This document shows positions 1 through 64,000 of a DNA stretch of 64,000 nt, in pieces (the stretch's first letter is position 1; each line of letters begins with the position of its first letter). The stretch is from assembly GCA_006218025.1 (NCBI GenBank), contig VBWA01000002.1, positions 1 to 64,000 of the forward strand. Direction: 5' to 3'. The notes beneath the pieces are model-generated. The model saw only the letters and a list, made by a program, of their open reading frames with translations. It ran no database searches and was not told where the DNA came from. Both the position numbers and the translations under genes were made by a program. The stretch comes from Rhodocyclaceae bacterium. Its GTDB lineage: Bacteria; Pseudomonadota; Gammaproteobacteria; Burkholderiales; Rhodocyclaceae.

Positions 1-2600
1 CCGACTCCCCCCTTGAGAATGTCGATGCCCGCGCCCCCGTCGAGCACGTTGGCGCCGGCGCTGCCCGTGATCGTGTTCGCCAGGCTGTTGCCGGTGCCGT
101 TGATGTCGCCGCCGGTCAGGGTCAGGCTCTCGATGTTGCCGCCATTGGCACCGGCACCATCGGTATCGACCAGACTGAAATTCACCGAAGAACGCACCAT
201 ATCCATGCCGCCGGCCGCCGCTTCGCTCAGCGTGTCCTGCAGGTCATCGACGATGTAGGTGTCGTTGCCCAGTCCGCCCAGCAGCGTGTCGTTGCCTGCA
301 CCGCCCTTCAGCGTGTCGTTGCCGGCATTGCCGGTCAGCACGTTGTCATTGTCGTCGCCGCTCAGCGTGTCCCCGCCGCCGCCGCCGGTCAGATTCTCGA
401 TGCCGCTCAGGATGTCGCCCGATCCGCCCGTGGCCGTGCCAAGCCCTGCCGTTCCCGCGGCAAGTACCACCGTCACCGCCAGCGTGGCATCGCTGAAGTC
501 CGCCGTGTCGCCAGCGCCGACTCCTCCATCCAGCGTGTCGTTGCCCGGCCCGCCCTTCAGCGTGTCGTTGCCGTCTCCGCCGGCGAGCTGGTCGGTGCCG
601 CCGCCGCCATCAATGCTGTCCGCAAATTGGGTGCCCGTCAGGGTGTTGGTTCCACCATTGCCAATGAGGGTGACGCCAAGGCCGTTGAACATCGCACTCG
701 CATCGACGTCGAGTGCGGCCGTTCCGGCTGTCGAGATTGCTGTGCCGACGACGACCTTCTCGACGTCGTCGGCGGCGTTCATGACCAGGTTGTTGGCCGC
801 CGCATCGACGGAGGCCGTGGTCGGCGTGAAGTACAGCGTGTCGATGCCCTCTTCGCCGTTGATCACTTCGGTGGCGCCATGCTCGGTGCCGACGTTCACG
901 AAGAAGCTGTCGTTTCCGATGCCACCATGGATCTGGTCGTTGCCTGCACCGCCGGTCATGACGTCGTTGCCCGCGCCGCCCGTGATGGTGTCGTCGCCGC
1001 CGGTGCCGGTGATCGTGTTCGCCCCGGCGTTGCCCATGATGGCAAGGCCGGTAGTGCCCGGGATCGTCAGGTCGGCATCGAACGCCGAGGCATTGACGCC
1101 GATGGCGTCGGTGGTCTTGGTGCCGGTCAGGGTTATCTGGTCGATCCTGCTGCCCGCGAGCAGCAAGGCGGCAGGCAGAACAAGAATGCCTGTGGAGGCG
1201 CGGAAGTCGATCGTGTCGAAGCCCGCGCTGTCGTCGATGCGATCGCCCGATTCCGGGGCGGCCCCGGTAAAAACGTAGATGTCGTTGCCGATACCGCCAG
1301 TCAGGGTGTCGTTGCCGAGCCCACCTGTCAGCGTGTCGTTGCCCGAGCCGCCGTTCAGCGTGTCGTTGCCGGCATTGCCGCTCAGCACGTTGTCGCTGCC
1401 TTCGCCGGTCAAGACATCATTGCCTGCGCCGCCCGTCAGGTTCTCGATGTTTTGCAGCAGATCGATGGCAGTCCCTGCGATGGCAGACACATTGCCGCTA
1501 CCATCGGTGACGCTGAGATTTACGGTTACACCGCCAGCGATATCGCTGAAATCTGCCGTGTCGCCAGCGCCGACTCCCCCGTCCAGCGTGTCGTTGCCGG
1601 TGCCGCCTTTCAGCGTGTCGTTGCCCAGTCCTCCGTTCAGCGAGTCGTTGCCGCCCCCGCCGACGAGGATGTTGTCGGCGTCATTGCCAAGAAGCGTGTC
1701 GACTGCCGACGTACCGATGGCGTTCTCGATCACCGTGTCGTAGGCGATCGCCGTGATCGAACCGAGGCTGCCGTGATAGACATATTTTCCCTCGTGTAAA
1801 TCGATGGTGACGCTGAAAGTCAAGCTGCCGGCATCGAAGGTATCGATGCCGCCGGCGTCCCAGACGGTCCGGACGATGCCGTCGTTGGTCAGGCGGTAGG
1901 TGTCGTTGCCGGTGTGATACGTGGTGTTGGCGCCGTAGATGTGCTGGATGGCCAGGATGTCCAGCGGCATGGGGGTGGATTGGTTACCATAGGTCAGCGT
2001 CGCTGACACGGTCGGATCGTTGTAGCTCATGACCGTGTACAGGCCGTTGTCGTACTCGGCGGCAAGAGGAGGACGGCCGTTGCCGCCATCGTCGTGCGGG
2101 TGCTTGAGACCGAGGGCATGCCCGATTTCATGGACGCTGATGGTGAAACCGTAGGCGCCAGGCCTATTGTAGCGATTCAGGAAAGAGTCGTCGAGGAAGA
2201 CGTCGCCTTCCGGCTTCGGGTATTGCGAGCGGCTCATGACCAGGCCGGTGAGGAAATCATCCCCCCACGCCGGATCGGGAAACACCGAAACTCCGGCGGC
2301 CGAATACTCCCGTAACAGATAGTTTCCCGTATGCGTGATGGCCAGATCCGCCGTACTCTGGTTCGGCGCAACGCCGGAAGATATCTGCTGGAACTTGATG
2401 TCCGCCACCGCCGCCCACGTACCCAGCGCCTGGGCGATGGCCGAAGCGTCCACCGCCGTCCACGCGGCGCCATTGGAAAAGGTATTGAGCGAATAAGTGA
2501 GCACATGCGCGCCGGTGAACTGCCACGCGCCGCCTTCGATCAGGCCGTCGATCAGCGGATCGCCGCTGACGGCAATTGCATTCTGGATGGGCGTGGCCAT
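1..2600 (-). CDS. Serralysin-like RTX metalloprotease (partial, C-terminus beyond left edge)
   Basis: About 866 residues are visible from the ATG at 2600. There is no N-terminal signal peptide, as expected for type I secreted RTX proteins. Residues 157-167 read HEIGHALGLKH, followed by P168, the zinc-binding HExxHxxGxxH signature of metzincins. M191 in VMSYND is the Met-turn, and DILAIQHIYG (about 214-223) matches the serralysin helix, so the N-terminal third is an M10B-type zinc endopeptidase. From about residue 295 onward the chain is made of GGxGND nonapeptide repeats that bind calcium as a beta-roll, in several arrays separated by less regular stretches. The reading frame runs off the left edge, so total length and secretion signal are unseen. 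No type I secretion genes are in the window. The gene lies downstream of the glycan locus but has a 105-base gap before it, so it may have its own promoter. Confidence 0.9.
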   Translation of the reverse strand, partial: MATPIQNAIAVSGDPLIDGLIEGGAWQFTGAHVLTYSLNTFSNGAAWTAVDASAIAQALGTWAAVADIKFQQISSGVAPNQSTADLAITHTGNYLLREYSAAGVSVFPDPAWGDDFLTGLVMSRSQYPKPEGDVFLDDSFLNRYNRPGAYGFTISVHEIGHALGLKHPHDDGGNGRPPLAAEYDNGLYTVMSYNDPTVSATLTYGNQSTPMPLDILAIQHIYGANTTYHTGNDTYRLTNDGIVRTVWDAGGIDTFDAGSLTFSVTIDLHEGKYVYHGSLGSITAIAYDTVIENAIGTSAVDTLLGNDADNILVGGGGNDSLNGGLGNDTLKGGTGNDTLDGGVGAGDTADFSDIAGGVTVNLSVTDGSGNVSAIAGTAIDLLQNIENLTGGAGNDVLTGEGSDNVLSGNAGNDTLNGGSGNDTLTGGLGNDTLTGGIGNDIYVFTGAAPESGDRIDDSAGFDTIDFRASTGILVLPAALLLAGSRIDQITLTGTKTTDAIGVNASAFDADLTIPGTTGLAIMGNAGANTITGTGGDDTITGGAGNDVMTGGAGNDQIHGGIGNDSFFVNVGTEHGATEVINGEEGIDTLYFTPTTASVDAAANNLVMNAADDVEKVVVGTAISTAGTAALDVDASAMFNGLGVTLIGNGGTNTLTGTQFADSIDGGGGTDQLAGGDGNDTLKGGPGNDTLDGGVGAGDTADFSDATLAVTVVLAAGTAGLGTATGGSGDILSGIENLTGGGGGDTLSGDDNDNVLTGNAGNDTLKGGAGNDTLLGGLGNDTYIVDDLQDTLSEAAAGGMDMVRSSVNFSLVDTDGAGANGGNIESLTLTGGDINGTGNSLANTITGSAGANVLDGGAGIDILKGGV
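510..522 (-). repeat. Interspersed 13-mer repeat, RTX copy 1
   Basis: Minus strand reads AGTCGGCGCTGGC, continuing GACACGGCGG. It lies in frame in the RTX gene, encoding GVGAGDTAD. The extended match to the intergenic copy at 14804 is 23 bases. Confidence 0.8.
1563..1575 (-). repeat. Interspersed 13-mer repeat, RTX copy 2
   Basis: Same core AGTCGGCGCTGGC on the minus strand, again encoding GVGAGDTADFSD within the RTX gene. A third copy may be cut off at the left edge, where the minus strand ends in GGAGTCGG. Confidence 0.8.
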
Positions 2601-2668
2601 GTCAGCGCTCCGGCGCGACGACTGCGGCTATCGGTTGAGACGAAGCAGCGCCTTGTTGCCACCGTATC

Positions 2669-2681
2669 GCCAGCGCCGACT
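2669..2681 (-). repeat. Interspersed 13-mer repeat upstream of the RTX protease
   Basis: Minus strand reads AGTCGGCGCTGGC followed by GATACGGTGGC. It sits about 70 bases upstream of the RTX protease start, inside the 105-base gap to the WbpM-like gene. The GG-N10-GC spacing (CTGGCGATACGGTGGC) superficially resembles a sigma-54 promoter, but other copies do not keep it. Confidence 0.75.
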
Positions 2682-2705
2682 TTCCGTTCAACCTCGCAAC
2701 TCCGG

Positions 2706-4544
2706 TCAAACGGCAGTGTCGGGCCGGTATTCAGGCACGCGCTGCACCAGTTCGATCTTTACCAAAGAATAGTCCTTCCGTCCGGACTTCTCCAGCCAAT
2801 CGCGCAAGTCCAGCAGCCACGCACTCTCCTGGCGACCGGCTGCCCGGGCGATGCGCAGCTTCGGATGCGGCGTCGGCTGCGTCTGCTCGCCGTCCGCGAG
2901 CAGCTCTTCATACAGCTTCTCGCCGGGGCGCAGGCCGGTGAAATCAATCCTGATATCGTCCTCCGAAAAACCGGAAAGCCGGATCATGTCGCGCGCCAAG
3001 TCGGCAATCCTGATCGGTTCGCCCATGTCGAGCACGAAAATTTCGCCGCCGGCATTCCTGTCGCCCCCCATCAACCCGGCCTGCAGTACCAGTTGCGCCG
3101 CCTCCGGGATGGACATGAAGTAACGGGTGATCTCAGGATGAGTCACGGTCACCGGGCCGCCCCGGGCGATCTGCTCGCGGAACTTGGGAATCACGCTGCC
3201 GTTGCTGCCGAGCACGTTGCCGAAGCGCACGGTGACAAAGCGGGTGCCCGACGGCTGCTGCAGACTTTGACAGACCATCTCCGCAAGGCGCTTGGTGGCG
3301 CCCATGACGTTGGTGGGATTGACCGCCTTGTCGGTCGAAATCAGCACGAACTCCTCTACGCCGTGTCGACGCGAGGCCTCCGCCACTCGCAGCGTGCCGA
3401 GCACATTGTTCCTGACAGCTTCCCAGGCATTCTCGCTTTCCAGCAGCGGCACGTGCTTGTAGGCGGCGGCATGAAAAACTACCTGTGGCCCATATCGATC
3501 GAATATCTGATCGAGCCGATCCGTGTCCTTGACGTCGCCGACAATGCAGGCAACCGGACACTGCACATGCTGCACGGCGAATTCCTGCTCGATCTGGTAC
3601 AGCGCGAACTCGGAGAGCTCATACAGCACCAGAAGCCCGGGTTCAAAGCGCGCGATCTGGCGCGCGAGTTCGGCCCCGATGGAGCCACCGGCGCCGGTGA
3701 CCAGCACCACGCGCTTGGTCAGCAGCCGATGCAGCCCGGCATCGTCCAGCTGAACCTGCTCGCGGCCGAGGAGGTCTTCGAGCTCGACCTTGCGCACCTG
3801 CGAAACCGAGACCTTGCCGGAGAGCAGATCGCCCATGGCCGGCACGGTAAGCGCATTCAAGCCGGCCGTGACGGCAATTTCAGCAGCGCGGCGGCGAGCG
3901 GCGCTACCGGCATTGGGCATGGCGATGATCGCGTGCGCGGCGCCAAAACGCTCGGCATGGCGCGGCAAGTCGATCATCGGTCCGAGCACCGGGGCGCCAT
4001 GAAGCAGCCGCCCGATCTTGGCCGGGTCGTCGTCGAGCAGGCCAACCACGCGCCATTGCGTCTGTCGCGACAAATCGCGCAACAGGTCGGCGGCGGCGGC
4101 CCCCGCTCCCATCACCAGAACAGGCGTGGCATCGAGCTGGCGCGGGCCCAGCAACTGACCGTCTTTCCATGCACGGTAGAGAAAGCGGCTACCGCCCATC
4201 ATCAGCACCAGCAGCAGTGGATCGAGCACGAGCACGCTGCGCGGCACATCGCGCAATTGCTGCAGCATGAACAGCAGCGCAGGCACGGCGAGCGCCGACA
4301 TGCCGGCGGCCATGAGGATGCGTTTCAGATCCGACAGGCTGGCAAAGCGCCAGATGCCCCGGTACAGACCGAAACCAAGGAAGATCGCACCCTGCAGCGG
4401 CACGACCCACGCCACGGTGGAGAGCATGGCGCGGCCGAATTCCGGCGGCAGATCAAAGTTGAAGCGCAGCCAGTAGGCCAGTATCCAGGCCAGGCCCGCA
4501 ACGGCCATGTCGTGCAATGCCGCGACCACGGTGCGCCAATTCAT
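2706..4544 (-). CDS. WbpM/CapD-like UDP-GlcNAc 4,6-dehydratase, membrane-anchored
   Basis: 612 residues, matching the long WbpM/FlaA1-like class. The N-terminal ~125 residues hold four hydrophobic segments that anchor the protein in the inner membrane. A first Rossmann-like region follows (VLVMGAGAAAADLL, about 143-156), then the catalytic SDR domain with the NAD-binding TGAGGSIG at 283-290 and the STDKAVNP...VMGATK region at 403-418. Met replaces the usual SDR tyrosine here, as in the WbpM subfamily. The expected reaction makes UDP-4-keto-6-deoxy-GlcNAc for bacillosamine, QuiNAc or FucNAc sugars. It overlaps the WecA/WbpL-like gene by ATGA (4541-4544), the classical wbpL-wbpM pairing at the end of O-antigen loci. 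It is the last gene of the glycan locus. Confidence 0.92.
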   Translation of the reverse strand: MNWRTVVAALHDMAVAGLAWILAYWLRFNFDLPPEFGRAMLSTVAWVVPLQGAIFLGFGLYRGIWRFASLSDLKRILMAAGMSALAVPALLFMLQQLRDVPRSVLVLDPLLLVLMMGGSRFLYRAWKDGQLLGPRQLDATPVLVMGAGAAAADLLRDLSRQTQWRVVGLLDDDPAKIGRLLHGAPVLGPMIDLPRHAERFGAAHAIIAMPNAGSAARRRAAEIAVTAGLNALTVPAMGDLLSGKVSVSQVRKVELEDLLGREQVQLDDAGLHRLLTKRVVLVTGAGGSIGAELARQIARFEPGLLVLYELSEFALYQIEQEFAVQHVQCPVACIVGDVKDTDRLDQIFDRYGPQVVFHAAAYKHVPLLESENAWEAVRNNVLGTLRVAEASRRHGVEEFVLISTDKAVNPTNVMGATKRLAEMVCQSLQQPSGTRFVTVRFGNVLGSNGSVIPKFREQIARGGPVTVTHPEITRYFMSIPEAAQLVLQAGLMGGDRNAGGEIFVLDMGEPIRIADLARDMIRLSGFSEDDIRIDFTGLRPGEKLYEELLADGEQTQPTPHPKLRIARAAGRQESAWLLDLRDWLEKSGRKDYSLVKIELVQRVPEYRPDTAV

Positions 4545-5536
4545 TTCAGGGCCTGTCCATCAACAAGGAAGCGCTTCCAGCGCCGATCCACGGCCGCCAT
4601 CGCAGCGAGGTAAATGACCGCCCATGCCGCGAGCGCCGTCCATTGCAGCACAACGTCCAGATCGCGTATCAGGAGCGCCGAAACCCCTGCGCCTGCCATC
4701 AATGCATATTCACCCAGGGCCAGGCGGCGATGACTCCAGCCCATGCGCACCAGCCGCTGGTAGTAATGATCCCGATGCGCCTGCCAGAACCTCTCGCCGC
4801 GCAGCATGCGCTTCAGCAGGGTAGCCGAGGCATCCACCACGAAGGGCGAAAATACCAGCAACGGAAACCAGATCGGCCATGCATGCTGCAGCCATCCCGT
4901 CAGACCGACGGCCCCGGCCAGGAAACCGAGGGGAACGGCTCCTGCGTCTCCCATGAATACTCGCGCCGGGAAAAAATTGAACACCAGAAACCCGATCGCC
5001 GCCGCCACCAGGCAGAAAGACAGGTTCACGAGGCCCGGCATGACATTCGGCATCGCCCATCCAAGCACCGCAAATCCGAAAAGCGCCATACCACCCGCCA
5101 GCCCATCCGTCCCATCCATGAAATTGTACAGGTTGATGGCCCATACCAAGGCGATCACCGCGAATCCGAATGCCAAGGGGGAGAGCGAAGGCTGCAGACC
5201 GCTGCACAGTGCAATTGCCGCCAGCGCGTGGGAGGAAAGCCTCAAGACAATCGGCAAGCCCCAACGGTCATCGACGAAAGAGATGGCGCACAAGCCTGCC
5301 GCAATCGCCAGCATCAAGCCGTCCGACTGCGGGGACAGCAGCGAAACCACCAGCGCTGCTGGAACCAGCACCAGTCCTCCCACGCGCGGAACGGGCGAGG
5401 TATGCAGGGAGCGCGCATTGGGCTTGTCCATCGCCAGACGGCCAGCCCAACCGCGATCGAGAAGCAGGTGCAGGACGACAAGGGTCAGGATCAGGGCGAT
5501 TGCAGGCATCCAGAATGCTTCCATCGGGCCTGTCAT
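4541..5536 (-). CDS. WecA/WbpL-like undecaprenyl-phosphate sugar-1-phosphate transferase (MraY family)
   Basis: 331 residues with about ten hydrophobic segments. Family residues are clear: SFVDDRWG (86-93, the Mg-binding DD pair), NLYNFMDGTDGLAGG (135-149), VFMGDAGA (193-200) and a C-terminal HRDHYYQRL histidine motif. These polyprenyl-phosphate transferases move HexNAc-1-phosphate, often UDP-QuiNAc or UDP-FucNAc in the WbpL branch, onto undecaprenyl phosphate. That starts lipid-linked glycan assembly at the cytoplasmic membrane. It is coupled by ATGA overlaps to the WbpM-like gene downstream and the GT4 gene upstream (5533-5536), which suggests the dehydratase supplies the first sugar. The exact donor sugar cannot be read from sequence. 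Confidence 0.92.
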   Translation of the reverse strand: MTGPMEAFWMPAIALILTLVVLHLLLDRGWAGRLAMDKPNARSLHTSPVPRVGGLVLVPAALVVSLLSPQSDGLMLAIAAGLCAISFVDDRWGLPIVLRLSSHALAAIALCSGLQPSLSPLAFGFAVIALVWAINLYNFMDGTDGLAGGMALFGFAVLGWAMPNVMPGLVNLSFCLVAAAIGFLVFNFFPARVFMGDAGAVPLGFLAGAVGLTGWLQHAWPIWFPLLVFSPFVVDASATLLKRMLRGERFWQAHRDHYYQRLVRMGWSHRRLALGEYALMAGAGVSALLIRDLDVVLQWTALAAWAVIYLAAMAAVDRRWKRFLVDGQALK

Positions 5537-6672
5537 CCTGTACGCACTGATTGTTCGTGAAACAGGCGCTGGACAAACTCTGCCATTGCCGCCGTCACTA
5601 TCCCGGCATCGAACAGCCCGGTTGCCCGACGCCGCCCGGCGTCGCCGAGCGTCTTTCTGAGGTTCGCGTCTTCAATCAGGGTCTCGATGGTCCGCACCAG
5701 GTCGTCGACATTGCCGGGAAGATGCAGAAGCCCGGTTTCCCCTTCCGCCACCGCATCGCTGATGCCGTAGATCCGCGATGCCACGACCGGCAAGCCGACC
5801 GCGCCCGCCTCGATCAGTACCAGTCCGAAGCCCTCCCGGTGACTCGGCAGGCAAAACACGTCCGCTGCTGCCATGTATTCCTCGACCGCTTGCGTGTAGC
5901 CCACGCGATGGATCTGCGAAACACCCCGGACCAGGGGTTCCAGCCCATCTTCGTCGGGCCCGACCAGCAGCAGATGCAGGTTCGGAAACCTGGACCGCAG
6001 TCTGCCGAAAGCCTCGACGAGATCCGGAATGCCCTTGTCACGCTTCAGGCGCCCGACGTAAAGCAGACAGCAGGCGTCGTCGTCAATGCCAAACCGCAAG
6101 CGAACCCGCCTTCTGGCTTCGTCGTCCGGACGAAAGCGTCTTGCATCGACACCGGCCATCGATCCGTTCGCCAGGACCTCAATCTTCGCCGCTGCAACGA
6201 TTCCTTCCCCGATCAGGTACTGCCGTTGCGAAGCGCTGTCCGCCAGCACACGTGTCGCGCAGGCGACGAGCAGGCGGTCCATGCCTTTCAGGAACCAGCG
6301 CCCCGGCCCCTTCCGGGTGGCCCACACCTGCCCGGTAAAGCAATGCACGCGTTTCGGCACGCCTGCAAGCCGGGAAGCCAGCATGGTCAGCAGCCCCGCC
6401 TTAGGCGTCAGGCTATAGACCAGATCGAATCGCTGGCTACGAAAGATGCGTATCAGCGCAAACAGGGCCTTCAGGTCCGCCCACAACTTGATCTCGCGCA
6501 TGATTGCGAGCGGAACCACCCGCACCCGCCCGGACGCAAGCGGACCTGTCTGCGTGCCATCCGCTCCAACGTAAACCGTGATGTCGTATAGCGCCGAGAG
6601 CCGCTCAAGATGCGGGCGCAGAAAGGCGTTCAGGGCGAACGGGCTGGTCAGGACGAAACAGAGTCTGCGCAT
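5533..6672 (-). CDS. Family 4 glycosyltransferase
   Basis: 379 residues from an ATG at 6672 (MRRLCFVLTSPFAL). An upstream in-frame ATG at 6711 is less likely because it adds 13 non-family residues. The fold is GT-B: an N-terminal acceptor domain, then LLYVGRLKRDKG at about 205 and the donor-site motif PSHREGFGLVLIEAGAVGLP with the EX7E pair. This is typical of retaining GT4 enzymes such as PglA/WbnK-type transferases that add the second or third sugar to lipid-linked glycans. The stop overlaps the WecA-like start by four bases, which fits an early step of assembly. Donor and acceptor are unknown. Confidence 0.88.
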   Translation of the reverse strand: MRRLCFVLTSPFALNAFLRPHLERLSALYDITVYVGADGTQTGPLASGRVRVVPLAIMREIKLWADLKALFALIRIFRSQRFDLVYSLTPKAGLLTMLASRLAGVPKRVHCFTGQVWATRKGPGRWFLKGMDRLLVACATRVLADSASQRQYLIGEGIVAAAKIEVLANGSMAGVDARRFRPDDEARRRVRLRFGIDDDACCLLYVGRLKRDKGIPDLVEAFGRLRSRFPNLHLLLVGPDEDGLEPLVRGVSQIHRVGYTQAVEEYMAAADVFCLPSHREGFGLVLIEAGAVGLPVVASRIYGISDAVAEGETGLLHLPGNVDDLVRTIETLIEDANLRKTLGDAGRRRATGLFDAGIVTAAMAEFVQRLFHEQSVRTG

Positions 6673-6825
6673 TTCGCTGCTCTTACCTTGAAAGTCGGAG
6701 AGTGCTCCCACCGCTCACTTTCCGTCATCCTCTTGCTCCATATCATCATCGCCATTGCACGGCGAGCGGGCAAGGCTATCACTTATCCTGCTGTGCGATC
6801 TTCCGGGCTGGCTCTCGCCCTTCGG

Positions 6826-7881
6826 TCAGCTTCCGGCAATCAAATCGACAAATGAATCCGGGGTACTGACTTCTATTGGATTGCCGCGAATTTTCAAGAA
6901 CCTCTTTATAGCCCTCGAAATGGACAATGCGGACTCAGGATCAAATGTCTCGACTGGATTCAGAATGTCCCGGACATAATCCAGCTCGCCTGAAATTACT
7001 GGAACGTCATTTTCTCGCGCTTCCAGAAGCGGCAAGCCAAAGGATTCGCTCAGCGAAGGAAAAATCATCGCCTGCGACAGCATCAACTGATTCAGGACCT
7101 CTTCATGCGAAATCAATCCGAGATTCACGATTCTGAGATTGCTCTCGAGTCTGGCTTTCTCCAGATACGCCAGCAAGGATTCGAATCTCGCATCAATGGT
7201 CAGAACCAGCAAAGGAAAAATATTTTGTCTTGCCAGCAGAATCCATGCATCGACAAGCAACTTGTGATTCTTATGCGGCGTTCCAAGCGCAGGATAAAAA
7301 AATCTGCTCTCGCTTGGGTTGCGAGCTTGGCTCGGCCCGCTTTTGAGATTCTTCAAATCCACGAAAGGCAATACTGTCACAGACTTGTCGCCCATACCGA
7401 ACTCGCGACACAAGCACTCTTTGACAAAGCTGGATTGAACATAAACATGGTCAACCGTACCCAGTCTTGATCGAATCCAGGCTGACTCTACAAATCGCTT
7501 CGCCTTGGATCTGAATCCGGAAACATACTTACCGAATTTCCTGAAATACAGCACGGTATGAAAATAGACAATAACCCTGGCATCGCAAGGAAGCAGCGGG
7601 GGCAGGTTGCCAAAGCACAGCAGGGTTGCGTTCCGATTCTTGCTGGTCAGTCGCCAGATCGCGATCTCCGACGACAAGCGAGAGAACACTGACGGGATTA
7701 CGCTTTTTATGCTTATCCTGGCATTTCCAAGCAGCCCGGCCAGTGCATTCCGATCAAACCGTTGATCCAGGAAAACTACTACCTGCTGATCATTCTGCAA
7801 ATTATCCAGCGACTTCAACACGCTCAGCAGCAGGGATTTCCCGCCGCTTTCGTGAATGCTGTTCGCTTGGATAATGATCAT
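6826..7881 (-). CDS. Glycosyltransferase, GT4 type
   Basis: 351 residues. The C-terminal half carries the GT-B donor motif PSLSESFGLPLLEARENDVPV (EX7E), preceded by FYPALGTPHKNHKLLVDAW, a common variant of the linker between the two domains. The N-terminus (MIIIQANSIHESGGKSLLL) resembles family 1/4 transferases acting in O-antigen synthesis. By eye the codons are less GC-rich than in neighbouring genes, with many AAA, AAT and TTT codons, suggesting a different recent origin. A 153-base gap separates it from the GT4 gene downstream; I see no gene or clear signal in that gap. Confidence 0.85.
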   Translation of the reverse strand: MIIIQANSIHESGGKSLLLSVLKSLDNLQNDQQVVVFLDQRFDRNALAGLLGNARISIKSVIPSVFSRLSSEIAIWRLTSKNRNATLLCFGNLPPLLPCDARVIVYFHTVLYFRKFGKYVSGFRSKAKRFVESAWIRSRLGTVDHVYVQSSFVKECLCREFGMGDKSVTVLPFVDLKNLKSGPSQARNPSESRFFYPALGTPHKNHKLLVDAWILLARQNIFPLLVLTIDARFESLLAYLEKARLESNLRIVNLGLISHEEVLNQLMLSQAMIFPSLSESFGLPLLEARENDVPVISGELDYVRDILNPVETFDPESALSISRAIKRFLKIRGNPIEVSTPDSFVDLIAGS

Positions 7882-7978
7882 CGTTTCAGGAGAATCTTTT
7901 CAATCCGGCCCATGCATCTCGAATAGTCGATTCGCGATTGGGGCCAGAGTTGCTATCGCAGCCCGCCCTTTCGCCGCG

Positions 7979-8926
7979 TCAATCAGGCTTGGCCCTCGAA
8001 CTTGAATGCGCGCCCGAATGTGCCCCTTGGACTCCATTCGCGTGTTTGGCGAGCGTCTTGACTATATACGCAACGACGACCAGGAAATAGAAAAGATACA
8101 TGCGTGCCAGCCCCCTGCCTGAAAGACGCATGAAATACTTGCGCGCAACGAGTTCCTCCAGGGTTTCGCGCAGAAACCTTGGAAATTCCCTGTCAAAAGC
8201 CGATGACACCTCAAGGCCGCATCGGGCACGTGAAGCCACCAATAAACGCACCCCCTTCTGCGTCAGAAGGTGTGAATGGATGAGATCCTCACAATAGGCC
8301 TTGCCGACGAACGGAAAATAGTTTTCCAGTATCAGGTTTTTCTTCCGGTGCATCACACAACCACCAGCAAGCCACTCGACTTCATAGTGCTCCCTGACGC
8401 CCTCGTCCGGAACGATTCCTATCGGCGAGCCTGATTTCTCGATGCGCCCCTCCAGATAGCCGTCTGTCCCATTCATCAGCCAATGGTAAATCTTCCTGAC
8501 GTAACCGGCTTCCTTGCGCAGTTTATACACTGACTCGCCGGTATCGAAATCGACCAGCGCCGGAGCGACTGCCACATCGTGAAACTTTGCCAGGATATCC
8601 AGCAAGTACTGAAGGCATTTCTCGTCAACCAGCATGTCATCGTCGAGTTGCACCACGACATCGTGCCTGGCTCGCCGAAACCCCTCGATGCGCTGAGCCA
8701 CTTGTCCTCGGCAACTGGTCGTCAGCACTCTGACATTCGAAAAGGAGAACCCCGCCACACGCGAAGCTTCACCGGCCGGAATGCAGATCAGTATTTCTGC
8801 CGGAACAATCGAGCCGCGATTTAGGGTTTCGATCGTCTTCTCGAGGGTAGGCCCTCCCAAGGTCGCGATAACCACCGAAACGGCTCGCGGATGGAAACCA
8901 GTAGCGGCGTCAGTCATGGCTGACAT
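7979..8926 (-). CDS. Family 2 glycosyltransferase
   Basis: 315 residues if translation starts at the ATG at 8926. An in-frame ATG at 9019 would add 31 residues with no similarity to the family, and no convincing ribosome-binding site decides between them. VSVVIATLGG opens the GT-A domain, VVQLDDDMLVDEKC carries the DXD metal/nucleotide site, and GKAYCEDLIHSHLL is the downstream acidic (ED) motif. A C-terminal hydrophobic stretch (YLFYFLVVVAYIV) may associate the enzyme with the membrane. The substrate is unknown; it is one of four clear glycosyltransferases in the locus. Confidence 0.85.
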   Translation of the reverse strand: MSAMTDAATGFHPRAVSVVIATLGGPTLEKTIETLNRGSIVPAEILICIPAGEASRVAGFSFSNVRVLTTSCRGQVAQRIEGFRRARHDVVVQLDDDMLVDEKCLQYLLDILAKFHDVAVAPALVDFDTGESVYKLRKEAGYVRKIYHWLMNGTDGYLEGRIEKSGSPIGIVPDEGVREHYEVEWLAGGCVMHRKKNLILENYFPFVGKAYCEDLIHSHLLTQKGVRLLVASRARCGLEVSSAFDREFPRFLRETLEELVARKYFMRLSGRGLARMYLFYFLVVVAYIVKTLAKHANGVQGAHSGAHSSSRAKPD

Positions 8927-9055
8927 CTGGTTGAGAGAATCTGCCCAGCCGGTCATGATTTCGGTACGAAGTCCCGGTCGCCTGGTTGCCAAGAGACTCT
9001 CGGCGGCCGAGAACGGCATTTCGCGTCGAAACGCTCATGGGATGAAAACAAGGCG

Positions 9056-10063
9056 CTACGAAAGCTCCCTGCGGATGTACTCCAATCTCATCAACAATGC
9101 CTTCACCTGTTCGACATCGAGTCTTTCCGTATTGTGCGATGTGTAATCGTCGAGGTCCGAGATCTTTGGTTCGCCATCGTCGCAATATATGTTGTAGTTG
9201 AGGTCGCGATTGTCGGCCGGGATTCTGAAGTACGGTCCTTTGTCGTCGGCTCGCGCCATTTCCTCGCGCGAGACGAGAGTTTCATACAATTTCTCGCCAT
9301 GGCGAGTCCCTATCACGTGAGTCGAGGTATCCCGGTCGAACATCTCCCGCAGAGCCTGGGCCAAGTCAGCCACCGTGCAAGCGGGAGATTTCTGTACGAA
9401 GATATCGCCTTGCTCGCCGAACTTGAACGCGTGCAGGACGAGATCCAACGACTCGTCCAGGGACATCAGGAACCGCGTCATCTTCGGGTCGGTAATGGTC
9501 AGCGGTTTGTTGGCTTTCAACTGGGATACGAAAAGAGGGATCACCGATCCGCGCGACGCCATGACGTTCCCATAGCGTGTAGCGCAAAAGACGGTTTCGC
9601 CGGCATCCTGCGTTCGCGCCTTGGCAATCATGAATTTTTCCATCAGCGCCTTGGACAGGCCGAGAGCATTGATCGGGTAGACCGCCTTGTCCGTGCTGAG
9701 TACCACAACACGCTCAACCCCGTTGGCAATTGCAGCATTCATTACATGCTCGGCGCCGATGACGTTTGTTTTGACGGCTTCGTAGGGGTAGAACTCACAC
9801 GACGGAACCTGCTTCAGGGCGGCTGCATGAAACACATGGTGAACGCCCTTCATTGCCTGATTGATGCTGTCGTAATTGCGGATGTCCCCGATGCAGAATC
9901 TCAGCTTGCTGTCGTTGAGGGCAATGCGCATTTCCTCCTGCTTTTTCTCGTCCCGACTGAAAATGCGGATCTCGCGGACGTCTGACGAAAGGAAGCGCTT
10001 CAGCACCGTGTTGCCAAAGGATCCGGTACCACCTGTAATCATTAGCACTTTGTTCTTGAACAT
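9056..10063 (-). CDS. capE: CapE/FnlA-type UDP-GlcNAc 4,6-dehydratase/5-epimerase
   Basis: 335 residues, the usual length. TGGTGSFG near the N-terminus binds NAD. HAAALKQVPSCEFYPYEAVKTN, STDKAVYPINALGLSKALMEK and TRYGNVMASRGSVIPLF are near-identical to CapE/WbjB/FnlA proteins, which make the 4-keto-6-deoxy intermediate of UDP-L-FucNAc or UDP-L-QuiNAc. One point is odd: the position four residues before the catalytic lysine, normally Met in this family (NAMGxSK), is Leu here. A good AGGA-type ribosome-binding site lies 5' of the ATG. The next enzyme of the classical pathway, CapF/FnlB, is not obvious, but an RmlD-like reductase is encoded immediately upstream. Confidence 0.9.
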   Translation of the reverse strand: MFKNKVLMITGGTGSFGNTVLKRFLSSDVREIRIFSRDEKKQEEMRIALNDSKLRFCIGDIRNYDSINQAMKGVHHVFHAAALKQVPSCEFYPYEAVKTNVIGAEHVMNAAIANGVERVVVLSTDKAVYPINALGLSKALMEKFMIAKARTQDAGETVFCATRYGNVMASRGSVIPLFVSQLKANKPLTITDPKMTRFLMSLDESLDLVLHAFKFGEQGDIFVQKSPACTVADLAQALREMFDRDTSTHVIGTRHGEKLYETLVSREEMARADDKGPYFRIPADNRDLNYNIYCDDGEPKISDLDDYTSHNTERLDVEQVKALLMRLEYIRRELS

Positions 10064-10275
10064 GTTTCCTGATCCTTTGAATAACGCGGCTTAGGCCCCG
10101 GCACCACGCTCCCGGGCCAACGGGCGGGCAGGTTTGATGCTACCAGCTTCAGGCGGATTCGGCCGCTGCGAAACCACGGCTGCGAGCTTGGGCCCGTCGT
10201 CGCAGCACGGCGGTGATTGATGCGCAGTCTGCCTTCCATGCTGGCCGGCCCCGATGCCCTGCTTCGAATCGGACC

Positions 10276-11205
10276 TCACTCGTTTTCAACAGCCGCCAGC
10301 AGTTCCAGCCGACGGCCCTGCTGTTCCTGGATATGCAGCGCCTCGAAATATTCGTCCAGACTTCCGAGGGATGTTCCCAGATACCTTCGGGTCTTCGCAG
10401 TCGTCAAGGACATGTCATTCGGCCGCGGGGCACGCAACTGGACACCGTCCATTTGGCTGCGCCGGATCAGATCCTCGGGCAGCCCGAATCGTTTGGCCAG
10501 CCGACATCCGAACTCGTACTTGGACACCCTTTGGTCGCCCGCGATATTGAAAATACCCGCAGCGCCGCGCGCCGCAAGGTCATGGGCGGTCAAGGCCAGG
10601 ACGTCAGCAAGGATGGGGGTGAAATGGACATCGTCAAAGAGTGGGATGGTCTTTCCTGCACGCAGGCTGTATATGATCCAGTCGCTGAATGACTGCCGGC
10701 CTGCGTGCCCCCAACCGAAGAAGTTGGTGCGCACGACGAGGACCCTGGAGCCGGCTTCCTGGACCAGCGCTTCGCCCAGAAGTTTGCTGCGCGCATACTG
10801 GTTGAGCGGGCAGGGTACATCCTCCTCGCTGCCCAGGGCCTGGTCGCCGGCAAACAGATGGTCCGTGGAAATGTGGATCAGGCCGGTCCCGATCCGTGCC
10901 GCAACGATTGCGACATTGCGGGCCAATTCGGCATTTACCAGATTCGCCAGTGCCGGGTCGGCCTCGCAGCGGTCGACATTGGTCAATCCGGCTGCATTGA
11001 CAATCAGGTCCGGCGCCAACTGCTCGATTTGCGACTCCAGGCGCGCCGGATCGTCCAGGTCGAGCCGGCAGGAAGCGACTCCCTTCAAGTCGACGGAATG
11101 GAGGTGGGTTCCGAGAACGACATCCCATCCTTCCCGCAAGGCGCACGCCCAGTTGATCGCCAGCAGACCGCTGCCACCGGTGAGCAAGACTCGCCGCTTC
11201 GTCAT
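10276..11205 (-). CDS. RmlD-like NDP-4-keto-sugar reductase (SDR)
   Basis: 309 residues from the ATG at 11205; the longer open frame upstream overlaps the TIGR04326-like gene and is not used. VLLTGGSGLLA binds NADP, HISTDHLFAG and the QYARSKLLGE (YxxxK) pair form the catalytic site, and VVRTNFFGWG is typical of the RmlD family. These enzymes reduce a 4-keto group of an activated deoxysugar, as in dTDP-rhamnose synthesis. No RmlA or RmlB is in the window, so dTDP-rhamnose is unlikely to be made here. Its position beside CapE suggests it may reduce the CapE product. That is inference. Confidence 0.82.
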   Translation of the reverse strand: MTKRRVLLTGGSGLLAINWACALREGWDVVLGTHLHSVDLKGVASCRLDLDDPARLESQIEQLAPDLIVNAAGLTNVDRCEADPALANLVNAELARNVAIVAARIGTGLIHISTDHLFAGDQALGSEEDVPCPLNQYARSKLLGEALVQEAGSRVLVVRTNFFGWGHAGRQSFSDWIIYSLRAGKTIPLFDDVHFTPILADVLALTAHDLAARGAAGIFNIAGDQRVSKYEFGCRLAKRFGLPEDLIRRSQMDGVQLRAPRPNDMSLTTAKTRRYLGTSLGSLDEYFEALHIQEQQGRRLELLAAVENE

Positions 11206-11212
11206 CCCGACG

Positions 11213-13114
11213 TCATCCCCCGCACGCCGGCGCAAGGACTTTGCCCCACCTTGGCATTTTCTGGTCCAGCCAGAAAAACTCTTCCAGTGCCGGCGCAGTG
11301 GCAGGATGCCGGATCGAGTCCAGGGCTGCAGCCAGATCCCGGGCAGTACCCACAAACCTGACACCCTCGACGCCGCGCAGGGGGCTGTGGTTGAAATCCT
11401 CCTCATCGAGGAATACGAGCACCGGCAACCCGGCCAGCAGGGCTTCCAGACCGGCCGACGTGGTGTTGCTGGAAAACACCAGATCGCACGTCGGCAGAAT
11501 CTCGACCAGCGCACTGCTTGTCGTCTCAAACGGTAGGGACGGATAGTCCCGTTGTCGAATTCGGCTCACCGGATGCGGCTTGAAGACAAGGGAAACGTCA
11601 GCGCGGGACAGGTGTAAGGCCTCCTCCATGCAGGACAACATCTTCAGGGTTTGCTTCTCGGTGAAATCGCCAAGAATCAGAACTTTCCTCCGTTTCCCGT
11701 CGACTGGAAAGGCGCGGCCATGCGGGCTGGAACTTCCAGTCCCTGGCAGTCCAAAGCCGGGTTCAGCCAGATACTGAAAGCGCAAGGCCTCCACCTCGAC
11801 GAATCGGCCCGGCAAAACATTGGCGGCATCCTCGAACACCCTCCACGCCATAGGACCATTTACGGCCAAATGATCCGGCAACGGCTTCGCACATCCCGCA
11901 ACCGATTCCAGGGTGCGGGGATCGTCGAAATTGTTCAAGTGCCAGAACACCACGGTGGCGTGAGGCACGCCGATGATCCGGCCGTGTCCATGGCGACGCC
12001 AGGCGCGCAGCAGCGCGCATTCCCATCCCTGGTTTTCCCAAAGATAAAGGCCTGTTGGCTGGTGCGGAATGTCCTTCAGCACCGCATCGAACAACTCGAC
12101 CCACAGGCAGTTGCTGAGGGCTGCCGGACCGCGCAGCGACGTCCACCAGTCGGTCCTCAGCAATGGCCACAGGCTGGCTGCGGAGTCCCTCGGATTGAAC
12201 ATCCCGTGTGCGTTTCGCAAGCGCAGGGAAATCGCGTTGAGGCACAGCCATTTCCACAGGGCCCGCCTCACGACAGCCCACGACAAATAGCTTTCCAGAA
12301 GACTGTGGCATCCCTGATTCAACGCATCGCGATTGAACAGATTCAACCACTGCGATCGCGCCTGGATATCGCGGTCATCAGGGCTGCGCAGGAAGTGATG
12401 AATCCAGTTCGCATGCCATCCGCCTTGCTGCAGATACGCGGGCATGTTTCCCCACTGGTTCGAATGGAAGCTCCCCGCGGAGCAAGAGGCCACATCCAGA
12501 TTGAAAAAGTAGGAACAGAGAAAGATCGCCTTGCGATCAGAAAACCAGCGCGGCCGTTCCGGCCGGCGCAGCGGCCACTTCATGACCAGATGCCGCAAAC
12601 TGATCAGGCCTTGAACCGGATGAGGCAACGCAAGATAGATGCGCCTGAGCGACCATTTGCTTTTTGGCCGGCTTGCGAAATGCCAGACAAAGCCGATCCC
12701 CAAGTTTCGGCACATGGCCTCGATTGCCTCCGCGAGATCCCGTTCCACGCCATGGAGGGCCAGCCTCGACGGTCCGCGTTCGACCAGAATCTCTTCCAGC
12801 GCCATCAGGCGCAGGCAGTCATACAGTTGCGGCGACTTGAAGGGACTCTTCTCCGCCAGGTGCGTCATCCACCAGAAACTGAAGCCGTCGCCAAGGTCGA
12901 GATGCTCGGCGACGCTCTTGCCGTTTATCTGTCGCTCACCCAGATCATGGATGAATTCAAGGTACCTGGATCGCAGGCGCTTGGCATGCGCTTCAAGGTA
13001 GCGCGGCACCGATTGCACCCCGCTGCCGTCGGCGTAGCCCTGCCAAAGCAGCACATCACCTGCGTCAGCCGGCGGGTCGCCCTGAAGCGCCCAGACCACG
13101 ACGGAAACACTCAC
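11213..13114 (-). CDS. Surface carbohydrate biosynthesis protein (TIGR04326-like)
   Basis: 633 residues, probably starting at the GTG at 13114, with a GAGG-type site upstream and no nearby ATG. No standard catalytic motif is visible in the N-terminal 350 residues. The C-terminal third looks like a GT-B nucleotide-binding half: VLILGDFTEKQTLKML, then LVFKPHPVSR, DLVFSSNTTSAGLEALLAGLPVLVF. This pattern also occurs in CMP-sugar-using and lipid-linked glycopolymer transferases. From memory the overall architecture matches the family named surface carbohydrate biosynthesis protein TIGR04326, which is known only from glycan loci. I infer it is an unusual glycosyltransferase, perhaps using one of the CMP-sugars made in this locus. 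A profile search would be needed to confirm the family. Confidence 0.7.
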   Translation of the reverse strand: MSVSVVVWALQGDPPADAGDVLLWQGYADGSGVQSVPRYLEAHAKRLRSRYLEFIHDLGERQINGKSVAEHLDLGDGFSFWWMTHLAEKSPFKSPQLYDCLRLMALEEILVERGPSRLALHGVERDLAEAIEAMCRNLGIGFVWHFASRPKSKWSLRRIYLALPHPVQGLISLRHLVMKWPLRRPERPRWFSDRKAIFLCSYFFNLDVASCSAGSFHSNQWGNMPAYLQQGGWHANWIHHFLRSPDDRDIQARSQWLNLFNRDALNQGCHSLLESYLSWAVVRRALWKWLCLNAISLRLRNAHGMFNPRDSAASLWPLLRTDWWTSLRGPAALSNCLWVELFDAVLKDIPHQPTGLYLWENQGWECALLRAWRRHGHGRIIGVPHATVVFWHLNNFDDPRTLESVAGCAKPLPDHLAVNGPMAWRVFEDAANVLPGRFVEVEALRFQYLAEPGFGLPGTGSSSPHGRAFPVDGKRRKVLILGDFTEKQTLKMLSCMEEALHLSRADVSLVFKPHPVSRIRQRDYPSLPFETTSSALVEILPTCDLVFSSNTTSAGLEALLAGLPVLVFLDEEDFNHSPLRGVEGVRFVGTARDLAAALDSIRHPATAPALEEFFWLDQKMPRWGKVLAPACGG

Positions 13115-13180
13115 CAACCGGAGCCTCTGACAGGCTGGCTCAAGCCTACCGGGGCGCCCGCACGCAAGCGGGAATCGCCA

Positions 13181-13942
13181 TCACCTCGCCAACCCGTAGC
13201 CAATTGAATCCTTTATGTCCGACGGGAGATCCAACTCCAGCCGAGGCGCGGCAGTATCGTCATCCGCGCGCTTCTGGATGGAAAAGGCGGCAAAGCACAG
13301 TTTCTCGAAGGGCGTGACTGCCGTCGCCGAAGGTGAACCCCAGTAGCCGACGGCGCGGATCGATGCGGGGCTGAAGCTTTCCAGGATCCGGATCAAGGCC
13401 CTGGCGTTCAGCACGACATAGGCGGCGCGTTCTCCTTCCAGGCGTCCGTCGCAATTGATGTACTGGTATGACTTTTCCATGTCATCGCAGCCATCGCCGA
13501 TGGCGAGGCGGAAGGTCGCCACCAGACTCCCCCCCGGCGCGACAAAGCCCCAGGCGGCAGCCAGCATGTCTGAAAACCGGACATTCCAATCGACGCAGCT
13601 CAGGGAGAACACCACGTCGTAGGATGTTCCGCTCAGAACGCCCCGGCCCAGGTCGAGGATGTCGCCACACAGGATTTCGGCCGCGGGGTTCATCGCCCGC
13701 CCCGCCTCGACCGCTAGCGGATTGATCTCCACCCCGGTGTAGTGCTCGACTCCGAATCGATCGCGTAGCGCCAAGCCCAGGCCGCCGCATCCGCAGCCTA
13801 TGTCGAGAATCCGCTGCCGCGCGTCGGGCCGGAGTCGGCCGATGATCGCACGCTCGGATTCGTAGAACTGCTCCCAGGTGACGCGATTCGACGTGAAATA
13901 GCGCGCCAGCTGGTCAGTCTGATAGGCGATATTGCTTTTCAT
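13181..13942 (-). CDS. Class I SAM-dependent methyltransferase
   Basis: 253 residues. ILDIGCGCGGLGLAL (about 45-59) is motif I of the Rossmann-fold SAM-binding domain, followed by the acidic motif II TGVEIN and the later SYDVVFSLSCVDW region. The rest of the chain has no family-specific features. In this context it probably methylates a sugar hydroxyl, amine or carboxyl of the surface glycan. It lies between the TIGR04326-like protein and the KdsB-like cytidylyltransferase with short gaps. Substrate unknown. Confidence 0.8.
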   Translation of the reverse strand: MKSNIAYQTDQLARYFTSNRVTWEQFYESERAIIGRLRPDARQRILDIGCGCGGLGLALRDRFGVEHYTGVEINPLAVEAGRAMNPAAEILCGDILDLGRGVLSGTSYDVVFSLSCVDWNVRFSDMLAAAWGFVAPGGSLVATFRLAIGDGCDDMEKSYQYINCDGRLEGERAAYVVLNARALIRILESFSPASIRAVGYWGSPSATAVTPFEKLCFAAFSIQKRADDDTAAPRLELDLPSDIKDSIGYGLAR

Positions 13943-13981
13943 CGAAGAGCATCGACAGGCGATGGATATCGATTCATCGGA

Positions 13982-14752
13982 TTATTTGTATTGCGCCCAA
14001 TACGTGTCCGCTGCCATGTGGCGCTCGACCAGGTCGATATCCTGCGGGCTATCGACGGAAAAGGATTCGATATAGGGGTAGGGCGCAATATGCTGGCGGA
14101 AAGGCATATCCAGTATGCGGTTGCTGTCGCAAGCCTCCAGTTGCTCGAGGCGGGTTTCGGGATGGGCCGAGAACGCCTTGAGGTACTGCCAGCGAAAGGC
14201 AAAAATGCCGTAGATCCGCCGCGCCATGTGCGCGGCAGTAAAACTCCCCTTGCAGTACGGTACTGGAGCGCGCGAGGTATACAGCACCTCGCCCGCTTCG
14301 TTATGGATGATCTTGACCGTGTCGGGATTGCGCCAGATGGATTCCTCGGTGATGTGCATCGCGAGGACCGTGCAGGGAATCGACGGGTCCGCCCGCAGGG
14401 GCGCAACCACGGCTTCCATCATGTCCGGGCGCATCATGGGTTCATCCCCCTGCACGCAGACGACGATATCGTCATCGGCCACTCCCCCGTCCAGGCGCTC
14501 GGCCGCCTCCGCCACCCGGTCCAGCGCCCGGGTGTGGTGTGCGCCGGTCATGATGACGGGGAAGCCCTTGTCCTTTGCGAACTGCTCGATCTCGCGATCG
14601 CAGGTGGCCAGTACCAACTGGTCCCAACCCTGGTACATCCTTGCCCGCAGCATCACGTGTTCCAGCATCGGTCGGCCGTGAATCGGGTACAGGGGCTTGC
14701 CGGGGAAACGTGACGCCGCCATTCGAGCGGGGACAATGCCTATGGTTTTCAT
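13982..14752 (-). CDS. KdsB-like CMP-ulosonate cytidylyltransferase
   Basis: 256 residues from the ATG at 14752 (MKTIGIVPARMAASRFPGKPL). That N-terminal motif is the CTP-binding signature of 3-deoxy-manno-octulosonate cytidylyltransferases. VVCVQGDEPMM, NPDTVKII and the C-terminal SVDSPQDIDLVERH also match the family. KdsB activates KDO for lipid A, but a copy inside a variable glycan locus is normally a paralogue serving a special sugar, as known for 8-amino-KDO in Shewanella. It sits at the end of the cyclase/aminotransferase cassette and may activate that product. An interspersed repeat lies about 50 bases upstream of its start. Confidence 0.85.
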   Translation of the reverse strand: MKTIGIVPARMAASRFPGKPLYPIHGRPMLEHVMLRARMYQGWDQLVLATCDREIEQFAKDKGFPVIMTGAHHTRALDRVAEAAERLDGGVADDDIVVCVQGDEPMMRPDMMEAVVAPLRADPSIPCTVLAMHITEESIWRNPDTVKIIHNEAGEVLYTSRAPVPYCKGSFTAAHMARRIYGIFAFRWQYLKAFSAHPETRLEQLEACDSNRILDMPFRQHIAPYPYIESFSVDSPQDIDLVERHMAADTYWAQYK

Positions 14753-14803
14753 CTTCGCCTTTGTAAAAACTGAAGGTGGGTAGAGGGATCGATATCCCGT
14801 GAA

Positions 14804-14816
14804 AGTCGGCGCTGGC
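14804..14816 (+). repeat. Interspersed 13-mer repeat between kdsB-like gene and methyltransferase
   Basis: Plus strand reads AGTCGGCGCTGGC, continuing GACACGGCGGCATAG. It sits in the 106-base gap between two minus-strand genes, opposite in orientation to the copy before the RTX gene. The extended sequence is identical over 23 bases to coding copy 1 in the RTX gene. Confidence 0.8.
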
Positions 14817-14858
14817 GACACGGCGGCATAGTCGCTCGAAGGCAGAAAAGCTTCGACA

Positions 14859-15827
14859 TCACGGCCGCCGCCAGAACCCGCGCAGAAGGTCTCCATACAA
14901 TTTCTGGTCAATGCACTCCTGCATCGCCGCGAGGATTTCATCCGGCAGGTCCGACCCGCTCTCCTTCAGGATCGTGTCGCAGTCGAGGCCATTTGTCTGC
15001 AGGTGTACTTTTTCGAAACCGTTTCTCTCGTGCAGCATAGCGTAGGCACTGGTTGAGTAGAGCACAATGTGTTGCTCCCCCATGAGGATTCGCTTCGGGT
15101 CCATTCCCGTCTTGCGGGCGACGTCCACCAGCAGACACTGTCCGTGCGGCACCTCCGATACAAAAAGCCCGCCAGGGACAAGGAGCTCATGGACCCGTCG
15201 CAAAAAAGCGCCGGGGTCCACCACATGTTCCACAACACCCCACGCCATGATGATGTCGAAGCTGTGGTTCGTCGCATAGCCGTCCAGGGACCCATGGAAT
15301 ACTTCTTCGTGGCCGCGTCCGCGCAGCCACTCCACTGCAACCGGATTCATCTCGATCACATGGGAAAGCCAGCCCTCGTCCCGGAATACGTCCGGAACCT
15401 CGCCGATGCCAGCCCCTATGTCCAGCACGCGGCCCTTCCCGTTCCCTCCCCAGCGGGCGACGGTCTGGGCAAACTTGCGGCGACCGATCAATTGCTTGCG
15501 CTGCTCGAACACGGGAAGCATGGAGCGGCCGTACATTTCACTGTAGTACTCGTCGCTGTACAGCTCTTCGATGCATGCGTCCGACAGGCGGGGGCTGACG
15601 TATAGGGTCTTGCATTCCGCGCAAGTCCGGTGCCAGAAACCATTCAGCTTGAACGACTGCTCGACAGTGGTCGAGTTGCAGTACGGGCAGGGCACCTCCA
15701 GCGTATAGGCCGAATTCAATTCGTTGGTGCCCAGGTAATACTTCCTGAGCATGGCCTCCCAGGCGCTTTTCAGCCCTTCGAAATCCGGCTTTATCCGGTC
15801 CGCCCTCAGTATCTGTTCCGTTGCCAT
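14859..15827 (-). CDS. SAM-dependent methyltransferase with N-terminal zinc-ribbon-like motif
   Basis: 322 residues. An N-terminal CPYC...CAEC pair (about 47-72) looks like a zinc ribbon, common in sugar and surface-glycan methyltransferases. It is followed by VLDIGAGIGEVPDVF (SAM motif I), FDIIMAWGVVEHVVDP and LLVPGGLFVSEVPH, as in UbiE/Methyltransf_23-type enzymes. A clear AAGGA ribosome-binding site lies 5' of the ATG at 15827. It lies upstream of the KdsB-like gene, so it may act on the same unusual sugar. The exact substrate cannot be read. Confidence 0.82.
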   Translation of the reverse strand: MATEQILRADRIKPDFEGLKSAWEAMLRKYYLGTNELNSAYTLEVPCPYCNSTTVEQSFKLNGFWHRTCAECKTLYVSPRLSDACIEELYSDEYYSEMYGRSMLPVFEQRKQLIGRRKFAQTVARWGGNGKGRVLDIGAGIGEVPDVFRDEGWLSHVIEMNPVAVEWLRGRGHEEVFHGSLDGYATNHSFDIIMAWGVVEHVVDPGAFLRRVHELLVPGGLFVSEVPHGQCLLVDVARKTGMDPKRILMGEQHIVLYSTSAYAMLHERNGFEKVHLQTNGLDCDTILKESGSDLPDEILAAMQECIDQKLYGDLLRGFWRRP

Positions 15828-15881
15828 ATTGTCCTTGCTCGTAGTGTTGTCCGGTCGCCGCCTTGTTTTCGGCCCCGGTGG

Positions 15882-16985
15882 TCAGGTGGCCGACGGAATG
15901 GCGGTACGGTAGATGTCGGCCAGGCGCTCGTCCTCCCGGCCCAGACGAATGCTGTCGCCGGCCGTGGCGACGTCCACCCATCCCCTGGTCTCATCCGCCC
16001 GATAGAACGAGTTCAGGAGCTGGATCGTCCGCAGGGTATCTTCATAGCTAACCGGGAATTTCTGCTCCCCCTTGAAGTGCGCCAGGATTTCCTCGTAGAT
16101 CTTCACGTGACCGTGGCCGTATACGTTCCCCGAAAAATCCTCCGAGTTTGCCGCGCAGGCCGCCGGATCGGGGGTGTAGATCTGCAGCTCGTTCACCGCA
16201 ATGCCGCCGATCTGCGCCAGCCCCTTCTCGCAAACCAGCGACAGGCTGGCCTCGTAGTCTATGGGGCGGGCGGCGGTAGTTACCTCGAGCGCGCCGATCG
16301 CGCCGCTTTCGAACTCGATCGCCGCGGTGGCGGTATCCTCGACCTCGATCTCGGCGCCAAGTGTCCGGTGCGTGCTGCAAACCCGGCTGACCTCGCCACC
16401 CAGGCGCCGCAACAGGTCGATATGGTGTATCCCCTGATTGGTCAGGCACCCGCCATCCATGGCAAAGGTGCCGCGCCATGGGGCCAGATCGTAGTAACGC
16501 TGGGGACGGCACCAGCGGACGCGAACCGCCACCGAGCGCAGCTTGCCGAGTTCCCCCTGGGCCAACCCCTGCAGCACACGCTTCACCGCAAGATTGTGCC
16601 GGTTCTGGAACACGGCGAAAACCTCCACACCGGCGGCTGCCGCCCTGGCATAGGCGTCCGCCACCTGCGAGGGTTTCATGAACGTCGGCTTCTCGACGAT
16701 GATGTTCTTCCGGTATCTGGCAATGATGTCGAGCGCATGTTCATGGTGCATGCCCGAGGGAGTGACAATGGCGACCGTATTGATTCGGGGATTCTCCAGC
16801 AACATGCGGTGATAGTTGTCATAGGCCCTGGCGCCGAACTGGTCGCGATATACATTGGCCTTTTCGATGGCCAGATCGCAGACCGCCACCAGCTCGACGC
16901 CTTCGGTTTCCGCGATCGATCGGCAGTGATGACCCGAAACACGACCGCAGCCGATAACCGCCACCCTGACCAAACCATCCTTCAT
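15882..16985 (-). CDS. Gfo/Idh/MocA family oxidoreductase
   Basis: 367 residues. VAVIGCGRVSGHH is the N-terminal NAD(P)-binding loop and IIVEKPTF the EKP motif that orients the substrate. GGCLTNQGIHHIDLLRRLGG carries the conserved family histidines. Such enzymes oxidise or reduce secondary alcohols or 3-hydroxyls of sugars and inositols. It overlaps the aminotransferase by ATGA (16982-16985), which suggests a dehydrogenase-aminotransferase pair that converts a hydroxyl to an amine. It is one of five paralogues in this locus. Confidence 0.88.
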   Translation of the reverse strand: MKDGLVRVAVIGCGRVSGHHCRSIAETEGVELVAVCDLAIEKANVYRDQFGARAYDNYHRMLLENPRINTVAIVTPSGMHHEHALDIIARYRKNIIVEKPTFMKPSQVADAYARAAAAGVEVFAVFQNRHNLAVKRVLQGLAQGELGKLRSVAVRVRWCRPQRYYDLAPWRGTFAMDGGCLTNQGIHHIDLLRRLGGEVSRVCSTHRTLGAEIEVEDTATAAIEFESGAIGALEVTTAARPIDYEASLSLVCEKGLAQIGGIAVNELQIYTPDPAACAANSEDFSGNVYGHGHVKIYEEILAHFKGEQKFPVSYEDTLRTIQLLNSFYRADETRGWVDVATAGDSIRLGREDERLADIYRTAIPSAT

Positions 16986-18076
16986 CGCCTGCTCTCCACA
17001 ACTGCCTGCCTGATCAATCCGGCCACTATTTCCATGACCGGCCTGGGTGCCACCGAGAACCTGCTGTAGCCGGACAGGCTGGGGGTATCGAATGTCGCAC
17101 GGTAATACACTCTCGACGACAGTGCCGCATGAATTGCCTGCGAGTTCGCGCCGAATGCGACATGCAGGAAGTTGCCCGCCGTCGGCAATACGGCGAAACC
17201 GAGCGCCCGCATTTCTTCGACAAAGTAGTGCTTGCCCTCCCGGATTCTGGCGACGGACTTCAGCATGTCCGCGGAGCGGTCCAGCAACCCGGACATGAAC
17301 TCGATGGCGACCGTGCTGACTTCGTACATCGGCCTCATCTTGTGCAACAGCGCTATCGTTTCAGGATGGGCGACGGCATAGCCGATCCGCAGACCGGCCG
17401 CGCCCCACGCCTTGGCAAAGGTTCTCGCGACCACCAGATTCCTGGAACTCGCGACCCATGGCACGGCGGTCCACTCATGGAATGGATGATAGGCCTCGTC
17501 CAGCAGCAATACGGTTCCGGAATCTTCGCAAACCGCGAGCACGTCGCGCAGGACTTCCGGCGCCAGCGTGGTGCCGGTCGGGCTGTCCGGATTGGGCAGG
17601 CACAGCAACTTCGGCCTGATTTCCCGCACGGCTGCAATGATTGCCGCTGCATCGAGAAACGGTCCAGCCTCGGTTCTCGCATACTCCAGCGCCCGGGCAT
17701 CCGCGCCGAACATCTGGCTGTAAACGGGGTACATGGCGAAGGTCGGCGCAGTGTGCACCACGGCATCGCCCTCTTCGACGAAGGCCTCGAACACGAGGCG
17801 GATGGCCCCATCGCTGCCCGGCGTCAGAAGCAGATGTTCCGGGCCGATGCCAAGCCACCGTGCGAGCTTGCGATAGACTTCGCCCGCTTCCGGATAGGTA
17901 TTCAGGACCCGGGCTGGCAGCGCGCGCAGAACGCCATGCAATACGGCCTCCAGCTCCTCGTCGAGATTCTCGTTCTTGTCCAGCCACAGACGACCGGGAT
18001 CCCGCGGCATCGAACCCAGCGCGCTGGGACGCTGCAGGGCGGGGTTCAGCAGGGAACGTCGGGGTCTTGTACTCAT
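16982..18076 (-). CDS. Class I/II PLP aminotransferase (HisC-like)
   Basis: 364 residues, typical for histidinol-phosphate-type fold I enzymes. Seen in order: LLLTPGSDGAIRLVF (cofactor phosphate site), PNPDSPTG at 161-167, DEAYHPF at 193-199, and the Schiff-base lysine K222 in ARTFAKAWG with R230 downstream. The HisC-like class favours phosphorylated or small keto substrates. A biosynthetic hisC would normally sit with other his genes; none are here, so a role in an amino-sugar or aminocyclitol is more likely. It has an AAGG site before the ATG and is coupled to the Gfo/Idh gene downstream. Confidence 0.88.
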   Translation of the reverse strand: MSTRPRRSLLNPALQRPSALGSMPRDPGRLWLDKNENLDEELEAVLHGVLRALPARVLNTYPEAGEVYRKLARWLGIGPEHLLLTPGSDGAIRLVFEAFVEEGDAVVHTAPTFAMYPVYSQMFGADARALEYARTEAGPFLDAAAIIAAVREIRPKLLCLPNPDSPTGTTLAPEVLRDVLAVCEDSGTVLLLDEAYHPFHEWTAVPWVASSRNLVVARTFAKAWGAAGLRIGYAVAHPETIALLHKMRPMYEVSTVAIEFMSGLLDRSADMLKSVARIREGKHYFVEEMRALGFAVLPTAGNFLHVAFGANSQAIHAALSSRVYYRATFDTPSLSGYSRFSVAPRPVMEIVAGLIRQAVVESRR

Positions 18077-18094
18077 GCGCGCCTTCTTGTCGGA

Positions 18095-19051
18095 TTATTC
18101 CTGACCGAGCTGTTCCTCGACCGGAATGCTGTTGTCGTCGAGTCCGGCAATCGCCGCGCGCCCCATGGCCAGAATCGCCTCATGGGCACTGCCCCCGATG
18201 TGTGGCGTGGCAAGAAAATTCGGGAGCGCCAGGAGTTCTTCATCCAGCGGCGGTTCGACAGCAAACACGTCGAAAGCTGCCGCCGCCAATCGCTTCTCCT
18301 GCAGCATGCGCTTCAGCGCAAGCTCGTCGACCAACCCCCCGCGCGCAAGGTTGATCAGCACCGCGGAAGGCTTCATCAGGGAAAGCCGCCGTTCGTCGAG
18401 CATGCCGCGTGTGCTCTGATCCAGCGGCACATGCAGGGTCACCAGGTCGGACTGTGCCAGGAGTTCCTCCAGGGCCACCGGCTTGACGGCGTGGGCCTCG
18501 TAGAATTCCCGATAGTCGCGAATGTCGTTGGCCAGAACCGGAGTCCCGAAGGGCTTCAGCAACTGGACGAGGTCCTTGCCGACGTTTCCGCAGCCGATGA
18601 TGCCGACCGTTCTCCCGGAAAGATGTCCGCCGACATGCTGGCGCCAGATTCCGGCAAGAACCTCACGATTGGCCGCCGGAACGTGGCGCAGCATCGCGAT
18701 GGCGAAGGAAATCACCAGTTCGGACACCGACCGCCGGTTCACTCCACCCGTCCATCCAAGCCGCTTGCCGTGCGCGCGCAATGCCGCCATGTCGATCATG
18801 TCCAGCCCGACGCCATATTTGCTGAGCACCTTGAGTTCGGGAAGTTGGCCCAGAACGTAATCGTCGATTACTTCCAGGGCGGTGATTGCTTTGTCATGCC
18901 CCTTCAGGAATTCAACCAGGCTGTCTCCCCGCAGTTGCAGGCCGGCATCATTGAAGGTGGCGTTCGGGTACCGCGCCAGCAATTCCGCACGCAGAACCGG
19001 GTTGGCGGAAAAGGAACGGGAGCAAACCGCGACCTTGATTTCGAAACTCAT
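18095..19051 (-). CDS. D-2-hydroxyacid dehydrogenase (phosphoglycerate-dehydrogenase-like)
   Basis: 318 residues from the ATG at 19051, which overlaps the cyclase stop by ATGA and so decides the start. TVGIIGCGNVGKDL binds NAD, INLARGGLVDE gives the catalytic Arg, AAFDVFAVEPP the Glu, and TPHIGGSAHEA the His of the family triad. There is no C-terminal ACT domain. It interconverts a 2-hydroxyacid and a 2-keto acid. Directly coupled to a dehydroquinate-synthase-like enzyme, it may process a ulosonic-acid-type (2-keto acid) precursor or product. That role is inferred from context only. Confidence 0.87.
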   Translation of the reverse strand: MSFEIKVAVCSRSFSANPVLRAELLARYPNATFNDAGLQLRGDSLVEFLKGHDKAITALEVIDDYVLGQLPELKVLSKYGVGLDMIDMAALRAHGKRLGWTGGVNRRSVSELVISFAIAMLRHVPAANREVLAGIWRQHVGGHLSGRTVGIIGCGNVGKDLVQLLKPFGTPVLANDIRDYREFYEAHAVKPVALEELLAQSDLVTLHVPLDQSTRGMLDERRLSLMKPSAVLINLARGGLVDELALKRMLQEKRLAAAAFDVFAVEPPLDEELLALPNFLATPHIGGSAHEAILAMGRAAIAGLDDNSIPVEEQLGQE

Positions 19052-20133
19052 GCGCCCAGGCTTTCCAGAAAACTTCCGCATTGGTCATGGAAGGCACCAT
19101 CCGGCGGGACTTCAACTCGCTGGATGGCGGCGCTCTCGCCCACCGGCAGAATCAGTCCCAGCTTGGTGCTGGTGTTCTTCTTGTCCTTCATCAGGGCGGA
19201 CAGAAGCGAAGCCAGGGGAATCGGCGTGGCGGAATAGTCGCCGTAGTTCTTGCGCAGAGTGGCATGCATTCGTGCAAAGTGACTGGCCGGCAACAAGCCC
19301 CGTGCCGTGGCGACATGATTGGCCATGTCCATGCCCATGGTCACTGCGATTCCGTGCGGCACCGCGTAATCGGTGGCCGACTCGATGGCGTGGCCGAAGC
19401 TGTGCCCGTAATTGAAAATATTGCGTATCCCCTGATCGAACTCGTCCTGCTCGATGAAACGCTGCTTTATCAGCAGCGCGGAACGAATGTATTTGCTCAA
19501 CAAGGCCCGATCGGCAAATAGATGGTCGAAGTCGGCCGCCAAACGGTCAAAGGAAGCAGCGCCGTCAATTGCATGAACCTTGATGATCTCCCCGACTCCG
19601 GAGCGCATTTCGCGCGGATCCAGCGTGTCGAGGAATGCCGGATCGACAAATATCTCCTGCGGCGGATTGAAGGTACCGAGGATGTTCTTGGCATCGCCGA
19701 GATTGATCGAGCTCTTCGACCCGATGCAGGAATCCGCCTGTGACAACAGGGTCGTGGGAACGAAGCGCCAGGGCAATCCGCGCAACAGCGTGCTGGCGAT
19801 GAAGCAGGTGATGTCCTGGACGATGCCGCCGCCGATTGCCACCAGCACCTGGTTCCGCCGCACCTGGTTTCTGACCAGTTGCTCGAACACCGGAATGATG
19901 CTTTGCAGCGACTTGTTCTCTTCCTTCGCCTCGATCAGGATCAGATTGGGATGGGCAAGTATGCGCTCCAGTTGGCGGGCATAGAGGCGTGCCACGGTGG
20001 CATCGACCAGGAAATGCGGCTCCCCCTGCAGCAGGCGGGCCGGATCGCGAAGGAGGTCGCCGGCGAATGACACGGCATACGGCCCTTTGTGGGACTGGAT
20101 TACCAGGCCTTCAGACACGACTGAAGCCTCCAT
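19048..20133 (-). CDS. 3-dehydroquinate-synthase-like sugar phosphate cyclase
   Basis: 361 residues, the AroB length. The NAD-binding GGGIVQD is at 101-107, and VPTTLLSQADSCIGSK closely follows AroB. The residues known to form the DHQS pocket look retained: E182 and K185 (GEIIK), K223, R237, N241, the zinc histidines in GHSFGHAIE (243-251) and H260, and a lysine cluster near 316-319. By these positions it resembles DHQS more than the sedoheptulose-phosphate cyclases (EEVS type). It is unlikely to be the shikimate-pathway aroB, because it is embedded in glycan genes and overlaps both neighbours. A cyclase acting on a 3-deoxy-2-ulosonic-acid phosphate to make a surface cyclitol is my inference. 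Confidence 0.87.
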   Translation of the reverse strand: MEASVVSEGLVIQSHKGPYAVSFAGDLLRDPARLLQGEPHFLVDATVARLYARQLERILAHPNLILIEAKEENKSLQSIIPVFEQLVRNQVRRNQVLVAIGGGIVQDITCFIASTLLRGLPWRFVPTTLLSQADSCIGSKSSINLGDAKNILGTFNPPQEIFVDPAFLDTLDPREMRSGVGEIIKVHAIDGAASFDRLAADFDHLFADRALLSKYIRSALLIKQRFIEQDEFDQGIRNIFNYGHSFGHAIESATDYAVPHGIAVTMGMDMANHVATARGLLPASHFARMHATLRKNYGDYSATPIPLASLLSALMKDKKNTSTKLGLILPVGESAAIQRVEVPPDGAFHDQCGSFLESLGA

Positions 20134-20827
20134 CCACGGCTATGTTCTGGCCGGTCAGGTAGGTGTTTTCTTCGCTCGAAAGCCAAAGAACCGCCCGGGC
20201 AATTTCGTCTATCCGGCCGAGGCGTTGCGCCGGTATCGCAGGAATCAAAGCCTGAATTCCGCTGTCCCCGAGCACCCGCCGCGTCAGGTCGGTATCGATG
20301 AAACCGGGGGCCACGCAGTTGGCCAGCACGCCATGGGCCGAGTACTCGGCAGCAAGCGCCACGGTCATTCCATCCAGGGCGAACTTGCTGGCTGAATACG
20401 CGGCCCGGTGCGCCTTGCTGATCTTTCCCCAGATGGACGAGACGTTCACTATCCGGCCCCAGCGCTTGCGAGCCATGGCCGGAAGCGCCGACCGGCACAG
20501 CAGGAAGGGAGCAAATACATTCACCTGCTGGACAAGCTGGAAATCGTCGGGCGCAATTTCCGCGAATGGTGCAATCCTGTTGATGCCGGCGTTGTTCACC
20601 AGCACGTCAGGTTCTGCCTGTCGCACGAATTCGGCGCAGGCGCGAATCTGCGCGAGATCCGAGAAATCGGCCAGCACCCATTCGTCACAGGCATCCTTGC
20701 CCTCGGCACCCGGCGCGGTGCGGGTTCCCGTCACCGTCGCCCCCTCGGAGCGGAACATCGCGGCGATTGCGTTTCCAATCCCCCGCGAGGCCCCGGTGAC
20801 GAAAACCTTCTTGCCGGAAAAACGCAT
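20111..20827 (-). CDS. Classical short-chain dehydrogenase/reductase
   Basis: 238 residues with the full FabG-like set: TGASRGIG (cofactor), NNAGI, VNVSSIWG with the catalytic Ser, and YSASK with the Tyr/Lys pair, then PGFIDTDL. It reduces or oxidises a carbonyl/alcohol with NAD(P)H. Its 3' end overlaps the cyclase start by 23 bases, tying it to that cassette, where it could act on the ring ketone made by the cyclase. No specific substrate can be assigned. Confidence 0.88.
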   Translation of the reverse strand: MRFSGKKVFVTGASRGIGNAIAAMFRSEGATVTGTRTAPGAEGKDACDEWVLADFSDLAQIRACAEFVRQAEPDVLVNNAGINRIAPFAEIAPDDFQLVQQVNVFAPFLLCRSALPAMARKRWGRIVNVSSIWGKISKAHRAAYSASKFALDGMTVALAAEYSAHGVLANCVAPGFIDTDLTRRVLGDSGIQALIPAIPAQRLGRIDEIARAVLWLSSEENTYLTGQNIAVDGGFSRV

Positions 20828-20829
20828 GG

Positions 20830-21441
20830 TCAGGGCTTTCCGCCGGCTTTCACATACCGCATCAAATAGGCACCGACAAGATGATCAAGAACCATGTGCG
20901 CATCCTCGGCAGGTCCGTATTCCTTTGGGCCGGTCGGCACGTGGATTCCCTCGCTCGCCATGGTCCTCATCTTGCCTCCATCAAAAGCGGTGATCGCCAC
21001 GGTCTTGATCCCGGCCGAGTTTGCATAGTCGAATGCCCGGGTCAGGTTTGGCGAATTGCCGGAGGCCGAAATGCCGACCAGTACATCGCCCGGTCGACCG
21101 AGAACCCTGAGTTGACGAACAAATATTTCCTCGTAGCCAAAATCATTTCCCAGTGCCGTAAGGACGGGAACGTTGTCGGTCAGGCTGATGACGCGGAACG
21201 GTTTCTCATAGTCATTGGTGCCGAACGCCAGGTCATTGGCGAAGTGACTCGCCGTGGCGGCGCTGCCGCCGTTGCCAACGAAGAAAACGGTGGCCCCGCG
21301 CCCGCGCGCATCCAGCAGCGTTTCAATGAAACGCGCGATCTCCTTGACCTCGATGCCCTTCAATACCGATTGCAGGTAATGGATGTAGGCGTCGGCGAAT
21401 GCGGCCGGATCGGGAGAAAAAAAGCGGTCGATGTTATTCAT
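20830..21441 (-). CDS. SIS-domain phosphosugar isomerase (GmhA/DiaA-like)
   Basis: 203 residues from the ATG at 21441, which overlaps the upstream gene's stop by a few bases. FFVGNGGSAATASHFANDL is the SIS phosphate-binding loop, and VGISASGNSPNL and EDAHMVLDHLV are typical of the GmhA branch. GmhA isomerises sedoheptulose-7-phosphate to a heptose phosphate, and DiaA is a replication factor. In this setting a ketose/aldose phosphate isomerase seems likely, perhaps supplying a heptulose or related phosphate to the adjacent cyclase cassette. No HldE or GmhB is nearby, so standard ADP-heptose synthesis is not supported. Confidence 0.85.
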   Translation of the reverse strand: MNNIDRFFSPDPAAFADAYIHYLQSVLKGIEVKEIARFIETLLDARGRGATVFFVGNGGSAATASHFANDLAFGTNDYEKPFRVISLTDNVPVLTALGNDFGYEEIFVRQLRVLGRPGDVLVGISASGNSPNLTRAFDYANSAGIKTVAITAFDGGKMRTMASEGIHVPTGPKEYGPAEDAHMVLDHLVGAYLMRYVKAGGKP

Positions 21442-22480
21442 GGATGTCAGGGTCTTGAATGTTATAGGCCTTGCGCCAGGCAGGATCGGCGTAATAGATC
21501 TTGAAAACCAGTTGCATGGTACGCAGCGCATCGTCCGAAGTGCCGCTTTGCACCGGCTTGTCGTTCAGGACAGCGTCGGCGAATGCGCGCATTTCCTCAT
21601 CCCAGGAGGGATCCCGGTTGTAGCGGGTGATGACTTCCTTCGGATCGCCGCGATCATTGTCGGGATCGGCGCGCACCACGGTCAGTGTCTCGGCTCCGTA
21701 GCTTTTGGTCCCGGAAAGAATTCCACCCAGAATCAGGCTGCCCCGGTCCAGGTTGATGTCGAGATGGAAGCGATGCCGCCATTGGGTGGCAGAGGAATTG
21801 AGCATGCCGACCACGCCTTCGGCGGTGCGCATCAGGGCGTAAGCATTGTCTTCGACGTCGTAGCCCCAATGGCTATTCGAAATGAAGCTGTGCACCTCGG
21901 TGAAATCGCCGCCCAGCAGGCGCATCAGGTCGACCATGTGTATGCCCTGGTCAAGCAGCACGCCACCGCCTGCGATCTCCCGCTTGGTGCGCCAGTCAGG
22001 CTGGTTGAAAGTGATGAGCTTGGCCTTGCCATACACACCGCGCATGTTGATGACTCTGCCGAGTTCCCCGGATCGCAGGATGGCAAGGGAGTCCTGTACC
22101 GACTCGTGATAGCGGTGATTGAAGCCGTACATGAGCTTCAAACCAGGATGGCGGCGCTCATGCGCGATGACCTGCACGATGTCCTCGACGCTGCGCCCGG
22201 GCGGCTTTTCGCAGAATACGTGCAAGCCGGATTCCAGACCGGCGATCGTCACTTCGGCGGCGATGTCGTTCGTCAGGCAGACAATCACCGCATCCAGGCC
22301 TTCCGCCAGTAAACGACGGTAGTCCCGGAAATACCGGGTGCCGTCAGGAAGCGTGCCTTCCCCTTCGAAGGCCTGGTCGCAGACTGCAACCACCTGCATG
22401 TGCGGATGCCGCTCGATGCAGTCCTTGCGGCGTCTGCCAACCACTCCGAACCCTGCGATTCCAACCTTCACGCTAGACAT
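21434..22480 (-). CDS. Gfo/Idh/MocA family oxidoreductase
   Basis: 348 residues. VGIAGFGVVGRRR is the dinucleotide-binding loop, VFCEKPPGR the EKP motif, and GGGVLLDQGIHMVDLMRLLGG the region with the catalytic-site histidine. It lies between the SIS isomerase and an FkbM methyltransferase and overlaps the isomerase start. It probably oxidises a sugar or cyclitol hydroxyl before further modification. It is a distant paralogue of the gene at 15882, which suggests two different positions are oxidised. Confidence 0.87.
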   Translation of the reverse strand: MSSVKVGIAGFGVVGRRRKDCIERHPHMQVVAVCDQAFEGEGTLPDGTRYFRDYRRLLAEGLDAVIVCLTNDIAAEVTIAGLESGLHVFCEKPPGRSVEDIVQVIAHERRHPGLKLMYGFNHRYHESVQDSLAILRSGELGRVINMRGVYGKAKLITFNQPDWRTKREIAGGGVLLDQGIHMVDLMRLLGGDFTEVHSFISNSHWGYDVEDNAYALMRTAEGVVGMLNSSATQWRHRFHLDINLDRGSLILGGILSGTKSYGAETLTVVRADPDNDRGDPKEVITRYNRDPSWDEEMRAFADAVLNDKPVQSGTSDDALRTMQLVFKIYYADPAWRKAYNIQDPDIHE

Positions 22481-22518
22481 GATTTTTCAATTTTCTTCCG
22501 ACGGAGACAGAGGTGTTC

Positions 22519-23412
22519 CTATCTGACCCATATCTGATTGAAGGTGTATTGGGCCATGCCGGTGTCGAACACATCCGCATGCCGCTTTTCGCGCAGTGAA
22601 AGCCCTGCCTGCTGCAAGTACATGCTTGAATCATTGGCCTGGGCCTTGAAACTGTCATTTATCTCGATCAGGATGCCTTTTATGGTCTTCAGCAAAGGCA
22701 TTCCACCCTTGAGAATCAGGTGCTCGATGCCGTCGACGTCCATCTTTATAAAGTCGGGTCGAGGAATCCTCAGCAGTTCAGCCGCATCAACCATGGAAAG
22801 GCCTATGGTCGGGAACTTGAATACCTGGCGCATTAGCTTTCCGTCATGACCGTATTCCTGACCAAAACTCGACAGCGCGCCGCCCCATTCGGTGGTGGTC
22901 ATATTCAGGGTGCTGACCGCCAATCCATCCGACAGCGGCAACGGTACCAAGGTTACCCGTTCGGTCAAGCCATTCAAGAATACATTGCGCGCCAGCAGTT
23001 CAAGGTTGAAGACCGATGGCTCGAAAGCGAAAACCCTGCAATTGCGGTGCTTGGCCGCATAACAGGCGTACAGGCCGACGTTCGCCCCGATGTCCCAAAG
23101 CACCGAACCCTCGGGAATTCCGTCAATCCATTCCAGGGTCTCTGGTTCCTTTGTGGAAAAGGTATCGACGCGGTATTGATTCAGCGCATTGGGTACGGCA
23201 AAACTCAGGCTCGTACCCTGATGATTTGCCGTCCGGGTTCGATTCATCGCGTCGCCGACAATCCGGGCGTAAACGTAGCGCCCGGGAAGCGTCTTCCCCA
23301 TGATGGCAACGGACCAGTCGATCAATTGTTTGATGCCTGCCTTGATGAGCTTTTTCAAACTGTCGCGCCTTTTCGAAAAGTTTCTAGCGGAGCTGCCCTG
23401 CAGCCGCCTCAT
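22519..23412 (-). CDS. FkbM family methyltransferase
   Basis: 297 residues from the ATG at 23412, which overlaps the upstream gene by 29 bases. A TTG at 23358 (LKKLIKAGIKQ) with a weak upstream site is an alternative start. VLWDIGANVGLYACYAA is SAM motif I, VFAFEPSVFNLELLARNV and IKMDVDGIEHLILKGG are the FkbM-domain signatures, and IKGILIEIND follows. FkbM enzymes O-methylate sugars or other hydroxyls and are common in O-antigen loci. It likely methylates a residue of this glycan; which one is unknown. Confidence 0.83.
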   Translation of the reverse strand: MRRLQGSSARNFSKRRDSLKKLIKAGIKQLIDWSVAIMGKTLPGRYVYARIVGDAMNRTRTANHQGTSLSFAVPNALNQYRVDTFSTKEPETLEWIDGIPEGSVLWDIGANVGLYACYAAKHRNCRVFAFEPSVFNLELLARNVFLNGLTERVTLVPLPLSDGLAVSTLNMTTTEWGGALSSFGQEYGHDGKLMRQVFKFPTIGLSMVDAAELLRIPRPDFIKMDVDGIEHLILKGGMPLLKTIKGILIEINDSFKAQANDSSMYLQQAGLSLREKRHADVFDTGMAQYTFNQIWVR

Positions 23413-24133
23413 CCAGCAACCAGGTAGCGTTCAACGCCAAGCGCACCGGCAGCGACATGACGTCATGCGGCGATCGCATTGCCTCCGCCAGCACCCTTCC
23501 CTTCTCTTCGCCCGTCGCCAGAAGAAAGACTGCTTCTGCATTGGCGACAAGCTTGCCGGTAATGCTCAAGCGCGGATGCCCCGAATCCGGACCCTGCACC
23601 GGCAGCACGGTCCGCTCCGTCGAACGCAAGGCATCGCTATAGGGAAACAGGGAAGCGACATGGCCGTCGGTTCCCATTCCCAACAACAGGATGTCGATCC
23701 GTTCGGGAAGCAATGCCTCGTATCTCCTCGCTGCGGCCTCCCGATCCGGATCGTCTGCCTCCATACGGCACACGCAAGCACCAACAGCACTCTCGTTCGC
23801 GAACAATGTCCTCATTACCAAGCCGAAGTTGCTATCCCTGTGCGTCGGGGGCACGCAACGTTCATCCCCGAAAAAGTACCGCATGCCCTGCCTTGGCAGT
23901 GCCGAAGACCTGAACCAGTGATTATAAAGGTGCTCTGCGGTTTTCCCCCCGGTGAGCATCAGGGAACAGGCACCCCTTCCGGCAATGACCACGTCAACAG
24001 AAGATCCAATCACTGCCGCAGCCATTTCGGCCCACTCCCTGCCGGCTGAACAGACCACAACCTTCGGTTTCGGATCGGTCCCTGATGAGGCAGCCATGCG
24101 ACTGGCGGCAAGCCGCTGCCCTTCATTTTCCAT
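23384..24133 (-). CDS. pgl: 6-phosphogluconolactonase-like protein (Pgl/DevB family)
   Basis: 249 residues from the ATG at 24133 (MENEGQRLAAS). An upstream in-frame ATG at 24199 would overlap the PFTS-motif gene further. LTGGKTAEHLYNH, YFFGDERCVPPTHRDSNFG and GMGTDGHVASLFP are the family's substrate-binding motifs. The canonical enzyme hydrolyses 6-phosphogluconolactone in the oxidative pentose phosphate pathway, usually beside zwf or edd; neither is here. In a glycan locus it may hydrolyse a different phospho-lactone or act as a sugar-phosphate isomerase, since glucosamine-6-phosphate isomerases share the fold. Family assignment is firm; role is inference. Confidence 0.85.
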   Translation of the reverse strand: MENEGQRLAASRMAASSGTDPKPKVVVCSAGREWAEMAAAVIGSSVDVVIAGRGACSLMLTGGKTAEHLYNHWFRSSALPRQGMRYFFGDERCVPPTHRDSNFGLVMRTLFANESAVGACVCRMEADDPDREAAARRYEALLPERIDILLLGMGTDGHVASLFPYSDALRSTERTVLPVQGPDSGHPRLSITGKLVANAEAVFLLATGEEKGRVLAEAMRSPHDVMSLPVRLALNATWLLDEAAAGQLR

Positions 24134-25706
24134 GATCGCCTGCGGCGGCATGTTGCATCGCGCGTTTCGCCAGGACCTCCCGTATCGCGACGACTGCAAT
24201 TCTCAGCAGGTCTTCCGGGCAGTTGGCAAAACGGACCAGCGAAGGGGCGTCGCCGAAATTCTGTTCAACGATGGACTTCGTCGGATCGTAGTAGATCGCC
24301 GGGACATCCAGTGCATCGGCTATGTATGCCGGTGAGCTGAAGGGGTATACGACAGCCAGGTGGCTGCTGGATATCAATGAATAGATGTTGGTCGAGTGTT
24401 CGACAAGCGAAATGGCCCCCGCGGAGTTCAGTTGATCCAGGGAGTCGAAGTACGTCTTGTCGTAAATTGCGTTGTAACCGCGCTTGGTTTTCAGGCGCAA
24501 CGAAACGGGTATCTGCAGGATCGCTTCCAGGCGCGGCCGCAAGGCGGCGACATCGGCGATGAATGAATTCAAATTATCGACATTGTTGTAGTTGGCGATG
24601 TATCCACCCGCATGCAATGCAACGTCGTCGCTGAATGGCGAGATATCGAACACAACGATATCAATGCTGCTTGATGACGGTTGCCTTGATTCCGGCAGGT
24701 ACCAGACAATCGGTCCCACCACCTCAATCGCTCCGCGGTGTCCCAATGTCCTGAGGTAGTCGCCAAAGGCCTGGGTCCACACCCAATGCGTATCGACTCG
24801 AACCCATCGTGCACAGGGAATCTGCGACTCCACCTTGTCAGTCGCATAGGTAACAGGCTTGAAGTTCTGTGCGTACCAGACCAGGTGCAGCTTTGCATTT
24901 CGCAATCCCCGGACCCAGAGCGGCTGGCTATTGTAGTTGGAGGTCGTGAAAACGATTGCCTCGATCAGGCCCTTCCGATCAAGACCAAACGAAATCGCGC
25001 TATAGGCGAAGTCCTTCCCCAGCAAAGAGAGCGCGGGCAGCCGAGTGGTGGCGACTGCATAGCGGAACAACAGGACCAGGTGCTCAAGTGCCAGCGCCAG
25101 CCTTGCAAAAGGCCCCAATCGAGAACAACGTACCAGGCTGATCAGGGGCCGGGCGCAATAGGCAAACCCGGCACGCGTCGACACGGCTTCGCGGATCGAA
25201 CATTGAATCAACAGCCGCTGCGCCTTGGCCAGCGGTTCAATCGGGCCGCGCCGGCAATAGGCAACGAACCTTTCATCACTCCCGTTGGCGAACAGGCTTT
25301 CCATCCCGACTCCGAACACAAGGACGGCAGGCTGTCGAGTTGCCGCCCTGGCCGGGAACAAGATGGCCCCCAGACAAAATCCCCAGTGCAGCAGGAAATC
25401 GAGGTGGTTGGCCAGCAGCTGCCTCAAGGAAACGCGTATGGCGCCAGCCCCCAGTTCCATGGATGCACGTCCGCACTGGATGCGCGAACCGGTGGCAGGA
25501 AAGCTGTCTGCTGAAGTCCTGCAAAGCGCCATCACCGCTATGGCATAGGGAGTCAGGCTGAGTTCAATGAGGCGTTGCACCAGGCGCTCGACCAGTATCT
25601 CGGATGAATAGCCGCAGGCAGCAAACACCCTGGATTGGAGCCAAAGCTTCGCGTTTTCGATTTCGCGTCCGAACGCTATAAAGCTGTGGTTACTGTTGAT
25701 GGTCAT
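24123..25706 (-). CDS. Polysaccharide biosynthesis PFTS-motif family protein
   Basis: 527 residues from the ATG at 25706. There is no classical glycosyltransferase motif in the N-terminal half, which is rich in hydrophobic stretches. The C-terminal region reads SHLAVVYPFSSPAYIADALDVPAIYYDP, corresponding to the PFTSP-motif segment that names a family seen in unusual surface glycan loci. This region resembles the donor-binding end of a GT-B fold, like the TIGR04326-like protein. I infer a glycosyltransferase-like role. The family call is from motif memory and needs a profile search. Its 3' end overlaps the Pgl-like start. Confidence 0.68.
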   Translation of the reverse strand: MTINSNHSFIAFGREIENAKLWLQSRVFAACGYSSEILVERLVQRLIELSLTPYAIAVMALCRTSADSFPATGSRIQCGRASMELGAGAIRVSLRQLLANHLDFLLHWGFCLGAILFPARAATRQPAVLVFGVGMESLFANGSDERFVAYCRRGPIEPLAKAQRLLIQCSIREAVSTRAGFAYCARPLISLVRCSRLGPFARLALALEHLVLLFRYAVATTRLPALSLLGKDFAYSAISFGLDRKGLIEAIVFTTSNYNSQPLWVRGLRNAKLHLVWYAQNFKPVTYATDKVESQIPCARWVRVDTHWVWTQAFGDYLRTLGHRGAIEVVGPIVWYLPESRQPSSSSIDIVVFDISPFSDDVALHAGGYIANYNNVDNLNSFIADVAALRPRLEAILQIPVSLRLKTKRGYNAIYDKTYFDSLDQLNSAGAISLVEHSTNIYSLISSSHLAVVYPFSSPAYIADALDVPAIYYDPTKSIVEQNFGDAPSLVRFANCPEDLLRIAVVAIREVLAKRAMQHAAAGDHGK

Positions 25707-25774
25707 CTTGCATGGCGCGACGCACGCCCACACAGGGAGTTGCGCAACCGCTCAATTTGCAGCGAGCCCGCTTG

Positions 25775-26578
25775 TCACCAGACGCCCCAACCACCATCAA
25801 CCGCCAGGTTCTGGCCGGTAACATAGCAAGACAAGTCGCTGGCCAGGTAGGCGACGGCGCCACGAAAATCATCTTCGGTGGCCATTCGCTTGAGGGGAGT
25901 TCGCGCTTCATAGCGTTTGACAAAAGCCTCGGGCTGGTTACGAAAAACACCACCGGGCGATATGGCATTCACCCGCACCTCCGGCGCCAAAGTTGTGGCG
26001 AGCCAGCGCGTAAGCTGTATCAAGCCGCCTTTCGAAGCGGCATATGCTGCCGGGTTGCCCATGGACGTATCGTCGTAAAGACTGTAGTCGGGGCCATACG
26101 ATCCATAGATCGATGAAAGGTTGATGATGCTTCCACCATTGCTCTGTTTCAGCAGGTGGAGCAGTCCCTTCGACAGGTCGAAAGCCGCCGTGAGATTGAC
26201 TTCCAACGCCCTGCGCCATGTCTCCACCGTCTGCTGCTCAAAGGCAGTACCCCAACCCTGCAGGCCAGTGGTTCCGACGAAGGCTGCGTTATTGATCAGG
26301 ACATCTAGACCCGCGCCTTGCCGAACAACGCTGTCGATCAATCGGGCGCGGTCCTCCTGCAATTCCAGATCGCAATCGAACATACGAACCCGCACGCCCC
26401 AGGTCCCTTCGATCTCTTCAGCCAATGCCCCATAGCTTGCGCCGGAAAGATCAACCAGCAGCAAATCGGCACCCAATTCCGCGAGCGTGTGGGCAATAAC
26501 TCTTCCGATTCCCCCGGCGGCACCTGTGATCAGGACTTGCCTGCCCCGCAGACTCATCAGTTTTGCTATGGTCAGCAT
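25775..26578 (-). CDS. ptmA: Short-chain dehydrogenase (PtmA-like)
   Basis: 267 residues from the ATG at 26578, preceded by an AAGGAG ribosome-binding site. LITGAAGGIGR binds cofactor, INNAAFVG, NLSSIYGSYGPDYSLY (catalytic Ser) and the AYAASK pair (Tyr/Lys) are all present. In Campylobacter an SDR called PtmA sits with PtmB, PtmE and PtmF and is needed for legionaminic acid made from GDP-sugars. The neighbours here (CMP synthetase, Gfo/Idh enzyme, CBS-nucleotidyltransferase) reproduce that set. The assignment rests on family plus context; the PtmA reaction is poorly defined. Confidence 0.78.
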   Translation of the reverse strand: MLTIAKLMSLRGRQVLITGAAGGIGRVIAHTLAELGADLLLVDLSGASYGALAEEIEGTWGVRVRMFDCDLELQEDRARLIDSVVRQGAGLDVLINNAAFVGTTGLQGWGTAFEQQTVETWRRALEVNLTAAFDLSKGLLHLLKQSNGGSIINLSSIYGSYGPDYSLYDDTSMGNPAAYAASKGGLIQLTRWLATTLAPEVRVNAISPGGVFRNQPEAFVKRYEARTPLKRMATEDDFRGAVAYLASDLSCYVTGQNLAVDGGWGVW

Positions 26579-26588
26579 GTGCGACTCC

Positions 26589-27281
26589 TTAACGTGACGC
26601 TATCAGGCACTCTGCAATCCTGAAATCGAGCAGGGTGTCGATATCCAGCGCGCGCTCGATCGGAACATGCACATGGCGAACCAAGCCCTCGAATATTCCA
26701 TTTTTGGTCATCACAAACTCCGGCCGGACCACATAAGCCACGGTTGTGACATCGAAAACCACCGGAGCGTCCTGGCGACGGAATACCGATCCGACGGGAG
26801 GGATAACCAGACCGACGCATCCATCACTCTGCATCTTCACCATGTTGAAGTAGGGACTTCGATGGGCATCGGTAACCGTAATAACCGCGTCCACGCCGCC
26901 CTTCTCGTACTCATCCAGGCAGCGCTCCAGATCTTCCACGGCCCTCAACGGCGCAGTGGCGGGGACAGATACCAAGGCTTCTGGATAGCCTCCCGTTGCC
27001 TCCTTGAGGAAGTCCAGTGCGTGGCGCCAAACCAGCCACTCGGGCGTATTGTCCTGCGCCAGTTCGGCCGGTCGCATGAACGGCACTTCCGCACCGTGCG
27101 TGCGTGCGACATCTGCGATCTCTTCTGAATCCGTCGAGACAATCACACGGTCAATACGAGCGACGGCCGATGCCGTTTCAATTGCCCAGGCAATCAGCGG
27201 CTTTCCCGCCAAACAACGAATATTCTTCCCCGGCAACCCCTTTGATCCACCGCGGGCGAAAATGAATGCGGCCGCTTTCAC
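26589..27281 (-). CDS. legF: CMP-nonulosonate cytidylyltransferase (LegF/PtmB, NeuA family)
   Basis: 230 residues from a GTG at 27281 that overlaps the upstream gene by GTGA. FIFARGGSKGLPGKNI is the CTP-binding signature of CMP-sialic acid synthetases, and VIVSTDSEEIADVA and ALDIDTLLDFRIAE are typical of the LegF/PtmB/NeuA branch. It couples CMP to a nine-carbon keto acid, here most likely a legionaminic acid derivative given the adjacent NeuB, NeuC and PtmE homologues. It is the second of two CMP-sugar synthetases in the locus. Confidence 0.9.
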   Translation of the reverse strand: MKAAAFIFARGGSKGLPGKNIRCLAGKPLIAWAIETASAVARIDRVIVSTDSEEIADVARTHGAEVPFMRPAELAQDNTPEWLVWRHALDFLKEATGGYPEALVSVPATAPLRAVEDLERCLDEYEKGGVDAVITVTDAHRSPYFNMVKMQSDGCVGLVIPPVGSVFRRQDAPVVFDVTTVAYVVRPEFVMTKNGIFEGLVRHVHVPIERALDIDTLLDFRIAECLIASR

Positions 27282-28327
27282 GCATGGATCCTTCCGTTTG
27301 GCATTTCCTTTGCGACTTCCATCTGCGCTCCAGATACTGATGCTTGTCGGGCTGCTTCAATGATTTGCAAAACCCGCAGTCCGTCCTCGCCCGCAACCAA
27401 TGGTGCCGCCCGTCCGTTGATGCATTCGAAGAAATTTTGCCATTCGTCGAGGTAGCTATCGTCGCGCTTGTGCTGGTGACAGAAAATCTCACTCCACTGG
27501 CTTGCCCCTGGGTCAAACCGTTCGACCAAACCGGTCAATCCATTCCAGCGCAGGCTACCTTCCTCACCTATTGCGGTACAAATTCGCGTGGTGTCGTGGC
27601 GGATAAAGTCCATGCTCAGGGTTCCGATAAGTCGTCGGCCGTCGGTCCCGGGTGCAAAACCAAGGATCAGGTGAGCCGTGTCCTCGACGTCGATCTCAAG
27701 GGTGCTTTGCTTGCTCAGCGTCGCCTTTACCCAATCGACCTCACCGAAAATCCAGCGCAAATAGTCAAGTTCGTGGCTGAGTTCAAGCAATGCACCACCG
27801 CCGAGTTCACTGCGCGCCGATACTCCCTGTCGATAATCCGTATCGGGACGCCAGGATGGCAGGTATTGTCCGATCTCACAACGGACCGACAGCACCCTGC
27901 CGATAGCTTTCTGGCCAAGCAAATCGCGAAACCGCTGTAGCGAAGGAAAAAATCGCAGGTTGTAGCCGATCATCAGGACGGTTCCCCGTTCACGACAGGT
28001 GTCGAGCAACCGGGATACGCCATTAAGCGTCGCTGAAAGCGGTTTCTCTACCAGAAGATGCGTGCCTGCCCTGGCCAGAGGCAGAGCCACGTCCACATGA
28101 AATGTGGCGGGATTTGCAATGACTGCAATCTGCGGCGCAAAACCGATTGCGTCGTCCAGGCGCGAAAAGCCGCCATTTGCGAATTCGGGAACCGCTTCGT
28201 TGTCCCGATGACGCAGGACACGGATGTCCGCATCAGGCAACAAGGCCCTGGCCAGGCGCAGATGCCGTTTGCCGATGCTTCCCTGCCCGACAATGAGGGC
28301 GCGGCAAATGGACTCTTTGCCTTTCAT
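27278..28327 (-). CDS. ptmF: Gfo/Idh/MocA family oxidoreductase (PtmF-like)
   Basis: 349 residues. ALIVGQGSIGKRHLRLA is the dinucleotide-binding loop, LLVEKPLS the EKP motif, and GGGALLELSHELDYLRWIFG the region around the family histidine. Its order (ptmE, this gene, legF, ptmA) matches Campylobacter, where PtmF is required for legionaminic acid and is proposed to help form the GlcN precursor. It overlaps legF by four bases. The family is certain; the PtmF equivalence is from gene order. Confidence 0.82.
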   Translation of the reverse strand: MKGKESICRALIVGQGSIGKRHLRLARALLPDADIRVLRHRDNEAVPEFANGGFSRLDDAIGFAPQIAVIANPATFHVDVALPLARAGTHLLVEKPLSATLNGVSRLLDTCRERGTVLMIGYNLRFFPSLQRFRDLLGQKAIGRVLSVRCEIGQYLPSWRPDTDYRQGVSARSELGGGALLELSHELDYLRWIFGEVDWVKATLSKQSTLEIDVEDTAHLILGFAPGTDGRRLIGTLSMDFIRHDTTRICTAIGEEGSLRWNGLTGLVERFDPGASQWSEIFCHQHKRDDSYLDEWQNFFECINGRAAPLVAGEDGLRVLQIIEAARQASVSGAQMEVAKEMPNGRIHA

Positions 28328-28340
28328 GGCGGCGACATTC

Positions 28341-29417
28341 CTATGTTCCCGGGTCCGTTTTAATATCGCCAGGCGTTTCGGCGATGGCGCGCGTCAAGTC
28401 TTCCGGCCTTCCCACGTCCAGCCACGGTTCGTGCATCGGGTACGCTACTGTGCGCATCGCTCTTGCCTGCAGGCGCTCAAACAAGGTGGGCATGTCGCAA
28501 CGTGCGTCTTCTTCCAGCACGGCGAGGGCCTTGGGATCGAGCGCGTAAACCCCCGCGTTGATATGGCTGCGGGCTACGGGCTTTTCCTCGAAGCCGACGA
28601 TATCGACCCCCTCGGTCTGCACCACGCCGAAGGGGTGCTGCCACTCGTGAACACGTACCGCCATGGTTGCGGCGGCCTGGTGACGAATATGGAAGTCCAG
28701 CAGTTCGCCATAGCGGATGTCGGTGATCACGTCGCCGTTGGTCACCACAAAGGGAACTTCGGGTCGGGGGCTGAGCAGACCCAACGCGCCGGCGGTACCC
28801 AGGGGCGATCGTTCGCGCAGGTAGTCGATCTGCACCTGCAGGCGTTCGCCCTTGCCGAAGTAGTCCTCGATCATGTGCCCCAGATAGTGGATCGCCAGGA
28901 CGAAGTGGCTGAAGCCCTCCAGCTTGGCACGCTCGATGATGTGTTCCAGCATAGGCTTGCCAGCGACGGGAAGCAGCGGCTTGGGGCAGTCTTCCGTATG
29001 CGGGCGCAGCCGCGTGCCCAAGCCGCCGGCCATGATCACCATGAGATTGGCTCGCAGCGGAGGTGTGGTGATCCGGTCCCAGAGATGCAAGCCGACGACG
29101 TGGCGGCATTCGTCGACAACCGGAATCTGCTGGATCTTGTTGGCCACCATGATCTGCATTACCGTCTCTCTTCCCATCTGGGGCGGCACTACCAGCGCAT
29201 TGCGATGGATGATGCTGGCAATCGGACTGTTGATGTCCAGCCCCCTGAGCAATCCGCGCCGGATATCCCCGTCCGAAATCGTGCCCTCCAGTTCGCCGGC
29301 ATCATTGGCCACAAGGACGATCTTGATCGCAACCTGGTCCAGATTGCGTATCGCCTGCTGAATGGTGGCACTCGAAGGGAGGATGGCTTTGCGCCAGAGT
29401 TCTTCGTCTGAATTCAC
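28341..29417 (-). CDS. ptmE: CBS-domain nucleotidyltransferase (PtmE-like, GlcN-1-P guanylyltransferase)
   Basis: 358 residues, starting at GTG. The first ~125 residues form a CBS pair (TISDGDIRRGLLRG, MVANKIQQIPVVDECRHVVGL). The rest is a sugar-nucleotidyltransferase: VIMAGGLGTRLRPHTEDCPKPLLP at about 127, VTNGDVITDI and INAGVYALDP. This fusion is PtmE of Campylobacter, which makes GDP-GlcN (then GDP-GlcNAc) and so commits the sugar to legionaminic acid rather than sialic acid. It is the main evidence that this pathway is of the GDP-dependent legionaminic type. Confidence 0.9.
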   Translation of the reverse strand: MNSDEELWRKAILPSSATIQQAIRNLDQVAIKIVLVANDAGELEGTISDGDIRRGLLRGLDINSPIASIIHRNALVVPPQMGRETVMQIMVANKIQQIPVVDECRHVVGLHLWDRITTPPLRANLMVIMAGGLGTRLRPHTEDCPKPLLPVAGKPMLEHIIERAKLEGFSHFVLAIHYLGHMIEDYFGKGERLQVQIDYLRERSPLGTAGALGLLSPRPEVPFVVTNGDVITDIRYGELLDFHIRHQAAATMAVRVHEWQHPFGVVQTEGVDIVGFEEKPVARSHINAGVYALDPKALAVLEEDARCDMPTLFERLQARAMRTVAYPMHEPWLDVGRPEDLTRAIAETPGDIKTDPGT

Positions 29418-29432
29418 GTGTCGTGCCTCAAC

Positions 29433-30596
29433 TCAAGGTGCAGGTAGATCGAAAAAGGCCTTCTTGGTCACGCCCTCAAGCGCTACCCGGCGCAAGGTGT
29501 CGACCACCTTTTCGCTTGCGCCGCCCTCGCCGTAGGGATTGCGCACTTCACGCAGGCTGGCCTGAAAATCGGCGGCGTACAGTCTTTGCAGGGCAGCGCT
29601 GATGTTCGACCTGACCGGTTCGCAGTTGATGATGCTCGCGGCCTGAAGCCGGCCGCGCTGACGATCTCCGATATTGATGGTTCCCTTCCGGAAACTCGGT
29701 ACTTCCGTCAGGCCGCTGGAGGAATTGCCGACCACGCCATCGACCTGGGCAATGCAGGACAGGTAGCGCAGCTGCCCGAGGGACGTGAAGACGTGCGCAT
29801 TGGCGTGCTGCGCAACGAACTGTTGCAGCATCCCGATCAGGATCCGTCCATCCGTGTCGGCGTTCGGCATGGTGAAAATGAGCTGCGTGTCCTGCAACTC
29901 CGCCAAGACAGACAGCAATTCGGTCATCTGGACTGCAGCGGTTGCAGTTTCCAGCGTGACCGGATGAAATGTGACGAGCAGGTTTTTTGTTCCGAACTTG
30001 AGGCCGAGCGATGCCTCCAGTTCCGCACGGTCCAGAAGCTTCAAGCGCTTGATGTTGTCGACACCCATGCCCCCCACCAGGAATACGCGCTCGGGTTGCT
30101 CGCCGAGCTGTATCACTCGACGACGATATTCTTCCGCAGCAACGAAATGCAGGTGGGACATCTTGGTGATCGAATGGCGAATTGCTTCATCTATCACACC
30201 TTCGGTCGTCTCCCCTCCGTGCAAATGAGCCACGGGAACACGAGCGACCATGGCGGCAACCACGGCAGAAAATGTTTCGAACCTGTCGCCCAGCACCAGC
30301 AACAAGTCCGGTTGCAGCTGCTGCAGCGCATCTCCAAAACCGATCAGTCCCACTCCAATCGACTTGCTCAGGCCGGTCGGCGTATCCGAGCTGAGGAGCA
30401 TTTCTATCTTGCGATCGATCTTGAATCCGTCGTGCTCGATCTCGCGATAAGTGAGACCGAATTCCGGCGACAGATGCATTCCGGTCACTATCAGCTGCAG
30501 TTCAAGATCCCGGCTCGCCCGAATACCTTCCAATACCCATCGCAGTTGCCCGTACTCCGCGCGGGTTCCCGTAACGACGCAAATCTTGCGGGTCAT
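29433..30596 (-). CDS. legG: Hydrolysing NDP-sugar 2-epimerase (LegG, NeuC family)
   Basis: 387 residues. ICVVTGTRAEYGQL at the N-terminus, LVLGDRFETFSA, HLHGGETTEGVIDEAIRHSITKMSHLHF and VGNSSSGLTEVPSF are hallmark NeuC/LegG motifs. The enzyme hydrolyses an NDP-2,4-diacetamido-sugar with inversion at C2 to free the hexose used by NeuB-type synthases. It overlaps legI by ATGA (30593-30596). With PtmE and LegB/LegC present, the substrate should be GDP-2,4-diacetamido-2,4,6-trideoxyglucose. That substrate is inferred from context. Confidence 0.92.
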   Translation of the reverse strand: MTRKICVVTGTRAEYGQLRWVLEGIRASRDLELQLIVTGMHLSPEFGLTYREIEHDGFKIDRKIEMLLSSDTPTGLSKSIGVGLIGFGDALQQLQPDLLLVLGDRFETFSAVVAAMVARVPVAHLHGGETTEGVIDEAIRHSITKMSHLHFVAAEEYRRRVIQLGEQPERVFLVGGMGVDNIKRLKLLDRAELEASLGLKFGTKNLLVTFHPVTLETATAAVQMTELLSVLAELQDTQLIFTMPNADTDGRILIGMLQQFVAQHANAHVFTSLGQLRYLSCIAQVDGVVGNSSSGLTEVPSFRKGTINIGDRQRGRLQAASIINCEPVRSNISAALQRLYAADFQASLREVRNPYGEGGASEKVVDTLRRVALEGVTKKAFFDLPAP

Positions 30597-31597
30597 AATT
30601 CGATCATCTCGTCTGGAAGGAAGTCGCGCGGCGCCTTGCGGCCCATCACCTCGTCCCAGCGCATGGGGGACAGGCCGGAACCCGGACGCTTGGCGGTCAG
30701 GTTCGCTGCGCTGAAGGCTTCTCCGACGCGTATGGCGTGCGCCGCCACGAGCGACCTGCGGGCGATATCCTTGTTCCTCGATTCGCTGGAGCTGGGACGC
30801 TTGATGCCGTCCCCCATGGCCAGCTCGATATTGCGGATGGCCGACACCATGGCCTTGAGCTCGTCAGGTTCCAGGCTCGCCTTGTGGTCGGGCCCGGGAA
30901 GCTGGCGGTCCAGCGTGAAATGCTTTTCTATCATGGTAGCGCCGAGTGCCACCGCGGCGAGGGACACCTCGATGCCCGCGGTGTGGTCGGAATAGCCCAC
31001 CCGCACGCCGAAGGCATCCCTGATGGTTTGCATGGCGCGAAGGTTGACATCCGTCATCGGCGTCGGATATTCGGTGTTGCAATGGAGCACGGTGATTCGC
31101 TCGCGATTTGTCCCCGACTGCTCCAGCACTTCCAGTGCCGCTTCGATTTCGCCCAGCGTTGACATTCCGGTCGAAAGAATGGTCGGTCGGCGATAGGCGC
31201 CGACCTGTCGCAGATACGGTAGGTTGGTGATCTCGCCTGACGGAATCTTGTGATAGGGCTGCCCGAGTTTTTCGAGGAACTCCAGGCTGACGGGATCGAA
31301 GGCCGTGGAGAAGAAAATGACGCCGCGTTCCTCGCAATAGGCCTTGAGCTCCCGGTGGGTTTCCAGCGGGAAAAGTATTTTCCGGATCATTTCGAGCTGG
31401 GACTCGTCGGCCCGGGATGTCTCTTTCTGATAGTCCGCCTTTTGCGCGTAGCGGGTAACGACCAGCTCGGGTATTGCCGTCTGAAACTTGACGGCGTCGG
31501 CTCCGGCCGCTGCAGCCGCGTCGATCAGACCGCGCGCAAGACCTAGATCGGCGTTGTGATTGACGCCGGCTTCCGCGATGATGAAAGTCCTGTTCAT
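30593..31597 (-). CDS. legI: Nonulosonate synthase (LegI, NeuB family)
   Basis: 334 residues from the ATG at 31597, which has a strong AGGAGG site at 31604-31609; the longer upstream frame lies in the neighbouring gene. FIIAEAGVNHN, DAVKFQTA, KIPSGEITNLPYL, STGMSTLGEI, LHCNTEYPT and EKHFTLDR are TIM-barrel NeuB motifs. The C-terminal ~60 residues are an SAF antifreeze-like domain. It condenses PEP with a 6-deoxy-mannose derivative to form legionaminic acid or a close relative. Confidence 0.93.
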   Translation of the reverse strand: MNRTFIIAEAGVNHNADLGLARGLIDAAAAAGADAVKFQTAIPELVVTRYAQKADYQKETSRADESQLEMIRKILFPLETHRELKAYCEERGVIFFSTAFDPVSLEFLEKLGQPYHKIPSGEITNLPYLRQVGAYRRPTILSTGMSTLGEIEAALEVLEQSGTNRERITVLHCNTEYPTPMTDVNLRAMQTIRDAFGVRVGYSDHTAGIEVSLAAVALGATMIEKHFTLDRQLPGPDHKASLEPDELKAMVSAIRNIELAMGDGIKRPSSSESRNKDIARRSLVAAHAIRVGEAFSAANLTAKRPGSGLSPMRWDEVMGRKAPRDFLPDEMIEL

Positions 31598-31599
31598 CG

Positions 31600-32544
31600 T
31601 CAAACCTCCTGCCGCACTCGCCGGGGCAGTCCGCGACTGCCTGCGTGCACACATTCCCGAAGCATCATGTCCAACCCCTGCCTTATGTCCGATTGCGGCT
31701 GCCAGCCAAGGCGATGTTTCGCGCGCCCGATATCCAGGCCGAAGCGGGTGACCGGCTCGTGCTGGACCGCCTGAATTTCATCTACGACTATGTTCCCCTG
31801 ACCTGCAACAGAAACACAAGCTTCCGCGAGTTCCCTTACCGAGAGCGGGCTACCGGAAGCGATGTTGAACGTCTCCCAGGCTTCTGCGCGCAGTATGGCA
31901 AGTATCGCAAGCGCCACATCTGCGGCATGGACGAAATCGATCCTGTCATTCACGGGCGGGATCAGTTCGATGGCAGCTCCTGCGCTCGCCGTGGCAAGGA
32001 ATCGACTGACCATCTTCGTCTCGGGAAGACCGAAGCCATAGAGGGAGGACGGTCTGACGATGGCCAGCTTGAGTCCCTGCCGGCATAGGCGCTTGAGCGC
32101 ATCCTCGGCGAGCAGTTTCGAAAGGCCGTAAAACCCGCCCAGCCCGCTCCAACCCGTTGCCGCATCTTCCTGCAACTCGCCTGAAGCGATGTCTTCATAG
32201 ACAGTCGCACTCGAAATGTGCACCACCGGCACGCCGCGACTGATCGCCCACTGGGCCAGGTTGACGCACGCCCGGACATTCGTGTCGAACATCAGGCCCT
32301 GATCGACAGGCCCCGCTGTTTGAACCATCGCGCCTGCATGTACCACCGCCTGCACACCGGGAAACATGGTATCGAACTGTTCCGTCGCCAGCCAGTTCGC
32401 CAGGTCCCAGGTGCCAGCTTCGCCGTCCGCTGCGGTCCCGCGACCAACCGCGATGACCTGAGCCCCTTCGTGCTCCAGTGCCGCACGTATGTGACGGCCG
32501 AGCATTCCCGTCGCACCGGTCAGGCCGATCCGGTTCAGAACCAT
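31600..32544 (-). CDS. NAD-dependent epimerase/dehydratase (extended SDR)
   Basis: 314 residues. IGLTGATGMLGRHI binds NAD(P), VVHISSATVYED gives the catalytic Ser/Thr, and FYGLSKLLAED the YxxxK pair; VRPSSLYGFG and IDFVHAADVA follow. This is a nucleotide-sugar 4-epimerase or reductase of uncertain substrate. Its stop lies immediately before the ribosome-binding site of legI. It falls between the ATP-grasp gene and the nonulosonate genes and may modify either sugar. Confidence 0.84.
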   Translation of the reverse strand: MVLNRIGLTGATGMLGRHIRAALEHEGAQVIAVGRGTAADGEAGTWDLANWLATEQFDTMFPGVQAVVHAGAMVQTAGPVDQGLMFDTNVRACVNLAQWAISRGVPVVHISSATVYEDIASGELQEDAATGWSGLGGFYGLSKLLAEDALKRLCRQGLKLAIVRPSSLYGFGLPETKMVSRFLATASAGAAIELIPPVNDRIDFVHAADVALAILAILRAEAWETFNIASGSPLSVRELAEACVSVAGQGNIVVDEIQAVQHEPVTRFGLDIGRAKHRLGWQPQSDIRQGLDMMLRECVHAGSRGLPRRVRQEV

Positions 32545-33578
32545 GGATTCACGCAGCCCTTGTGAATGCCGGGCTGCAGCTCATCCGCCCGGACATCATC
32601 GACAAATACCTCTTCGTGGTATCGCAGCGCGATTCCGGAGCGAATCACCGGGTCGGTGATGTCCTCTCGATAGAAATAGTTCCGCAACGTCATCTCCGGT
32701 TCATTGAACCCGAAATGGGCGCGCACTGCCGTGGTGCCGGAAAAGCGCGCGTTGATTTCGAACGGGACCGGGCCGGCCTCCGTCAGCATCAGCTGAACAT
32801 TCAGGGACCCGATGAAGTCCATGGCGCCGCCAATCGCCAGCATCAATTCATCCAGTTCGCCGAAGCGGGCGACTTCGACATGCCACGAGGTTCCGCCGCG
32901 AACCGTGCGGCGCGCCGCAAAGGGTCCGAGAATCCGTCCATCCAGCGTCTTGAATACGCTGCAGGTGTATTCGCTGTGCAGTTCCGCTGTCGGCAGGTCG
33001 ATCACTCGCTGCAGCATCGGCAGGGGAGTCGAGGAGTAGCACTCCTCCAGCATCGCACGATCCCGTACGACGTGGACATGCCGCGACGAAGTGCCACGGC
33101 GCGTCTTGAGCATCACGGGATAGCCCCATTCATTTGCCACCCTGGCCGCAGCGGCCATGTCGCCCGGCAAAAACGCCTCCGCATAGGGGAGTCCGTTGGC
33201 GCGGAGAAACTCCGCTGTCAGCCACTTGTCATCAGCGATCCGGACCGTGTCGACCGGAGCGGCGATCACGAGCGTGCCGGTCTGGCGTTCGATCAGAGCC
33301 TTGTGCTCGGCGAAGAACAGCAAATCGAATTCCGATCCGACCATGACCACGTCGATCTTTTCCCGGACCAGAATTTCCGTGATGATTTCCAGCGACCCGG
33401 CGGCTTCTACGCGCGGCATGAGAATCGCCTCATCCCCGCGATAGAGCGCGGCGTTCAGCGGTGCGATGTCGGCGCTGACGATGGTCACCGGCAAGCGGGA
33501 CCAACGAAGGGCCTTGTGTATGCCCTGCCCGACACCGCTGCCTGCACCCGTCACCAGGACACGACATTGTCTATGCAT
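32535..33578 (-). CDS. ATP-grasp ligase
   Basis: 347 residues from the ATG at 33578 (MHRQCRVLVTGAG). A pre-ATP-grasp Rossmann region (residues 1-100, VGSEFDLLFFAEHK) precedes the ATP-grasp domain, with GYPVMLKTRRGTSSRHVHVV (Gly-rich loop and ATP-binding Lys) and the Mg-binding PVPFEINARFSGTTAV. These enzymes join a carboxylate to an amine through an acyl phosphate. In glycan loci they may add amino acids or acyl groups to amino sugars or uronic acids. Located between legBC and legI, where legH is missing, it could provide the N-acylation step. That is speculative. Confidence 0.85.
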   Translation of the reverse strand: MHRQCRVLVTGAGSGVGQGIHKALRWSRLPVTIVSADIAPLNAALYRGDEAILMPRVEAAGSLEIITEILVREKIDVVMVGSEFDLLFFAEHKALIERQTGTLVIAAPVDTVRIADDKWLTAEFLRANGLPYAEAFLPGDMAAAARVANEWGYPVMLKTRRGTSSRHVHVVRDRAMLEECYSSTPLPMLQRVIDLPTAELHSEYTCSVFKTLDGRILGPFAARRTVRGGTSWHVEVARFGELDELMLAIGGAMDFIGSLNVQLMLTEAGPVPFEINARFSGTTAVRAHFGFNEPEMTLRNYFYREDITDPVIRSGIALRYHEEVFVDDVRADELQPGIHKGCVNPWF

Positions 33579-34311
33579 TTTTCGCCTGCCGTTCGAGGAG
33601 TCGCGTGATTGCGCCGACTTCCGCCAGGGAGTGGGCATTTGAACCAAAGGTGATGAAGGCATCGAATTCACGGCACCATTCGATCATCCGGTAGGGATTC
33701 GGGTGGTAATAGGAATTGACCTCGACCGCCACTCCATACTCTGCCGCGCGTGCAATCAGCGGACGGATCCTGTCGTCCGGCGGAACCCGCTTGAAGCGCC
33801 GGTAGCTCATGCCGAACATGTGCCCGAGAATGTCGACTTGCGGATTTGCCAATACCGCCCAGCTCAGGTCGAACTCGAGGTCGATCGCGGCATCCGGATC
33901 GGTTTGCTCGAACTGCAGGGTGCGCCCGTCGGAGCCGATGAAGCGATGCACGCTTGCCATCACGAAGTCGCACAGCTCGCTGATCGCCGGAATGGTGTCG
34001 ATGTCCCCATCGCGCGATTCGACCTTTACCTCCGTACCCACATAAGCCTTGCAAGGCGTTTGGGGCAGTGCCCTGACTTGCGCGGCAAACGACGGGAACC
34101 AGTCGACGCTCGTCTTCCGGCTGTGTTCGCTGTAAAGCACCGTCGCCAGGCCGCAGGCAACTGCGGCCTGATAGACGGCGTCCACGCTCGCCTCGCCATC
34201 CGTCCACGACGTATGCAGGTGCGAATCTATCCTCGGCAGATCGGCCAGGTCGAGTTCTCTTGCCTTAAGGATCAGGCCATCGCGATCCATGGCTCTTGAT
34301 CTCCCGTTCAT
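33571..34311 (-). CDS. PHP-domain hydrolase
   Basis: 246 residues from the ATG at 34311, which overlaps the upstream methyltransferase stop by ATGA. RIDSHLHTSWTDGE is PHP motif I, LYSEHSRK motif II, VGTEVKV and MASVHRF the next metal ligands, ILGHMFG and VEVNSYYHPNP later ones. These metal centres act as phosphatases or phosphoesterases (HisK/YcdX type). The coupled neighbour is an ATP-grasp ligase, so dephosphorylation of an intermediate or of the joined acyl group may be its job. Function inferred. Confidence 0.84.
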   Translation of the reverse strand: MNGRSRAMDRDGLILKARELDLADLPRIDSHLHTSWTDGEASVDAVYQAAVACGLATVLYSEHSRKTSVDWFPSFAAQVRALPQTPCKAYVGTEVKVESRDGDIDTIPAISELCDFVMASVHRFIGSDGRTLQFEQTDPDAAIDLEFDLSWAVLANPQVDILGHMFGMSYRRFKRVPPDDRIRPLIARAAEYGVAVEVNSYYHPNPYRMIEWCREFDAFITFGSNAHSLAEVGAITRLLERQAKNA

Positions 34312-35477
34312 GGTGAGCAGCCGCCCAGCGGCAGCAGGCGCGAAGGATCGAATCCACCTTTCTCGATCGCGAATTGCCTGATCTGGTCGTAAAACGACAT
34401 GGCGGATATCACCAGCAGCGAGTTCTGCGCATAAGACGCGTCGGTCGACACCCGAATCGGAGTTGTACATGCCGGCAGATAAAGTCCTTCCTTTGATACA
34501 TCGCCGTCATACAGGCGAATCCCGGAATGACTGCCCAGACCGGTCAGCGCAAGGAAGCTGTTCAGCCCCTGGGTGGCGCCGTGAAATGCCACAAGCTCAC
34601 CGCGCTGCAGGCAGCGCCGGATCTTGTCGGCCGTGTTCGTCAAGAGATTCCGATACATGGCGGCACTTTGCAGAAGCAGCTCCGACTCGCCGCCGGCCTG
34701 GCTGGTGACAAGGTTTCCCGAACCGGCTTCGAGGACCAGGGTGAAGAGGTCATTCCCGCTGTGAAGGGAAACAACATCAAAGCCGGCCAGAGATGCGGTG
34801 CAGCCGGAAGACGTTGCGGTGAAGTAGCTTAGATGCTCATGCAGCAGCGCATTCAGATCCCCGCGACGCAACTGGGCTTCGCAGTCGGGATAGATCAGGA
34901 CGACCTTGCCGCCCTCCGCCAGTTGTCCCCGTATGTTGCGCAGGAAATCAAGCGGATCCGGAACATGTTCCAGGACGCTGAAGCCGAGGACAAGGTCGAA
35001 ACGACGGCCGGCCAGTTGCGGGTTGGGGAAGTAGTCGCGAACGACTTCCACCCCTTCCGCGGAGTCCCGCGCGGACGGATCGACAAGCACATAGGATTTC
35101 GGCTGGTACAACGCCCTTAGCCGGCTTGCCACCCAGGTACTTCCGCCGCCGATTTCCAGGATGTTTTCAGGGCGCATGCCGCCGATGGCGTTCTTCACGG
35201 CTGTCACGCTGCGCTCACCGAGGGCGTTGGCCCAGGCGCTTGCGCCCGGCGGCGGCGTTATGAAATTGTATTCGTCCAGACCATAGGCACTCACGACTTC
35301 CGCGATGATCGGCTCCGAGCTAACCTGCCGGATAAGGCCATCGTTCCCCACGGTCAAGGCAAACGGATAGCTTCGCCTGACACCGGGCGCCTTCTGCGCG
35401 CCTTCCCAGAACGGCATCGCATCGAAAGTGATAGTCGGAACGCCATCGTTCACTGAAAGGTCTAGTACGGCCGTCAC
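34308..35477 (-). CDS. SAM-dependent methyltransferase with C-terminal domain of C-methyltransferase type
   Basis: 389 residues if translation starts at the GTG at 35477, whose GTGA overlaps the legC stop exactly; the frame stays open upstream to 35612 but would overlap legC by 139 bases. ILEIGGGSTWVASRL is SAM motif I and VLGFSVLEHVPDPLDFL, LAEGGKVVLIYPD complete the core domain. The C-terminal part (VAFHGATQGLNSFLAL, IRLYDGDVSKEG) resembles the second domain of sugar C-methyltransferases. It lies between legC and the PHP gene and may methylate an intermediate of that branch. Confidence 0.8.
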   Translation of the reverse strand: MTAVLDLSVNDGVPTITFDAMPFWEGAQKAPGVRRSYPFALTVGNDGLIRQVSSEPIIAEVVSAYGLDEYNFITPPPGASAWANALGERSVTAVKNAIGGMRPENILEIGGGSTWVASRLRALYQPKSYVLVDPSARDSAEGVEVVRDYFPNPQLAGRRFDLVLGFSVLEHVPDPLDFLRNIRGQLAEGGKVVLIYPDCEAQLRRGDLNALLHEHLSYFTATSSGCTASLAGFDVVSLHSGNDLFTLVLEAGSGNLVTSQAGGESELLLQSAAMYRNLLTNTADKIRRCLQRGELVAFHGATQGLNSFLALTGLGSHSGIRLYDGDVSKEGLYLPACTTPIRVSTDASYAQNSLLVISAMSFYDQIRQFAIEKGGFDPSRLLPLGGCSP

Positions 35478-36670
35478 GGCGGATTTGCTTTTCTGTTCGA
35501 CAAGAATGCGCTGCTCGGCAGGTTTATCAGCCGTCTTGCCAGAGATTCGGCGCCCTCTAGGCTCATGGACGGACACTGGCGGAACGGCGCCAGACAGCTC
35601 ATCAGAGCCCATGCGGGCCGTGTCATCAGGCCTGCATCGTTGGTAGCTGCGAGGATGTCGTCACGCTGCTCGGCGATGGATTCCTCAAGGAGCAGCGCCT
35701 GCAGCCAATAGTTGCTATGGCAATCCGACGGCTCTTTCAACATCTTGACGCCTGGGACTGCCGCGAACGCATTTCGATAGCGTTCGAACAGCGTACGCTT
35801 GCTGTTGAGAAACCCGTCAATTTGCTCAAGCTGGGCGCACCCCAAGGCCGCATTGATGTTTGGCATGCGATAGTTGTAGCCGACCTCGTCATGCACGAAC
35901 TCCCAGCGATGGGGCACCTTGGCCGTGGTGGTCAGGTGCCTGGCCATGCGTGCAAGCTCGGGGTCGTTCGTAAGAATGGCGCCACCGCCACCGGTGGTAA
36001 TCGTCTTGTTGCCGTTGAAACTCAGAGTACCGAACAGCCCAAATGTACCGGTGTGCCTGCCGCGATAGTAGCTGCCCAGGGACTCTGCAGCATCCTCCAC
36101 CATGGTGATATTGAAGTCCTTCGCCACCGCCAGCAGCCCATCAAGATCCACAGGATGGCCGAAGGCATGCATGGGAACCATGGCTCGAATGATCCTCCCG
36201 GTGGCGCGGTTGACGCATAGACCGGCTCGCTGTTCAGTCTGACTGACCAGATGTGCACGCAGCTTGGCCGCATCCATTCCGAGGGTGGACTCTTCGCTGT
36301 CGACCAGATGGGGCGTGGCGCCGCAATAACTGACTGCATTGGCCGTGGCAACGAAGGTCAGGGCCGGAATCAGGACCTCATCGTCGATTCGCACGCCAGC
36401 CATCTTCAGGGCAATGTGCAGGGCAGCCGTTCCATTGACCACGGCAACAACATGTTTGGCGCCGGTATAACTTGCCAGTTCCGACTCGAAGCGATCAACG
36501 AACTTGCCTACCGATGAAACGAAGCTCGAATCCAGGCATTCCTTGACGTACAACCACTCGTTTCCGCCGAAACTGGGCTCGTGCAAGGCCGCGGATCCCG
36601 CGCCGACGACCGCGCGCAGGGCGCTGACGACCTCCTCAGCAAGAGACGTTGGCTGTGGCACCGGGCTCAT
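35474..36670 (-). CDS. legC: LegC-type PLP aminotransferase (DegT/DnrJ/EryC1 family)
   Basis: 398 residues from the ATG at 36670, which overlaps the legB stop by ATGA. The N-terminal EPSFGGNEWLYVKECLDSSFVSSVGKFV pattern (in part) is diagnostic of LegC proteins. AVVNGTAALHIAL, MVEDAAESLG and the PLP lysine in SFNGNKTITTGGGG follow. It transfers an amine to C4 of the 4-keto-6-deoxy sugar made by LegB, giving the 4-amino precursor of legionaminic acid. Pairing with legB is the standard arrangement. Confidence 0.92.
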   Translation of the reverse strand: MSPVPQPTSLAEEVVSALRAVVGAGSAALHEPSFGGNEWLYVKECLDSSFVSSVGKFVDRFESELASYTGAKHVVAVVNGTAALHIALKMAGVRIDDEVLIPALTFVATANAVSYCGATPHLVDSEESTLGMDAAKLRAHLVSQTEQRAGLCVNRATGRIIRAMVPMHAFGHPVDLDGLLAVAKDFNITMVEDAAESLGSYYRGRHTGTFGLFGTLSFNGNKTITTGGGGAILTNDPELARMARHLTTTAKVPHRWEFVHDEVGYNYRMPNINAALGCAQLEQIDGFLNSKRTLFERYRNAFAAVPGVKMLKEPSDCHSNYWLQALLLEESIAEQRDDILAATNDAGLMTRPAWALMSCLAPFRQCPSMSLEGAESLARRLINLPSSAFLSNRKANPP

Positions 36671-37665
36671 ACGTTGTAGACGTCCGCCTTGTACCCCATC
36701 AGCTTGCCGGAATGCGCAAACCATTCCGCTGTTTCGGCAAGGCCGCGTTTGAATCCTTCGCGGCCGCCATAGGCAGGCTGCCAGCCAAAAAGCCGACTGG
36801 CTTTGGCGTTGTCCGCCCAGAGTCGTTCAACCTCGGAGTTTTCGGGCCGCAAGCGGGCTTCGTCGGTGACGATCTCGATCTCTGCGTTCATGGCTTCCGC
36901 GATCAGCCGGGCGGTATCGCCTATCGAGATTTCAAAGTTGCTGCCGAAATTGACTACTTCGCCCAGGCCCAGGTCGGAATTCAATGCGGCGACGAATCCG
37001 TCTACCGTGTCGCCCACGAAATTGAAATCCCGGGTCGGCGTTACGGCACCTAGTCGAATCTGGCGCCTGCCGCTGGCGATCTGCGTGATGATGGTCGGGA
37101 TCACCGCACGGGCTGACTGGCGAGGGCCATAGGTGTTGAATGGGCGCGCGATCACCACCGGCAGGCCGAAGGACGAGTAGAAGGAATAGGCCAACTGGTC
37201 GGCGGCGATCTTGGTCGCCGAATAGGGCGACTGGCCCTGCAAGGGGTGATCCTCCGTGATCGGTACATAGCGCGCCGTACCATAAACTTCGCTGGTCGAA
37301 GTATGGATCACCCTGCCGACACCAAGTTCGCGCGCTGCCTGCAATACATTCAGCGTGCCCTTGATATTCGTATCGACATAGGTATCGGGCGAGTGATAGG
37401 AGTAGGGAATCGCAATCAAGGCCGCCAGATGCAGCACCGCGTCCACTCCCCGGACCGCCTCCTTCACTCCGTGCGGATCCCGGATGTCGCCGGCAAAGAC
37501 TTCGAACCGGCCCTTGACGTCCGGCGCGCAGTGATCGAGCCAACCCCAGGAATTGAAGGAGTTGTAAAGCACGAAGGCGCGAACTTCGTGACCCTGGCGA
37601 ACCAGTGCTTCGGTGAGGTGCGAGCCGATGAAACCGTCGGCGCCGGTAACAAGGACCTTCGTCAT
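36667..37665 (-). CDS. legB: LegB-type NAD-dependent 4,6-dehydratase
   Basis: 332 residues from the ATG at 37665 (MTKVLVTGADGFIGSHL); a TTG at 37686 overlapping the upstream stop is less likely. The cofactor loop TGADGFIGS, IHTSTSEVYG, the SPYSATK pair and ARPFNTYGPRQSARAVIP are characteristic of LegB. It removes water from an NDP-GlcNAc (GDP-GlcNAc in this pathway) to make the 4-keto-6-deoxy sugar for LegC. It is clearly distinct from the WbpM- and CapE-type dehydratases elsewhere in the locus. Confidence 0.92.
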   Translation of the reverse strand: MTKVLVTGADGFIGSHLTEALVRQGHEVRAFVLYNSFNSWGWLDHCAPDVKGRFEVFAGDIRDPHGVKEAVRGVDAVLHLAALIAIPYSYHSPDTYVDTNIKGTLNVLQAARELGVGRVIHTSTSEVYGTARYVPITEDHPLQGQSPYSATKIAADQLAYSFYSSFGLPVVIARPFNTYGPRQSARAVIPTIITQIASGRRQIRLGAVTPTRDFNFVGDTVDGFVAALNSDLGLGEVVNFGSNFEISIGDTARLIAEAMNAEIEIVTDEARLRPENSEVERLWADNAKASRLFGWQPAYGGREGFKRGLAETAEWFAHSGKLMGYKADVYNV

Positions 37666-37682
37666 GTCAATGCCGCCATTTC

Positions 37683-38642
37683 TCAAGAGCCATTCGAATC
37701 CCCCGGGCCGTAGCCGGCCATCCGGTCATAGATGGCACAGTGCTGGAGCTGTTCGTCAGCCGAGCAGAACAGGCTGTCATCTCCGTCCAGAAACGCCTTG
37801 GTCTGCATGTACAAGCCCGGCTTGAATTCCTTGTCCAGGCGATCATCGAGTTCGACGCTTTCCGCCTTTACGGAACCCAGCAGAATTACCTGCAACTGTT
37901 CCATGGGCCTGAAAACGAATCGCCGTTTGCGCGTCAGCACCTCCACGCCCCAGCGGCCCGGCGCTTCCCAGTCTGCCTGATAGCTGAACAGCACGCCCTT
38001 TTCGGTAATTCCCGAGCCGCAGAATCTTGCAGCGGACGGATGCCAGCTCAGCGATCCTCCGTACCACGCACTCCAGCCGGCCGGAAATCCGCACAAATGG
38101 AAAGCAAGGTCGACGACATGTGTGGAGTTGGCGAGAAACCATACCTCCTTTACTCCCGGTCCCTTGGTCAATGGCGCGATCACATGGGACCACTCGGTAA
38201 ACTCGAACGAACAGCTTGTCGCACCACCGTCTTCGACAATCATCCTCCTGGCCGTGGCCGCAGAGGCGTAGAAGCGGCGGTTATAAGCAATCAGAACCTC
38301 GGCACCGTGTCTGGTTGCAACCTGCGCCAGTTCGCTGACCTGCGCCGTGTTCAATCCGCCCGGCTTTTCGACCAGGATGCGTCGGGTACCTGCCTCAATC
38401 AGTTCGATGGCGGTGTCCGCCAACTGCTCGACGCCGACAGCGACTATTGCCCGTTCCGGAGCGTCGAGCGCCCGCAGGGCAGCGGACAGGCCGCCTTGCC
38501 TTGCGGGACGTCCGGTAGCCGATTCGAACTTCTCGGCGGAAGCGGTGGATCTTCCGATAACGGAATATTCAAGGTCGAGGGCATTCAATACCTTCACATA
38601 GTCCTGCGCCATCACACCGGCGCCAATTAACCAAAGACTCAT
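37683..38642 (-). CDS. Gfo/Idh/MocA family oxidoreductase
   Basis: 319 residues, shorter than the other paralogues. LWLIGAGVMAQDYVKVL is the nucleotide-binding loop and RILVEKPGGL the EKP motif; LANSTHVVDLAFHLCG covers the family histidine. It is encoded next to another Gfo/Idh enzyme and upstream of legB, so it may act on the same amino sugar, for example at C3 or C7. No substrate can be assigned. Confidence 0.84.
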   Translation of the reverse strand: MSLWLIGAGVMAQDYVKVLNALDLEYSVIGRSTASAEKFESATGRPARQGGLSAALRALDAPERAIVAVGVEQLADTAIELIEAGTRRILVEKPGGLNTAQVSELAQVATRHGAEVLIAYNRRFYASAATARRMIVEDGGATSCSFEFTEWSHVIAPLTKGPGVKEVWFLANSTHVVDLAFHLCGFPAGWSAWYGGSLSWHPSAARFCGSGITEKGVLFSYQADWEAPGRWGVEVLTRKRRFVFRPMEQLQVILLGSVKAESVELDDRLDKEFKPGLYMQTKAFLDGDDSLFCSADEQLQHCAIYDRMAGYGPGDSNGS

Positions 38643-38660
38643 TTCGTCTGCTTCGTCAGT

Positions 38661-39626
38661 TTACGTAATCGGGACGGCAATCGCCTTGAAATCGACTGCT
38701 TGTCGCCAGTGCTGCAACATGCCGCCGATGAAGACGCGGTGAAGGGCAAGCGATTCTTCCAGTGTCGGCAAATGGCAAGTACCCTTCTCCAGCAGGGATT
38801 CGACCAGGGGAGCCGTCATTTCGCTCTGGTACTCCATCCGCCCAGGGATCGCCAGCCCGTCGGAGCGGCTGGCCAGGCCATCGGCCTCTTTGATCAGCCA
38901 TGTTAGTCGACTATCAGTCACCTCCAGCCGGGTAGGCTCGGTACCCTTTCCTGCATCAAGTACCGCGCACGATCCTCCCGAAAACCGCGCTTCCAGCACT
39001 CCTGCTATTTCCCAGACGCCGCGGCGTTTGCTCTCGTACCAGGGTGGTATCAGGCGATCTGTGATCAAGCTCTGCAAAGTTTCCCCTGTCCACCAGGCGA
39101 GAAGATCAAGAACATGAACGGCATTGCACGCCAGTCCCCACGCCCCACCTTCCATGCGCAACGTCATCGGACGCGCCAGGCCAAGCTGGGCCTTGATGGC
39201 TTGATGCCAGGGCATCATTCTGCGAGGGGTATTGACCCAGGCGTTGGCGCCGCTCCCAACTCCGGCGACAATTTCATCGAGGCCCGACAGGCTTTGCGCC
39301 AGGACTTTTTCCAGCACCCAGAAGCGCACGGCAGCATGCCTGGCAATCTTGCCAAGCAGCGCGGGACGAACGTCGGCGGTAGTAGCCACGATGACAATGT
39401 CGAATTCCCGGGGCAATGTTTCAACCGCCTCATGGAATAGGACTTCATGGTCGGATTCTGCGCCATGGACTTCGCTCCAACGCTGGCGTGCCCGCTCAAG
39501 AGCCTCCGCAACGACGTCGTGGACATGGATCCGCAACGGCATGCGGCATTTCGCCAAGCCCTGAAGATAACGGGATCCAAGCTGGCCTGCGCCGGAAACA
39601 CAGACAGTCGCAACGGCAGACCTCAT
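38661..39626 (-). CDS. Gfo/Idh/MocA-like oxidoreductase (divergent)
   Basis: 321 residues. VCVSGAGQLGSRYLQGL binds NAD(P), but the usual EKP is VLEKVLAQ, with Val replacing the proline. ACNAVHVLDLLAWWTGE carries the conserved histidine region. Loss of the proline and the diverged loop suggest a different substrate or a weakened enzyme. It stands in tandem with the preceding Gfo/Idh gene (18-base gap), consistent with an old duplication followed by divergence. Confidence 0.78.
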   Translation of the reverse strand: MRSAVATVCVSGAGQLGSRYLQGLAKCRMPLRIHVHDVVAEALERARQRWSEVHGAESDHEVLFHEAVETLPREFDIVIVATTADVRPALLGKIARHAAVRFWVLEKVLAQSLSGLDEIVAGVGSGANAWVNTPRRMMPWHQAIKAQLGLARPMTLRMEGGAWGLACNAVHVLDLLAWWTGETLQSLITDRLIPPWYESKRRGVWEIAGVLEARFSGGSCAVLDAGKGTEPTRLEVTDSRLTWLIKEADGLASRSDGLAIPGRMEYQSEMTAPLVESLLEKGTCHLPTLEESLALHRVFIGGMLQHWRQAVDFKAIAVPIT

Positions 39627-39663
39627 GGTTTCAATGCTCGCTCGAAATGCATTTGATATGCCG

Positions 39664-40782
39664 CTACGTTTGCGGCCGAGGAGCCGGCTTCGCCTTGGCG
39701 TGAAATGTCGACACGATGGACTCGATCTTTGCGACTTCCTCGAAATCCACCCGGACTCCTGTCGCCGCCAATTCCCTGGCTGCCTCCAAAATCGGCCTTG
39801 GGGCGTGGCGAAGCGACTTCATGAAGGGGTAAAGCGCTTTTCTTGCAAGGGCTTTCAACGAGCCTGGCAAATGTTCGGTGGCTTTGGCCTTGAACTGCTG
39901 AACCGCTCCGGTCCTGCGCCGGGACGACAGTGCTTGTCCATACGCGTGATAGGCGTCGAGCGCGGTTTTCACACCTGCTTCGATTTCTGCCGGTACCGCC
40001 GTGCCTTCCGCCAGAGTGACGCCCATTATGGCCAGGAACTCGGCATGCTCGGCATTCTTGGCCGGATCCGACCACCAGTTGGCGAAGGTATTCGCCGGCG
40101 CAAGGGATATGTCCGTTCCCCGGGTTGGCGACACTTCGCTGGACCTCAGCCACGTTAGCTCGGGAAGCACCCGGGACTTCCCCTGGTAACAGATGGCCAG
40201 CTCGATTTGAAGTTCGCCAATGGCGTAAACAGGGAATTCCTTTCTTGTATAGGTCGAGACGGCCCTGCGCCAAACCGGGGTGCGCACCACGGAATAGACC
40301 GTCGAACAGGTATACGGGTGCATATGTGCAACCATGCGCTCGATTGGATCGCTCTGGAGAACGGTGTAGCTTTCCATTGCCAGATAGTCTGCATTGCCCC
40401 ATACCCCCTCGACCGTATGGTTGAAGCGGAGGCATCGTCCCATGCACGACACCAACTCCGGCTGCGAATCCAATTCAGCAATGCACGCCTCCAAACCGCT
40501 CGGAACGAAAAACTCGTCGTCGCCTGCCAGAGCCACGTATTCGGTATCCAGGTATCCGAAAGAGGCTTCCAGCCTTTGAATAAATGAAGCTGGCAAATGA
40601 TGATAGTGAATGTTTCCTGCAAACCCATCCAGATCACTTGGCGATATCGGCGTTGGACTGCCATCGATGATGTGGACCGCAACACCTTGCCCGGACCAAT
40701 ACCTCATGCTCCGCAGCGCAAAGGAAGGTCGGTCATAGCTTGGAATGACCAGGCTCAGTTTCGACAGAAGCGGACGCTTCAT
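39664..40782 (-). CDS. Family 2 glycosyltransferase (TIGR00180-like)
   Basis: 372 residues. LSLVIPSYDRPSFALRSM starts the GT-A domain and YVALAGDDEFFVPSGLEAC contains the acidic donor motif. FPVYAIGELQIELAI and WLRSSEVSP follow, as in the TIGR00180 glycosyltransferase group. The last ~90 residues are basic and probably peripheral. Its stop overlaps the next gene's start (40779-40782). Donor and acceptor unknown. Confidence 0.8.
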   Translation of the reverse strand: MKRPLLSKLSLVIPSYDRPSFALRSMRYWSGQGVAVHIIDGSPTPISPSDLDGFAGNIHYHHLPASFIQRLEASFGYLDTEYVALAGDDEFFVPSGLEACIAELDSQPELVSCMGRCLRFNHTVEGVWGNADYLAMESYTVLQSDPIERMVAHMHPYTCSTVYSVVRTPVWRRAVSTYTRKEFPVYAIGELQIELAICYQGKSRVLPELTWLRSSEVSPTRGTDISLAPANTFANWWSDPAKNAEHAEFLAIMGVTLAEGTAVPAEIEAGVKTALDAYHAYGQALSSRRRTGAVQQFKAKATEHLPGSLKALARKALYPFMKSLRHAPRPILEAARELAATGVRVDFEEVAKIESIVSTFHAKAKPAPRPQT

Positions 40783-41540
40783 CGAACTCGCTTCAAATAG
40801 CCGTCCGGCGCAACGCTTATCAGCAGCTTGTGATCGATCCGCTTGTCAATCTCGAACTCCGTATGGGACTTCAGGTACTCCCATACGGCGGTCTTCGGAT
40901 TATTGCCCGGGCCCCAGGGGCGGTCGACAATCAAGTCGGCCGGGATGTCTTCAACGACGGTATCGAAGACCACGCAGTAGCTGCCTCGGGTAGTCAGCGG
41001 CGCATAGGCCTCCAGTTCCGCCAATACATGATCGTGGGTATGGTTCGAGTCGAGGCATACCAGCACGGTGTCGTATCCCGTGGCGATCTTGCGGACCTCG
41101 GCCACGATTGCCGGATCGATGCTGGAACCCTGAATCATCTGGATGCGCGACGAGAGCGGATGCGCCTCGATTGCCGCCCGATTATGGGCGCGTATGTCGA
41201 TATCGACGCCAAGCACCTTGCGGCGCGGCCGCCCGGTTCCGACGCCTGTCTCCGCATCACATACATCAAGCAGGGCGAGCATCGAGGCGCTGAAAACCAG
41301 GGAACCCCCGTGCGCAATGCCGGTCTCGATGATCAGGTCCGGTTTCACCTCCCAGATGATCTCCTGCATCGCCATCATGTCTTGCGGATACTGGATGACG
41401 GGGCGTCCCAGCCATCCGTAATTGTAGGAATACATGGCCGCGATGGAGGTCCGCATGAAGGCCTCCGCGCTTGCGCACAACGCCTCATCGCCCGGATTCG
41501 CAGCGATCCTGCTTTCCACTTCCTTTTCGAATTCAGTCAT
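40779..41540 (-). CDS. CmcI-like (cephalosporin hydroxylase family) methyltransferase
   Basis: 253 residues from the ATG at 41540. YNYGWLGRPVIQYPQDMMAMQEII is the family's N-terminal hallmark and IIETGIAHGGSLVFSASML is SAM motif I. VLGVDIDIRAHNR, DSNHTHDHVLAELEAYAPL and VEDIPAD follow. Although annotated as cephalosporin hydroxylases, such proteins in polysaccharide loci are SAM-dependent O-methyltransferases, as for rhamnosyl methylation in mycobacterial glycolipids. It overlaps the next methyltransferase by eight bases. Confidence 0.85.
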   Translation of the reverse strand: MTEFEKEVESRIAANPGDEALCASAEAFMRTSIAAMYSYNYGWLGRPVIQYPQDMMAMQEIIWEVKPDLIIETGIAHGGSLVFSASMLALLDVCDAETGVGTGRPRRKVLGVDIDIRAHNRAAIEAHPLSSRIQMIQGSSIDPAIVAEVRKIATGYDTVLVCLDSNHTHDHVLAELEAYAPLTTRGSYCVVFDTVVEDIPADLIVDRPWGPGNNPKTAVWEYLKSHTEFEIDKRIDHKLLISVAPDGYLKRVR

Positions 41541-42585
41541 GATCGACACACACATATCGGTAGGCATTGCTGGACATTTGCTTGATCTCTTGAAGGTAGT
41601 TTGAGTTCATGACATAGATTGTCGATCCGGCCGGCAGCATTGCCAGGCCTTCCTCGGGTGATAGAACTTTGAGGCCGGTGGCGGGAAGATATTTTCCCTG
41701 CTTGGCGGGATTGATATCGATGACAAGCTCGATGGGGCGGTTGATCCGTTCTCTCAGGAGAGTGAAAATGACGCCTTTCGATGCTCCGCCCCACACTGCG
41801 GACCTCTCGGGCTGTTCGACATCACCGAGATCGCCCAGGAAGTCATCGGGAAACGACACCCGGTCGCAAGCATCGGCCCGCGCCGGTTTCAGGCTGGCAA
41901 GATCGGCGACGACGTAAAGGTATTGTCCGCCGAAGATCCGCCCGCTTTCGATGACGCGATCGAACATGCGCCCGAAATCCGCCAGGCGAAAATAGTTTGC
42001 GTGCTCGTAGAAGATGTCGAACCACGCGCGATGCTCGCATATCCAGTCGAAGCAGGGCACCTCTATGTAAATGAGGCCGGAGCCCTCGTTGGCTGTGCGC
42101 AAGCCCTGAAGGAACTGCTGAGGGTTCTGTATGTGTTCGAGCACGTGGCGAAGGATCAGGGCTTGCGCGGTCATTCCGACTCCCGGTTCGAAGTGGTGTC
42201 GCTTGATGCGCGGGTTGGAACCTTCGTAGGCGGAATCGAAGCCGGTGATGTCGAAGCCGCTTTCCGACAAGGCTTCCACGAAGTAGCCCTTGCCGCAGCC
42301 CACTTCGACCAGACCGGATCGACCGATGGTCCGCTCGACGATTTTCGCAACGCTGCCGAGATGGTCGCGAAACTGCGGGCTTACGGCCTGCTCGTTCTGG
42401 TACCGGGCGTCATAGACCATGAGTTCGGGACAAAAATCCGCGTTGCTGACCAGCCCCGTTGCAAGGTCTTGAACCAAGCGAACGTTGCCACGGGGGCATG
42501 ATCGCGCCTCTTGTGCAGAGTCGTACATCCGGTTCTGGAAGATCGGCAACTGCTCGACGCGATACAACTCCTGCTCGTTCAGCAT
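41533..42585 (-). CDS. SAM-dependent methyltransferase, sugar C-methyltransferase type
   Basis: 350 residues. GLVEVGCGKGYFVEALSESG is SAM motif I, and ALILRHVLEHIQNPQQFLQGL the later core motif. The C-terminal half (VWGGASKGVIFTLLRERI, LVIDINPAKQGKYLPATG) is typical of the second domain of NDP-sugar C-methyltransferases. A nearby zinc-binding type (43490) also has this second domain. It is therefore likely to act on an activated sugar, possibly the CDP-sugar made by the adjacent genes. Confidence 0.83.
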   Translation of the reverse strand: MLNEQELYRVEQLPIFQNRMYDSAQEARSCPRGNVRLVQDLATGLVSNADFCPELMVYDARYQNEQAVSPQFRDHLGSVAKIVERTIGRSGLVEVGCGKGYFVEALSESGFDITGFDSAYEGSNPRIKRHHFEPGVGMTAQALILRHVLEHIQNPQQFLQGLRTANEGSGLIYIEVPCFDWICEHRAWFDIFYEHANYFRLADFGRMFDRVIESGRIFGGQYLYVVADLASLKPARADACDRVSFPDDFLGDLGDVEQPERSAVWGGASKGVIFTLLRERINRPIELVIDINPAKQGKYLPATGLKVLSPEEGLAMLPAGSTIYVMNSNYLQEIKQMSSNAYRYVCVDHD

Positions 42586-43457
42586 CGCAGCTCCCGACTG
42601 GCGGCCATTTCAGCCGTCGAATGCATGGGCTGCCAGCCGAGCGCTTTCAATTTTCCGTTGTCGCCGAGAAGTATTTCAGGCTCGTCGGGGCGTTCCGTCG
42701 ACAAGTCGAGCACGATGCGGGGATCGCCGTTGGCGGCATTCGCAATCACCCGCACTACCTCGGCGATTTCCATCGGCCGACCCGACGCAATGTTGTAGCT
42801 TCCCTCGGCGCCGGACAGAAGCAGCCGGACGAAACCGCTGGCGACGTCGTCCGCGTGCAGAAAGTCCCGATAGGCGCTGGCGTTCACGCCAAAGGGAGGG
42901 CGCCTCCCCTGAAAGACCTCCACCAGAGAAGGTATCAGGCGCCGCCTGTCTTCGCCATTTCCATAGGGCAGGAAAACCCTGCCCCACGCAAGAGGTATCT
43001 GCTTGGTGCCGCAAACCTCGGCCAGCAAGCGTCGGGTTGCATCTTTTGCCGTGCCATACATGCTGGCCGGCCTCAGCGGTGTGGCGTCCTCACGGCAATA
43101 GCCGCATGACCAATCATATTCGGCGCAGGTACCGGCCGCGACGACTTTCTGTCCGCCCGCAGCGCAAAAAGCCTCAACCAGGCGGACGGATGCCTCCAAC
43201 CAGCGAAGGTTCAGCGGTGATGCCCAGTATTTTCCGTACTCCGCGTACCACGCCAAATGAATCAGGTGAGTCGGTCGCGCGCGATCGATGAGGTCGGCAC
43301 AACCGTTGGGTTGCAACAGATCAGCCCGGATGAAGTCCCCCGAATGCCCGACAGGGCTGGAGCGCCCAACGACGACCACGTCGATTTTCTGCTGGAGCAG
43401 CCGCCTCAGGACGTATCGCCCGAGGAATCCGCTGGCTCCGGTAAGAAGTACTCTCAT
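42579..43457 (-). CDS. NDP-sugar reductase/epimerase (extended SDR)
   Basis: 292 residues from the ATG at 43457; the open frame upstream runs into an intergenic repeat and is not used. LLTGASGFLGRYVLRRL binds cofactor, VVAAGTCAEYDWS and the SMYGTAK Tyr/Lys pair form the active site. It is placed directly after the CDP-glucose 4,6-dehydratase, 3,5-epimerase-like protein and C-methyltransferase genes, so it probably reduces the 4-keto group to finish a CDP-C-methyl-6-deoxyhexose. The interspersed repeat ends about 10 bases before its ATG. Confidence 0.83.
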   Translation of the reverse strand: MRVLLTGASGFLGRYVLRRLLQQKIDVVVVGRSSPVGHSGDFIRADLLQPNGCADLIDRARPTHLIHLAWYAEYGKYWASPLNLRWLEASVRLVEAFCAAGGQKVVAAGTCAEYDWSCGYCREDATPLRPASMYGTAKDATRRLLAEVCGTKQIPLAWGRVFLPYGNGEDRRRLIPSLVEVFQGRRPPFGVNASAYRDFLHADDVASGFVRLLLSGAEGSYNIASGRPMEIAEVVRVIANAANGDPRIVLDLSTERPDEPEILLGDNGKLKALGWQPMHSTAEMAASRELRC

Positions 43458-43466
43458 GTCAGTAAA

Positions 43467-43479
43467 AGTCGGCGCTGGC
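43467..43479 (+). repeat. Interspersed 13-mer repeat before the reductase gene
   Basis: Plus strand reads AGTCGGCGCTGGC, continuing GGGACGGCGGTCAA. It fills the 32-base gap between two minus-strand genes and is in the opposite orientation to transcription. It is closest to the copy inside matB (59328). Confidence 0.8.
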
Positions 43480-43489
43480 GGGACGGCGG

Positions 43490-44716
43490 TCAATCGAGCA
43501 ATCTGAGCGTGGGCACAGCAATAAAGAACCTCCCGCCCCATTCGCGGATGAAGTCAATTTGCTGCCTAATCTCATCCGCGATGTTCCACGGCAGGATCAG
43601 GACAAAATCAGGCCGGCGCTCGATCAGCGCGGCCGGCGGCAGAATCGGGATATGGCTGCCCGGGAGATAGCTCCCCTGCTTCGACGGCGCGGCGTCACAA
43701 ACAAACGGCAGAAGGTCCGGCTTGACGCCGGCGAAATTGAGCAGGGTGTTGCCTTTGGCGGCGGCTCCATAGGCCGCGACAGTTTGGCCGGCACGTTTTT
43801 TTTCGAGGAGGAATGCAAGAAGCCCATGCTTGATAGCCTCGGCACGAGACTGAAATTGCCAATAGGTATCGAGCTTGCGAAGGCCGCCATCCTCTTCGGC
43901 CCGGATGAGTTCCGCGACGGCCGGCGTGTCGCGCCGGGGGTCATCGGAGTGACAACCGAACACGCGCAGGCTGCCGCCGTGGGTCGTCAATTGTTCGACA
44001 TGCCAGACGCGCAGACCGGCTTGTCGGAAGATGCGGCGGACGGTGTGCAATGACAAATATGAAAAATGCTCGTGGTAGACGGTGTCGAACTGGGCTTCCT
44101 GGATCAAGCGGAGCAGATGCGGAAATTCCAGGGTGATGGTACCGCCCGGCTTGAGTGCCGCCCTGAGGCCGGCCGTAAAATCGTTGATGTCCGGCACGTG
44201 GGCATATACGTTATTGCCGAGAATCAGATCGGCCTGCCTGCCCTGACCAGCGAGTTCACACGCCAGAGGTTCGCCGAAGAATTGGCGCAGAACGGGAATA
44301 CCGAGGGCCTCGGCAGCAGCAGCGGTGCTGGCGGTAGGCTCTATCCCCAGGCAGGGAATGCCCGCGGCGGCGAAATTCTTGAGCAGGTAACCGTCGTTGG
44401 AGGCGACTTCGATAACGAAGCTGTCTTTGGAAAGGCCGAGACGCTGCCGCATCTCTTCCGCATAACGTCGCGCGTGTTCCAGCCATGTCGTCGAGGTCGA
44501 GGAAAAGTAGGCGTAATCCTTGCTGAACAGCGCATCGGCACTGGCGTAGTCTTCCGTTTGAACGAGCCAGCAGGTGTCGCAGACATAGAGCTTGAGGGGA
44601 AACCAGGTTTCCGGCGCATGCAGGTCGCGTTCGGTCAGATACGCATTCGAGGGCGGCGCAAAGCCAAGGTCGAGAAAGACATGTGTGAGCGCCGCCTGGC
44701 AGTGACGGCAGTTCAT
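43490..44716 (-). CDS. Sugar C-3-type methyltransferase with N-terminal zinc-binding domain
   Basis: 408 residues. The N-terminal CRHCQAAL...CDTCWL cysteines (about 3-50) form the zinc-binding domain of the TylC3-like family. FVIEVASNDGYLLKNF is SAM motif I, LEFPHLLRLIQEAQFDTVYHEHFSYLSL is the signature region, and the C-terminal AAYGAAAKGNTLLNF domain completes the three-domain layout. The family adds a C-methyl group to a keto-deoxysugar, as in mycarose, yersiniose or virenose synthesis. It is coupled by ATGA to the epimerase-like gene, supporting a CDP-C-methyl sugar. Confidence 0.9.
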   Translation of the reverse strand: MNCRHCQAALTHVFLDLGFAPPSNAYLTERDLHAPETWFPLKLYVCDTCWLVQTEDYASADALFSKDYAYFSSTSTTWLEHARRYAEEMRQRLGLSKDSFVIEVASNDGYLLKNFAAAGIPCLGIEPTASTAAAAEALGIPVLRQFFGEPLACELAGQGRQADLILGNNVYAHVPDINDFTAGLRAALKPGGTITLEFPHLLRLIQEAQFDTVYHEHFSYLSLHTVRRIFRQAGLRVWHVEQLTTHGGSLRVFGCHSDDPRRDTPAVAELIRAEEDGGLRKLDTYWQFQSRAEAIKHGLLAFLLEKKRAGQTVAAYGAAAKGNTLLNFAGVKPDLLPFVCDAAPSKQGSYLPGSHIPILPPAALIERRPDFVLILPWNIADEIRQQIDFIREWGGRFFIAVPTLRLLD

Positions 44717-45264
44717 GCGCCGATCCCGGGAAACGCATCGTCGAGAAGCGGATGGTTCCGGTCTCGCTCCGACAGATCGGCCGCTTCAAGCGGCCAGGAT
44801 ATCCCGACTGCAGGGTCGTCATGACGAACACCGCCTTCGGCGGCTTGTTCGTAATGCGCGGTATGCAGATACAGCAGTTCGCTGTCAGCTTCGAGCACCT
44901 GAAAACCGTGCGCGCAGCCTTCCGGAATTACCAGCATGGTTGCGCGTTCAGGCGAAAGCTCTTCGGCGTGCCATTGCAGAAAGGTGGCGGAACCGCGCCG
45001 CAAATCGAGCGCGACATCCCACACGCGACCTCGCAGACAACGGACGAATTTCATCTCGGCATGGGGCGGTCGCTGGTAGTGCATGCCACGCACCGCCGCG
45101 ACCGCGCCGGTACGCGAATGGTTGATTTGCACGATGCGGCGAGTGCCCAGAACTGCGGCAAGTTCGCGCTCGCAGAACCATCGCTCGAACGACCCGCGAT
45201 GATCGGCGAACGGGGTGGTATCGACCACCGCGACGCCGGCTAGCGGCGTCGGTCGAATGTTCAT
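44713..45264 (-). CDS. dTDP-4-dehydrorhamnose 3,5-epimerase family protein (RmlC-like cupin)
   Basis: 183 residues, the RmlC length, from the ATG at 45264 that overlaps the rfbG stop by ATGA. DHRGSFERWF, QINHSRTGAVAAVRGMHYQ and RGRVWDVALDLR match RmlC, and IPEGCAHGFQVLEADSELLYLHTAHY holds the cupin motif. It epimerises C3 and/or C5 of a 4-keto-6-deoxy sugar. Because the partners here are RfbF and RfbG, the substrate is expected to be CDP-linked rather than dTDP-linked. That is inference from operon order. Confidence 0.9.
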   Translation of the reverse strand: MNIRPTPLAGVAVVDTTPFADHRGSFERWFCERELAAVLGTRRIVQINHSRTGAVAAVRGMHYQRPPHAEMKFVRCLRGRVWDVALDLRRGSATFLQWHAEELSPERATMLVIPEGCAHGFQVLEADSELLYLHTAHYEQAAEGGVRHDDPAVGISWPLEAADLSERDRNHPLLDDAFPGIGA

Positions 45265-46355
45265 GTCGCACCCCATGAAACATCGCGTTTCCGCGCCGCA
45301 GCGACATATTCGAAAAGCTGGTCACGGCTCGGCGGCTTGTCGTCGGAGAAGTGTGCCTGGTACCACGTCGCGGTTTTTTCCAGGGCTTCTTCAAGCGTCC
45401 AGACGGGGCACCAATGCAGGCGGCTGCGCGCCTTTGCCGTATCCAGCCGAAGCAAGCCTGCCTCGTGCGGATGAGTCTCGTTGCTCCTGTGCCACGAGAA
45501 CTGCGGCCAATGGCCGCGCATGGCGCGCAGCACCTCTTCAACACTGCGACTGTCGGCCGCCTCCGGGCCGAAGTTCCACGCTTCGGCAAAGGCGGCGTCC
45601 CTTGCCAGCAACCGCTGGCCAAGCATGAGATATCCGGCGAGGCATTCGAGGACGTGTTGCCAGGGGCGAACGGCGCCGGGCGAGCGGATTTCGACCGATT
45701 CGCCTCGTGCAGTGGCACGGACGATATCGGGGATAAGCCTATCCTCCGACCAGTCGCCGCCGCCGATCACGTTACCGGCGCGCGCACTGGCGATCAGGGG
45801 CGCGTTCTCCGCCGAAAAGAAGGACTTCCGGTAGCTGGCAACCACGAGTTCGGCGGCGGCCTTCGAGGCGCTGTAGGGGTCGTGCCCTCCAAGCGCATCG
45901 TTCTCGCGGTAACCCCAGGGCCATTCGTTGTTCTGGTAGACCTTGTCTGTCGTCACGGCAACGACTGCCTTCAGGCCATTCACGCCACGGCAGGCGTCGA
46001 GCAGGTTTGCCGTGCCGATGACATTCGTAGTCCAGGTATCGAGCGGCGCGCGATAGGAGCGGCGCACCAGCGCTTGCGCCGCAAGGTGGAAAACGACTTC
46101 CGGTTTGGCCTCGGCGACCGCCGTGGCAAGCCGGCCGGCGTCCCGAATATCGAAACGCAGGTCTCGCACCGGCAAGCCCAACAAGTCCCAGTGGTTGGGC
46201 GCCGTTTCGGGATCGAGGGCAATGCCCGTTACCTCTGCGCCAAGCTCATGCAGCCAAAGGGCAAGCCAACTGCCCTTGAAGCCCGTATGGCCGGTTACCA
46301 AAACCCGCCGTCCGGCGTAGGCGTCGCCGAATGCCTTCACGTCCATACCCGCCAT
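45261..46355 (-). CDS. rfbG: CDP-glucose 4,6-dehydratase
   Basis: 364 residues from the ATG at 46355 (or 46346). [18 protein letters not shown] is the cofactor loop, unusually specific to Rfb[11 protein letters not shown], the DPYSASK pair and [21 protein letters not shown] also match. It turns CDP-glucose into CDP-4-keto-6-deoxyglucose, the branch point for CDP-tyvelose, paratose, abequose, ascarylose and C-methyl sugars. It overlaps rfbF (stop at 46337). No rfbH 3-dehydrase is present, so a 3-deoxy CDP-sugar is unlikely. Confidence 0.94.
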
Positions 46356-47107
46356 GGCGCACGACCGCTGCCCCAGAGTTCTTCGAGATGGTTCTTGTCG
46401 CGCAGGGTGTCCATCGGCTGCCAGAAGCCCCGATGCTGGTAGGACATCAACTCGCCCGCTGCAGCCATTTGCACGAGGGGATCCGCCTCCCAACTGGTCT
46501 GATCGCCGTCGATGAAATCGATCACGCGCGGCTCGAGGATGAAGAATCCGCCGTTGATCCAGGCGCCATCACCAGCGGGCTTTTCCTGAAAGCTCAAAAC
46601 GCGTCCGGCATCTATCTCCAGCGCGCCGTAGCGACCGGGAGGCTGGATTGCCGTTACCGTGGCCAGTTTCCCGTGGCCACGATGAAAGGCAAGTTGTGCC
46701 GCAATGTCGATATCGGCAACGCCGTCACCGTAAGTGAAGCAGAAAGCCCCGTCATCGAGATGGTCGCGCACCCGCTTCAGACGCCCGCCGGTCATCGTGT
46801 CGGGCCCGGTGTCGACCAGCGTCACCCGCCACGGCTCGGCTGAATTCTGATGCACTTCCATGCGGTTTTGCGCCATGTCGAAGGTGACATCGGACATATG
46901 CAGGAAGTAGTTGGCGAAATACTCCTTGATCACATAGCCGCGGTAACCAAGGCAAATAATGAAGTCGTTGATCCCATAGCGGGAATAGATCTTCATGATG
47001 TGCCAGAGTATCGGCTTGCCACCAATCTCGATCATCGGCTTGGGTTTCAGGTGCGATTCCTCGATGATGCGGGTGCCGAGACCACCGGCGAGAATGACGG
47101 CTTTCAT
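46337..47107 (-). CDS. rfbF: Glucose-1-phosphate cytidylyltransferase
   Basis: 256 residues, the usual length. [22 protein letters not shown] is the pyrophosphorylase loop, in the form specific to Rfb[29 protein letters not shown] and [11 protein letters not shown] also match. It forms CDP-glucose from CTP and glucose-1-phosphate and so starts the CDP-sugar branch. It overlaps the flippase stop by ATGA (47104-47107). Confidence 0.94.
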
Positions 47108-48906
47108 GCTGAGGGCCTTTCGGCAGATGTGGATGCTTGGACGGCCTGGATCTCAGTGTAAGGCGCAATGCGGCGTATGCCGCCGTTCCCAAGCTCGACT
47201 ATCCGGGAACAGTTTCTCAAGGTCGTCAGACGATGAGCAATGATCAGAACGGTAAGGTCGTCACTCAGGCCGTCGATGGCTTGCATTACTGCCTGCTCGG
47301 TTTCGTTGTCCAGTGCACTGGTGGCCTCGTCGAAAATAATGACGTCGGCTTGCTTGTAAAGGGCGCGGGCGATGCCGATACGCTGGCGCTGGCCGCCGGA
47401 AAGCCGGATGCCGCGTTCGCCAACGAAGGTCTGGTATTTTGCGGGCCAAGTCTCGATGGTATCGGCTATCTGTGCCTGGCGTGCGGCCCGCCTGACACGC
47501 TCGACGTCTATCCCGTCCCTGGGCTGACCAAAGGCTATGTTCTCTTCTATGGTGACGTCCGCAAGAAAGATCGTTTGCGGGACATGTGCGACGTGTGCCT
47601 GCCATGCCCGGCAATTGCCGGGCGTGACGGGCCGGCCATCGATCTCCAGCGTGCCTTCGTTTGCCTGCAGCAGGCCCATCACGATATCAAGCAAGGTGCT
47701 CTTGCCGCTGCCGGTCAGGCCGATGAAGCCGATGCGGCTGCCTTTTGGAATGGCGAGATCAAGGTTCTGCAGAACCCATGGTGCTTGCGGGCTGTAGCGG
47801 AATCCGATCTGGTTCAGGCGGATGTGCCGCTCGAAGGGCATCTGTTCGGCGACGGCCTGGTCGGCATGTTCGGGAAGGGGCTGGTTCAGCAGGTCAAGGG
47901 CGTCCTGCAGGGACGCCCTCCCGCCCTGAATCCCGGACCAGGACGCATACGCCTGCTGCAGCACGGGCAACAGCCGCTGGGCACCGAGTGCCAACGCACC
48001 CAGCACAGGGATCGCCCTGGCGATGCCATCCGCTTGCTGAGCGAGCACATAGGCCAGTACGGCTATCAACACCATACCCAACGCTTCGGTCGCGTAGCGC
48101 GGGCTGCCCGCGATGAACGCACTGCTGCCCTGGGAGCGGCGCAACGGCAGATCGGCGTCGCGGTAGATTTGGCAATAGGCCATTTGACTGCCGTCGAGCA
48201 ACACGTCGCGAATGCCTCCCAGACCTTCCTGCAGCGACTTGATCACACGAGTGGACTCACGGGCAACCACCTGGCTGTTGACCCACAGCCGATTCCGGGT
48301 AATCCGGATGATGGCCGCGTAGATCATGCCGAAGCCGCCGAATGCCGCCAAAGCGATGAAGGGTTCGATGGCCAGCAGCGCCATTAGTATCGCAATCAAC
48401 ATGACCATCGCCCCGATCAGGGTAAGGAGCATCATGATCGTGTGTATTACGACACCGGCTTTGGTCGCGATGGCATTGATGATTTCGCTGCTGTTGCGGG
48501 CGACATGGACCGAATAAGGCTGATAGAGAGTGCGGCGGTAAATGGAAATGCTGAGATCGGCCCCCGTAGCGTAGGAAAGCCGCGTGCTCGCCCACAGGAG
48601 CAACAGGCGCATCGCACCAGCCACCAAGGCTGCCAGGCCGAAGGCGATGGTCAGCGGCAACAGGAGTTGCTCCGGCCCTGAGAGCCCCAGAATCCGAATG
48701 AACGGCTGCGTAACGGGGAGCAGGAAAACGCCGCCCGGGTTGGTCAGCACGCCGAGGAAGGGCAACACCGCTCCGATGCTGAGAATTTCGGCGAAGGAGG
48801 CGAGAACCATCAAGACGAGCAGGAGTGCGAACTGCGCCCGTCGTCGAGGGACGATGTGGTGCCATAACTGGCTGAGAAGCTGCGTGACCGGCTGGATGGG
48901 TTGCAC
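47104..48906 (-). CDS. ABC transporter, PglK/MsbA-like lipid-linked oligosaccharide flippase
   Basis: 600 residues starting at GTG. The N-terminal half contains six hydrophobic segments and the C-terminal half a fused ATPase: Walker [11 protein letters not shown], signature [15 protein letters not shown], Walker [13 protein letters not shown] and the H-loop IIAHRLTT. In surface glycan loci this half-transporter type, PglK in Campylobacter, flips complete lipid-linked oligosaccharides across the inner membrane in place of Wzx. No Wzx, Wzy or Wzz is present in the window, which fits a PglK-like export of a short glycan. The target (protein or lipid A) is not encoded here. It is the first structural gene after the ops site. 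Confidence 0.88.
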
Positions 48907-49075
48907 GAGTTAAGGCGGGTTAGGGATGAGTGGGCTGGCGGGTACTGCTTCCGCAGAATCCGACTTTCGGCGATGCTTTACCTGCGCCGGTCCGAAAAAT
49001 GCAAATCGTGGAACGCAACGGGCCGTGGCTGTGGCAAGTCTTGGGGATTCCGTAGAAACTTCAATTCGCCGCCTT

Positions 49076-49088
49076 GCCAGCGCCGACT
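49076..49088 (-). repeat. Interspersed 13-mer repeat in the operon leader
   Basis: Minus strand AGTCGGCGCTGGC. It lies inside the loop of a perfect 9-base-pair inverted repeat (CCGCCTTGC / GCAAGGCGG) downstream of the ops site. The flank differs from other copies after the core. Confidence 0.75.
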
Positions 49089-49118
49089 CTTGCTGCAAGG
49101 CGGTGCGATGAAATCTGG

Positions 49119-49130
49119 CACGCTACCGCC
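49119..49130 (-). promoter_or_regulatory. ops element (RfaH recruitment site)
   Basis: The minus strand reads GGCGGTAGCGTG, an exact match to the 12-base operon polarity suppressor core known from E. coli, in the correct orientation for the leftward operon. It is 130 bases after the rfaH-like stop codon and 213 bases before the flippase start. RfaH binds this element on the paused transcription complex and suppresses termination in long operons. The longer JUMPstart context is not obvious. Confidence 0.85.
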
Positions 49131-49136
49131 ATGCCC

Positions 49137-49152
49137 GTGCGCCGCGGCGCAC
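49137..49152 (-). other. Perfect palindrome just upstream of ops
   Basis: GTGCGCCGCGGCGCAC is self-complementary over all 16 bases. In RNA it would form a six-pair stem with a four-base loop six bases before the ops element. It could act as a pause hairpin that holds the polymerase near ops, or as a protein-binding site. Function not shown. Confidence 0.5.
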
Positions 49153-49260
49153 AGCAGATGCTTGCCTCGTTACTTCTGTTGTTTGCTTCAACCTGACGCC
49201 TTACATCGTCCGGCGCAAAGAGCTTGTTTGCGGCGAAACGCTTTTTCGCTAACTATTCAG

Positions 49261-49869
49261 TTAGCTGACAACCAACAGCTGATGGTGACTCAGACTCACT
49301 CGTGTGTCTTGTCCGAGCAGTTGCATCAGGACGACAACCCTTTCCTGGGAAACGCCCGATATCAGTCCGTCAAGCCCTGACAACGGACCATCGACGACGC
49401 GGACCCGTTCTCCGGGCTGAAAGGGGCTGATCTTCTCATCACCAGCTTCGTTCCAACGGGCTTCGAAATCGATAATGCTGCTCAGGATCTCAGGCCTCAT
49501 TACTGCGGGTTCCTGGCCAAAACGCACAATGGTCGTTACGCCCAGAGTGGAGCGCACCGGAGCAATAGAGTGGGCGCTTGAGCCAGGTTGCAAAAAAAGA
49601 TAGCGCGGAAACAGCGGTTCCTTTTGAGCCTGCTGACGACCACGAATGCGTTTCAATCTCTTGATTCGCGGCAGATAGACGGCGTAGCCTTGGCGGGCAA
49701 GGTTCTCGCACGCTGTCTGCTCCTGCCGGACTTTGGTATGCACGACATACCAGGGCAGGTTTGCGGCGGTGTCTTCGGCAACCCGCATAGTGGCAGAGGA
49801 CCGGGCTAGCGCCAGACTGGATAACGAATTCAGGTGGTGCTCAAGCACCGTTTCGCGCAACAGGCTCAT
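49261..49869 (-). CDS. rfaH: RfaH/NusG-like transcription antiterminator
   Basis: 202 residues; E. coli RfaH is 162. The start at 49869 is supported by ATGA overlap with the upstream regulator. It adds an N-terminal extension of about 37 residues with no match to RfaH. The NGN domain (LPWYVVHTKVRQEQTACENL at 38-57, then YLPRIKRLKRIRG) and C-terminal KOW domain (FQPGERVRVVDGPLSGLDGLI) follow. NGN-KOW specialists bind RNA polymerase at ops sites and stop premature termination. Placement in front of a 44-gene operon with an ops site 130 bases downstream makes that role very likely here. Confidence 0.9.
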   Translation of the reverse strand: MSLLRETVLEHHLNSLSSLALARSSATMRVAEDTAANLPWYVVHTKVRQEQTACENLARQGYAVYLPRIKRLKRIRGRQQAQKEPLFPRYLFLQPGSSAHSIAPVRSTLGVTTIVRFGQEPAVMRPEILSSIIDFEARWNEAGDEKISPFQPGERVRVVDGPLSGLDGLISGVSQERVVVLMQLLGQDTRVSLSHHQLLVVS

Positions 49870-50204
49870 GCCGCGGCGTTTCTTTCAGCATCCTGCCGAA
49901 GCTCTTCGATCTCCTTGCGGATGGCTTCGTATTCAGCCACCTTGTGCTTGAGAAAGGCGGCAGTGAGAAGAATCTTTGCTTCAATGCCTCTGGGGGTGAG
50001 CAGGTAGCTGTAGGCAAGTTTGTTGTCGTTGCGACGAAAGTTGTCCATTTTCACCAACCCCTTCTGGACCAATGCCTGCAGGCAGTAATTGGCTTTGCCC
50101 AAGCTAACGCCCATCGCCTTGGCCATTTCTCGCTGCTGAATGGCGGGGTTGGCGTCGATGAGCTTAAGCAGCTTGTAGTGATGGGATTCGGGGAACACGG
50201 TCAT
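49866..50204 (-). CDS. MarR-type EPS-associated transcriptional regulator
   Basis: 112 residues. A winged-helix domain (YKLLKLIDANPAIQQREMAKAMGVSLGKANYCLQALVQKGLVKM, in parts) is followed by a basic coiled C-terminus. From memory this matches the short MarR-family regulators associated with exopolysaccharide loci (TIGR04176-like). It is the first gene of the transcription unit, coupled by ATGA to the antiterminator. A promoter and a palindromic operator overlap its 5' side, so it probably regulates itself and the locus. Confidence 0.88.
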   Translation of the reverse strand: MTVFPESHHYKLLKLIDANPAIQQREMAKAMGVSLGKANYCLQALVQKGLVKMDNFRRNDNKLAYSYLLTPRGIEAKILLTAAFLKHKVAEYEAIRKEIEELRQDAERNAAA

Positions 50205-50227
50205 TGCAATGATGGCTTTGAATTGGC

Positions 50228-50246
50228 CTGTTCATGGTTTGAACAG
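50228..50246 (-). promoter_or_regulatory. Inverted-repeat operator of the MarR-type regulator
   Basis: Minus strand CTGTTCA-AACCA-TGAACAG, a perfect 7-base inverted repeat with a 5-base spacer. It lies between the -10 element and the start codon, 24 bases from the ATG. This is a standard position for repression by a dimeric winged-helix protein. Binding is inferred. Confidence 0.6.
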
Positions 50247-50247
50247 T

Positions 50248-50276
50248 AGTTTAGCGGGCTGAGGGGCCATTGGCAA
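50248..50276 (-). promoter_or_regulatory. Sigma-70-like promoter for the glycan locus regulator
   Basis: Minus strand: TTGCCA (50271-50276), 17 bases, TAAACT (50248-50253). Spacing is optimal and each hexamer matches the consensus at four or five positions. Its predicted start lies within the inverted repeat downstream. Confidence 0.55.
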
Positions 50277-50334
50277 GCACTGGTCTTTCCAATGTTGTTT
50301 TGATCCGCCAAGTCGTCATAAGGCGTCGCAAACG

Positions 50335-50363
50335 GTGGTGATCGAGGATCTCCTCGACACCAC
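50335..50363 (-). terminator. Stem-loop between acyltransferase gene and MarR-type regulator
   Basis: GTGGTG + TCGAGGA pair with TCCTCGA + CACCAC, with one bulged base and a two-base loop. It lies about 50 bases beyond the acyltransferase stop. There is no long T-run on the minus strand, so an intrinsic terminator is possible but not certain. Confidence 0.35.
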
Positions 50364-50415
50364 GATTCTTCATTTCGCTGAAGTCCCGACGCCAAGAGGA
50401 GGTGCAGCGGCGGGT

Positions 50416-51318
50416 TCAGCGCCTTGCCGCTTTCAGCAACCGCTCGATCTGCGCGTCCTTGTCCTGCCAGAGTTGCTGCACCCAGCGCTGGAAGGCCTCG
50501 CGCGTCGCCGGATCGGCCGCGTAATCGCTCTTCATCAGGTGTTCGGGAACCGGCAGGGTCTGCACCCGCACGATCACCCGTTTGAGCTTGCCGCAAAGGA
50601 ACTCCCAGAAATTCGGCTTGCCATCGGGATAAACGATGGTGACGTCCAGTATGGCCCGAAAGCGGTCGCCCATGGCATTCAGCGCCAGCGCGATGCCGCC
50701 CGCCTTGGGCTTGAGCAGGTGCCGGTAGGGCGATTGCTGGCGCTGGTGCTTGGCCGGCGTGAAGCGCGTGCCTTCGAGAAAATTCATGACGCTGGTCGGG
50801 ATCAGGGCGAACTTTTCGCAGGCGCGGCGCGTGGCCGCCTGGTCCTTACCGCGCATCTCCGGATGCAGCTTGAGATATTCCTCACTGTGACGGCGCATGA
50901 AGGGAAAATCCAGCGCCCACCAGGCCAGACCCATCACCGGCACCCACTTCAACTGCTGCTTGATGAAGAACTTCAGCAGCGGAATGCGGCGGTTGAACAA
51001 GTGCTGCAGGACGAAGATGTCGGCCCAGGTCTGGTGATTGCAGTTGACCAGATACCAGTTGTGCGGATCGAGTCCGGCGATGCCTTCGACATCCCAGGCG
51101 GTGCGCTGGGTCAGCGCCATCCAGCCGCTGTTGCAGGAGATCCAGGCCTCGGCGATGGCAACCAGCACCGGGTCGATGCGCAGGCGGACCGCATGGAACG
51201 GCAGGATCAGTTTCAGGATCGCCACCAGCAGCAGGATCGGCACCCAGAACAGCGCATTTAGCCCCAGCAGTAGCGAGGCGATGAGACCGATCAGCGGCGC
51301 CGGCAGGAAATTCAGCAT
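50416..51318 (-). CDS. PlsC-type acyltransferase (YihG-like)
   Basis: 300 residues from the ATG at 51318. The N-terminus is hydrophobic (two segments, about 5-50). NCNHQTWADIF (about 93-103) contains the NHxxxxD catalytic motif and NFLEGTRFTPAK the EGTR substrate motif of glycerolipid acyltransferases. The size and motif wording resemble YihG rather than PlsC itself. It probably transfers acyl groups to a lysophospholipid at the inner membrane. It is separated from the catabolic operon by 68 bases and belongs to neither flanking operon by function. Confidence 0.88.
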   Translation of the reverse strand: MLNFLPAPLIGLIASLLLGLNALFWVPILLLVAILKLILPFHAVRLRIDPVLVAIAEAWISCNSGWMALTQRTAWDVEGIAGLDPHNWYLVNCNHQTWADIFVLQHLFNRRIPLLKFFIKQQLKWVPVMGLAWWALDFPFMRRHSEEYLKLHPEMRGKDQAATRRACEKFALIPTSVMNFLEGTRFTPAKHQRQQSPYRHLLKPKAGGIALALNAMGDRFRAILDVTIVYPDGKPNFWEFLCGKLKRVIVRVQTLPVPEHLMKSDYAADPATREAFQRWVQQLWQDKDAQIERLLKAARR

Positions 51319-51386
51319 GGCAAGCTCAAGTGTCCGGGATCCGGGATCCGGCAATGCTGCCACAGGATAGCCTCGAAGTTGATCTG

Positions 51387-52673
51387 CTAGCGGCCGGTGT
51401 TGCGCAAAACCGTGTGCGCCCAGTCAGCGGCGGCCAGCGTTGCGCGATCGGCGCCCCAGGGACCGACCGCCTGCACGCCCACCGGCAGACCGCGTGGCCC
51501 CTGGGCGAAGGGCAAATGCACGCAGGGCGTGCCGAGCACCGTCCAGATCCGGTTGAACACCGGGTTGCCCGTGGCCGCAAGCCCGTCGGGCGCTTCGCCC
51601 GGGGCCGAAGGGGCGATGAGGATGTCTGCTTCGCGGAACAGATCGCTCAGCAGGTGTCGGCAACGCCGCGCCAGCAACCGATCCTGGTCGTAGCGCTGCG
51701 GCGTCAGTGCAGCGCCCTGTGCCAGCAATTCGCGCAGCTTGACGCTCAATTGATCGCCATGGGCGCGACTTTCGTGGGCGAAGGCCTGGGCCGCCTCGTA
51801 GGCCATGATTTCCGTCTGTGCCGCCGCCAGTCCGGAAAAGTCGGCAGGCAGTTCGATTTCATGCACCCTGGCGCCGGCGGCGGATAAGCCCGCGGCGGCG
51901 GCTTCGAAGGCCTGCCTGGCTTCAGGCGCCGCCTCGCCCCATTCGTGGGTGCGACACAAGCCGATGCGCGGGGCCGCCGGCGTGGCCGTCGACAGCAGGT
52001 CGCGGCCGGCCAGCGCGCCAGCGAACAGGGCGGCGTCGGCGACATCACGCGCGAACACGCCGATGGTGTCGAGCGATTCGGCCAACGACTTGACGCCGGC
52101 GCGGCTGATCATGCCGAAGCTGGGCTTGTAGCCGACCACGCCGCAGAATGCGGCCGGGCGAATCACCGATCCCGCGGTCTGGGTGCCGTAGGCGAGCGGC
52201 ACCATGAAATCGGCCACCGCAGCGGCCGAGCCGCTCGACGAGCCGCCGGGCGTATGTGCGGGGTTGTGCGGGTTGGCGGTCTTGCCCGGATGATAGGTGG
52301 CGAATTCGGTGGTCACCGTCTTGCCCAGCACCAGGGCGCCGGCGGCGCGCGCACTGGCGACGCAGGCGGCATCCCAGGCTGGACGGTGGCCGGCATAGAT
52401 CGGCGAGCCGTAGGCCGTCGCCAGCTGCGCCGTGTCGATGAGGTCCTTGACGCCCAGCGGCAGGCCGTGCAGCACGCCGCGCAGCGGGCCGGCGTCAAGC
52501 GACCGCGCCTCGGCGAGCACCGCCTCCGCATCGAGCTGGATCCAGGCACCGACCACGGCTTCGCGCGCCTCGATGCGTTCGAGGCAGGCGCGCACCAGGG
52601 CCTCGGCGCTCAGTTCGCGGCGGGCGATGCGGCGCGCCGCTTCCAGGGCGCCCAGTTCATTGGCATGCGTCAT
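51387..52673 (-). CDS. Amidase-signature family hydrolase
   Basis: 428 residues from the ATG at 52673, which overlaps the upstream stop by ATGA; the frame stays open far upstream but that region codes in the other gene's frame. LGVKDLIDTAQL gives the catalytic Lys, and HTPGGSSSGSAAAVADFMVP the Ser-cisSer-Lys site of the amidase-signature fold. It hydrolyses a C-N amide bond; members include GatA, malonamidase, allophanate and ureidomalonate-type hydrolases. There is no GatB/GatC nearby, so a catabolic amidase is likely. Confidence 0.9.
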   Translation of the reverse strand: MTHANELGALEAARRIARRELSAEALVRACLERIEAREAVVGAWIQLDAEAVLAEARSLDAGPLRGVLHGLPLGVKDLIDTAQLATAYGSPIYAGHRPAWDAACVASARAAGALVLGKTVTTEFATYHPGKTANPHNPAHTPGGSSSGSAAAVADFMVPLAYGTQTAGSVIRPAAFCGVVGYKPSFGMISRAGVKSLAESLDTIGVFARDVADAALFAGALAGRDLLSTATPAAPRIGLCRTHEWGEAAPEARQAFEAAAAGLSAAGARVHEIELPADFSGLAAAQTEIMAYEAAQAFAHESRAHGDQLSVKLRELLAQGAALTPQRYDQDRLLARRCRHLLSDLFREADILIAPSAPGEAPDGLAATGNPVFNRIWTVLGTPCVHLPFAQGPRGLPVGVQAVGPWGADRATLAAADWAHTVLRNTGR

Positions 52674-53803
52674 GGCATGTACCACTCTGTGATGATCTGG
52701 CGAAAGGCCAGCACCGCCTGCTCGATGCGGTGGACATGGCAGTATTCGTCGGTCTGGTGGGCAAGCTGCGGCTCGCCCGGGCCGAGGATAACCGTCGGCG
52801 GACCGCCATAGACGCGCGTCAGCGCCGCGGCGTCGGTGAAGTAGGACACGGAGCGCGCCACCGGCACTTCGCCCAGGATCGGTACCATCACGGCGAACAC
52901 GCTCTGCATCCACGGATCGGCCGGGTCGGTGTACACGCTCTCGACATCGAGCAGGGTGTCGAGCCGCACCGTCTCGCCCAGGTGGCGGCACAGGCAGCCA
53001 TACAGATCTGAATGGCGGATGCCCGGAATGGTGCGGATGTCGATGCCGATCTCGGCGGCGTCGGGCACCGAGTTTATGTTGAGGCCGCCGCGGATGTTGC
53101 CGACGTTGAGCGTCGCCCGACCCATCAGCGGATGCGGCGCTGCCTCGAATTCGAAGCGCTCGAGGGCCGAAACGGCGCGCGCGGCCTTGTAGATGGCGTT
53201 GTCGCCACACTCGGGCATGGAGCCGTGGGCGGTGATCCCGGCGGTGCTGGCCTTGAGCCAGAAGGCGCCCTTGTGGCCAACCAGCGGGTAATTGGCGGTG
53301 GGCTCGGCAACCACGATGGCGCCGGCGCTGCCAAGGATGCCTTCGACCTCGTGGCGCCTGGCCAGGTCAAAGGCGCCCTCACAGCCGGTTTCCTCGCCGG
53401 CAGTGATCACCAGCACCAGGCCCGGACCTTTCTTCAGCTTGTCGGCCAAGTCAAGCGCAGCGGCAACAAAGGCGGCGACGCCGCTCTTCATGTCCGAGGA
53501 ACCGCGACCGTAGAGCTTGCCGTCGACGATCTCGGCGGCAAAGGCATCGCGGCTCCAGGGTGCAGCACCCAGCGGCACCACGTCGACGTGGCCGGTGAAG
53601 CACAGCGGCGCCTTGCCGCCGCTGCCGTCGCCGATGCGCGCCACCAGGCTGGTGCGGCGCGGTGCGAACTCGTAGCGTGCGCAGGAGAAGCCGGCCGCGG
53701 AGAGCAGCCCGGCCAGGTAGTCGCAGCACTGGTCTTCGTCTCCCGGCGGATTGATGGTGTTCATCCGCACCAGGGTCTGGGTCAGGGCAACAGCGTCGGT
53801 CAT
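52670..53803 (-). CDS. M20 family metallo-hydrolase (ArgE/DapE-like)
   Basis: 377 residues with an AGGAG site before the ATG. LCFTGHVDVVPLG, YGRGSSDMKSGVAA and ITAGEETGCEGA supply the two-zinc ligands and catalytic Glu. LNVGNIRGGLNINSVPD belongs to the lid/dimerisation domain. M20 enzymes cleave N-acyl, N-carbamoyl or peptide bonds. It is coupled to the amidase, which suggests sequential hydrolysis of an imported amide. It may well not be acetylornithine deacetylase, since no arginine genes are near. Confidence 0.9.
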   Translation of the reverse strand: MTDAVALTQTLVRMNTINPPGDEDQCCDYLAGLLSAAGFSCARYEFAPRRTSLVARIGDGSGGKAPLCFTGHVDVVPLGAAPWSRDAFAAEIVDGKLYGRGSSDMKSGVAAFVAAALDLADKLKKGPGLVLVITAGEETGCEGAFDLARRHEVEGILGSAGAIVVAEPTANYPLVGHKGAFWLKASTAGITAHGSMPECGDNAIYKAARAVSALERFEFEAAPHPLMGRATLNVGNIRGGLNINSVPDAAEIGIDIRTIPGIRHSDLYGCLCRHLGETVRLDTLLDVESVYTDPADPWMQSVFAVMVPILGEVPVARSVSYFTDAAALTRVYGGPPTVILGPGEPQLAHQTDEYCHVHRIEQAVLAFRQIITEWYMP

Positions 53804-53812
53804 CGTATTCTC

Positions 53813-54520
53813 CTAGCCAAAATAGGCGGCATGCACTTCTTCGTTGTCGGCCAGTTCGGCGGCGCTGCCGCGCGCCACTACACGGCCCTGCAGCAGCACG
53901 TAGCCGGCGTGGGCAATGGCCAGCGTCTGGTGCACGTTCTGCTCGACCAGCAGCACCGTGATGCCGAGTTCGTTGATGCGGCGGATGACGTTGAAGTTTT
54001 CCTTGACGTACAGCGGCGACAGGCCCAGCGACGGCTCGTCGATGATCAGCAGCTTGGGTGCCGCCATGAGGCCGCGGCCGATCGAGACCATGGCCTGCTC
54101 GCCGCCCGACATGGTGCCGGCGAACTGGCCGGTGCGCTCCTTGAGGCGGGGAAATATCTCATGGACCTGGTCTAGGCGGCGGGCGACCACCGCCTGATCG
54201 GATTCCTGGTAAGCGCCCAGGCGCAGGTTCTCCGCGACGCTCATCTTGGGGAACACCTTGCGCCCCTCGGGAATGCAGGCGATCCCGGAAGCGATGATCC
54301 GATGCGTGGCCAGATGCGTGATCGGCTGGCCGTCGAAGAGAATCCTGCCGCGTCGCGGCGGCGTCAGGCCGAGGATGGAGCGGATCAGCGTGCTTTTGCC
54401 CGAGCCGTTGGAGCCGAGGATACAGGTGATCTTGCCCGGCTCGACCTCCAGCGAAACATCCTGCAGGACGTCGGCCTTGTCATAGGCGGTGGTGATGTTT
54501 TCGATGACCAGATGGGCCAT
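53813..54520 (-). CDS. livF: Branched-chain-type ABC transporter ATP-binding protein LivF
   Basis: 235 residues from the ATG at 54520. ILGSNGSGKSTLIRSILGL is Walker A, MSGGEQAMVSIGRGL the signature (Met for the usual Leu), LLIIDEPSLGLSPL Walker B, and VLLVEQNVHQTL the LivF-specific H-loop context. It works with LivG to power the LivHM permease. It is the last of five transporter genes. Confidence 0.93.
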   Translation of the reverse strand: MAHLVIENITTAYDKADVLQDVSLEVEPGKITCILGSNGSGKSTLIRSILGLTPPRRGRILFDGQPITHLATHRIIASGIACIPEGRKVFPKMSVAENLRLGAYQESDQAVVARRLDQVHEIFPRLKERTGQFAGTMSGGEQAMVSIGRGLMAAPKLLIIDEPSLGLSPLYVKENFNVIRRINELGITVLLVEQNVHQTLAIAHAGYVLLQGRVVARGSAAELADNEEVHAAYFG

Positions 54521-54521
54521 G

Positions 54522-55310
54522 TCAATCGCTCCCCAGGTAGGCGCGCTGCACCTCGGCATCGGCGGCGATTTGCGCGTAGGTGCCTTCGGCGATCTTCTCG
54601 CCGTAATTGAGCACGACGCAGCGGTCGGTGACCCGGTCGATGACGTTCATCTCGTGCTCGATGATGACGATGGTGACGCTGTTGCCGGCCTCGCGCAGGC
54701 GCTGACGCACCTGCAGGATGTCGCTCATCAACTCGTGCGTCTCGTCGTGCGTCATGCCCGCCGAGGGCTCGTCAAGCAGCAGCAGGCGTGGCCGGCTGAT
54801 CAGCGCCCGGCAGATCTCCACGCGCCGGCGATCGATCATGGTCAGCGCGCTGACCGGGTCGAACAGGCGATCGACCAGCTTGTCGTTGAAGGTGGCCAGC
54901 AGGCGGCAGGCCTCCTCGAGATTCTCCTGATACTGGCGCTTGAGCGCCTGGCGGCGAAACAGGTTGAACAGCAATCCGTGTTGCAGATGCTGGTAATTTC
55001 CGATCGCGATGTTGTCGAATACCGTCAGCGGCAGGCACAAACGCGAACGCTGGAAGGTGCGTGTAATGCCTGCGCGGTAGATCTCCTGCGCGGCGCGGCG
55101 GGTGATCTCGCGGCCCTCGAAGTCGACGCTCCCGGCACTTGCGGCATAGAGACCGGTGACCACGTTGAAAAAGGTGGTCTTGCCGGAGCCGTTGGGACCG
55201 ATCAGGCCAAGCACCTCGTCCTTATGCACGGCAAGATTGAGCGCGTCGAGCGCAGTGACGCCGCCGAAGCGCATGGTGAGGCCGCGGGCCTCGAGCAGGA
55301 TCGTGCTCAT
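54522..55310 (-). CDS. livG: Branched-chain-type ABC transporter ATP-binding protein LivG
   Basis: 262 residues from the ATG at 55310, overlapping livM by ATGA. LIGPNGSGKTTFFNVVTG is Walker A, LLLLDEPSAGMTHDE Walker B, and VIIEHEMNVIDRVTDRCVVLNYG is LivG-typical. The ABC signature is unusual: where LivG has LAYGQQ or LSGGQ, this reads ALTMIDRRRVEICRAL, so the Gly-Gln pair that contacts ATP is missing. This may be a known variant group or a functional change; see findings. Confidence 0.92.
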   Translation of the reverse strand: MSTILLEARGLTMRFGGVTALDALNLAVHKDEVLGLIGPNGSGKTTFFNVVTGLYAASAGSVDFEGREITRRAAQEIYRAGITRTFQRSRLCLPLTVFDNIAIGNYQHLQHGLLFNLFRRQALKRQYQENLEEACRLLATFNDKLVDRLFDPVSALTMIDRRRVEICRALISRPRLLLLDEPSAGMTHDETHELMSDILQVRQRLREAGNSVTIVIIEHEMNVIDRVTDRCVVLNYGEKIAEGTYAQIAADAEVQRAYLGSD

Positions 55311-56476
55311 CGCCCGGCATCCCCGGGGAAGTAATTGCGGATCTTGCGCGGCAGCAGTCCGTCGGGCCGAAACAGCAGGATCAGGATCACCAGCAGGGCA
55401 TACAGCAGGAAGCGGTATTCCTGGATGAACTGGAGCTTCTCGGGCAGGATCAGGACAATGGCCGCGGCCGGCAGGATGCCCCAGGGATTGCCGATGCCGC
55501 CGAGAATGACGATCGACACCAGGATCAGCGAATCGCCGAAGGTGAAATTGTTGGGTGCCACGAAGCCGGTCATCATTCCGTAAATTGCGCCAGCCATGCC
55601 GGCCAGCCCGTTGCCGAGCGTGAAGGCGGTGATCTTCCAGCGCGCGATGTCCACACCGAAGGTGGCCGCGGCGGTTTCGTCGAGGCGCACCACGTCCATC
55701 GACAGGCCCATCCAGGAGCGCTCGAGGCGACGCACCAGGACGAAGGTCACCGCGCACAACGCCAGGCTCAGGACCAGATAGTTCAGATAGAACGACAGCT
55801 CATGATCGCCGATCGCGATGTTGTCGTTGAACTTCCAGCCGAGGATTTCCATGCCGGGAATCTTCAGGCCCTGCGGGCCGCCCAGGGCGTCGTTGACCTC
55901 AAGGAAGGTCTTGAACAGGATGCCGAAGGCAATCGTGATCAGTGCCGCGTAATGGCCGCGCGTGCGCAGCACCGGCAGGATCAGCAGGGATCCGAGCAGC
56001 GCCGCCACGAGTCCGGCAAGCGCGACGATCAGCAAATGCGGCAACGGCGAATGCGAAGCCAGTACCGCCGCCGTGTAGCTGCCGATGCCGAAGAAGGCGG
56101 CGCCGGCGAAGTTGACCACGCCGCTGTAGCCGAACTGGATGTTGAGACCCAGGCAGACCGTCGAATAGAGCAGGACCGTGGTGAGCATCAGCAAGGCGAA
56201 GTGCATCTCGTAGGAAACAGCCGCCACCAGCACGACCGCTGCCACTGCGCCGGCGCCGAGCAGCTTTGGGTATGTTGCGGCCGAAGTGGCGACGCGCGCC
56301 GTCCAGCCGAAGCGCGAAAAGGCGATCAGCAGCAGGATGGCGCCCACCGCCAGCCCCAGCACGGCGATCTGGCTCTCGGCATGAAGCAGGAAATGGGCAT
56401 AGACGCCGACCACCGACACCCCGGTCAGGAGCGGCCACGACGGCGCAGCAGAAGAATTGGAATTTTGCATGCTCAT
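55307..56476 (-). CDS. livM: Branched-chain-type ABC transporter permease LivM
   Basis: 389 residues from the ATG at 56476, which overlaps livH by ATGA. About ten hydrophobic segments; LNIQFGYSGVVNFAGAAFFGIGSYTAAVLA and ILGGIGNPWGILPAAAIVLILPE are LivM hallmarks. Residues 1-95 form extra N-terminal membrane segments common in LivM. With LivH it forms the channel for the substrate delivered by LivK. Confidence 0.93.
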   Translation of the reverse strand: MSMQNSNSSAAPSWPLLTGVSVVGVYAHFLLHAESQIAVLGLAVGAILLLIAFSRFGWTARVATSAATYPKLLGAGAVAAVVLVAAVSYEMHFALLMLTTVLLYSTVCLGLNIQFGYSGVVNFAGAAFFGIGSYTAAVLASHSPLPHLLIVALAGLVAALLGSLLILPVLRTRGHYAALITIAFGILFKTFLEVNDALGGPQGLKIPGMEILGWKFNDNIAIGDHELSFYLNYLVLSLALCAVTFVLVRRLERSWMGLSMDVVRLDETAAATFGVDIARWKITAFTLGNGLAGMAGAIYGMMTGFVAPNNFTFGDSLILVSIVILGGIGNPWGILPAAAIVLILPEKLQFIQEYRFLLYALLVILILLFRPDGLLPRKIRNYFPGDAGR

Positions 56477-57408
56477 ACCCGTTCGCTGGATTTTTCGGCG
56501 ATCAGCCCGGTGGGCTTCCAGGCCATGATGACGATGACGGCCGTGAAGGCGAACACGTCCTTGTAGGCGCTTGGCACCGAGGGCAACACGGCAGGTAGCG
56601 CCACCGAGCCGAGAGTCTGCAGGCCGGCGAAGATGAAGCCGCCGAGAATGGCGCCATAGACATTGCCCAAGCCGCCGAGGATGGCGGCCGAGAAGCCGAT
56701 GACGCCCAGCAGCAGGCCAATGCCGAAGTTGGTCTCGTTGTAATAGAGGCCGTTCATGACGCCAGCCAACGCCGCCAGGCCGGAACCGAGGCCGAAGGTC
56801 AGCAGGACGATCCACTCGAAGTTGATGCCCATGATGCGGGCCGTCTCGCCGTCCTGGGCCACGGCGCGAATCGCCAGGCCGAGCTTGGTGCGCGTGATCA
56901 AGAGATGAACGCCGACAATCGCCGCAACGCCGGCGGCCAGCAGGATCAGATTGTCCACCCGCAAGGTCAAGGTTCCCAGACTCCATTCATCGGTGGGCAG
57001 GAGTCGCGGAAAGGGCTTGGGGTTCGAACCGTTCGGGTAGAACAGGCGCACGCTCTCGCGCAGCACCGAACCCAGCATCAGCGTCGCCAGCAGCGTGTTC
57101 AGCGGCGGCGCGTCCTTCAGCGGCAGTATCAGGAACTTGGCGATCAGCGCGCCCAGCACGGCCATCGCCGATACCGAAACCAGCACCACCAGCAGCAACT
57201 GCAGCCAGGGCGAGTCGATGCCGACACTCTCCAGACCCAGATAGGTCGCGAGCCCGGCGAAGGTACCGACCATGAGTACATCGCCGTGCGAAAATTTGAT
57301 CACGTCGAGCACGCCAAAAAACAGCGTGAAACCGACAGCAACCATGGCGTAGATCATTCCCAGCATCAGCCCGTTGAGCAGATACTGGCCTAAAAGCCCG
57401 AGATCCAT
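56473..57408 (-). CDS. livH: Branched-chain-type ABC transporter permease LivH
   Basis: 311 residues from the ATG at 57408 (MDLGLLGQYLLNGLMLG). FGVLDVIKFSHGDVLMVGTFAG, IRAVAQDGETARIMGIN (the EAA-like loop contacting the ATPase) and ILGGLGNVYGAILGGFIFA mark LivH. Around eight hydrophobic segments. The gene follows livK after 83 bases holding a strong stem-loop. Confidence 0.93.
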   Translation of the reverse strand: MDLGLLGQYLLNGLMLGMIYAMVAVGFTLFFGVLDVIKFSHGDVLMVGTFAGLATYLGLESVGIDSPWLQLLLVVLVSVSAMAVLGALIAKFLILPLKDAPPLNTLLATLMLGSVLRESVRLFYPNGSNPKPFPRLLPTDEWSLGTLTLRVDNLILLAAGVAAIVGVHLLITRTKLGLAIRAVAQDGETARIMGINFEWIVLLTFGLGSGLAALAGVMNGLYYNETNFGIGLLLGVIGFSAAILGGLGNVYGAILGGFIFAGLQTLGSVALPAVLPSVPSAYKDVFAFTAVIVIMAWKPTGLIAEKSSERV

Positions 57409-57442
57409 GCGCTGGAGACTCCCGTTGTTTATGACTGAGAAG

Positions 57443-57478
57443 TGGCCGGCTGCCGGACAGACGCCCGGCAGCCGGCCA
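57443..57478 (-). terminator. Strong stem-loop between livK and livH
   Basis: TGGCCGGCTGCCGG (57443-57456) pairs perfectly with 57465-57478 around an eight-base loop. It starts 14 bases after the livK stop. Such hairpins after binding-protein genes act as partial terminators or mRNA stabilisers that raise LivK above the permease. There is no T-run. Confidence 0.7.
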
Positions 57479-57491
57479 AAGGACCCGCCGA

Positions 57492-58670
57492 TCAGCGGCC
57501 CATGAGCTTGCGCTTGCCCTTGCCGTACTCGCTGTCTTCCCAGACCACCCACTTGCCGTCCTGGACGACGTACTTGGTGATCAGCGGCACGATGTTCTGG
57601 CGATGGTCATCGAAGGTCACCTTGCCGATGATGGTGTCCACGTTCTTCGCATTGTTGAGTTCGTCGCGTACTTTTTTACGGTTGGGACCGACCTTCTCAA
57701 TGGCGTCGAGAATCATGTTGGCTGCGGCGAAGGCGAAGGGACCATAGGCTTCCGGAGCTTCGGCGTACTTCTGCTGGGCGTACTTGCCGGTGAACACCAG
57801 GCCACCCGGCAGCTTCTCCCAGGGCGCGCCCTCGATGAAGGACAGCGAACCTTCGGCCAGATCCTTGCCGAGGCCCTCGGCAAAGGCGTCGGACTTGATG
57901 CCGGAGGTGCCCTCGAACTGCGCCTTGACGCCCAGCTTGTCCATCTGGGTGCGAATGCGCACGCCCAGCGGCGTCAGGCCGCCGAAGAAGATGACCTCGG
58001 GCTTCAGCTCCTTGATCTTGGTGAGTTCGGAGGTGAAGTCCTGCTGGTCGGCGGTGACGCCGAAGGTGCCGAGAATCTGGCCGCCGCTCTTGGTCAGATA
58101 TTCGCTGAAGTATTTGTTGTGACCCTTGCCGTAGTCGGTGGTGTCGTGAATGATCGCCCACTTCCTGTAGCCCTGGCTGGTCATGAACTTGGCCGCCACT
58201 TCGTTCTGGTTGACCATCGTGCCGTTGACGCGATGGATCTCCTTGTGGTTGTTGCCATAGGTGATCTCGGGCAGCACCGCGCCCCAGACGATCACCGGCA
58301 TGCCGAACTTGTGATAAACGTCGACCGTGCCCATCGCCACCGCCGAGCAGTAGTGGGTCACGCCGGCGATGATCGAATTGTCGGAGGCTGCCTTGGTCGC
58401 CACCTGCACGCCGACATTCGGCTTGCATTCGTCATCGAGCGAGACCAGTTCGTAGCGATACTTGCTCTTCGGATCGGCGTTGCGCAGACGCACCGCGAGA
58501 TCGGTGGAGTTGCGGCCGCCGATGCCATTGACGGAAACGCCGCCGGTCAACGGGCCGATGAAGGCAATCTTGACCGTGTCCCTGGCGCTGGCTGGCGTCG
58601 CGGCGAAGGCGCCGGCGACAACGAGCGCGGCGGTGGCGAGGGTGAATCGAGCGAAACTTCTGCGCTGCAT
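57492..58670 (-). CDS. livK: Periplasmic substrate-binding protein of Liv-type transporter
   Basis: 392 residues from the ATG at 58670 with an AAGGAG site. A signal peptide (MQRRSFARFTLATAALVVAG..., cleavage after ASA near residue 29) sends it to the periplasm. VKIAFIGPLTGGVSVNG, YELVSLDDECKP and ITYGNNHKEIHRVNGT are from the type I periplasmic fold. Ligand in this class ranges from branched-chain amino acids to amides and aromatic acids; the neighbouring amidase and M20 enzyme suggest an amide or acyl-amino acid. That is inference. Confidence 0.9.
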   Translation of the reverse strand: MQRRSFARFTLATAALVVAGAFAATPASARDTVKIAFIGPLTGGVSVNGIGGRNSTDLAVRLRNADPKSKYRYELVSLDDECKPNVGVQVATKAASDNSIIAGVTHYCSAVAMGTVDVYHKFGMPVIVWGAVLPEITYGNNHKEIHRVNGTMVNQNEVAAKFMTSQGYRKWAIIHDTTDYGKGHNKYFSEYLTKSGGQILGTFGVTADQQDFTSELTKIKELKPEVIFFGGLTPLGVRIRTQMDKLGVKAQFEGTSGIKSDAFAEGLGKDLAEGSLSFIEGAPWEKLPGGLVFTGKYAQQKYAEAPEAYGPFAFAAANMILDAIEKVGPNRKKVRDELNNAKNVDTIIGKVTFDDHRQNIVPLITKYVVQDGKWVVWEDSEYGKGKRKLMGR

Positions 58671-58821
58671 GACGAACTCCTTTACTGAGAATGGAAAAGC
58701 GGCAAGTCGCCGTGTGGTTGCAATACTCGTGCCGGGCCGCAGAGGGCTCGTCTTGCTCTTTCGCGTCGCAATGCGCACCAGCCATGGGCGATGCGCCGTG
58801 CCTGTGCCCCGATCCGGGGCG

Positions 58822-60363
58822 TTACACGTTCTTGCCGTACTGCTGTCGCAGGACATTCTTCTGCACCTTGCCCATCGCGTTGCGCGGCAACTGATCGACC
58901 AGATACACCCACTTCGGCACTTTGAAGTTAGCCAGCTTGTCCTTGATCGCAGCGATGATACCGAACTCGGTCAAGGCGCGGCCGGCCGGGTTCTTCTGGC
59001 GCACGACCACCGCCGTGACCGCTTCGCCGAAATCGGGATGCGGCAAGCCGATCACCGCAGACTCGACCACGCCGGGCATGGCGTCGATCAGCTCCTCTAT
59101 TTCCTTGGGATAGACGTTGAGGCCGCCGGTGATCACCAGATCCTTCGAGCGGCCGCTGATCGTGACGTAGCCGTCGGCAGACAGGCTGCCCATGTCGCCG
59201 GTCTTGAACCAGCCTTCGGCGGTGAATTCCTCTTTGGTCTTTTCGGGCATGCCCCAGTAGCCGACGAAGACATTGTCGCCCTTGACCTGGATGTGCCCGA
59301 CGAGGCCGGGCTTTGCCGCCGTTCCGCCAGCGCCGACTATGCGCACTTCGGTGCCCGGTAGCGGAAAACCCACGGTGCCTCCGCGGCGCTCGCCTTCATA
59401 GGGATTGGAAGTGAACATGCCGCCCTCGGTCATGCCGTAGCGCTCGAGTATCGTGCGGCCGCTACGCGCCTTGAACTCGTCGAAGGTTTCCTTGAGCAGC
59501 GGCGCCGAACCCGAAACGAACAGCCGGATGTTGCGGCAGGTATCGCGGCCGAAGGCCGGATCGAGCAGCAGGCGCACGTAATAGGTCGGCACGCCCATGA
59601 ACACGGTCGATTGCGGCAAGAGTTTCATGGCGCGCGCAATGTCGAACTTCGGCTCGAAGAACATCGCCGAGCCGTTGAGCAGGGCGCAATGACAGGCGAC
59701 GAACAGGCCATGCACATGGAAGATCGGCAGCATGTGCAGCAGCACGTCGCCGGGCTGGAAGTGCCAATACGCATGCAGCGTCCTGGCGTTGTGCGCGAGG
59801 TTGCCGTGCGTCAGCATCGCGCCCTTGGAGCGCCCGGTGGTGCCCGAGGTGTACAGGATTGCGGCGAGGTCCGCGGTTTCCCGCGTCACGGTGACAAAGC
59901 CATCGGCGTGTGATGCGGCCGCGGCGATCAGCGAACCGCTTCCGGCATCATCCAGCTCCAGTACCGTGCAACCCGCAGTGGCCCCATCGGGCACGCCGGC
60001 TTTCGCCGCCAGCTCGTCGGCCAGCGCTTTCGTCTGCGGCCGGCAAACGAACAGGCCGGGCGTCGCGTCCTTGAGAAAGTACTCCAGCTCGTGGCGCTGA
60101 TAGGCCGGATTCAGCGGCAGGAACACCATGCCGGCGCGAATCGCCGCCAGATACAGTACCAGCGCTTCGGGCGTCTTTTCAACCTGGGCCGCGACACGAT
60201 CGCCGGGCTTGAGGCCGAGCGCGACGATCAGGTTCGCCATGCGCCCCGAGGCACGCTCGATGTCGCCGTAGGTCCACACCCGGCCATCGGGAAGGATCAT
60301 GCAGGGCTCGGCGGAATGCTTCGGAAAGTGCTCGGACAGCAGGGAATACAGGTTCTGGTTCAT
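58822..60363 (-). CDS. matB: Malonyl-CoA synthetase (MatB-like acyl-CoA ligase)
   Basis: 513 residues. ILYTSGTTGRSKGAML is the P-loop, RYGMTEGGM the second AMP-binding motif, GWFKTGDMG and GRSKDLVITGGLNVYPKEIEE the hinge and C-terminal domain, and AMGKVQKN the catalytic lysine. MatB activates malonate to malonyl-CoA. Adjacent TRAP transporter and malonyl-CoA decarboxylase genes support malonate over other acids. Near residue 341 the linker IVGAGGTAAKPG is encoded by a copy of the interspersed repeat. The 151 bases to livK show no gene. Confidence 0.88.
   Translation of the reverse strand: MNQNLYSLLSEHFPKHSAEPCMILPDGRVWTYGDIERASGRMANLIVALGLKPGDRVAAQVEKTPEALVLYLAAIRAGMVFLPLNPAYQRHELEYFLKDATPGLFVCRPQTKALADELAAKAGVPDGATAGCTVLELDDAGSGSLIAAAASHADGFVTVTRETADLAAILYTSGTTGRSKGAMLTHGNLAHNARTLHAYWHFQPGDVLLHMLPIFHVHGLFVACHCALLNGSAMFFEPKFDIARAMKLLPQSTVFMGVPTYYVRLLLDPAFGRDTCRNIRLFVSGSAPLLKETFDEFKARSGRTILERYGMTEGGMFTSNPYEGERRGGTVGFPLPGTEVRIVGAGGTAAKPGLVGHIQVKGDNVFVGYWGMPEKTKEEFTAEGWFKTGDMGSLSADGYVTISGRSKDLVITGGLNVYPKEIEELIDAMPGVVESAVIGLPHPDFGEAVTAVVVRQKNPAGRALTEFGIIAAIKDKLANFKVPKWVYLVDQLPRNAMGKVQKNVLRQQYGKNV
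59326..59338 (-). repeat. Interspersed 13-mer repeat inside matB
   Basis: Minus strand AGTCGGCGCTGGC continuing GGAACGGCGGCAAAG. It is in frame and encodes VGAGGTAAK in a variable linker of the ligase. The extended sequence is nearly identical to the intergenic copy at 43467. Confidence 0.8.
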
Positions 60364-60383
60364 GAATCGGTCACTTCAGATTT

Positions 60384-61712
60384 TCATTTGACATTGTTCG
60401 GCAGCCACATGGCAATGTCCGGGAAGAAGGACAGCAGCACGATGGCCAGAATCATCAGCCCGATGAAGGGCAGCGTGCCCCAGATGATCTCGGAGAGCTT
60501 GATGTCGGGCGCAATCGAGTTGATGACGAACAGGTTGAGCCCGACCGGCGGATGGATCAGGCCCATTTCCATCAGGATGGTCATGATCACGCCGAACCAG
60601 ACCAGGTCGATGCCGTGGGCCTTCAACGCCGGCAGGATGATCGGCGTCACCATCAGGATGATGGCCACCGGCGGCAGAAAGAAGCCGAGCACCACCAGCA
60701 GGATGTTGGCGGCGATGAAAAAGCCCCACTTGCCCAGCGGCAGAGCGACCATCCAGGTCGCCACCTCCTGCGTGATGTGCAGATAGCTCATGACATAGGT
60801 GTAGAGGAAGCTCATGGCGATGATCATCATGACCATGGTCGACTCGCGCACCGTGCCGCCGAGGATGGCCTTCATTTCGGTCCAGCGCCAGCAGCCGTAG
60901 ATCATCATCACCATCAGCAGCGAAGCGAAGGCGCCGATGCCGGCGACTTCCGAGGGCGTCGCCCAGCCGCCGTAGAGCGCGACCATGATGATGACGATGA
61001 TGGCGATGAAGGGCGCCAACCGCGGAATGGTCTCGAACTTCTCGCGCCAGGTGAAGCTTTCCACGCGCAGGATTTCCGTGTTGCCGCCTTGCGCCCGCGC
61101 GCGCGCCTGCTCGCGGCGAAACTGGATCACCACCCAGACGATGAACAGCGCGGTGAGCAGCAGCCCGGGGCCGACGCCGGCCATGAACAGCTTGCCGATC
61201 GACTGCTCGGTGACTACACCGTAGAGAATCAGGGTCAGCGAGGGCGGGATCAGGATGCCCAGCGTGCCGCCGGCCGCGATGATGCCGGCTGCCAGCCCGG
61301 AGGAATAGCCGCGCTTGCGCATTTCCGGAATGCCCGAGGAACCGATCGCCGAACAGGTGGCCGGGCTCGATCCGCACATCGCAGCGAACACCGAACAGGC
61401 CATGACATTGGCCGCACCGAGACCGCCCGGGATGCGCCCCATCCAGCGGTTCAGCGAAGAATACAGATCCCCGCCGGCGCGCGACTTGCCGATCGCCGCG
61501 CCCATCAGCACGAACAGCGGGATCGTCAGCAGGACGAAATTATCGAGCTCGGAATACAGCGTCTCGGCCACCAGGCCGACGGTTTCCGCCGGCATATAGA
61601 TCAGCATGAACACCAGCGCCACGCCGCCGACCGCGAACGCGATCGGCATGCCGGAAAACAATGCGACGAAGGTGGCGATGCCGAAGAGGATTCCAATCTG
61701 GAGCGTGCTCAT
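60384..61712 (-). CDS. dctM: TRAP transporter large permease (DctM family)
   Basis: 442 residues with about twelve hydrophobic segments. GMPIAFAVGGVALVF, VLLTIPLFVLMGAAIGKSRAGGDLY, FAAMCGSSPATCSAIGSSGIPEMRKRGYSSGLAAG and GLIHPPVGLNLFVINSIAPD are DctM signatures. It forms the sodium-driven channel with DctQ for the ligand bound by DctP. Adjacent matB suggests malonate. Confidence 0.94.
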   Translation of the reverse strand: MSTLQIGILFGIATFVALFSGMPIAFAVGGVALVFMLIYMPAETVGLVAETLYSELDNFVLLTIPLFVLMGAAIGKSRAGGDLYSSLNRWMGRIPGGLGAANVMACSVFAAMCGSSPATCSAIGSSGIPEMRKRGYSSGLAAGIIAAGGTLGILIPPSLTLILYGVVTEQSIGKLFMAGVGPGLLLTALFIVWVVIQFRREQARARAQGGNTEILRVESFTWREKFETIPRLAPFIAIIVIIMVALYGGWATPSEVAGIGAFASLLMVMMIYGCWRWTEMKAILGGTVRESTMVMMIIAMSFLYTYVMSYLHITQEVATWMVALPLGKWGFFIAANILLVVLGFFLPPVAIILMVTPIILPALKAHGIDLVWFGVIMTILMEMGLIHPPVGLNLFVINSIAPDIKLSEIIWGTLPFIGLMILAIVLLSFFPDIAMWLPNNVK

Positions 61713-61730
61713 TCTAAGAACCTCGGTTCA

Positions 61731-61860
61731 ATCCGCAGATGACGCAGATTACGCAGAGAAAACAACGAAGCGATCAGCCCGCACGGCCCACCCGAAAGGT
61801 GATGAGGCTCATTCAGGTAATGCGCTGATCCATCTGCGTTGATCGGCGAAATCTGCGGAT
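61731..61860. repeat. Short MITE-like inverted-repeat element between dctM and dctQ
   Basis: ATCCGCAGAT (61731-61740) and ATCTGCGGAT (61851-61860) are perfect terminal inverted repeats. Internal echoes (ACGCAGATT, ATCTGCGTT) extend the similarity of the two ends. The ~130-base element has no ORF and fills almost all of the gap between dctM and dctQ (61713-61878). It resembles non-autonomous mobile or REP-like elements. No transposase in the window. Confidence 0.6.
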
Positions 61861-61878
61861 CAAATGCTTTTTGCAGGC

Positions 61879-62391
61879 TCATTCCTCGTCCTCGCGATGC
61901 TGGTGAATATGCTGATCGCCGAGTTGCACCAGCATCTGCAGCGAGAGCATGGTCATGCCCAGCGCCATGAACAGGTAGGCGGGCCACAGCTTGGGCGCCC
62001 AGGCGGTGTTGCTCATCTTGCCCTCGCTCCAGGCTTCGTGAAAGAACTTCCAGGCATGCCAGGCGATGAACAGGCAGAAGGCCATCGACAGGATGTCGCC
62101 CAGCAAATTGCGCCAGCGGTTGGCGCGCTCGGACAGGAGTGAATCGAGCACCTCGATGCCAACGTGCCCGCGCGACGCCTGGGTGAAGGCCGCGCTCATG
62201 AAGGTGGCGATGATCAACAGCATGATCGACATTTCGATTTCCCAGTCGGTCGGCCAGTTGAGCCAATAGCGCACCACTACCTCGAAGACGAGGACACCGC
62301 TGCAAATCACGATCAACACCCCGGACAGGTAGCCGGTCAGGGTGTTGATCGCATTCACCGCACGGCTGAACTGCCGCCAGGCTGTATGCAT
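61879..62391 (-). CDS. dctQ: TRAP transporter small permease (DctQ family)
   Basis: 170 residues with four hydrophobic segments. [22 protein letters not shown] is the DctQ signature stretch. It assists DctM in the inner membrane. It follows dctP by only four bases, while its gap to dctM is enlarged by an inverted-repeat element. Confidence 0.9.
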
Positions 62392-62395
62392 GCTC

Positions 62396-63418
62396 TTATT
62401 TCACTGCCACAGCCATGTCGAACAGCTCCTTGCCGCCCTTCACCTTCTCCTCGAAGTCCTTCCAGGCCGAGGCCTTCGCCACCTCGCGCCATTTCTCGAA
62501 GGCCGCCTGATCCATGTCGCCGACCTTGCGTCCGGCCTTGGTGTAGACCTCGACCACGCGCTCGTCGTCGGCCTTGGCGGCCTCCATGCCGAACTTCTCC
62601 AGCGAGGCGCCGACTTCCATGACGATCTTCTGCTGCGCCGGCGTCAGCGCATCGAAGGTCTTCTTCGACATCAGCAGCGGCTCGAACATGAACCAGAAGG
62701 AATGCTTGCGCCCGGCGGTGAGGTGGTCCGAGGTCTCGTGCAGGCGGAAACTGATCAGCGAGGTGCTCGACGTGATTGCGGCATCCAGCACGCCGGACTG
62801 CATTGCGCTGTAGATCTCGTTCGACGCCACATTCGTCACTGCACCGCCGGCCGACTTGATCATCAGGTCCATTTCACGGCTGCCGCCGCGCACTTTCATG
62901 CCCTTGGCGTCGTCCGGGCTGACCACCGGCTTGCCCTTGGAGGCAATCCCGCCGGCCTGCCAGACCCAGGTGATGATCTTGACATTGCGCTCGTCGAGCA
63001 GGCGCACCAGTTCCTTGCCGATCGGCGCGTCCTTCCAGCGCAGGCCCTGCTCGTAGCTGGTGATCAAGGCCGGCATCAGGGTCAGGTTGGCCGCGGGAAA
63101 TTCGCCGCCGGCATAAGCCAGCGGATACAGCGCCATGTCCAGCGCACCGGTGGACAGCGCCTTGTATTGCGGCACCGGTTTCATCAGCGAGGCGGCCGGA
63201 TAGATCTCGAACTTCAACTGACCGCTGGTCTTCTTTTCGACTTCGGCGGCAAATTTGCGCACCAGACGATCGCGGAAATCGCCGTCGTCGATGGTGCCGC
63301 CGGGGAACTGGTGGGAAATCTTGATCACCTTGGCCTGGGCCAGCGCCGGTACGCTGGCGAGGCCGAGGCTCAGGGTCACCGCCGCAGCCAGAGCGTTTCT
63401 CAGAAAATTGCGTCGCAT
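62396..63418 (-). CDS. dctP: TRAP transporter substrate-binding protein (DctP family)
   Basis: 340 residues with an AAGGAGA site before the ATG. The signal peptide ([19 protein letters not shown]..., cleavage after ALA near 27) directs it to the periplasm. [37 protein letters not shown] and [25 protein letters not shown] match DctP proteins, including the carboxylate-binding Arg. Malonate or another C3-C4 dicarboxylate is expected from the neighbours. Confidence 0.92.
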
Positions 63419-63438
63419 GCTTGGTCTCCTTTTATGAT

Positions 63439-64000
63439 TTATTTTTGCCGGGCCTGGCGCCTGATGGCGGCCGAGGTGGCGATAGCACCCTCGCGGGCAA
63501 AGCTTTCAACGTTGTCTTCCAGTGAGTCGGGGTCGTACAGGTAATTCACCATCACGCCGAAGGACTGCTGCATGCCCTTCGACGACGCATCGCCCAGCGG
63601 GTTGATGCGCTCGATGCGGGCGCCGTTGCCAAGGTGGAAACGCGCAACCGCATCGAGCGGCTGCCGGCCGTCGCCGCGGCTGGCCTTGGCCAGCGTCAGG
63701 TAGCGCGCCGCGAGCCTCGACAGCGCGTCATTGACCTTGCGCGCCGTTGCTGCTTTCTGTGCCCAATCGCCCGCGGCCAGTTGTCCGGCATCGAGCTCCA
63801 GCCCGACATCGACCACGTCCTGCGGATTCTTCCGCACCCACGCCCCAAATCCGGGCAGGGGCGACAGGGTGGCGAAATGCCGCAGCTTGGGAAAATCGCG
63901 CTGCAGGTCGTCGATCACGCGCTTGAGCAAAAAACTGCCGAAGGACACGCCGCGCAGGCCGGCCTGCGTGTTGGAGATCGAATAGAAGATCGCGGTATCG
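63439..64000 (-). CDS. Malonyl-CoA decarboxylase (partial; N-terminus beyond right edge)
   Basis: The last 186 residues are visible, and the frame is open to the window edge. FYSISNTQAGLRG, VSFGSFLLKRV, ATLSPLPGF, ARFHLGNGARIERINPLGD and MVNYLYD are C-terminal motifs of malonyl-CoA decarboxylase, including the catalytic Ser/His region. It turns malonyl-CoA into acetyl-CoA and CO2. With matB and the TRAP system it completes a malonate-use pathway. It is read before dctP with a 20-base gap. Confidence 0.92.
   Translation of the reverse strand, partial: DTAIFYSISNTQAGLRGVSFGSFLLKRVIDDLQRDFPKLRHFATLSPLPGFGAWVRKNPQDVVDVGLELDAGQLAAGDWAQKAATARKVNDALSRLAARYLTLAKASRGDGRQPLDAVARFHLGNGARIERINPLGDASSKGMQQSFGVMVNYLYDPDSLEDNVESFAREGAIATSAAIRRQARQK

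Follow-up and report, generated by a model that had tools for sequence, protein, structure and literature searches.

Organization of the locus

The window, by which we mean the whole 64,000-nucleotide stretch of Rhodocyclaceae DNA analyzed in this work, contains a long polysaccharide operon that is headed by a compact block of regulatory elements. Listed from the promoter side, the features are as follows:

50248..50276, minus strand: sigma-70-like promoter TTGCCA-17-TAAACT, before marR (promoter scan)
50228..50246, no strand: inverted repeat CTGTTCA-N5-TGAACAG, the proposed MarR operator, with the core GTTCA-N5-TGAAC at 50230-50244 (pattern counts)
49866..50204, minus strand: marR, gene for a winged-helix regulator of the MarR_EPS family, 112 aa (TIGR04176, 149 bits, cut-off 88)
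49261..49869, minus strand: gene for an RfaH-like specialised NusG paralog (NGN-KOW), 202 aa (TIGR01955, PF02357, AlphaFold2)
49132..49156, minus strand: predicted RNA hairpin directly 5' of ops, JUMPstart-like, with 10 pairs, one bulge and a four-base loop (folding of the stretch upstream of ops, ops itself left out)
49119..49130, minus strand: ops core GGCGGTAGCGTG, the proposed loading site for the RfaH-like protein (exact match and conservation)
48907..49118, minus strand: leader from ops to the first structural gene
2706..48906, minus strand: target operon for surface polysaccharide, about 44 same-strand ORFs (ORF list; Pfam on 20 of the 44)

An earlier, sequence-only reading of this DNA had recognized an exact ops core 130 bases behind the gene of an NGN-KOW antiterminator, itself coupled to a MarR-type regulator, and all of this holds. 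GGCGGTAGCGTG at 49119-49130 is the sole exact copy in the 64-kb window, 130 bases separate the stop codon of the rfaH-like gene from the start of ops, and the rfaH-like ATG overlaps the stop codon of marR (ATGA), whose product matches TIGR04176 with the score listed above. Where 44 downstream genes on a single strand had been claimed, about 44 minus-strand ORFs indeed run from 48906 to 2706. Pfam searches with 20 of them gave matches for 16, mostly to sugar-nucleotide, methyltransferase, glycosyltransferase and polysaccharide enzymes; the operon includes an ABC transporter, a nucleotidyltransferase, epimerases, methyltransferases, an aminotransferase and a glycosyltransferase, and its last ORF encodes a Polysacc_synt_2 enzyme. 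The widest gap between the chosen operon ORFs measures about 212 bp, and no Shine-Dalgarno-like sequence is seen before the GTG at 48906, with which the first structural gene begins. The regulatory unit is larger than originally described, as the hairpin and the likely MarR operator also belong to it.

The promoter and the putative MarR operator

TTGCCA-17-TAAACT is the sole promoter-like match between 48800 and 50450, a region for which shuffled sequences give an expectation of 0.5. Internal promoters had been named as an alternative source of distal expression; across 2.6-20.5 kb we found four promoter-like sites versus 4.8 expected, i.e. no excess, and in 48800-50450 only the promoter of marR. 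By eye, -10-like stretches precede the operator in several relatives, too.

The core of the inverted repeat begins three bases past the -10 element. Of 47 distinct MarR_EPS genes, 34 have an exact copy of it in the 220 bp on their upstream side (mean of shuffles 0.01), and 36 have one if a single mismatch is allowed (mean of shuffles 0.3), the pattern having been derived from the same sequences on which it was then counted; duplicates, stretches shorter than 60 bases and a mis-sliced one (L069) were left out. In the genome under study the core is found in one place, and so is the reversed-pattern control. Among the best 80 of 416 loci that encode the NusG paralog, the 32 with ops contain 29 operator copies and the 48 without ops contain one; in 28 of those 32 loci the operator lies upstream of ops. 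GTTCA-N5-TGAAC is thus likely to be the operator of MarR_EPS, to judge from these counts, and because it adjoins the -10 element, MarR_EPS would be expected to repress its own gene.

The RfaH-like protein

The antiterminator finds its best match among six NusG-type families in TIGR01955 (RfaH), with 122.5 bits against a cut-off of 144.5. The NGN domain scores 66.6 bits with the NusG family PF02357 and the KOW domain 17.6 bits with PF00467, which is under the cut-off of 22.3; the NGN-KOW layout is nonetheless present, and the structural model shows a five-strand C-terminal domain. The designation "RfaH-like" therefore stands inasmuch as RfaH is the best family, but the protein is not a canonical RfaH, being below the NCBIfam cut-off and having H20 and R73 replaced. 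The genome contains only one other NusG-type match, which is 27% identical and looks like NusG.

According to parts of PMC5995543, ops is contacted by the side chains K10, H20, R23 and R73, and one recognition mode is suggested there for all RfaH proteins. The window protein keeps K10 and R23, and has N in place of H20 and L in place of R73; with two of the four ops contacts replaced, recognition of the same 12-mer is not a given. Among the 32 ops-bearing relatives from the best 80 of 416 loci, K10 is kept in 32, R23 in 31, H20 in one and R73 in two. F56, a high-affinity contact to the polymerase (PMC7593976, in part), is F in 34 of 34 aligned proteins, and E48 and R138 are kept in the window protein as well as in all 80 relatives (best 80 of 416). 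The residues associated with autoinhibition are E48, I93 and F130, with R138 as a partner; of these, I93 is replaced by L and F130 by I in the window protein. AlphaFold2 (mean pLDDT 92.1, pTM 0.70; 34-row alignment, no positive control) models the C-terminal domain as a beta-barrel and not as the autoinhibited alpha-hairpin, a prediction that would still be compatible with a domain that switches its fold. Parts of PMC7593976 place R73 late and regard the ops contacts and autoinhibition as having arisen together. At the window locus, ops is exact though H20 and R73 are absent.

Conservation of ops beside the rfaH-like and MarR genes

Taken by itself, the 12-mer is not significant: with up to two mismatches the window contains seven matches versus 8.9 expected, and the 4.44-Mb genome has two exact copies versus three of the reversed pattern. 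The argument against chance comes from the conservation of the site next to the rfaH-like and MarR genes. The other exact copy in the genome (C112, L002) was considered as a second target and rejected, since it reaches 16 bits with the hairpin-ops model described below, a background-like score.

Within the genus, ten of 31 genomes encode the specialised NusG paralog, and in all ten a MarR_EPS gene adjoins it. The sequence-only reading regarded loss of the ops core from close relatives that keep the rfaH-like gene as evidence against its proposal; the core is in the same place in ten of the ten, where GGCGGTAGC(G/A)TG lies 53-141 bp past the stop codon of the paralog, and one of these elements has GGCGGTAGCATG as its ops core. 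A covariance model of hairpin plus ops, used to score 150 candidates per genome, finds a single strong site in each of the ten (31.3-48.1 bits), scores that are partly circular because the model was trained on these ten elements. The 21 genomes without the paralog, several of them incomplete assemblies, yield no comparable element (best 23.1 bits); neither this absence nor the presence of just one strong copy per genome is affected by the circularity. MarR_EPS is encoded in six of the 21 paralog-free genomes. The description of the switch as self-contained also fits, as this genome has one specialised paralog, one operator place and one strong hairpin-ops site.

A search of relatives for the 12-mer near pairs of RfaH-type and MarR-type genes had been proposed as a check. 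For the best 80 of 416 paralog loci, with ops counted at no more than one mismatch, 30 loci have both MarR and ops, two have MarR only, two ops only and 46 neither (Fisher p 2.6e-17, kinship ignored). The 585,879 bases of these loci contain the exact 12-mer 29 times in forward orientation, never as the reverse complement and once as the reversed pattern; one of 200 shuffled 12-mers counted in the same loci redrew ops itself, and the rest have at most two copies. Of the exceptions, L069 and L110 encode MarR and the paralog and have no ops in the locus, but the L069 contig starts at marR, so that ops further upstream is possible. In L064 and L112 ops is present and MarR was not detected, L112 having just 981 bases upstream. 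A one-mismatch site in L084, 2.3 kb upstream of the gene, was not counted.

The arrangement of the block varies among the 32 ops-bearing loci: marR-rfaH-OPS is found in 17, rfaH-marR-OPS in ten, OPS-marR-rfaH in two, rfaH-OPS in two and rfaH-OPS-marR in one. The sequences flanking ops diverge on both sides while the 12-mer is constant. The mismatches (L060, L063, L127) all fall on position 10 and none on G4-G8, an invariance that is partly by construction, because a match to ops with no more than one mismatch was the criterion by which the elements were chosen. In a tree of 83 rows (midpoint root, for drawing only), ops-bearing rows are spread across several beta- and gammaproteobacterial branches, with 14 changes versus a shuffled mean of 26.5; one group, made up of 29 rows in which Alcaligenaceae and Comamonadaceae predominate, is without GGCGGTAGCGTG. 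A Shine-Dalgarno sequence was found for six of 28 first ORFs after ops (31 loci, three of them without an ORF), a count that carries little weight because the starts were chosen mechanically.

The class as a whole was searched in an even draw of 370 genomes with the 16-mer query GCAKGGCGGTAGCGTG, i.e. GCA[T/G]GGCGGTAGCGTG, which is independent of gene content. It occurs in 32 places in 29 of the 370 genomes. Twenty-four of these places are within 2 kb of a TIGR04176-type match, in all 24 cases on the same strand; the linked MarR matches exceed the TIGR04176 cut-off in seven cases, the other 17 being weaker relatives (57-69 bits), and in 18 of the 24 cases the flanking 1.5 kb contain an RfaH relative. 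Eight places are away from any MarR match, one of which (in G373) adjoins an RfaH relative, while three belong to G149 and G172, genomes that also possess a linked copy. Most MarR_EPS genes are without the 16-mer, since the 48 class genomes with an over-cut-off MarR_EPS include seven with a linked copy and 41 with none.

A predicted hairpin directly before ops

The 32 bases that precede ops were folded for 35 distinct elements, a set without L084 and without the duplicate L094. The 3' foot of a hairpin is placed 1-3 bases before ops in 35 of 35, versus a mean of 24.7 and a maximum of 32 in 200 shuffles in which the last four bases were kept. In 31 elements the stretch ending at ops has a mean fold z of -1.95, and six stretches shifted by 15-45 bases have means of -0.73 to +0.36. 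At further MarR-linked sites of the class the hairpin agrees in 22 of 23, a number that includes at least two sequences used before and comes with no shuffle count. In the model alignment, which was fitted to the structure, both sides change in nine of ten pairs, and the covariation score (0.255) and the share of paired cells (57.7%) were reached by none of 500 shuffles and are both above all slid versions. The same alignment shows no excess of further pair types (88 of 500 shuffles), and one slid version has 52 double-change cells versus 44 in the true alignment. Covariation within the genus only is weak, with one of 12 predicted pairs changed on both sides and a term of -0.23.

The window element taken alone has ordinary stability (z 0.18 with ops included). 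If ops is included in the fold of the window, L008 and L013 stretches, bases of ops are predicted to pair upstream, which gives a structure other than the proposed hairpin; the hairpin would apply to the moment when the ops RNA is still inside the polymerase. If U11 occupies the active site, the start of the natural hairpin would be about 12 nt upstream. The distance of the his pause hairpin is close to this value, which suggests that the hairpin before ops could, by analogy, strengthen the pause or limit backtracking. The ops-paused E. coli complex at U11 is presented in parts of PMC11001881 as distinct from RNA-hairpin-stabilised pauses and as prone to backtracking after RfaH binds; the word JUMPstart is absent from the main text of that paper.

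With the Rfam model of JUMPstart RNA (RF01707), whose gathering score is 35, the window site reaches 18.9 bits and ranks second among background-level matches in the genome, and none of 18 related loci searched attains the threshold; as a sole classifier it was therefore discarded as uninformative here. Among 5,426 E. coli genomes, 1,576 match a 39-mer that we take to be the E. coli JUMPstart, and in 1,226 of these the match spans 80% or more of the 39-mer. Folded without ops, the portion upstream of it has its foot at -2; folded with ops, the stem extends to G1 of ops. A conserved stem-loop in JUMPstart was noted by PMC2864571 (seen in part), the source of the RF01707 motif.

Candidate variant sites and candidate sites in trans

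Among the 48 loci without ops (best 80 of 416), 17 contain CGGTAGC as a core whose ends are altered, and in each of them a hairpin immediately precedes it; it reads TGCGGTAGCCTG in 12 of the 17, and the reverse-strand control gave two sites. Of the 17 corresponding proteins, 16 have R or K as residue 73 (best 80 of 416). However, since 14 of the 30 ops-less proteins with R/K at this position have no such site (best 80 of 416), and since a separate set of 120 genomes, drawn evenly from the order, contained three places versus three of the reversed pattern, the variant ops is a lead that is not independently confirmed. When genomes without MarR were searched for a hairpin-ops element acting in trans, ten of 18 gave matches at E <=0.01, with at most 27.7 bits. 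Inspection of 11 such loci revealed an ops-like core in seven, of which six lie inside open frames of at least 268 codons; L170, L181 and L175 of this set contain the exact 12-mer.

A possible mechanism and its alternatives

The sequence of ops, the structure that precedes it and the co-occurrence of both with the rfaH-like and MarR genes are conserved. In our opinion these observations are quite probably explained by a control cassette for a single operon, in which a MarR operator, an RfaH-like factor and a hairpin-ops loading site would together serve the 46-kb operon, by way of MarR repression, pausing, recruitment and antitermination. MarR_EPS would bind GTTCA-N5-TGAAC just past the -10 element and shut down its own promoter. 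Once repression is lifted, the polymerase would, as the layout suggests, transcribe marR and the overlapping rfaH-like gene, followed by the leader. The nascent RNA would form the hairpin, with its 3' foot 1-3 nt before ops, and the polymerase would pause near T11, about 12 nt away; the pausing is postulated from the E. coli ops, while the sequence and structure of the hairpin-ops element are conserved. This transcript also encodes the RfaH-like protein, which might then read the non-template GCGGTAGC loop of the paused complex and board the polymerase, as suggested by the co-occurrence of gene and element. If it behaves in the fashion of its family, the boarded protein would displace NusG, counter Rho and perhaps link a ribosome, and transcription would in this way reach the end of the 46-kb operon. 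Since a ready-made beta-barrel is predicted for the C-terminal domain, ops and synthesis nearby would provide the specificity, in place of autoinhibition.

One point against the cassette is that ops-like sequences pause diverse polymerases in the absence of RfaH (parts of PMC7593976). The hairpin and ops might be a mere strong pause that times folding or ribosome loading, with the RfaH-like protein acting in cis while it is being synthesized and ops remaining unread, a mode that has been proposed for monomorphic RfaH homologs; we regard this as unlikely, yet as the most serious of the alternatives. It agrees with the loss of H20 and R73, and with a hairpin at a distance like that of pause hairpins such as the one of his. 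It also agrees with the AlphaFold2 beta-barrel, a class that parts of PMC13015549 call ops-independent and operon-adjacent. However, in ops the mismatches are at position 10 alone and spare G4-G8, i.e. the bases that RfaH reads out and that are dispensable for pausing in E. coli (PMC5995543, in part), and the lack of the element from genus genomes without the paralog is not what a pause that serves only the operon would predict.

Another alternative is that the 12-mer is a relic, now without function, of a regulatory block that is transferred in one piece: genes and element do travel together, so that linkage alone would yield their co-occurrence. We consider such shared ancestry very improbable as the sole explanation, as the flanks of ops diverge while the 12-mer stays, and the gene order differs between loci (17, ten and five other of 32; best 80 of 416). 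As to a chance 12-mer beside an ordinary NusG paralog, the two exact copies versus three of the reversed pattern in this genome would be compatible with it, but its probability becomes negligible, and we consider it ruled out, in view of the conservation in the genus, in the wider loci (80, best of 416) and in the class genomes.

Given that ops has been kept though H20 and R73 are replaced and a beta-barrel is predicted, the use of ops may predate autoinhibition. It is tempting to speculate, in a tentative manner and with somewhat more doubt than conviction, that the hairpin-ops loading site is older than the autoinhibition of RfaH, that fold-stable, cis-encoded factors of beta- and gammaproteobacteria use it via different residues, that the RNA hairpin, at the distance of a pause hairpin, is a working half of the natural signal, and that ops then diversified together with the protein (R/K73 relatives often having a hairpin and TGCGGTAGCCTG or close variants).

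Relationship to known systems

A 2026 preprint (PMC13015549, seen in part) states that most monomorphic RfaH homologs adjoin long operons and proposes recruitment in cis without ops. By its layout the cassette is a counter-example to this proposal, as it is cis-encoded and predicted to be fold-stable with ops conserved, and the question of cis recruitment becomes directly testable with one small block of DNA. The MarR_EPS family, which is mentioned, by its name or part of it, in PMC10599003 and PMC8007912, gains a likely operator. Operator, hairpin and ops provide a searchable signature for large polysaccharide operons, and the recurring spacing of hairpin and ops suggests a natural signal of two halves. 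Similar kits occur in other proteobacteria and could help to explain how an antiterminator that is encoded locally reaches its target. Among the literature matches listed, no title or abstract describes a MarR_EPS-RfaH-ops unit.

The system is of a known kind, that of RfaH and JUMPstart, and its cis-encoded variant is new. With E. coli RfaH/ops, the only case in which recruitment is known in detail (PMC7593976, in part), it shares the identical 12-base ops, the hairpin just before ops, the long polysaccharide operons and, in the protein, K10, R23, E48, F56 and R138. It differs in that E. coli rfaH is a separate gene whose product acts in trans on several operons and is autoinhibited by an alpha-hairpin (PMC7593976, in part), whereas the gene of the window factor stands, together with that of a MarR regulator, 130 bp ahead of the one strong site, and its product has N20, L73 and a predicted beta-barrel. 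JUMPstart RNA (RF01707) resembles the window site in having a stem-loop followed by GGCGGTAGCGTG in a polysaccharide leader, although the latter is below the Rfam gathering score. In cluster CL4 of PMC7593976, too, an RfaH-like protein is found next to an HTH regulator and envelope genes, and the cluster may include the present cassette, although the parts of that paper considered here give no ops, hairpin or operator for CL4. Finally, the cis-encoded NusG paralogs UpxY, LoaP and TaA resemble the window protein in being encoded at the operon that they serve. The window protein is below the cut-offs of UpxY (77.5 of 100) and LoaP (56.6 of 125), and its cassette, in contrast to cis-encoded paralogs of the UpxY/LoaP type, possesses an ops site.

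Possible alternative RNA fold downstream of the window ops

Shortly 3' of the ops core in the window (49119-49130, minus strand) lies a ACCGCCTTGC stretch, for which the window sequence offers two pairing partners: GCATGGCGGT, which starts ahead of ops and extends through its 5' half, and a second stretch farther downstream. These two options may constitute an alternative fold.

Pairing options of the ACCGCCTTGC stretch (minus strand)
49095-49104 with 49125-49134, the ops region
49060-49077 with 49095-49112, the farther stretch

Distribution of the proposed loading site and its candidate variants

Two genomes of the genus (G010 and G029; loci L007 and L010) possess the MarR_EPS regulator and retain its proposed operator, and neither an rfaH-like gene nor a strong hairpin-ops site was found in them, suggesting that the antiterminator and its loading site were possibly lost jointly. 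In G172 and G149, the extended 16-mer ops pattern occurs both as a copy linked to MarR_EPS and as additional copies not near any MarR_EPS match (C116:8562 and C157:18270 in G172; C1:1766790 in G149, preceded by a hairpin), which are possible targets in trans.

Five rfaH-like genes (L117, L122, L127, L129, L070) come from records labelled Chitinophaga, Cytophagales, Bordetella parapertussis or Akkermansia. In the tree they cluster with other proteobacterial members, and the records are perhaps mislabelled or represent mixed metagenome bins.

A candidate variant loading site, mostly reading TGCGGTAGCCTG, was observed in 17 rfaH-like loci with neither GGCGGTAGCGTG (the ops core) nor a detected MarR_EPS; it lies 3' of the rfaH-like gene and is directly preceded by a hairpin.

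Loci with the variant site
First listing: L074, L077, L079, L083, L087, L091, L096, L098, L100, L119, L128
Second listing: L075, L090, L109, L114, L121, L134

Confirmation of this site was sought in an independent draw of 120 genomes of the order and was not obtained. At residue 73 (E. coli RfaH numbering), where Arg contacts ops in E. coli, 16 of the 17 variant-site loci encode Arg or Lys, in contrast to the loci with GGCGGTAGCGTG, just two of which (of 32) encode Arg.
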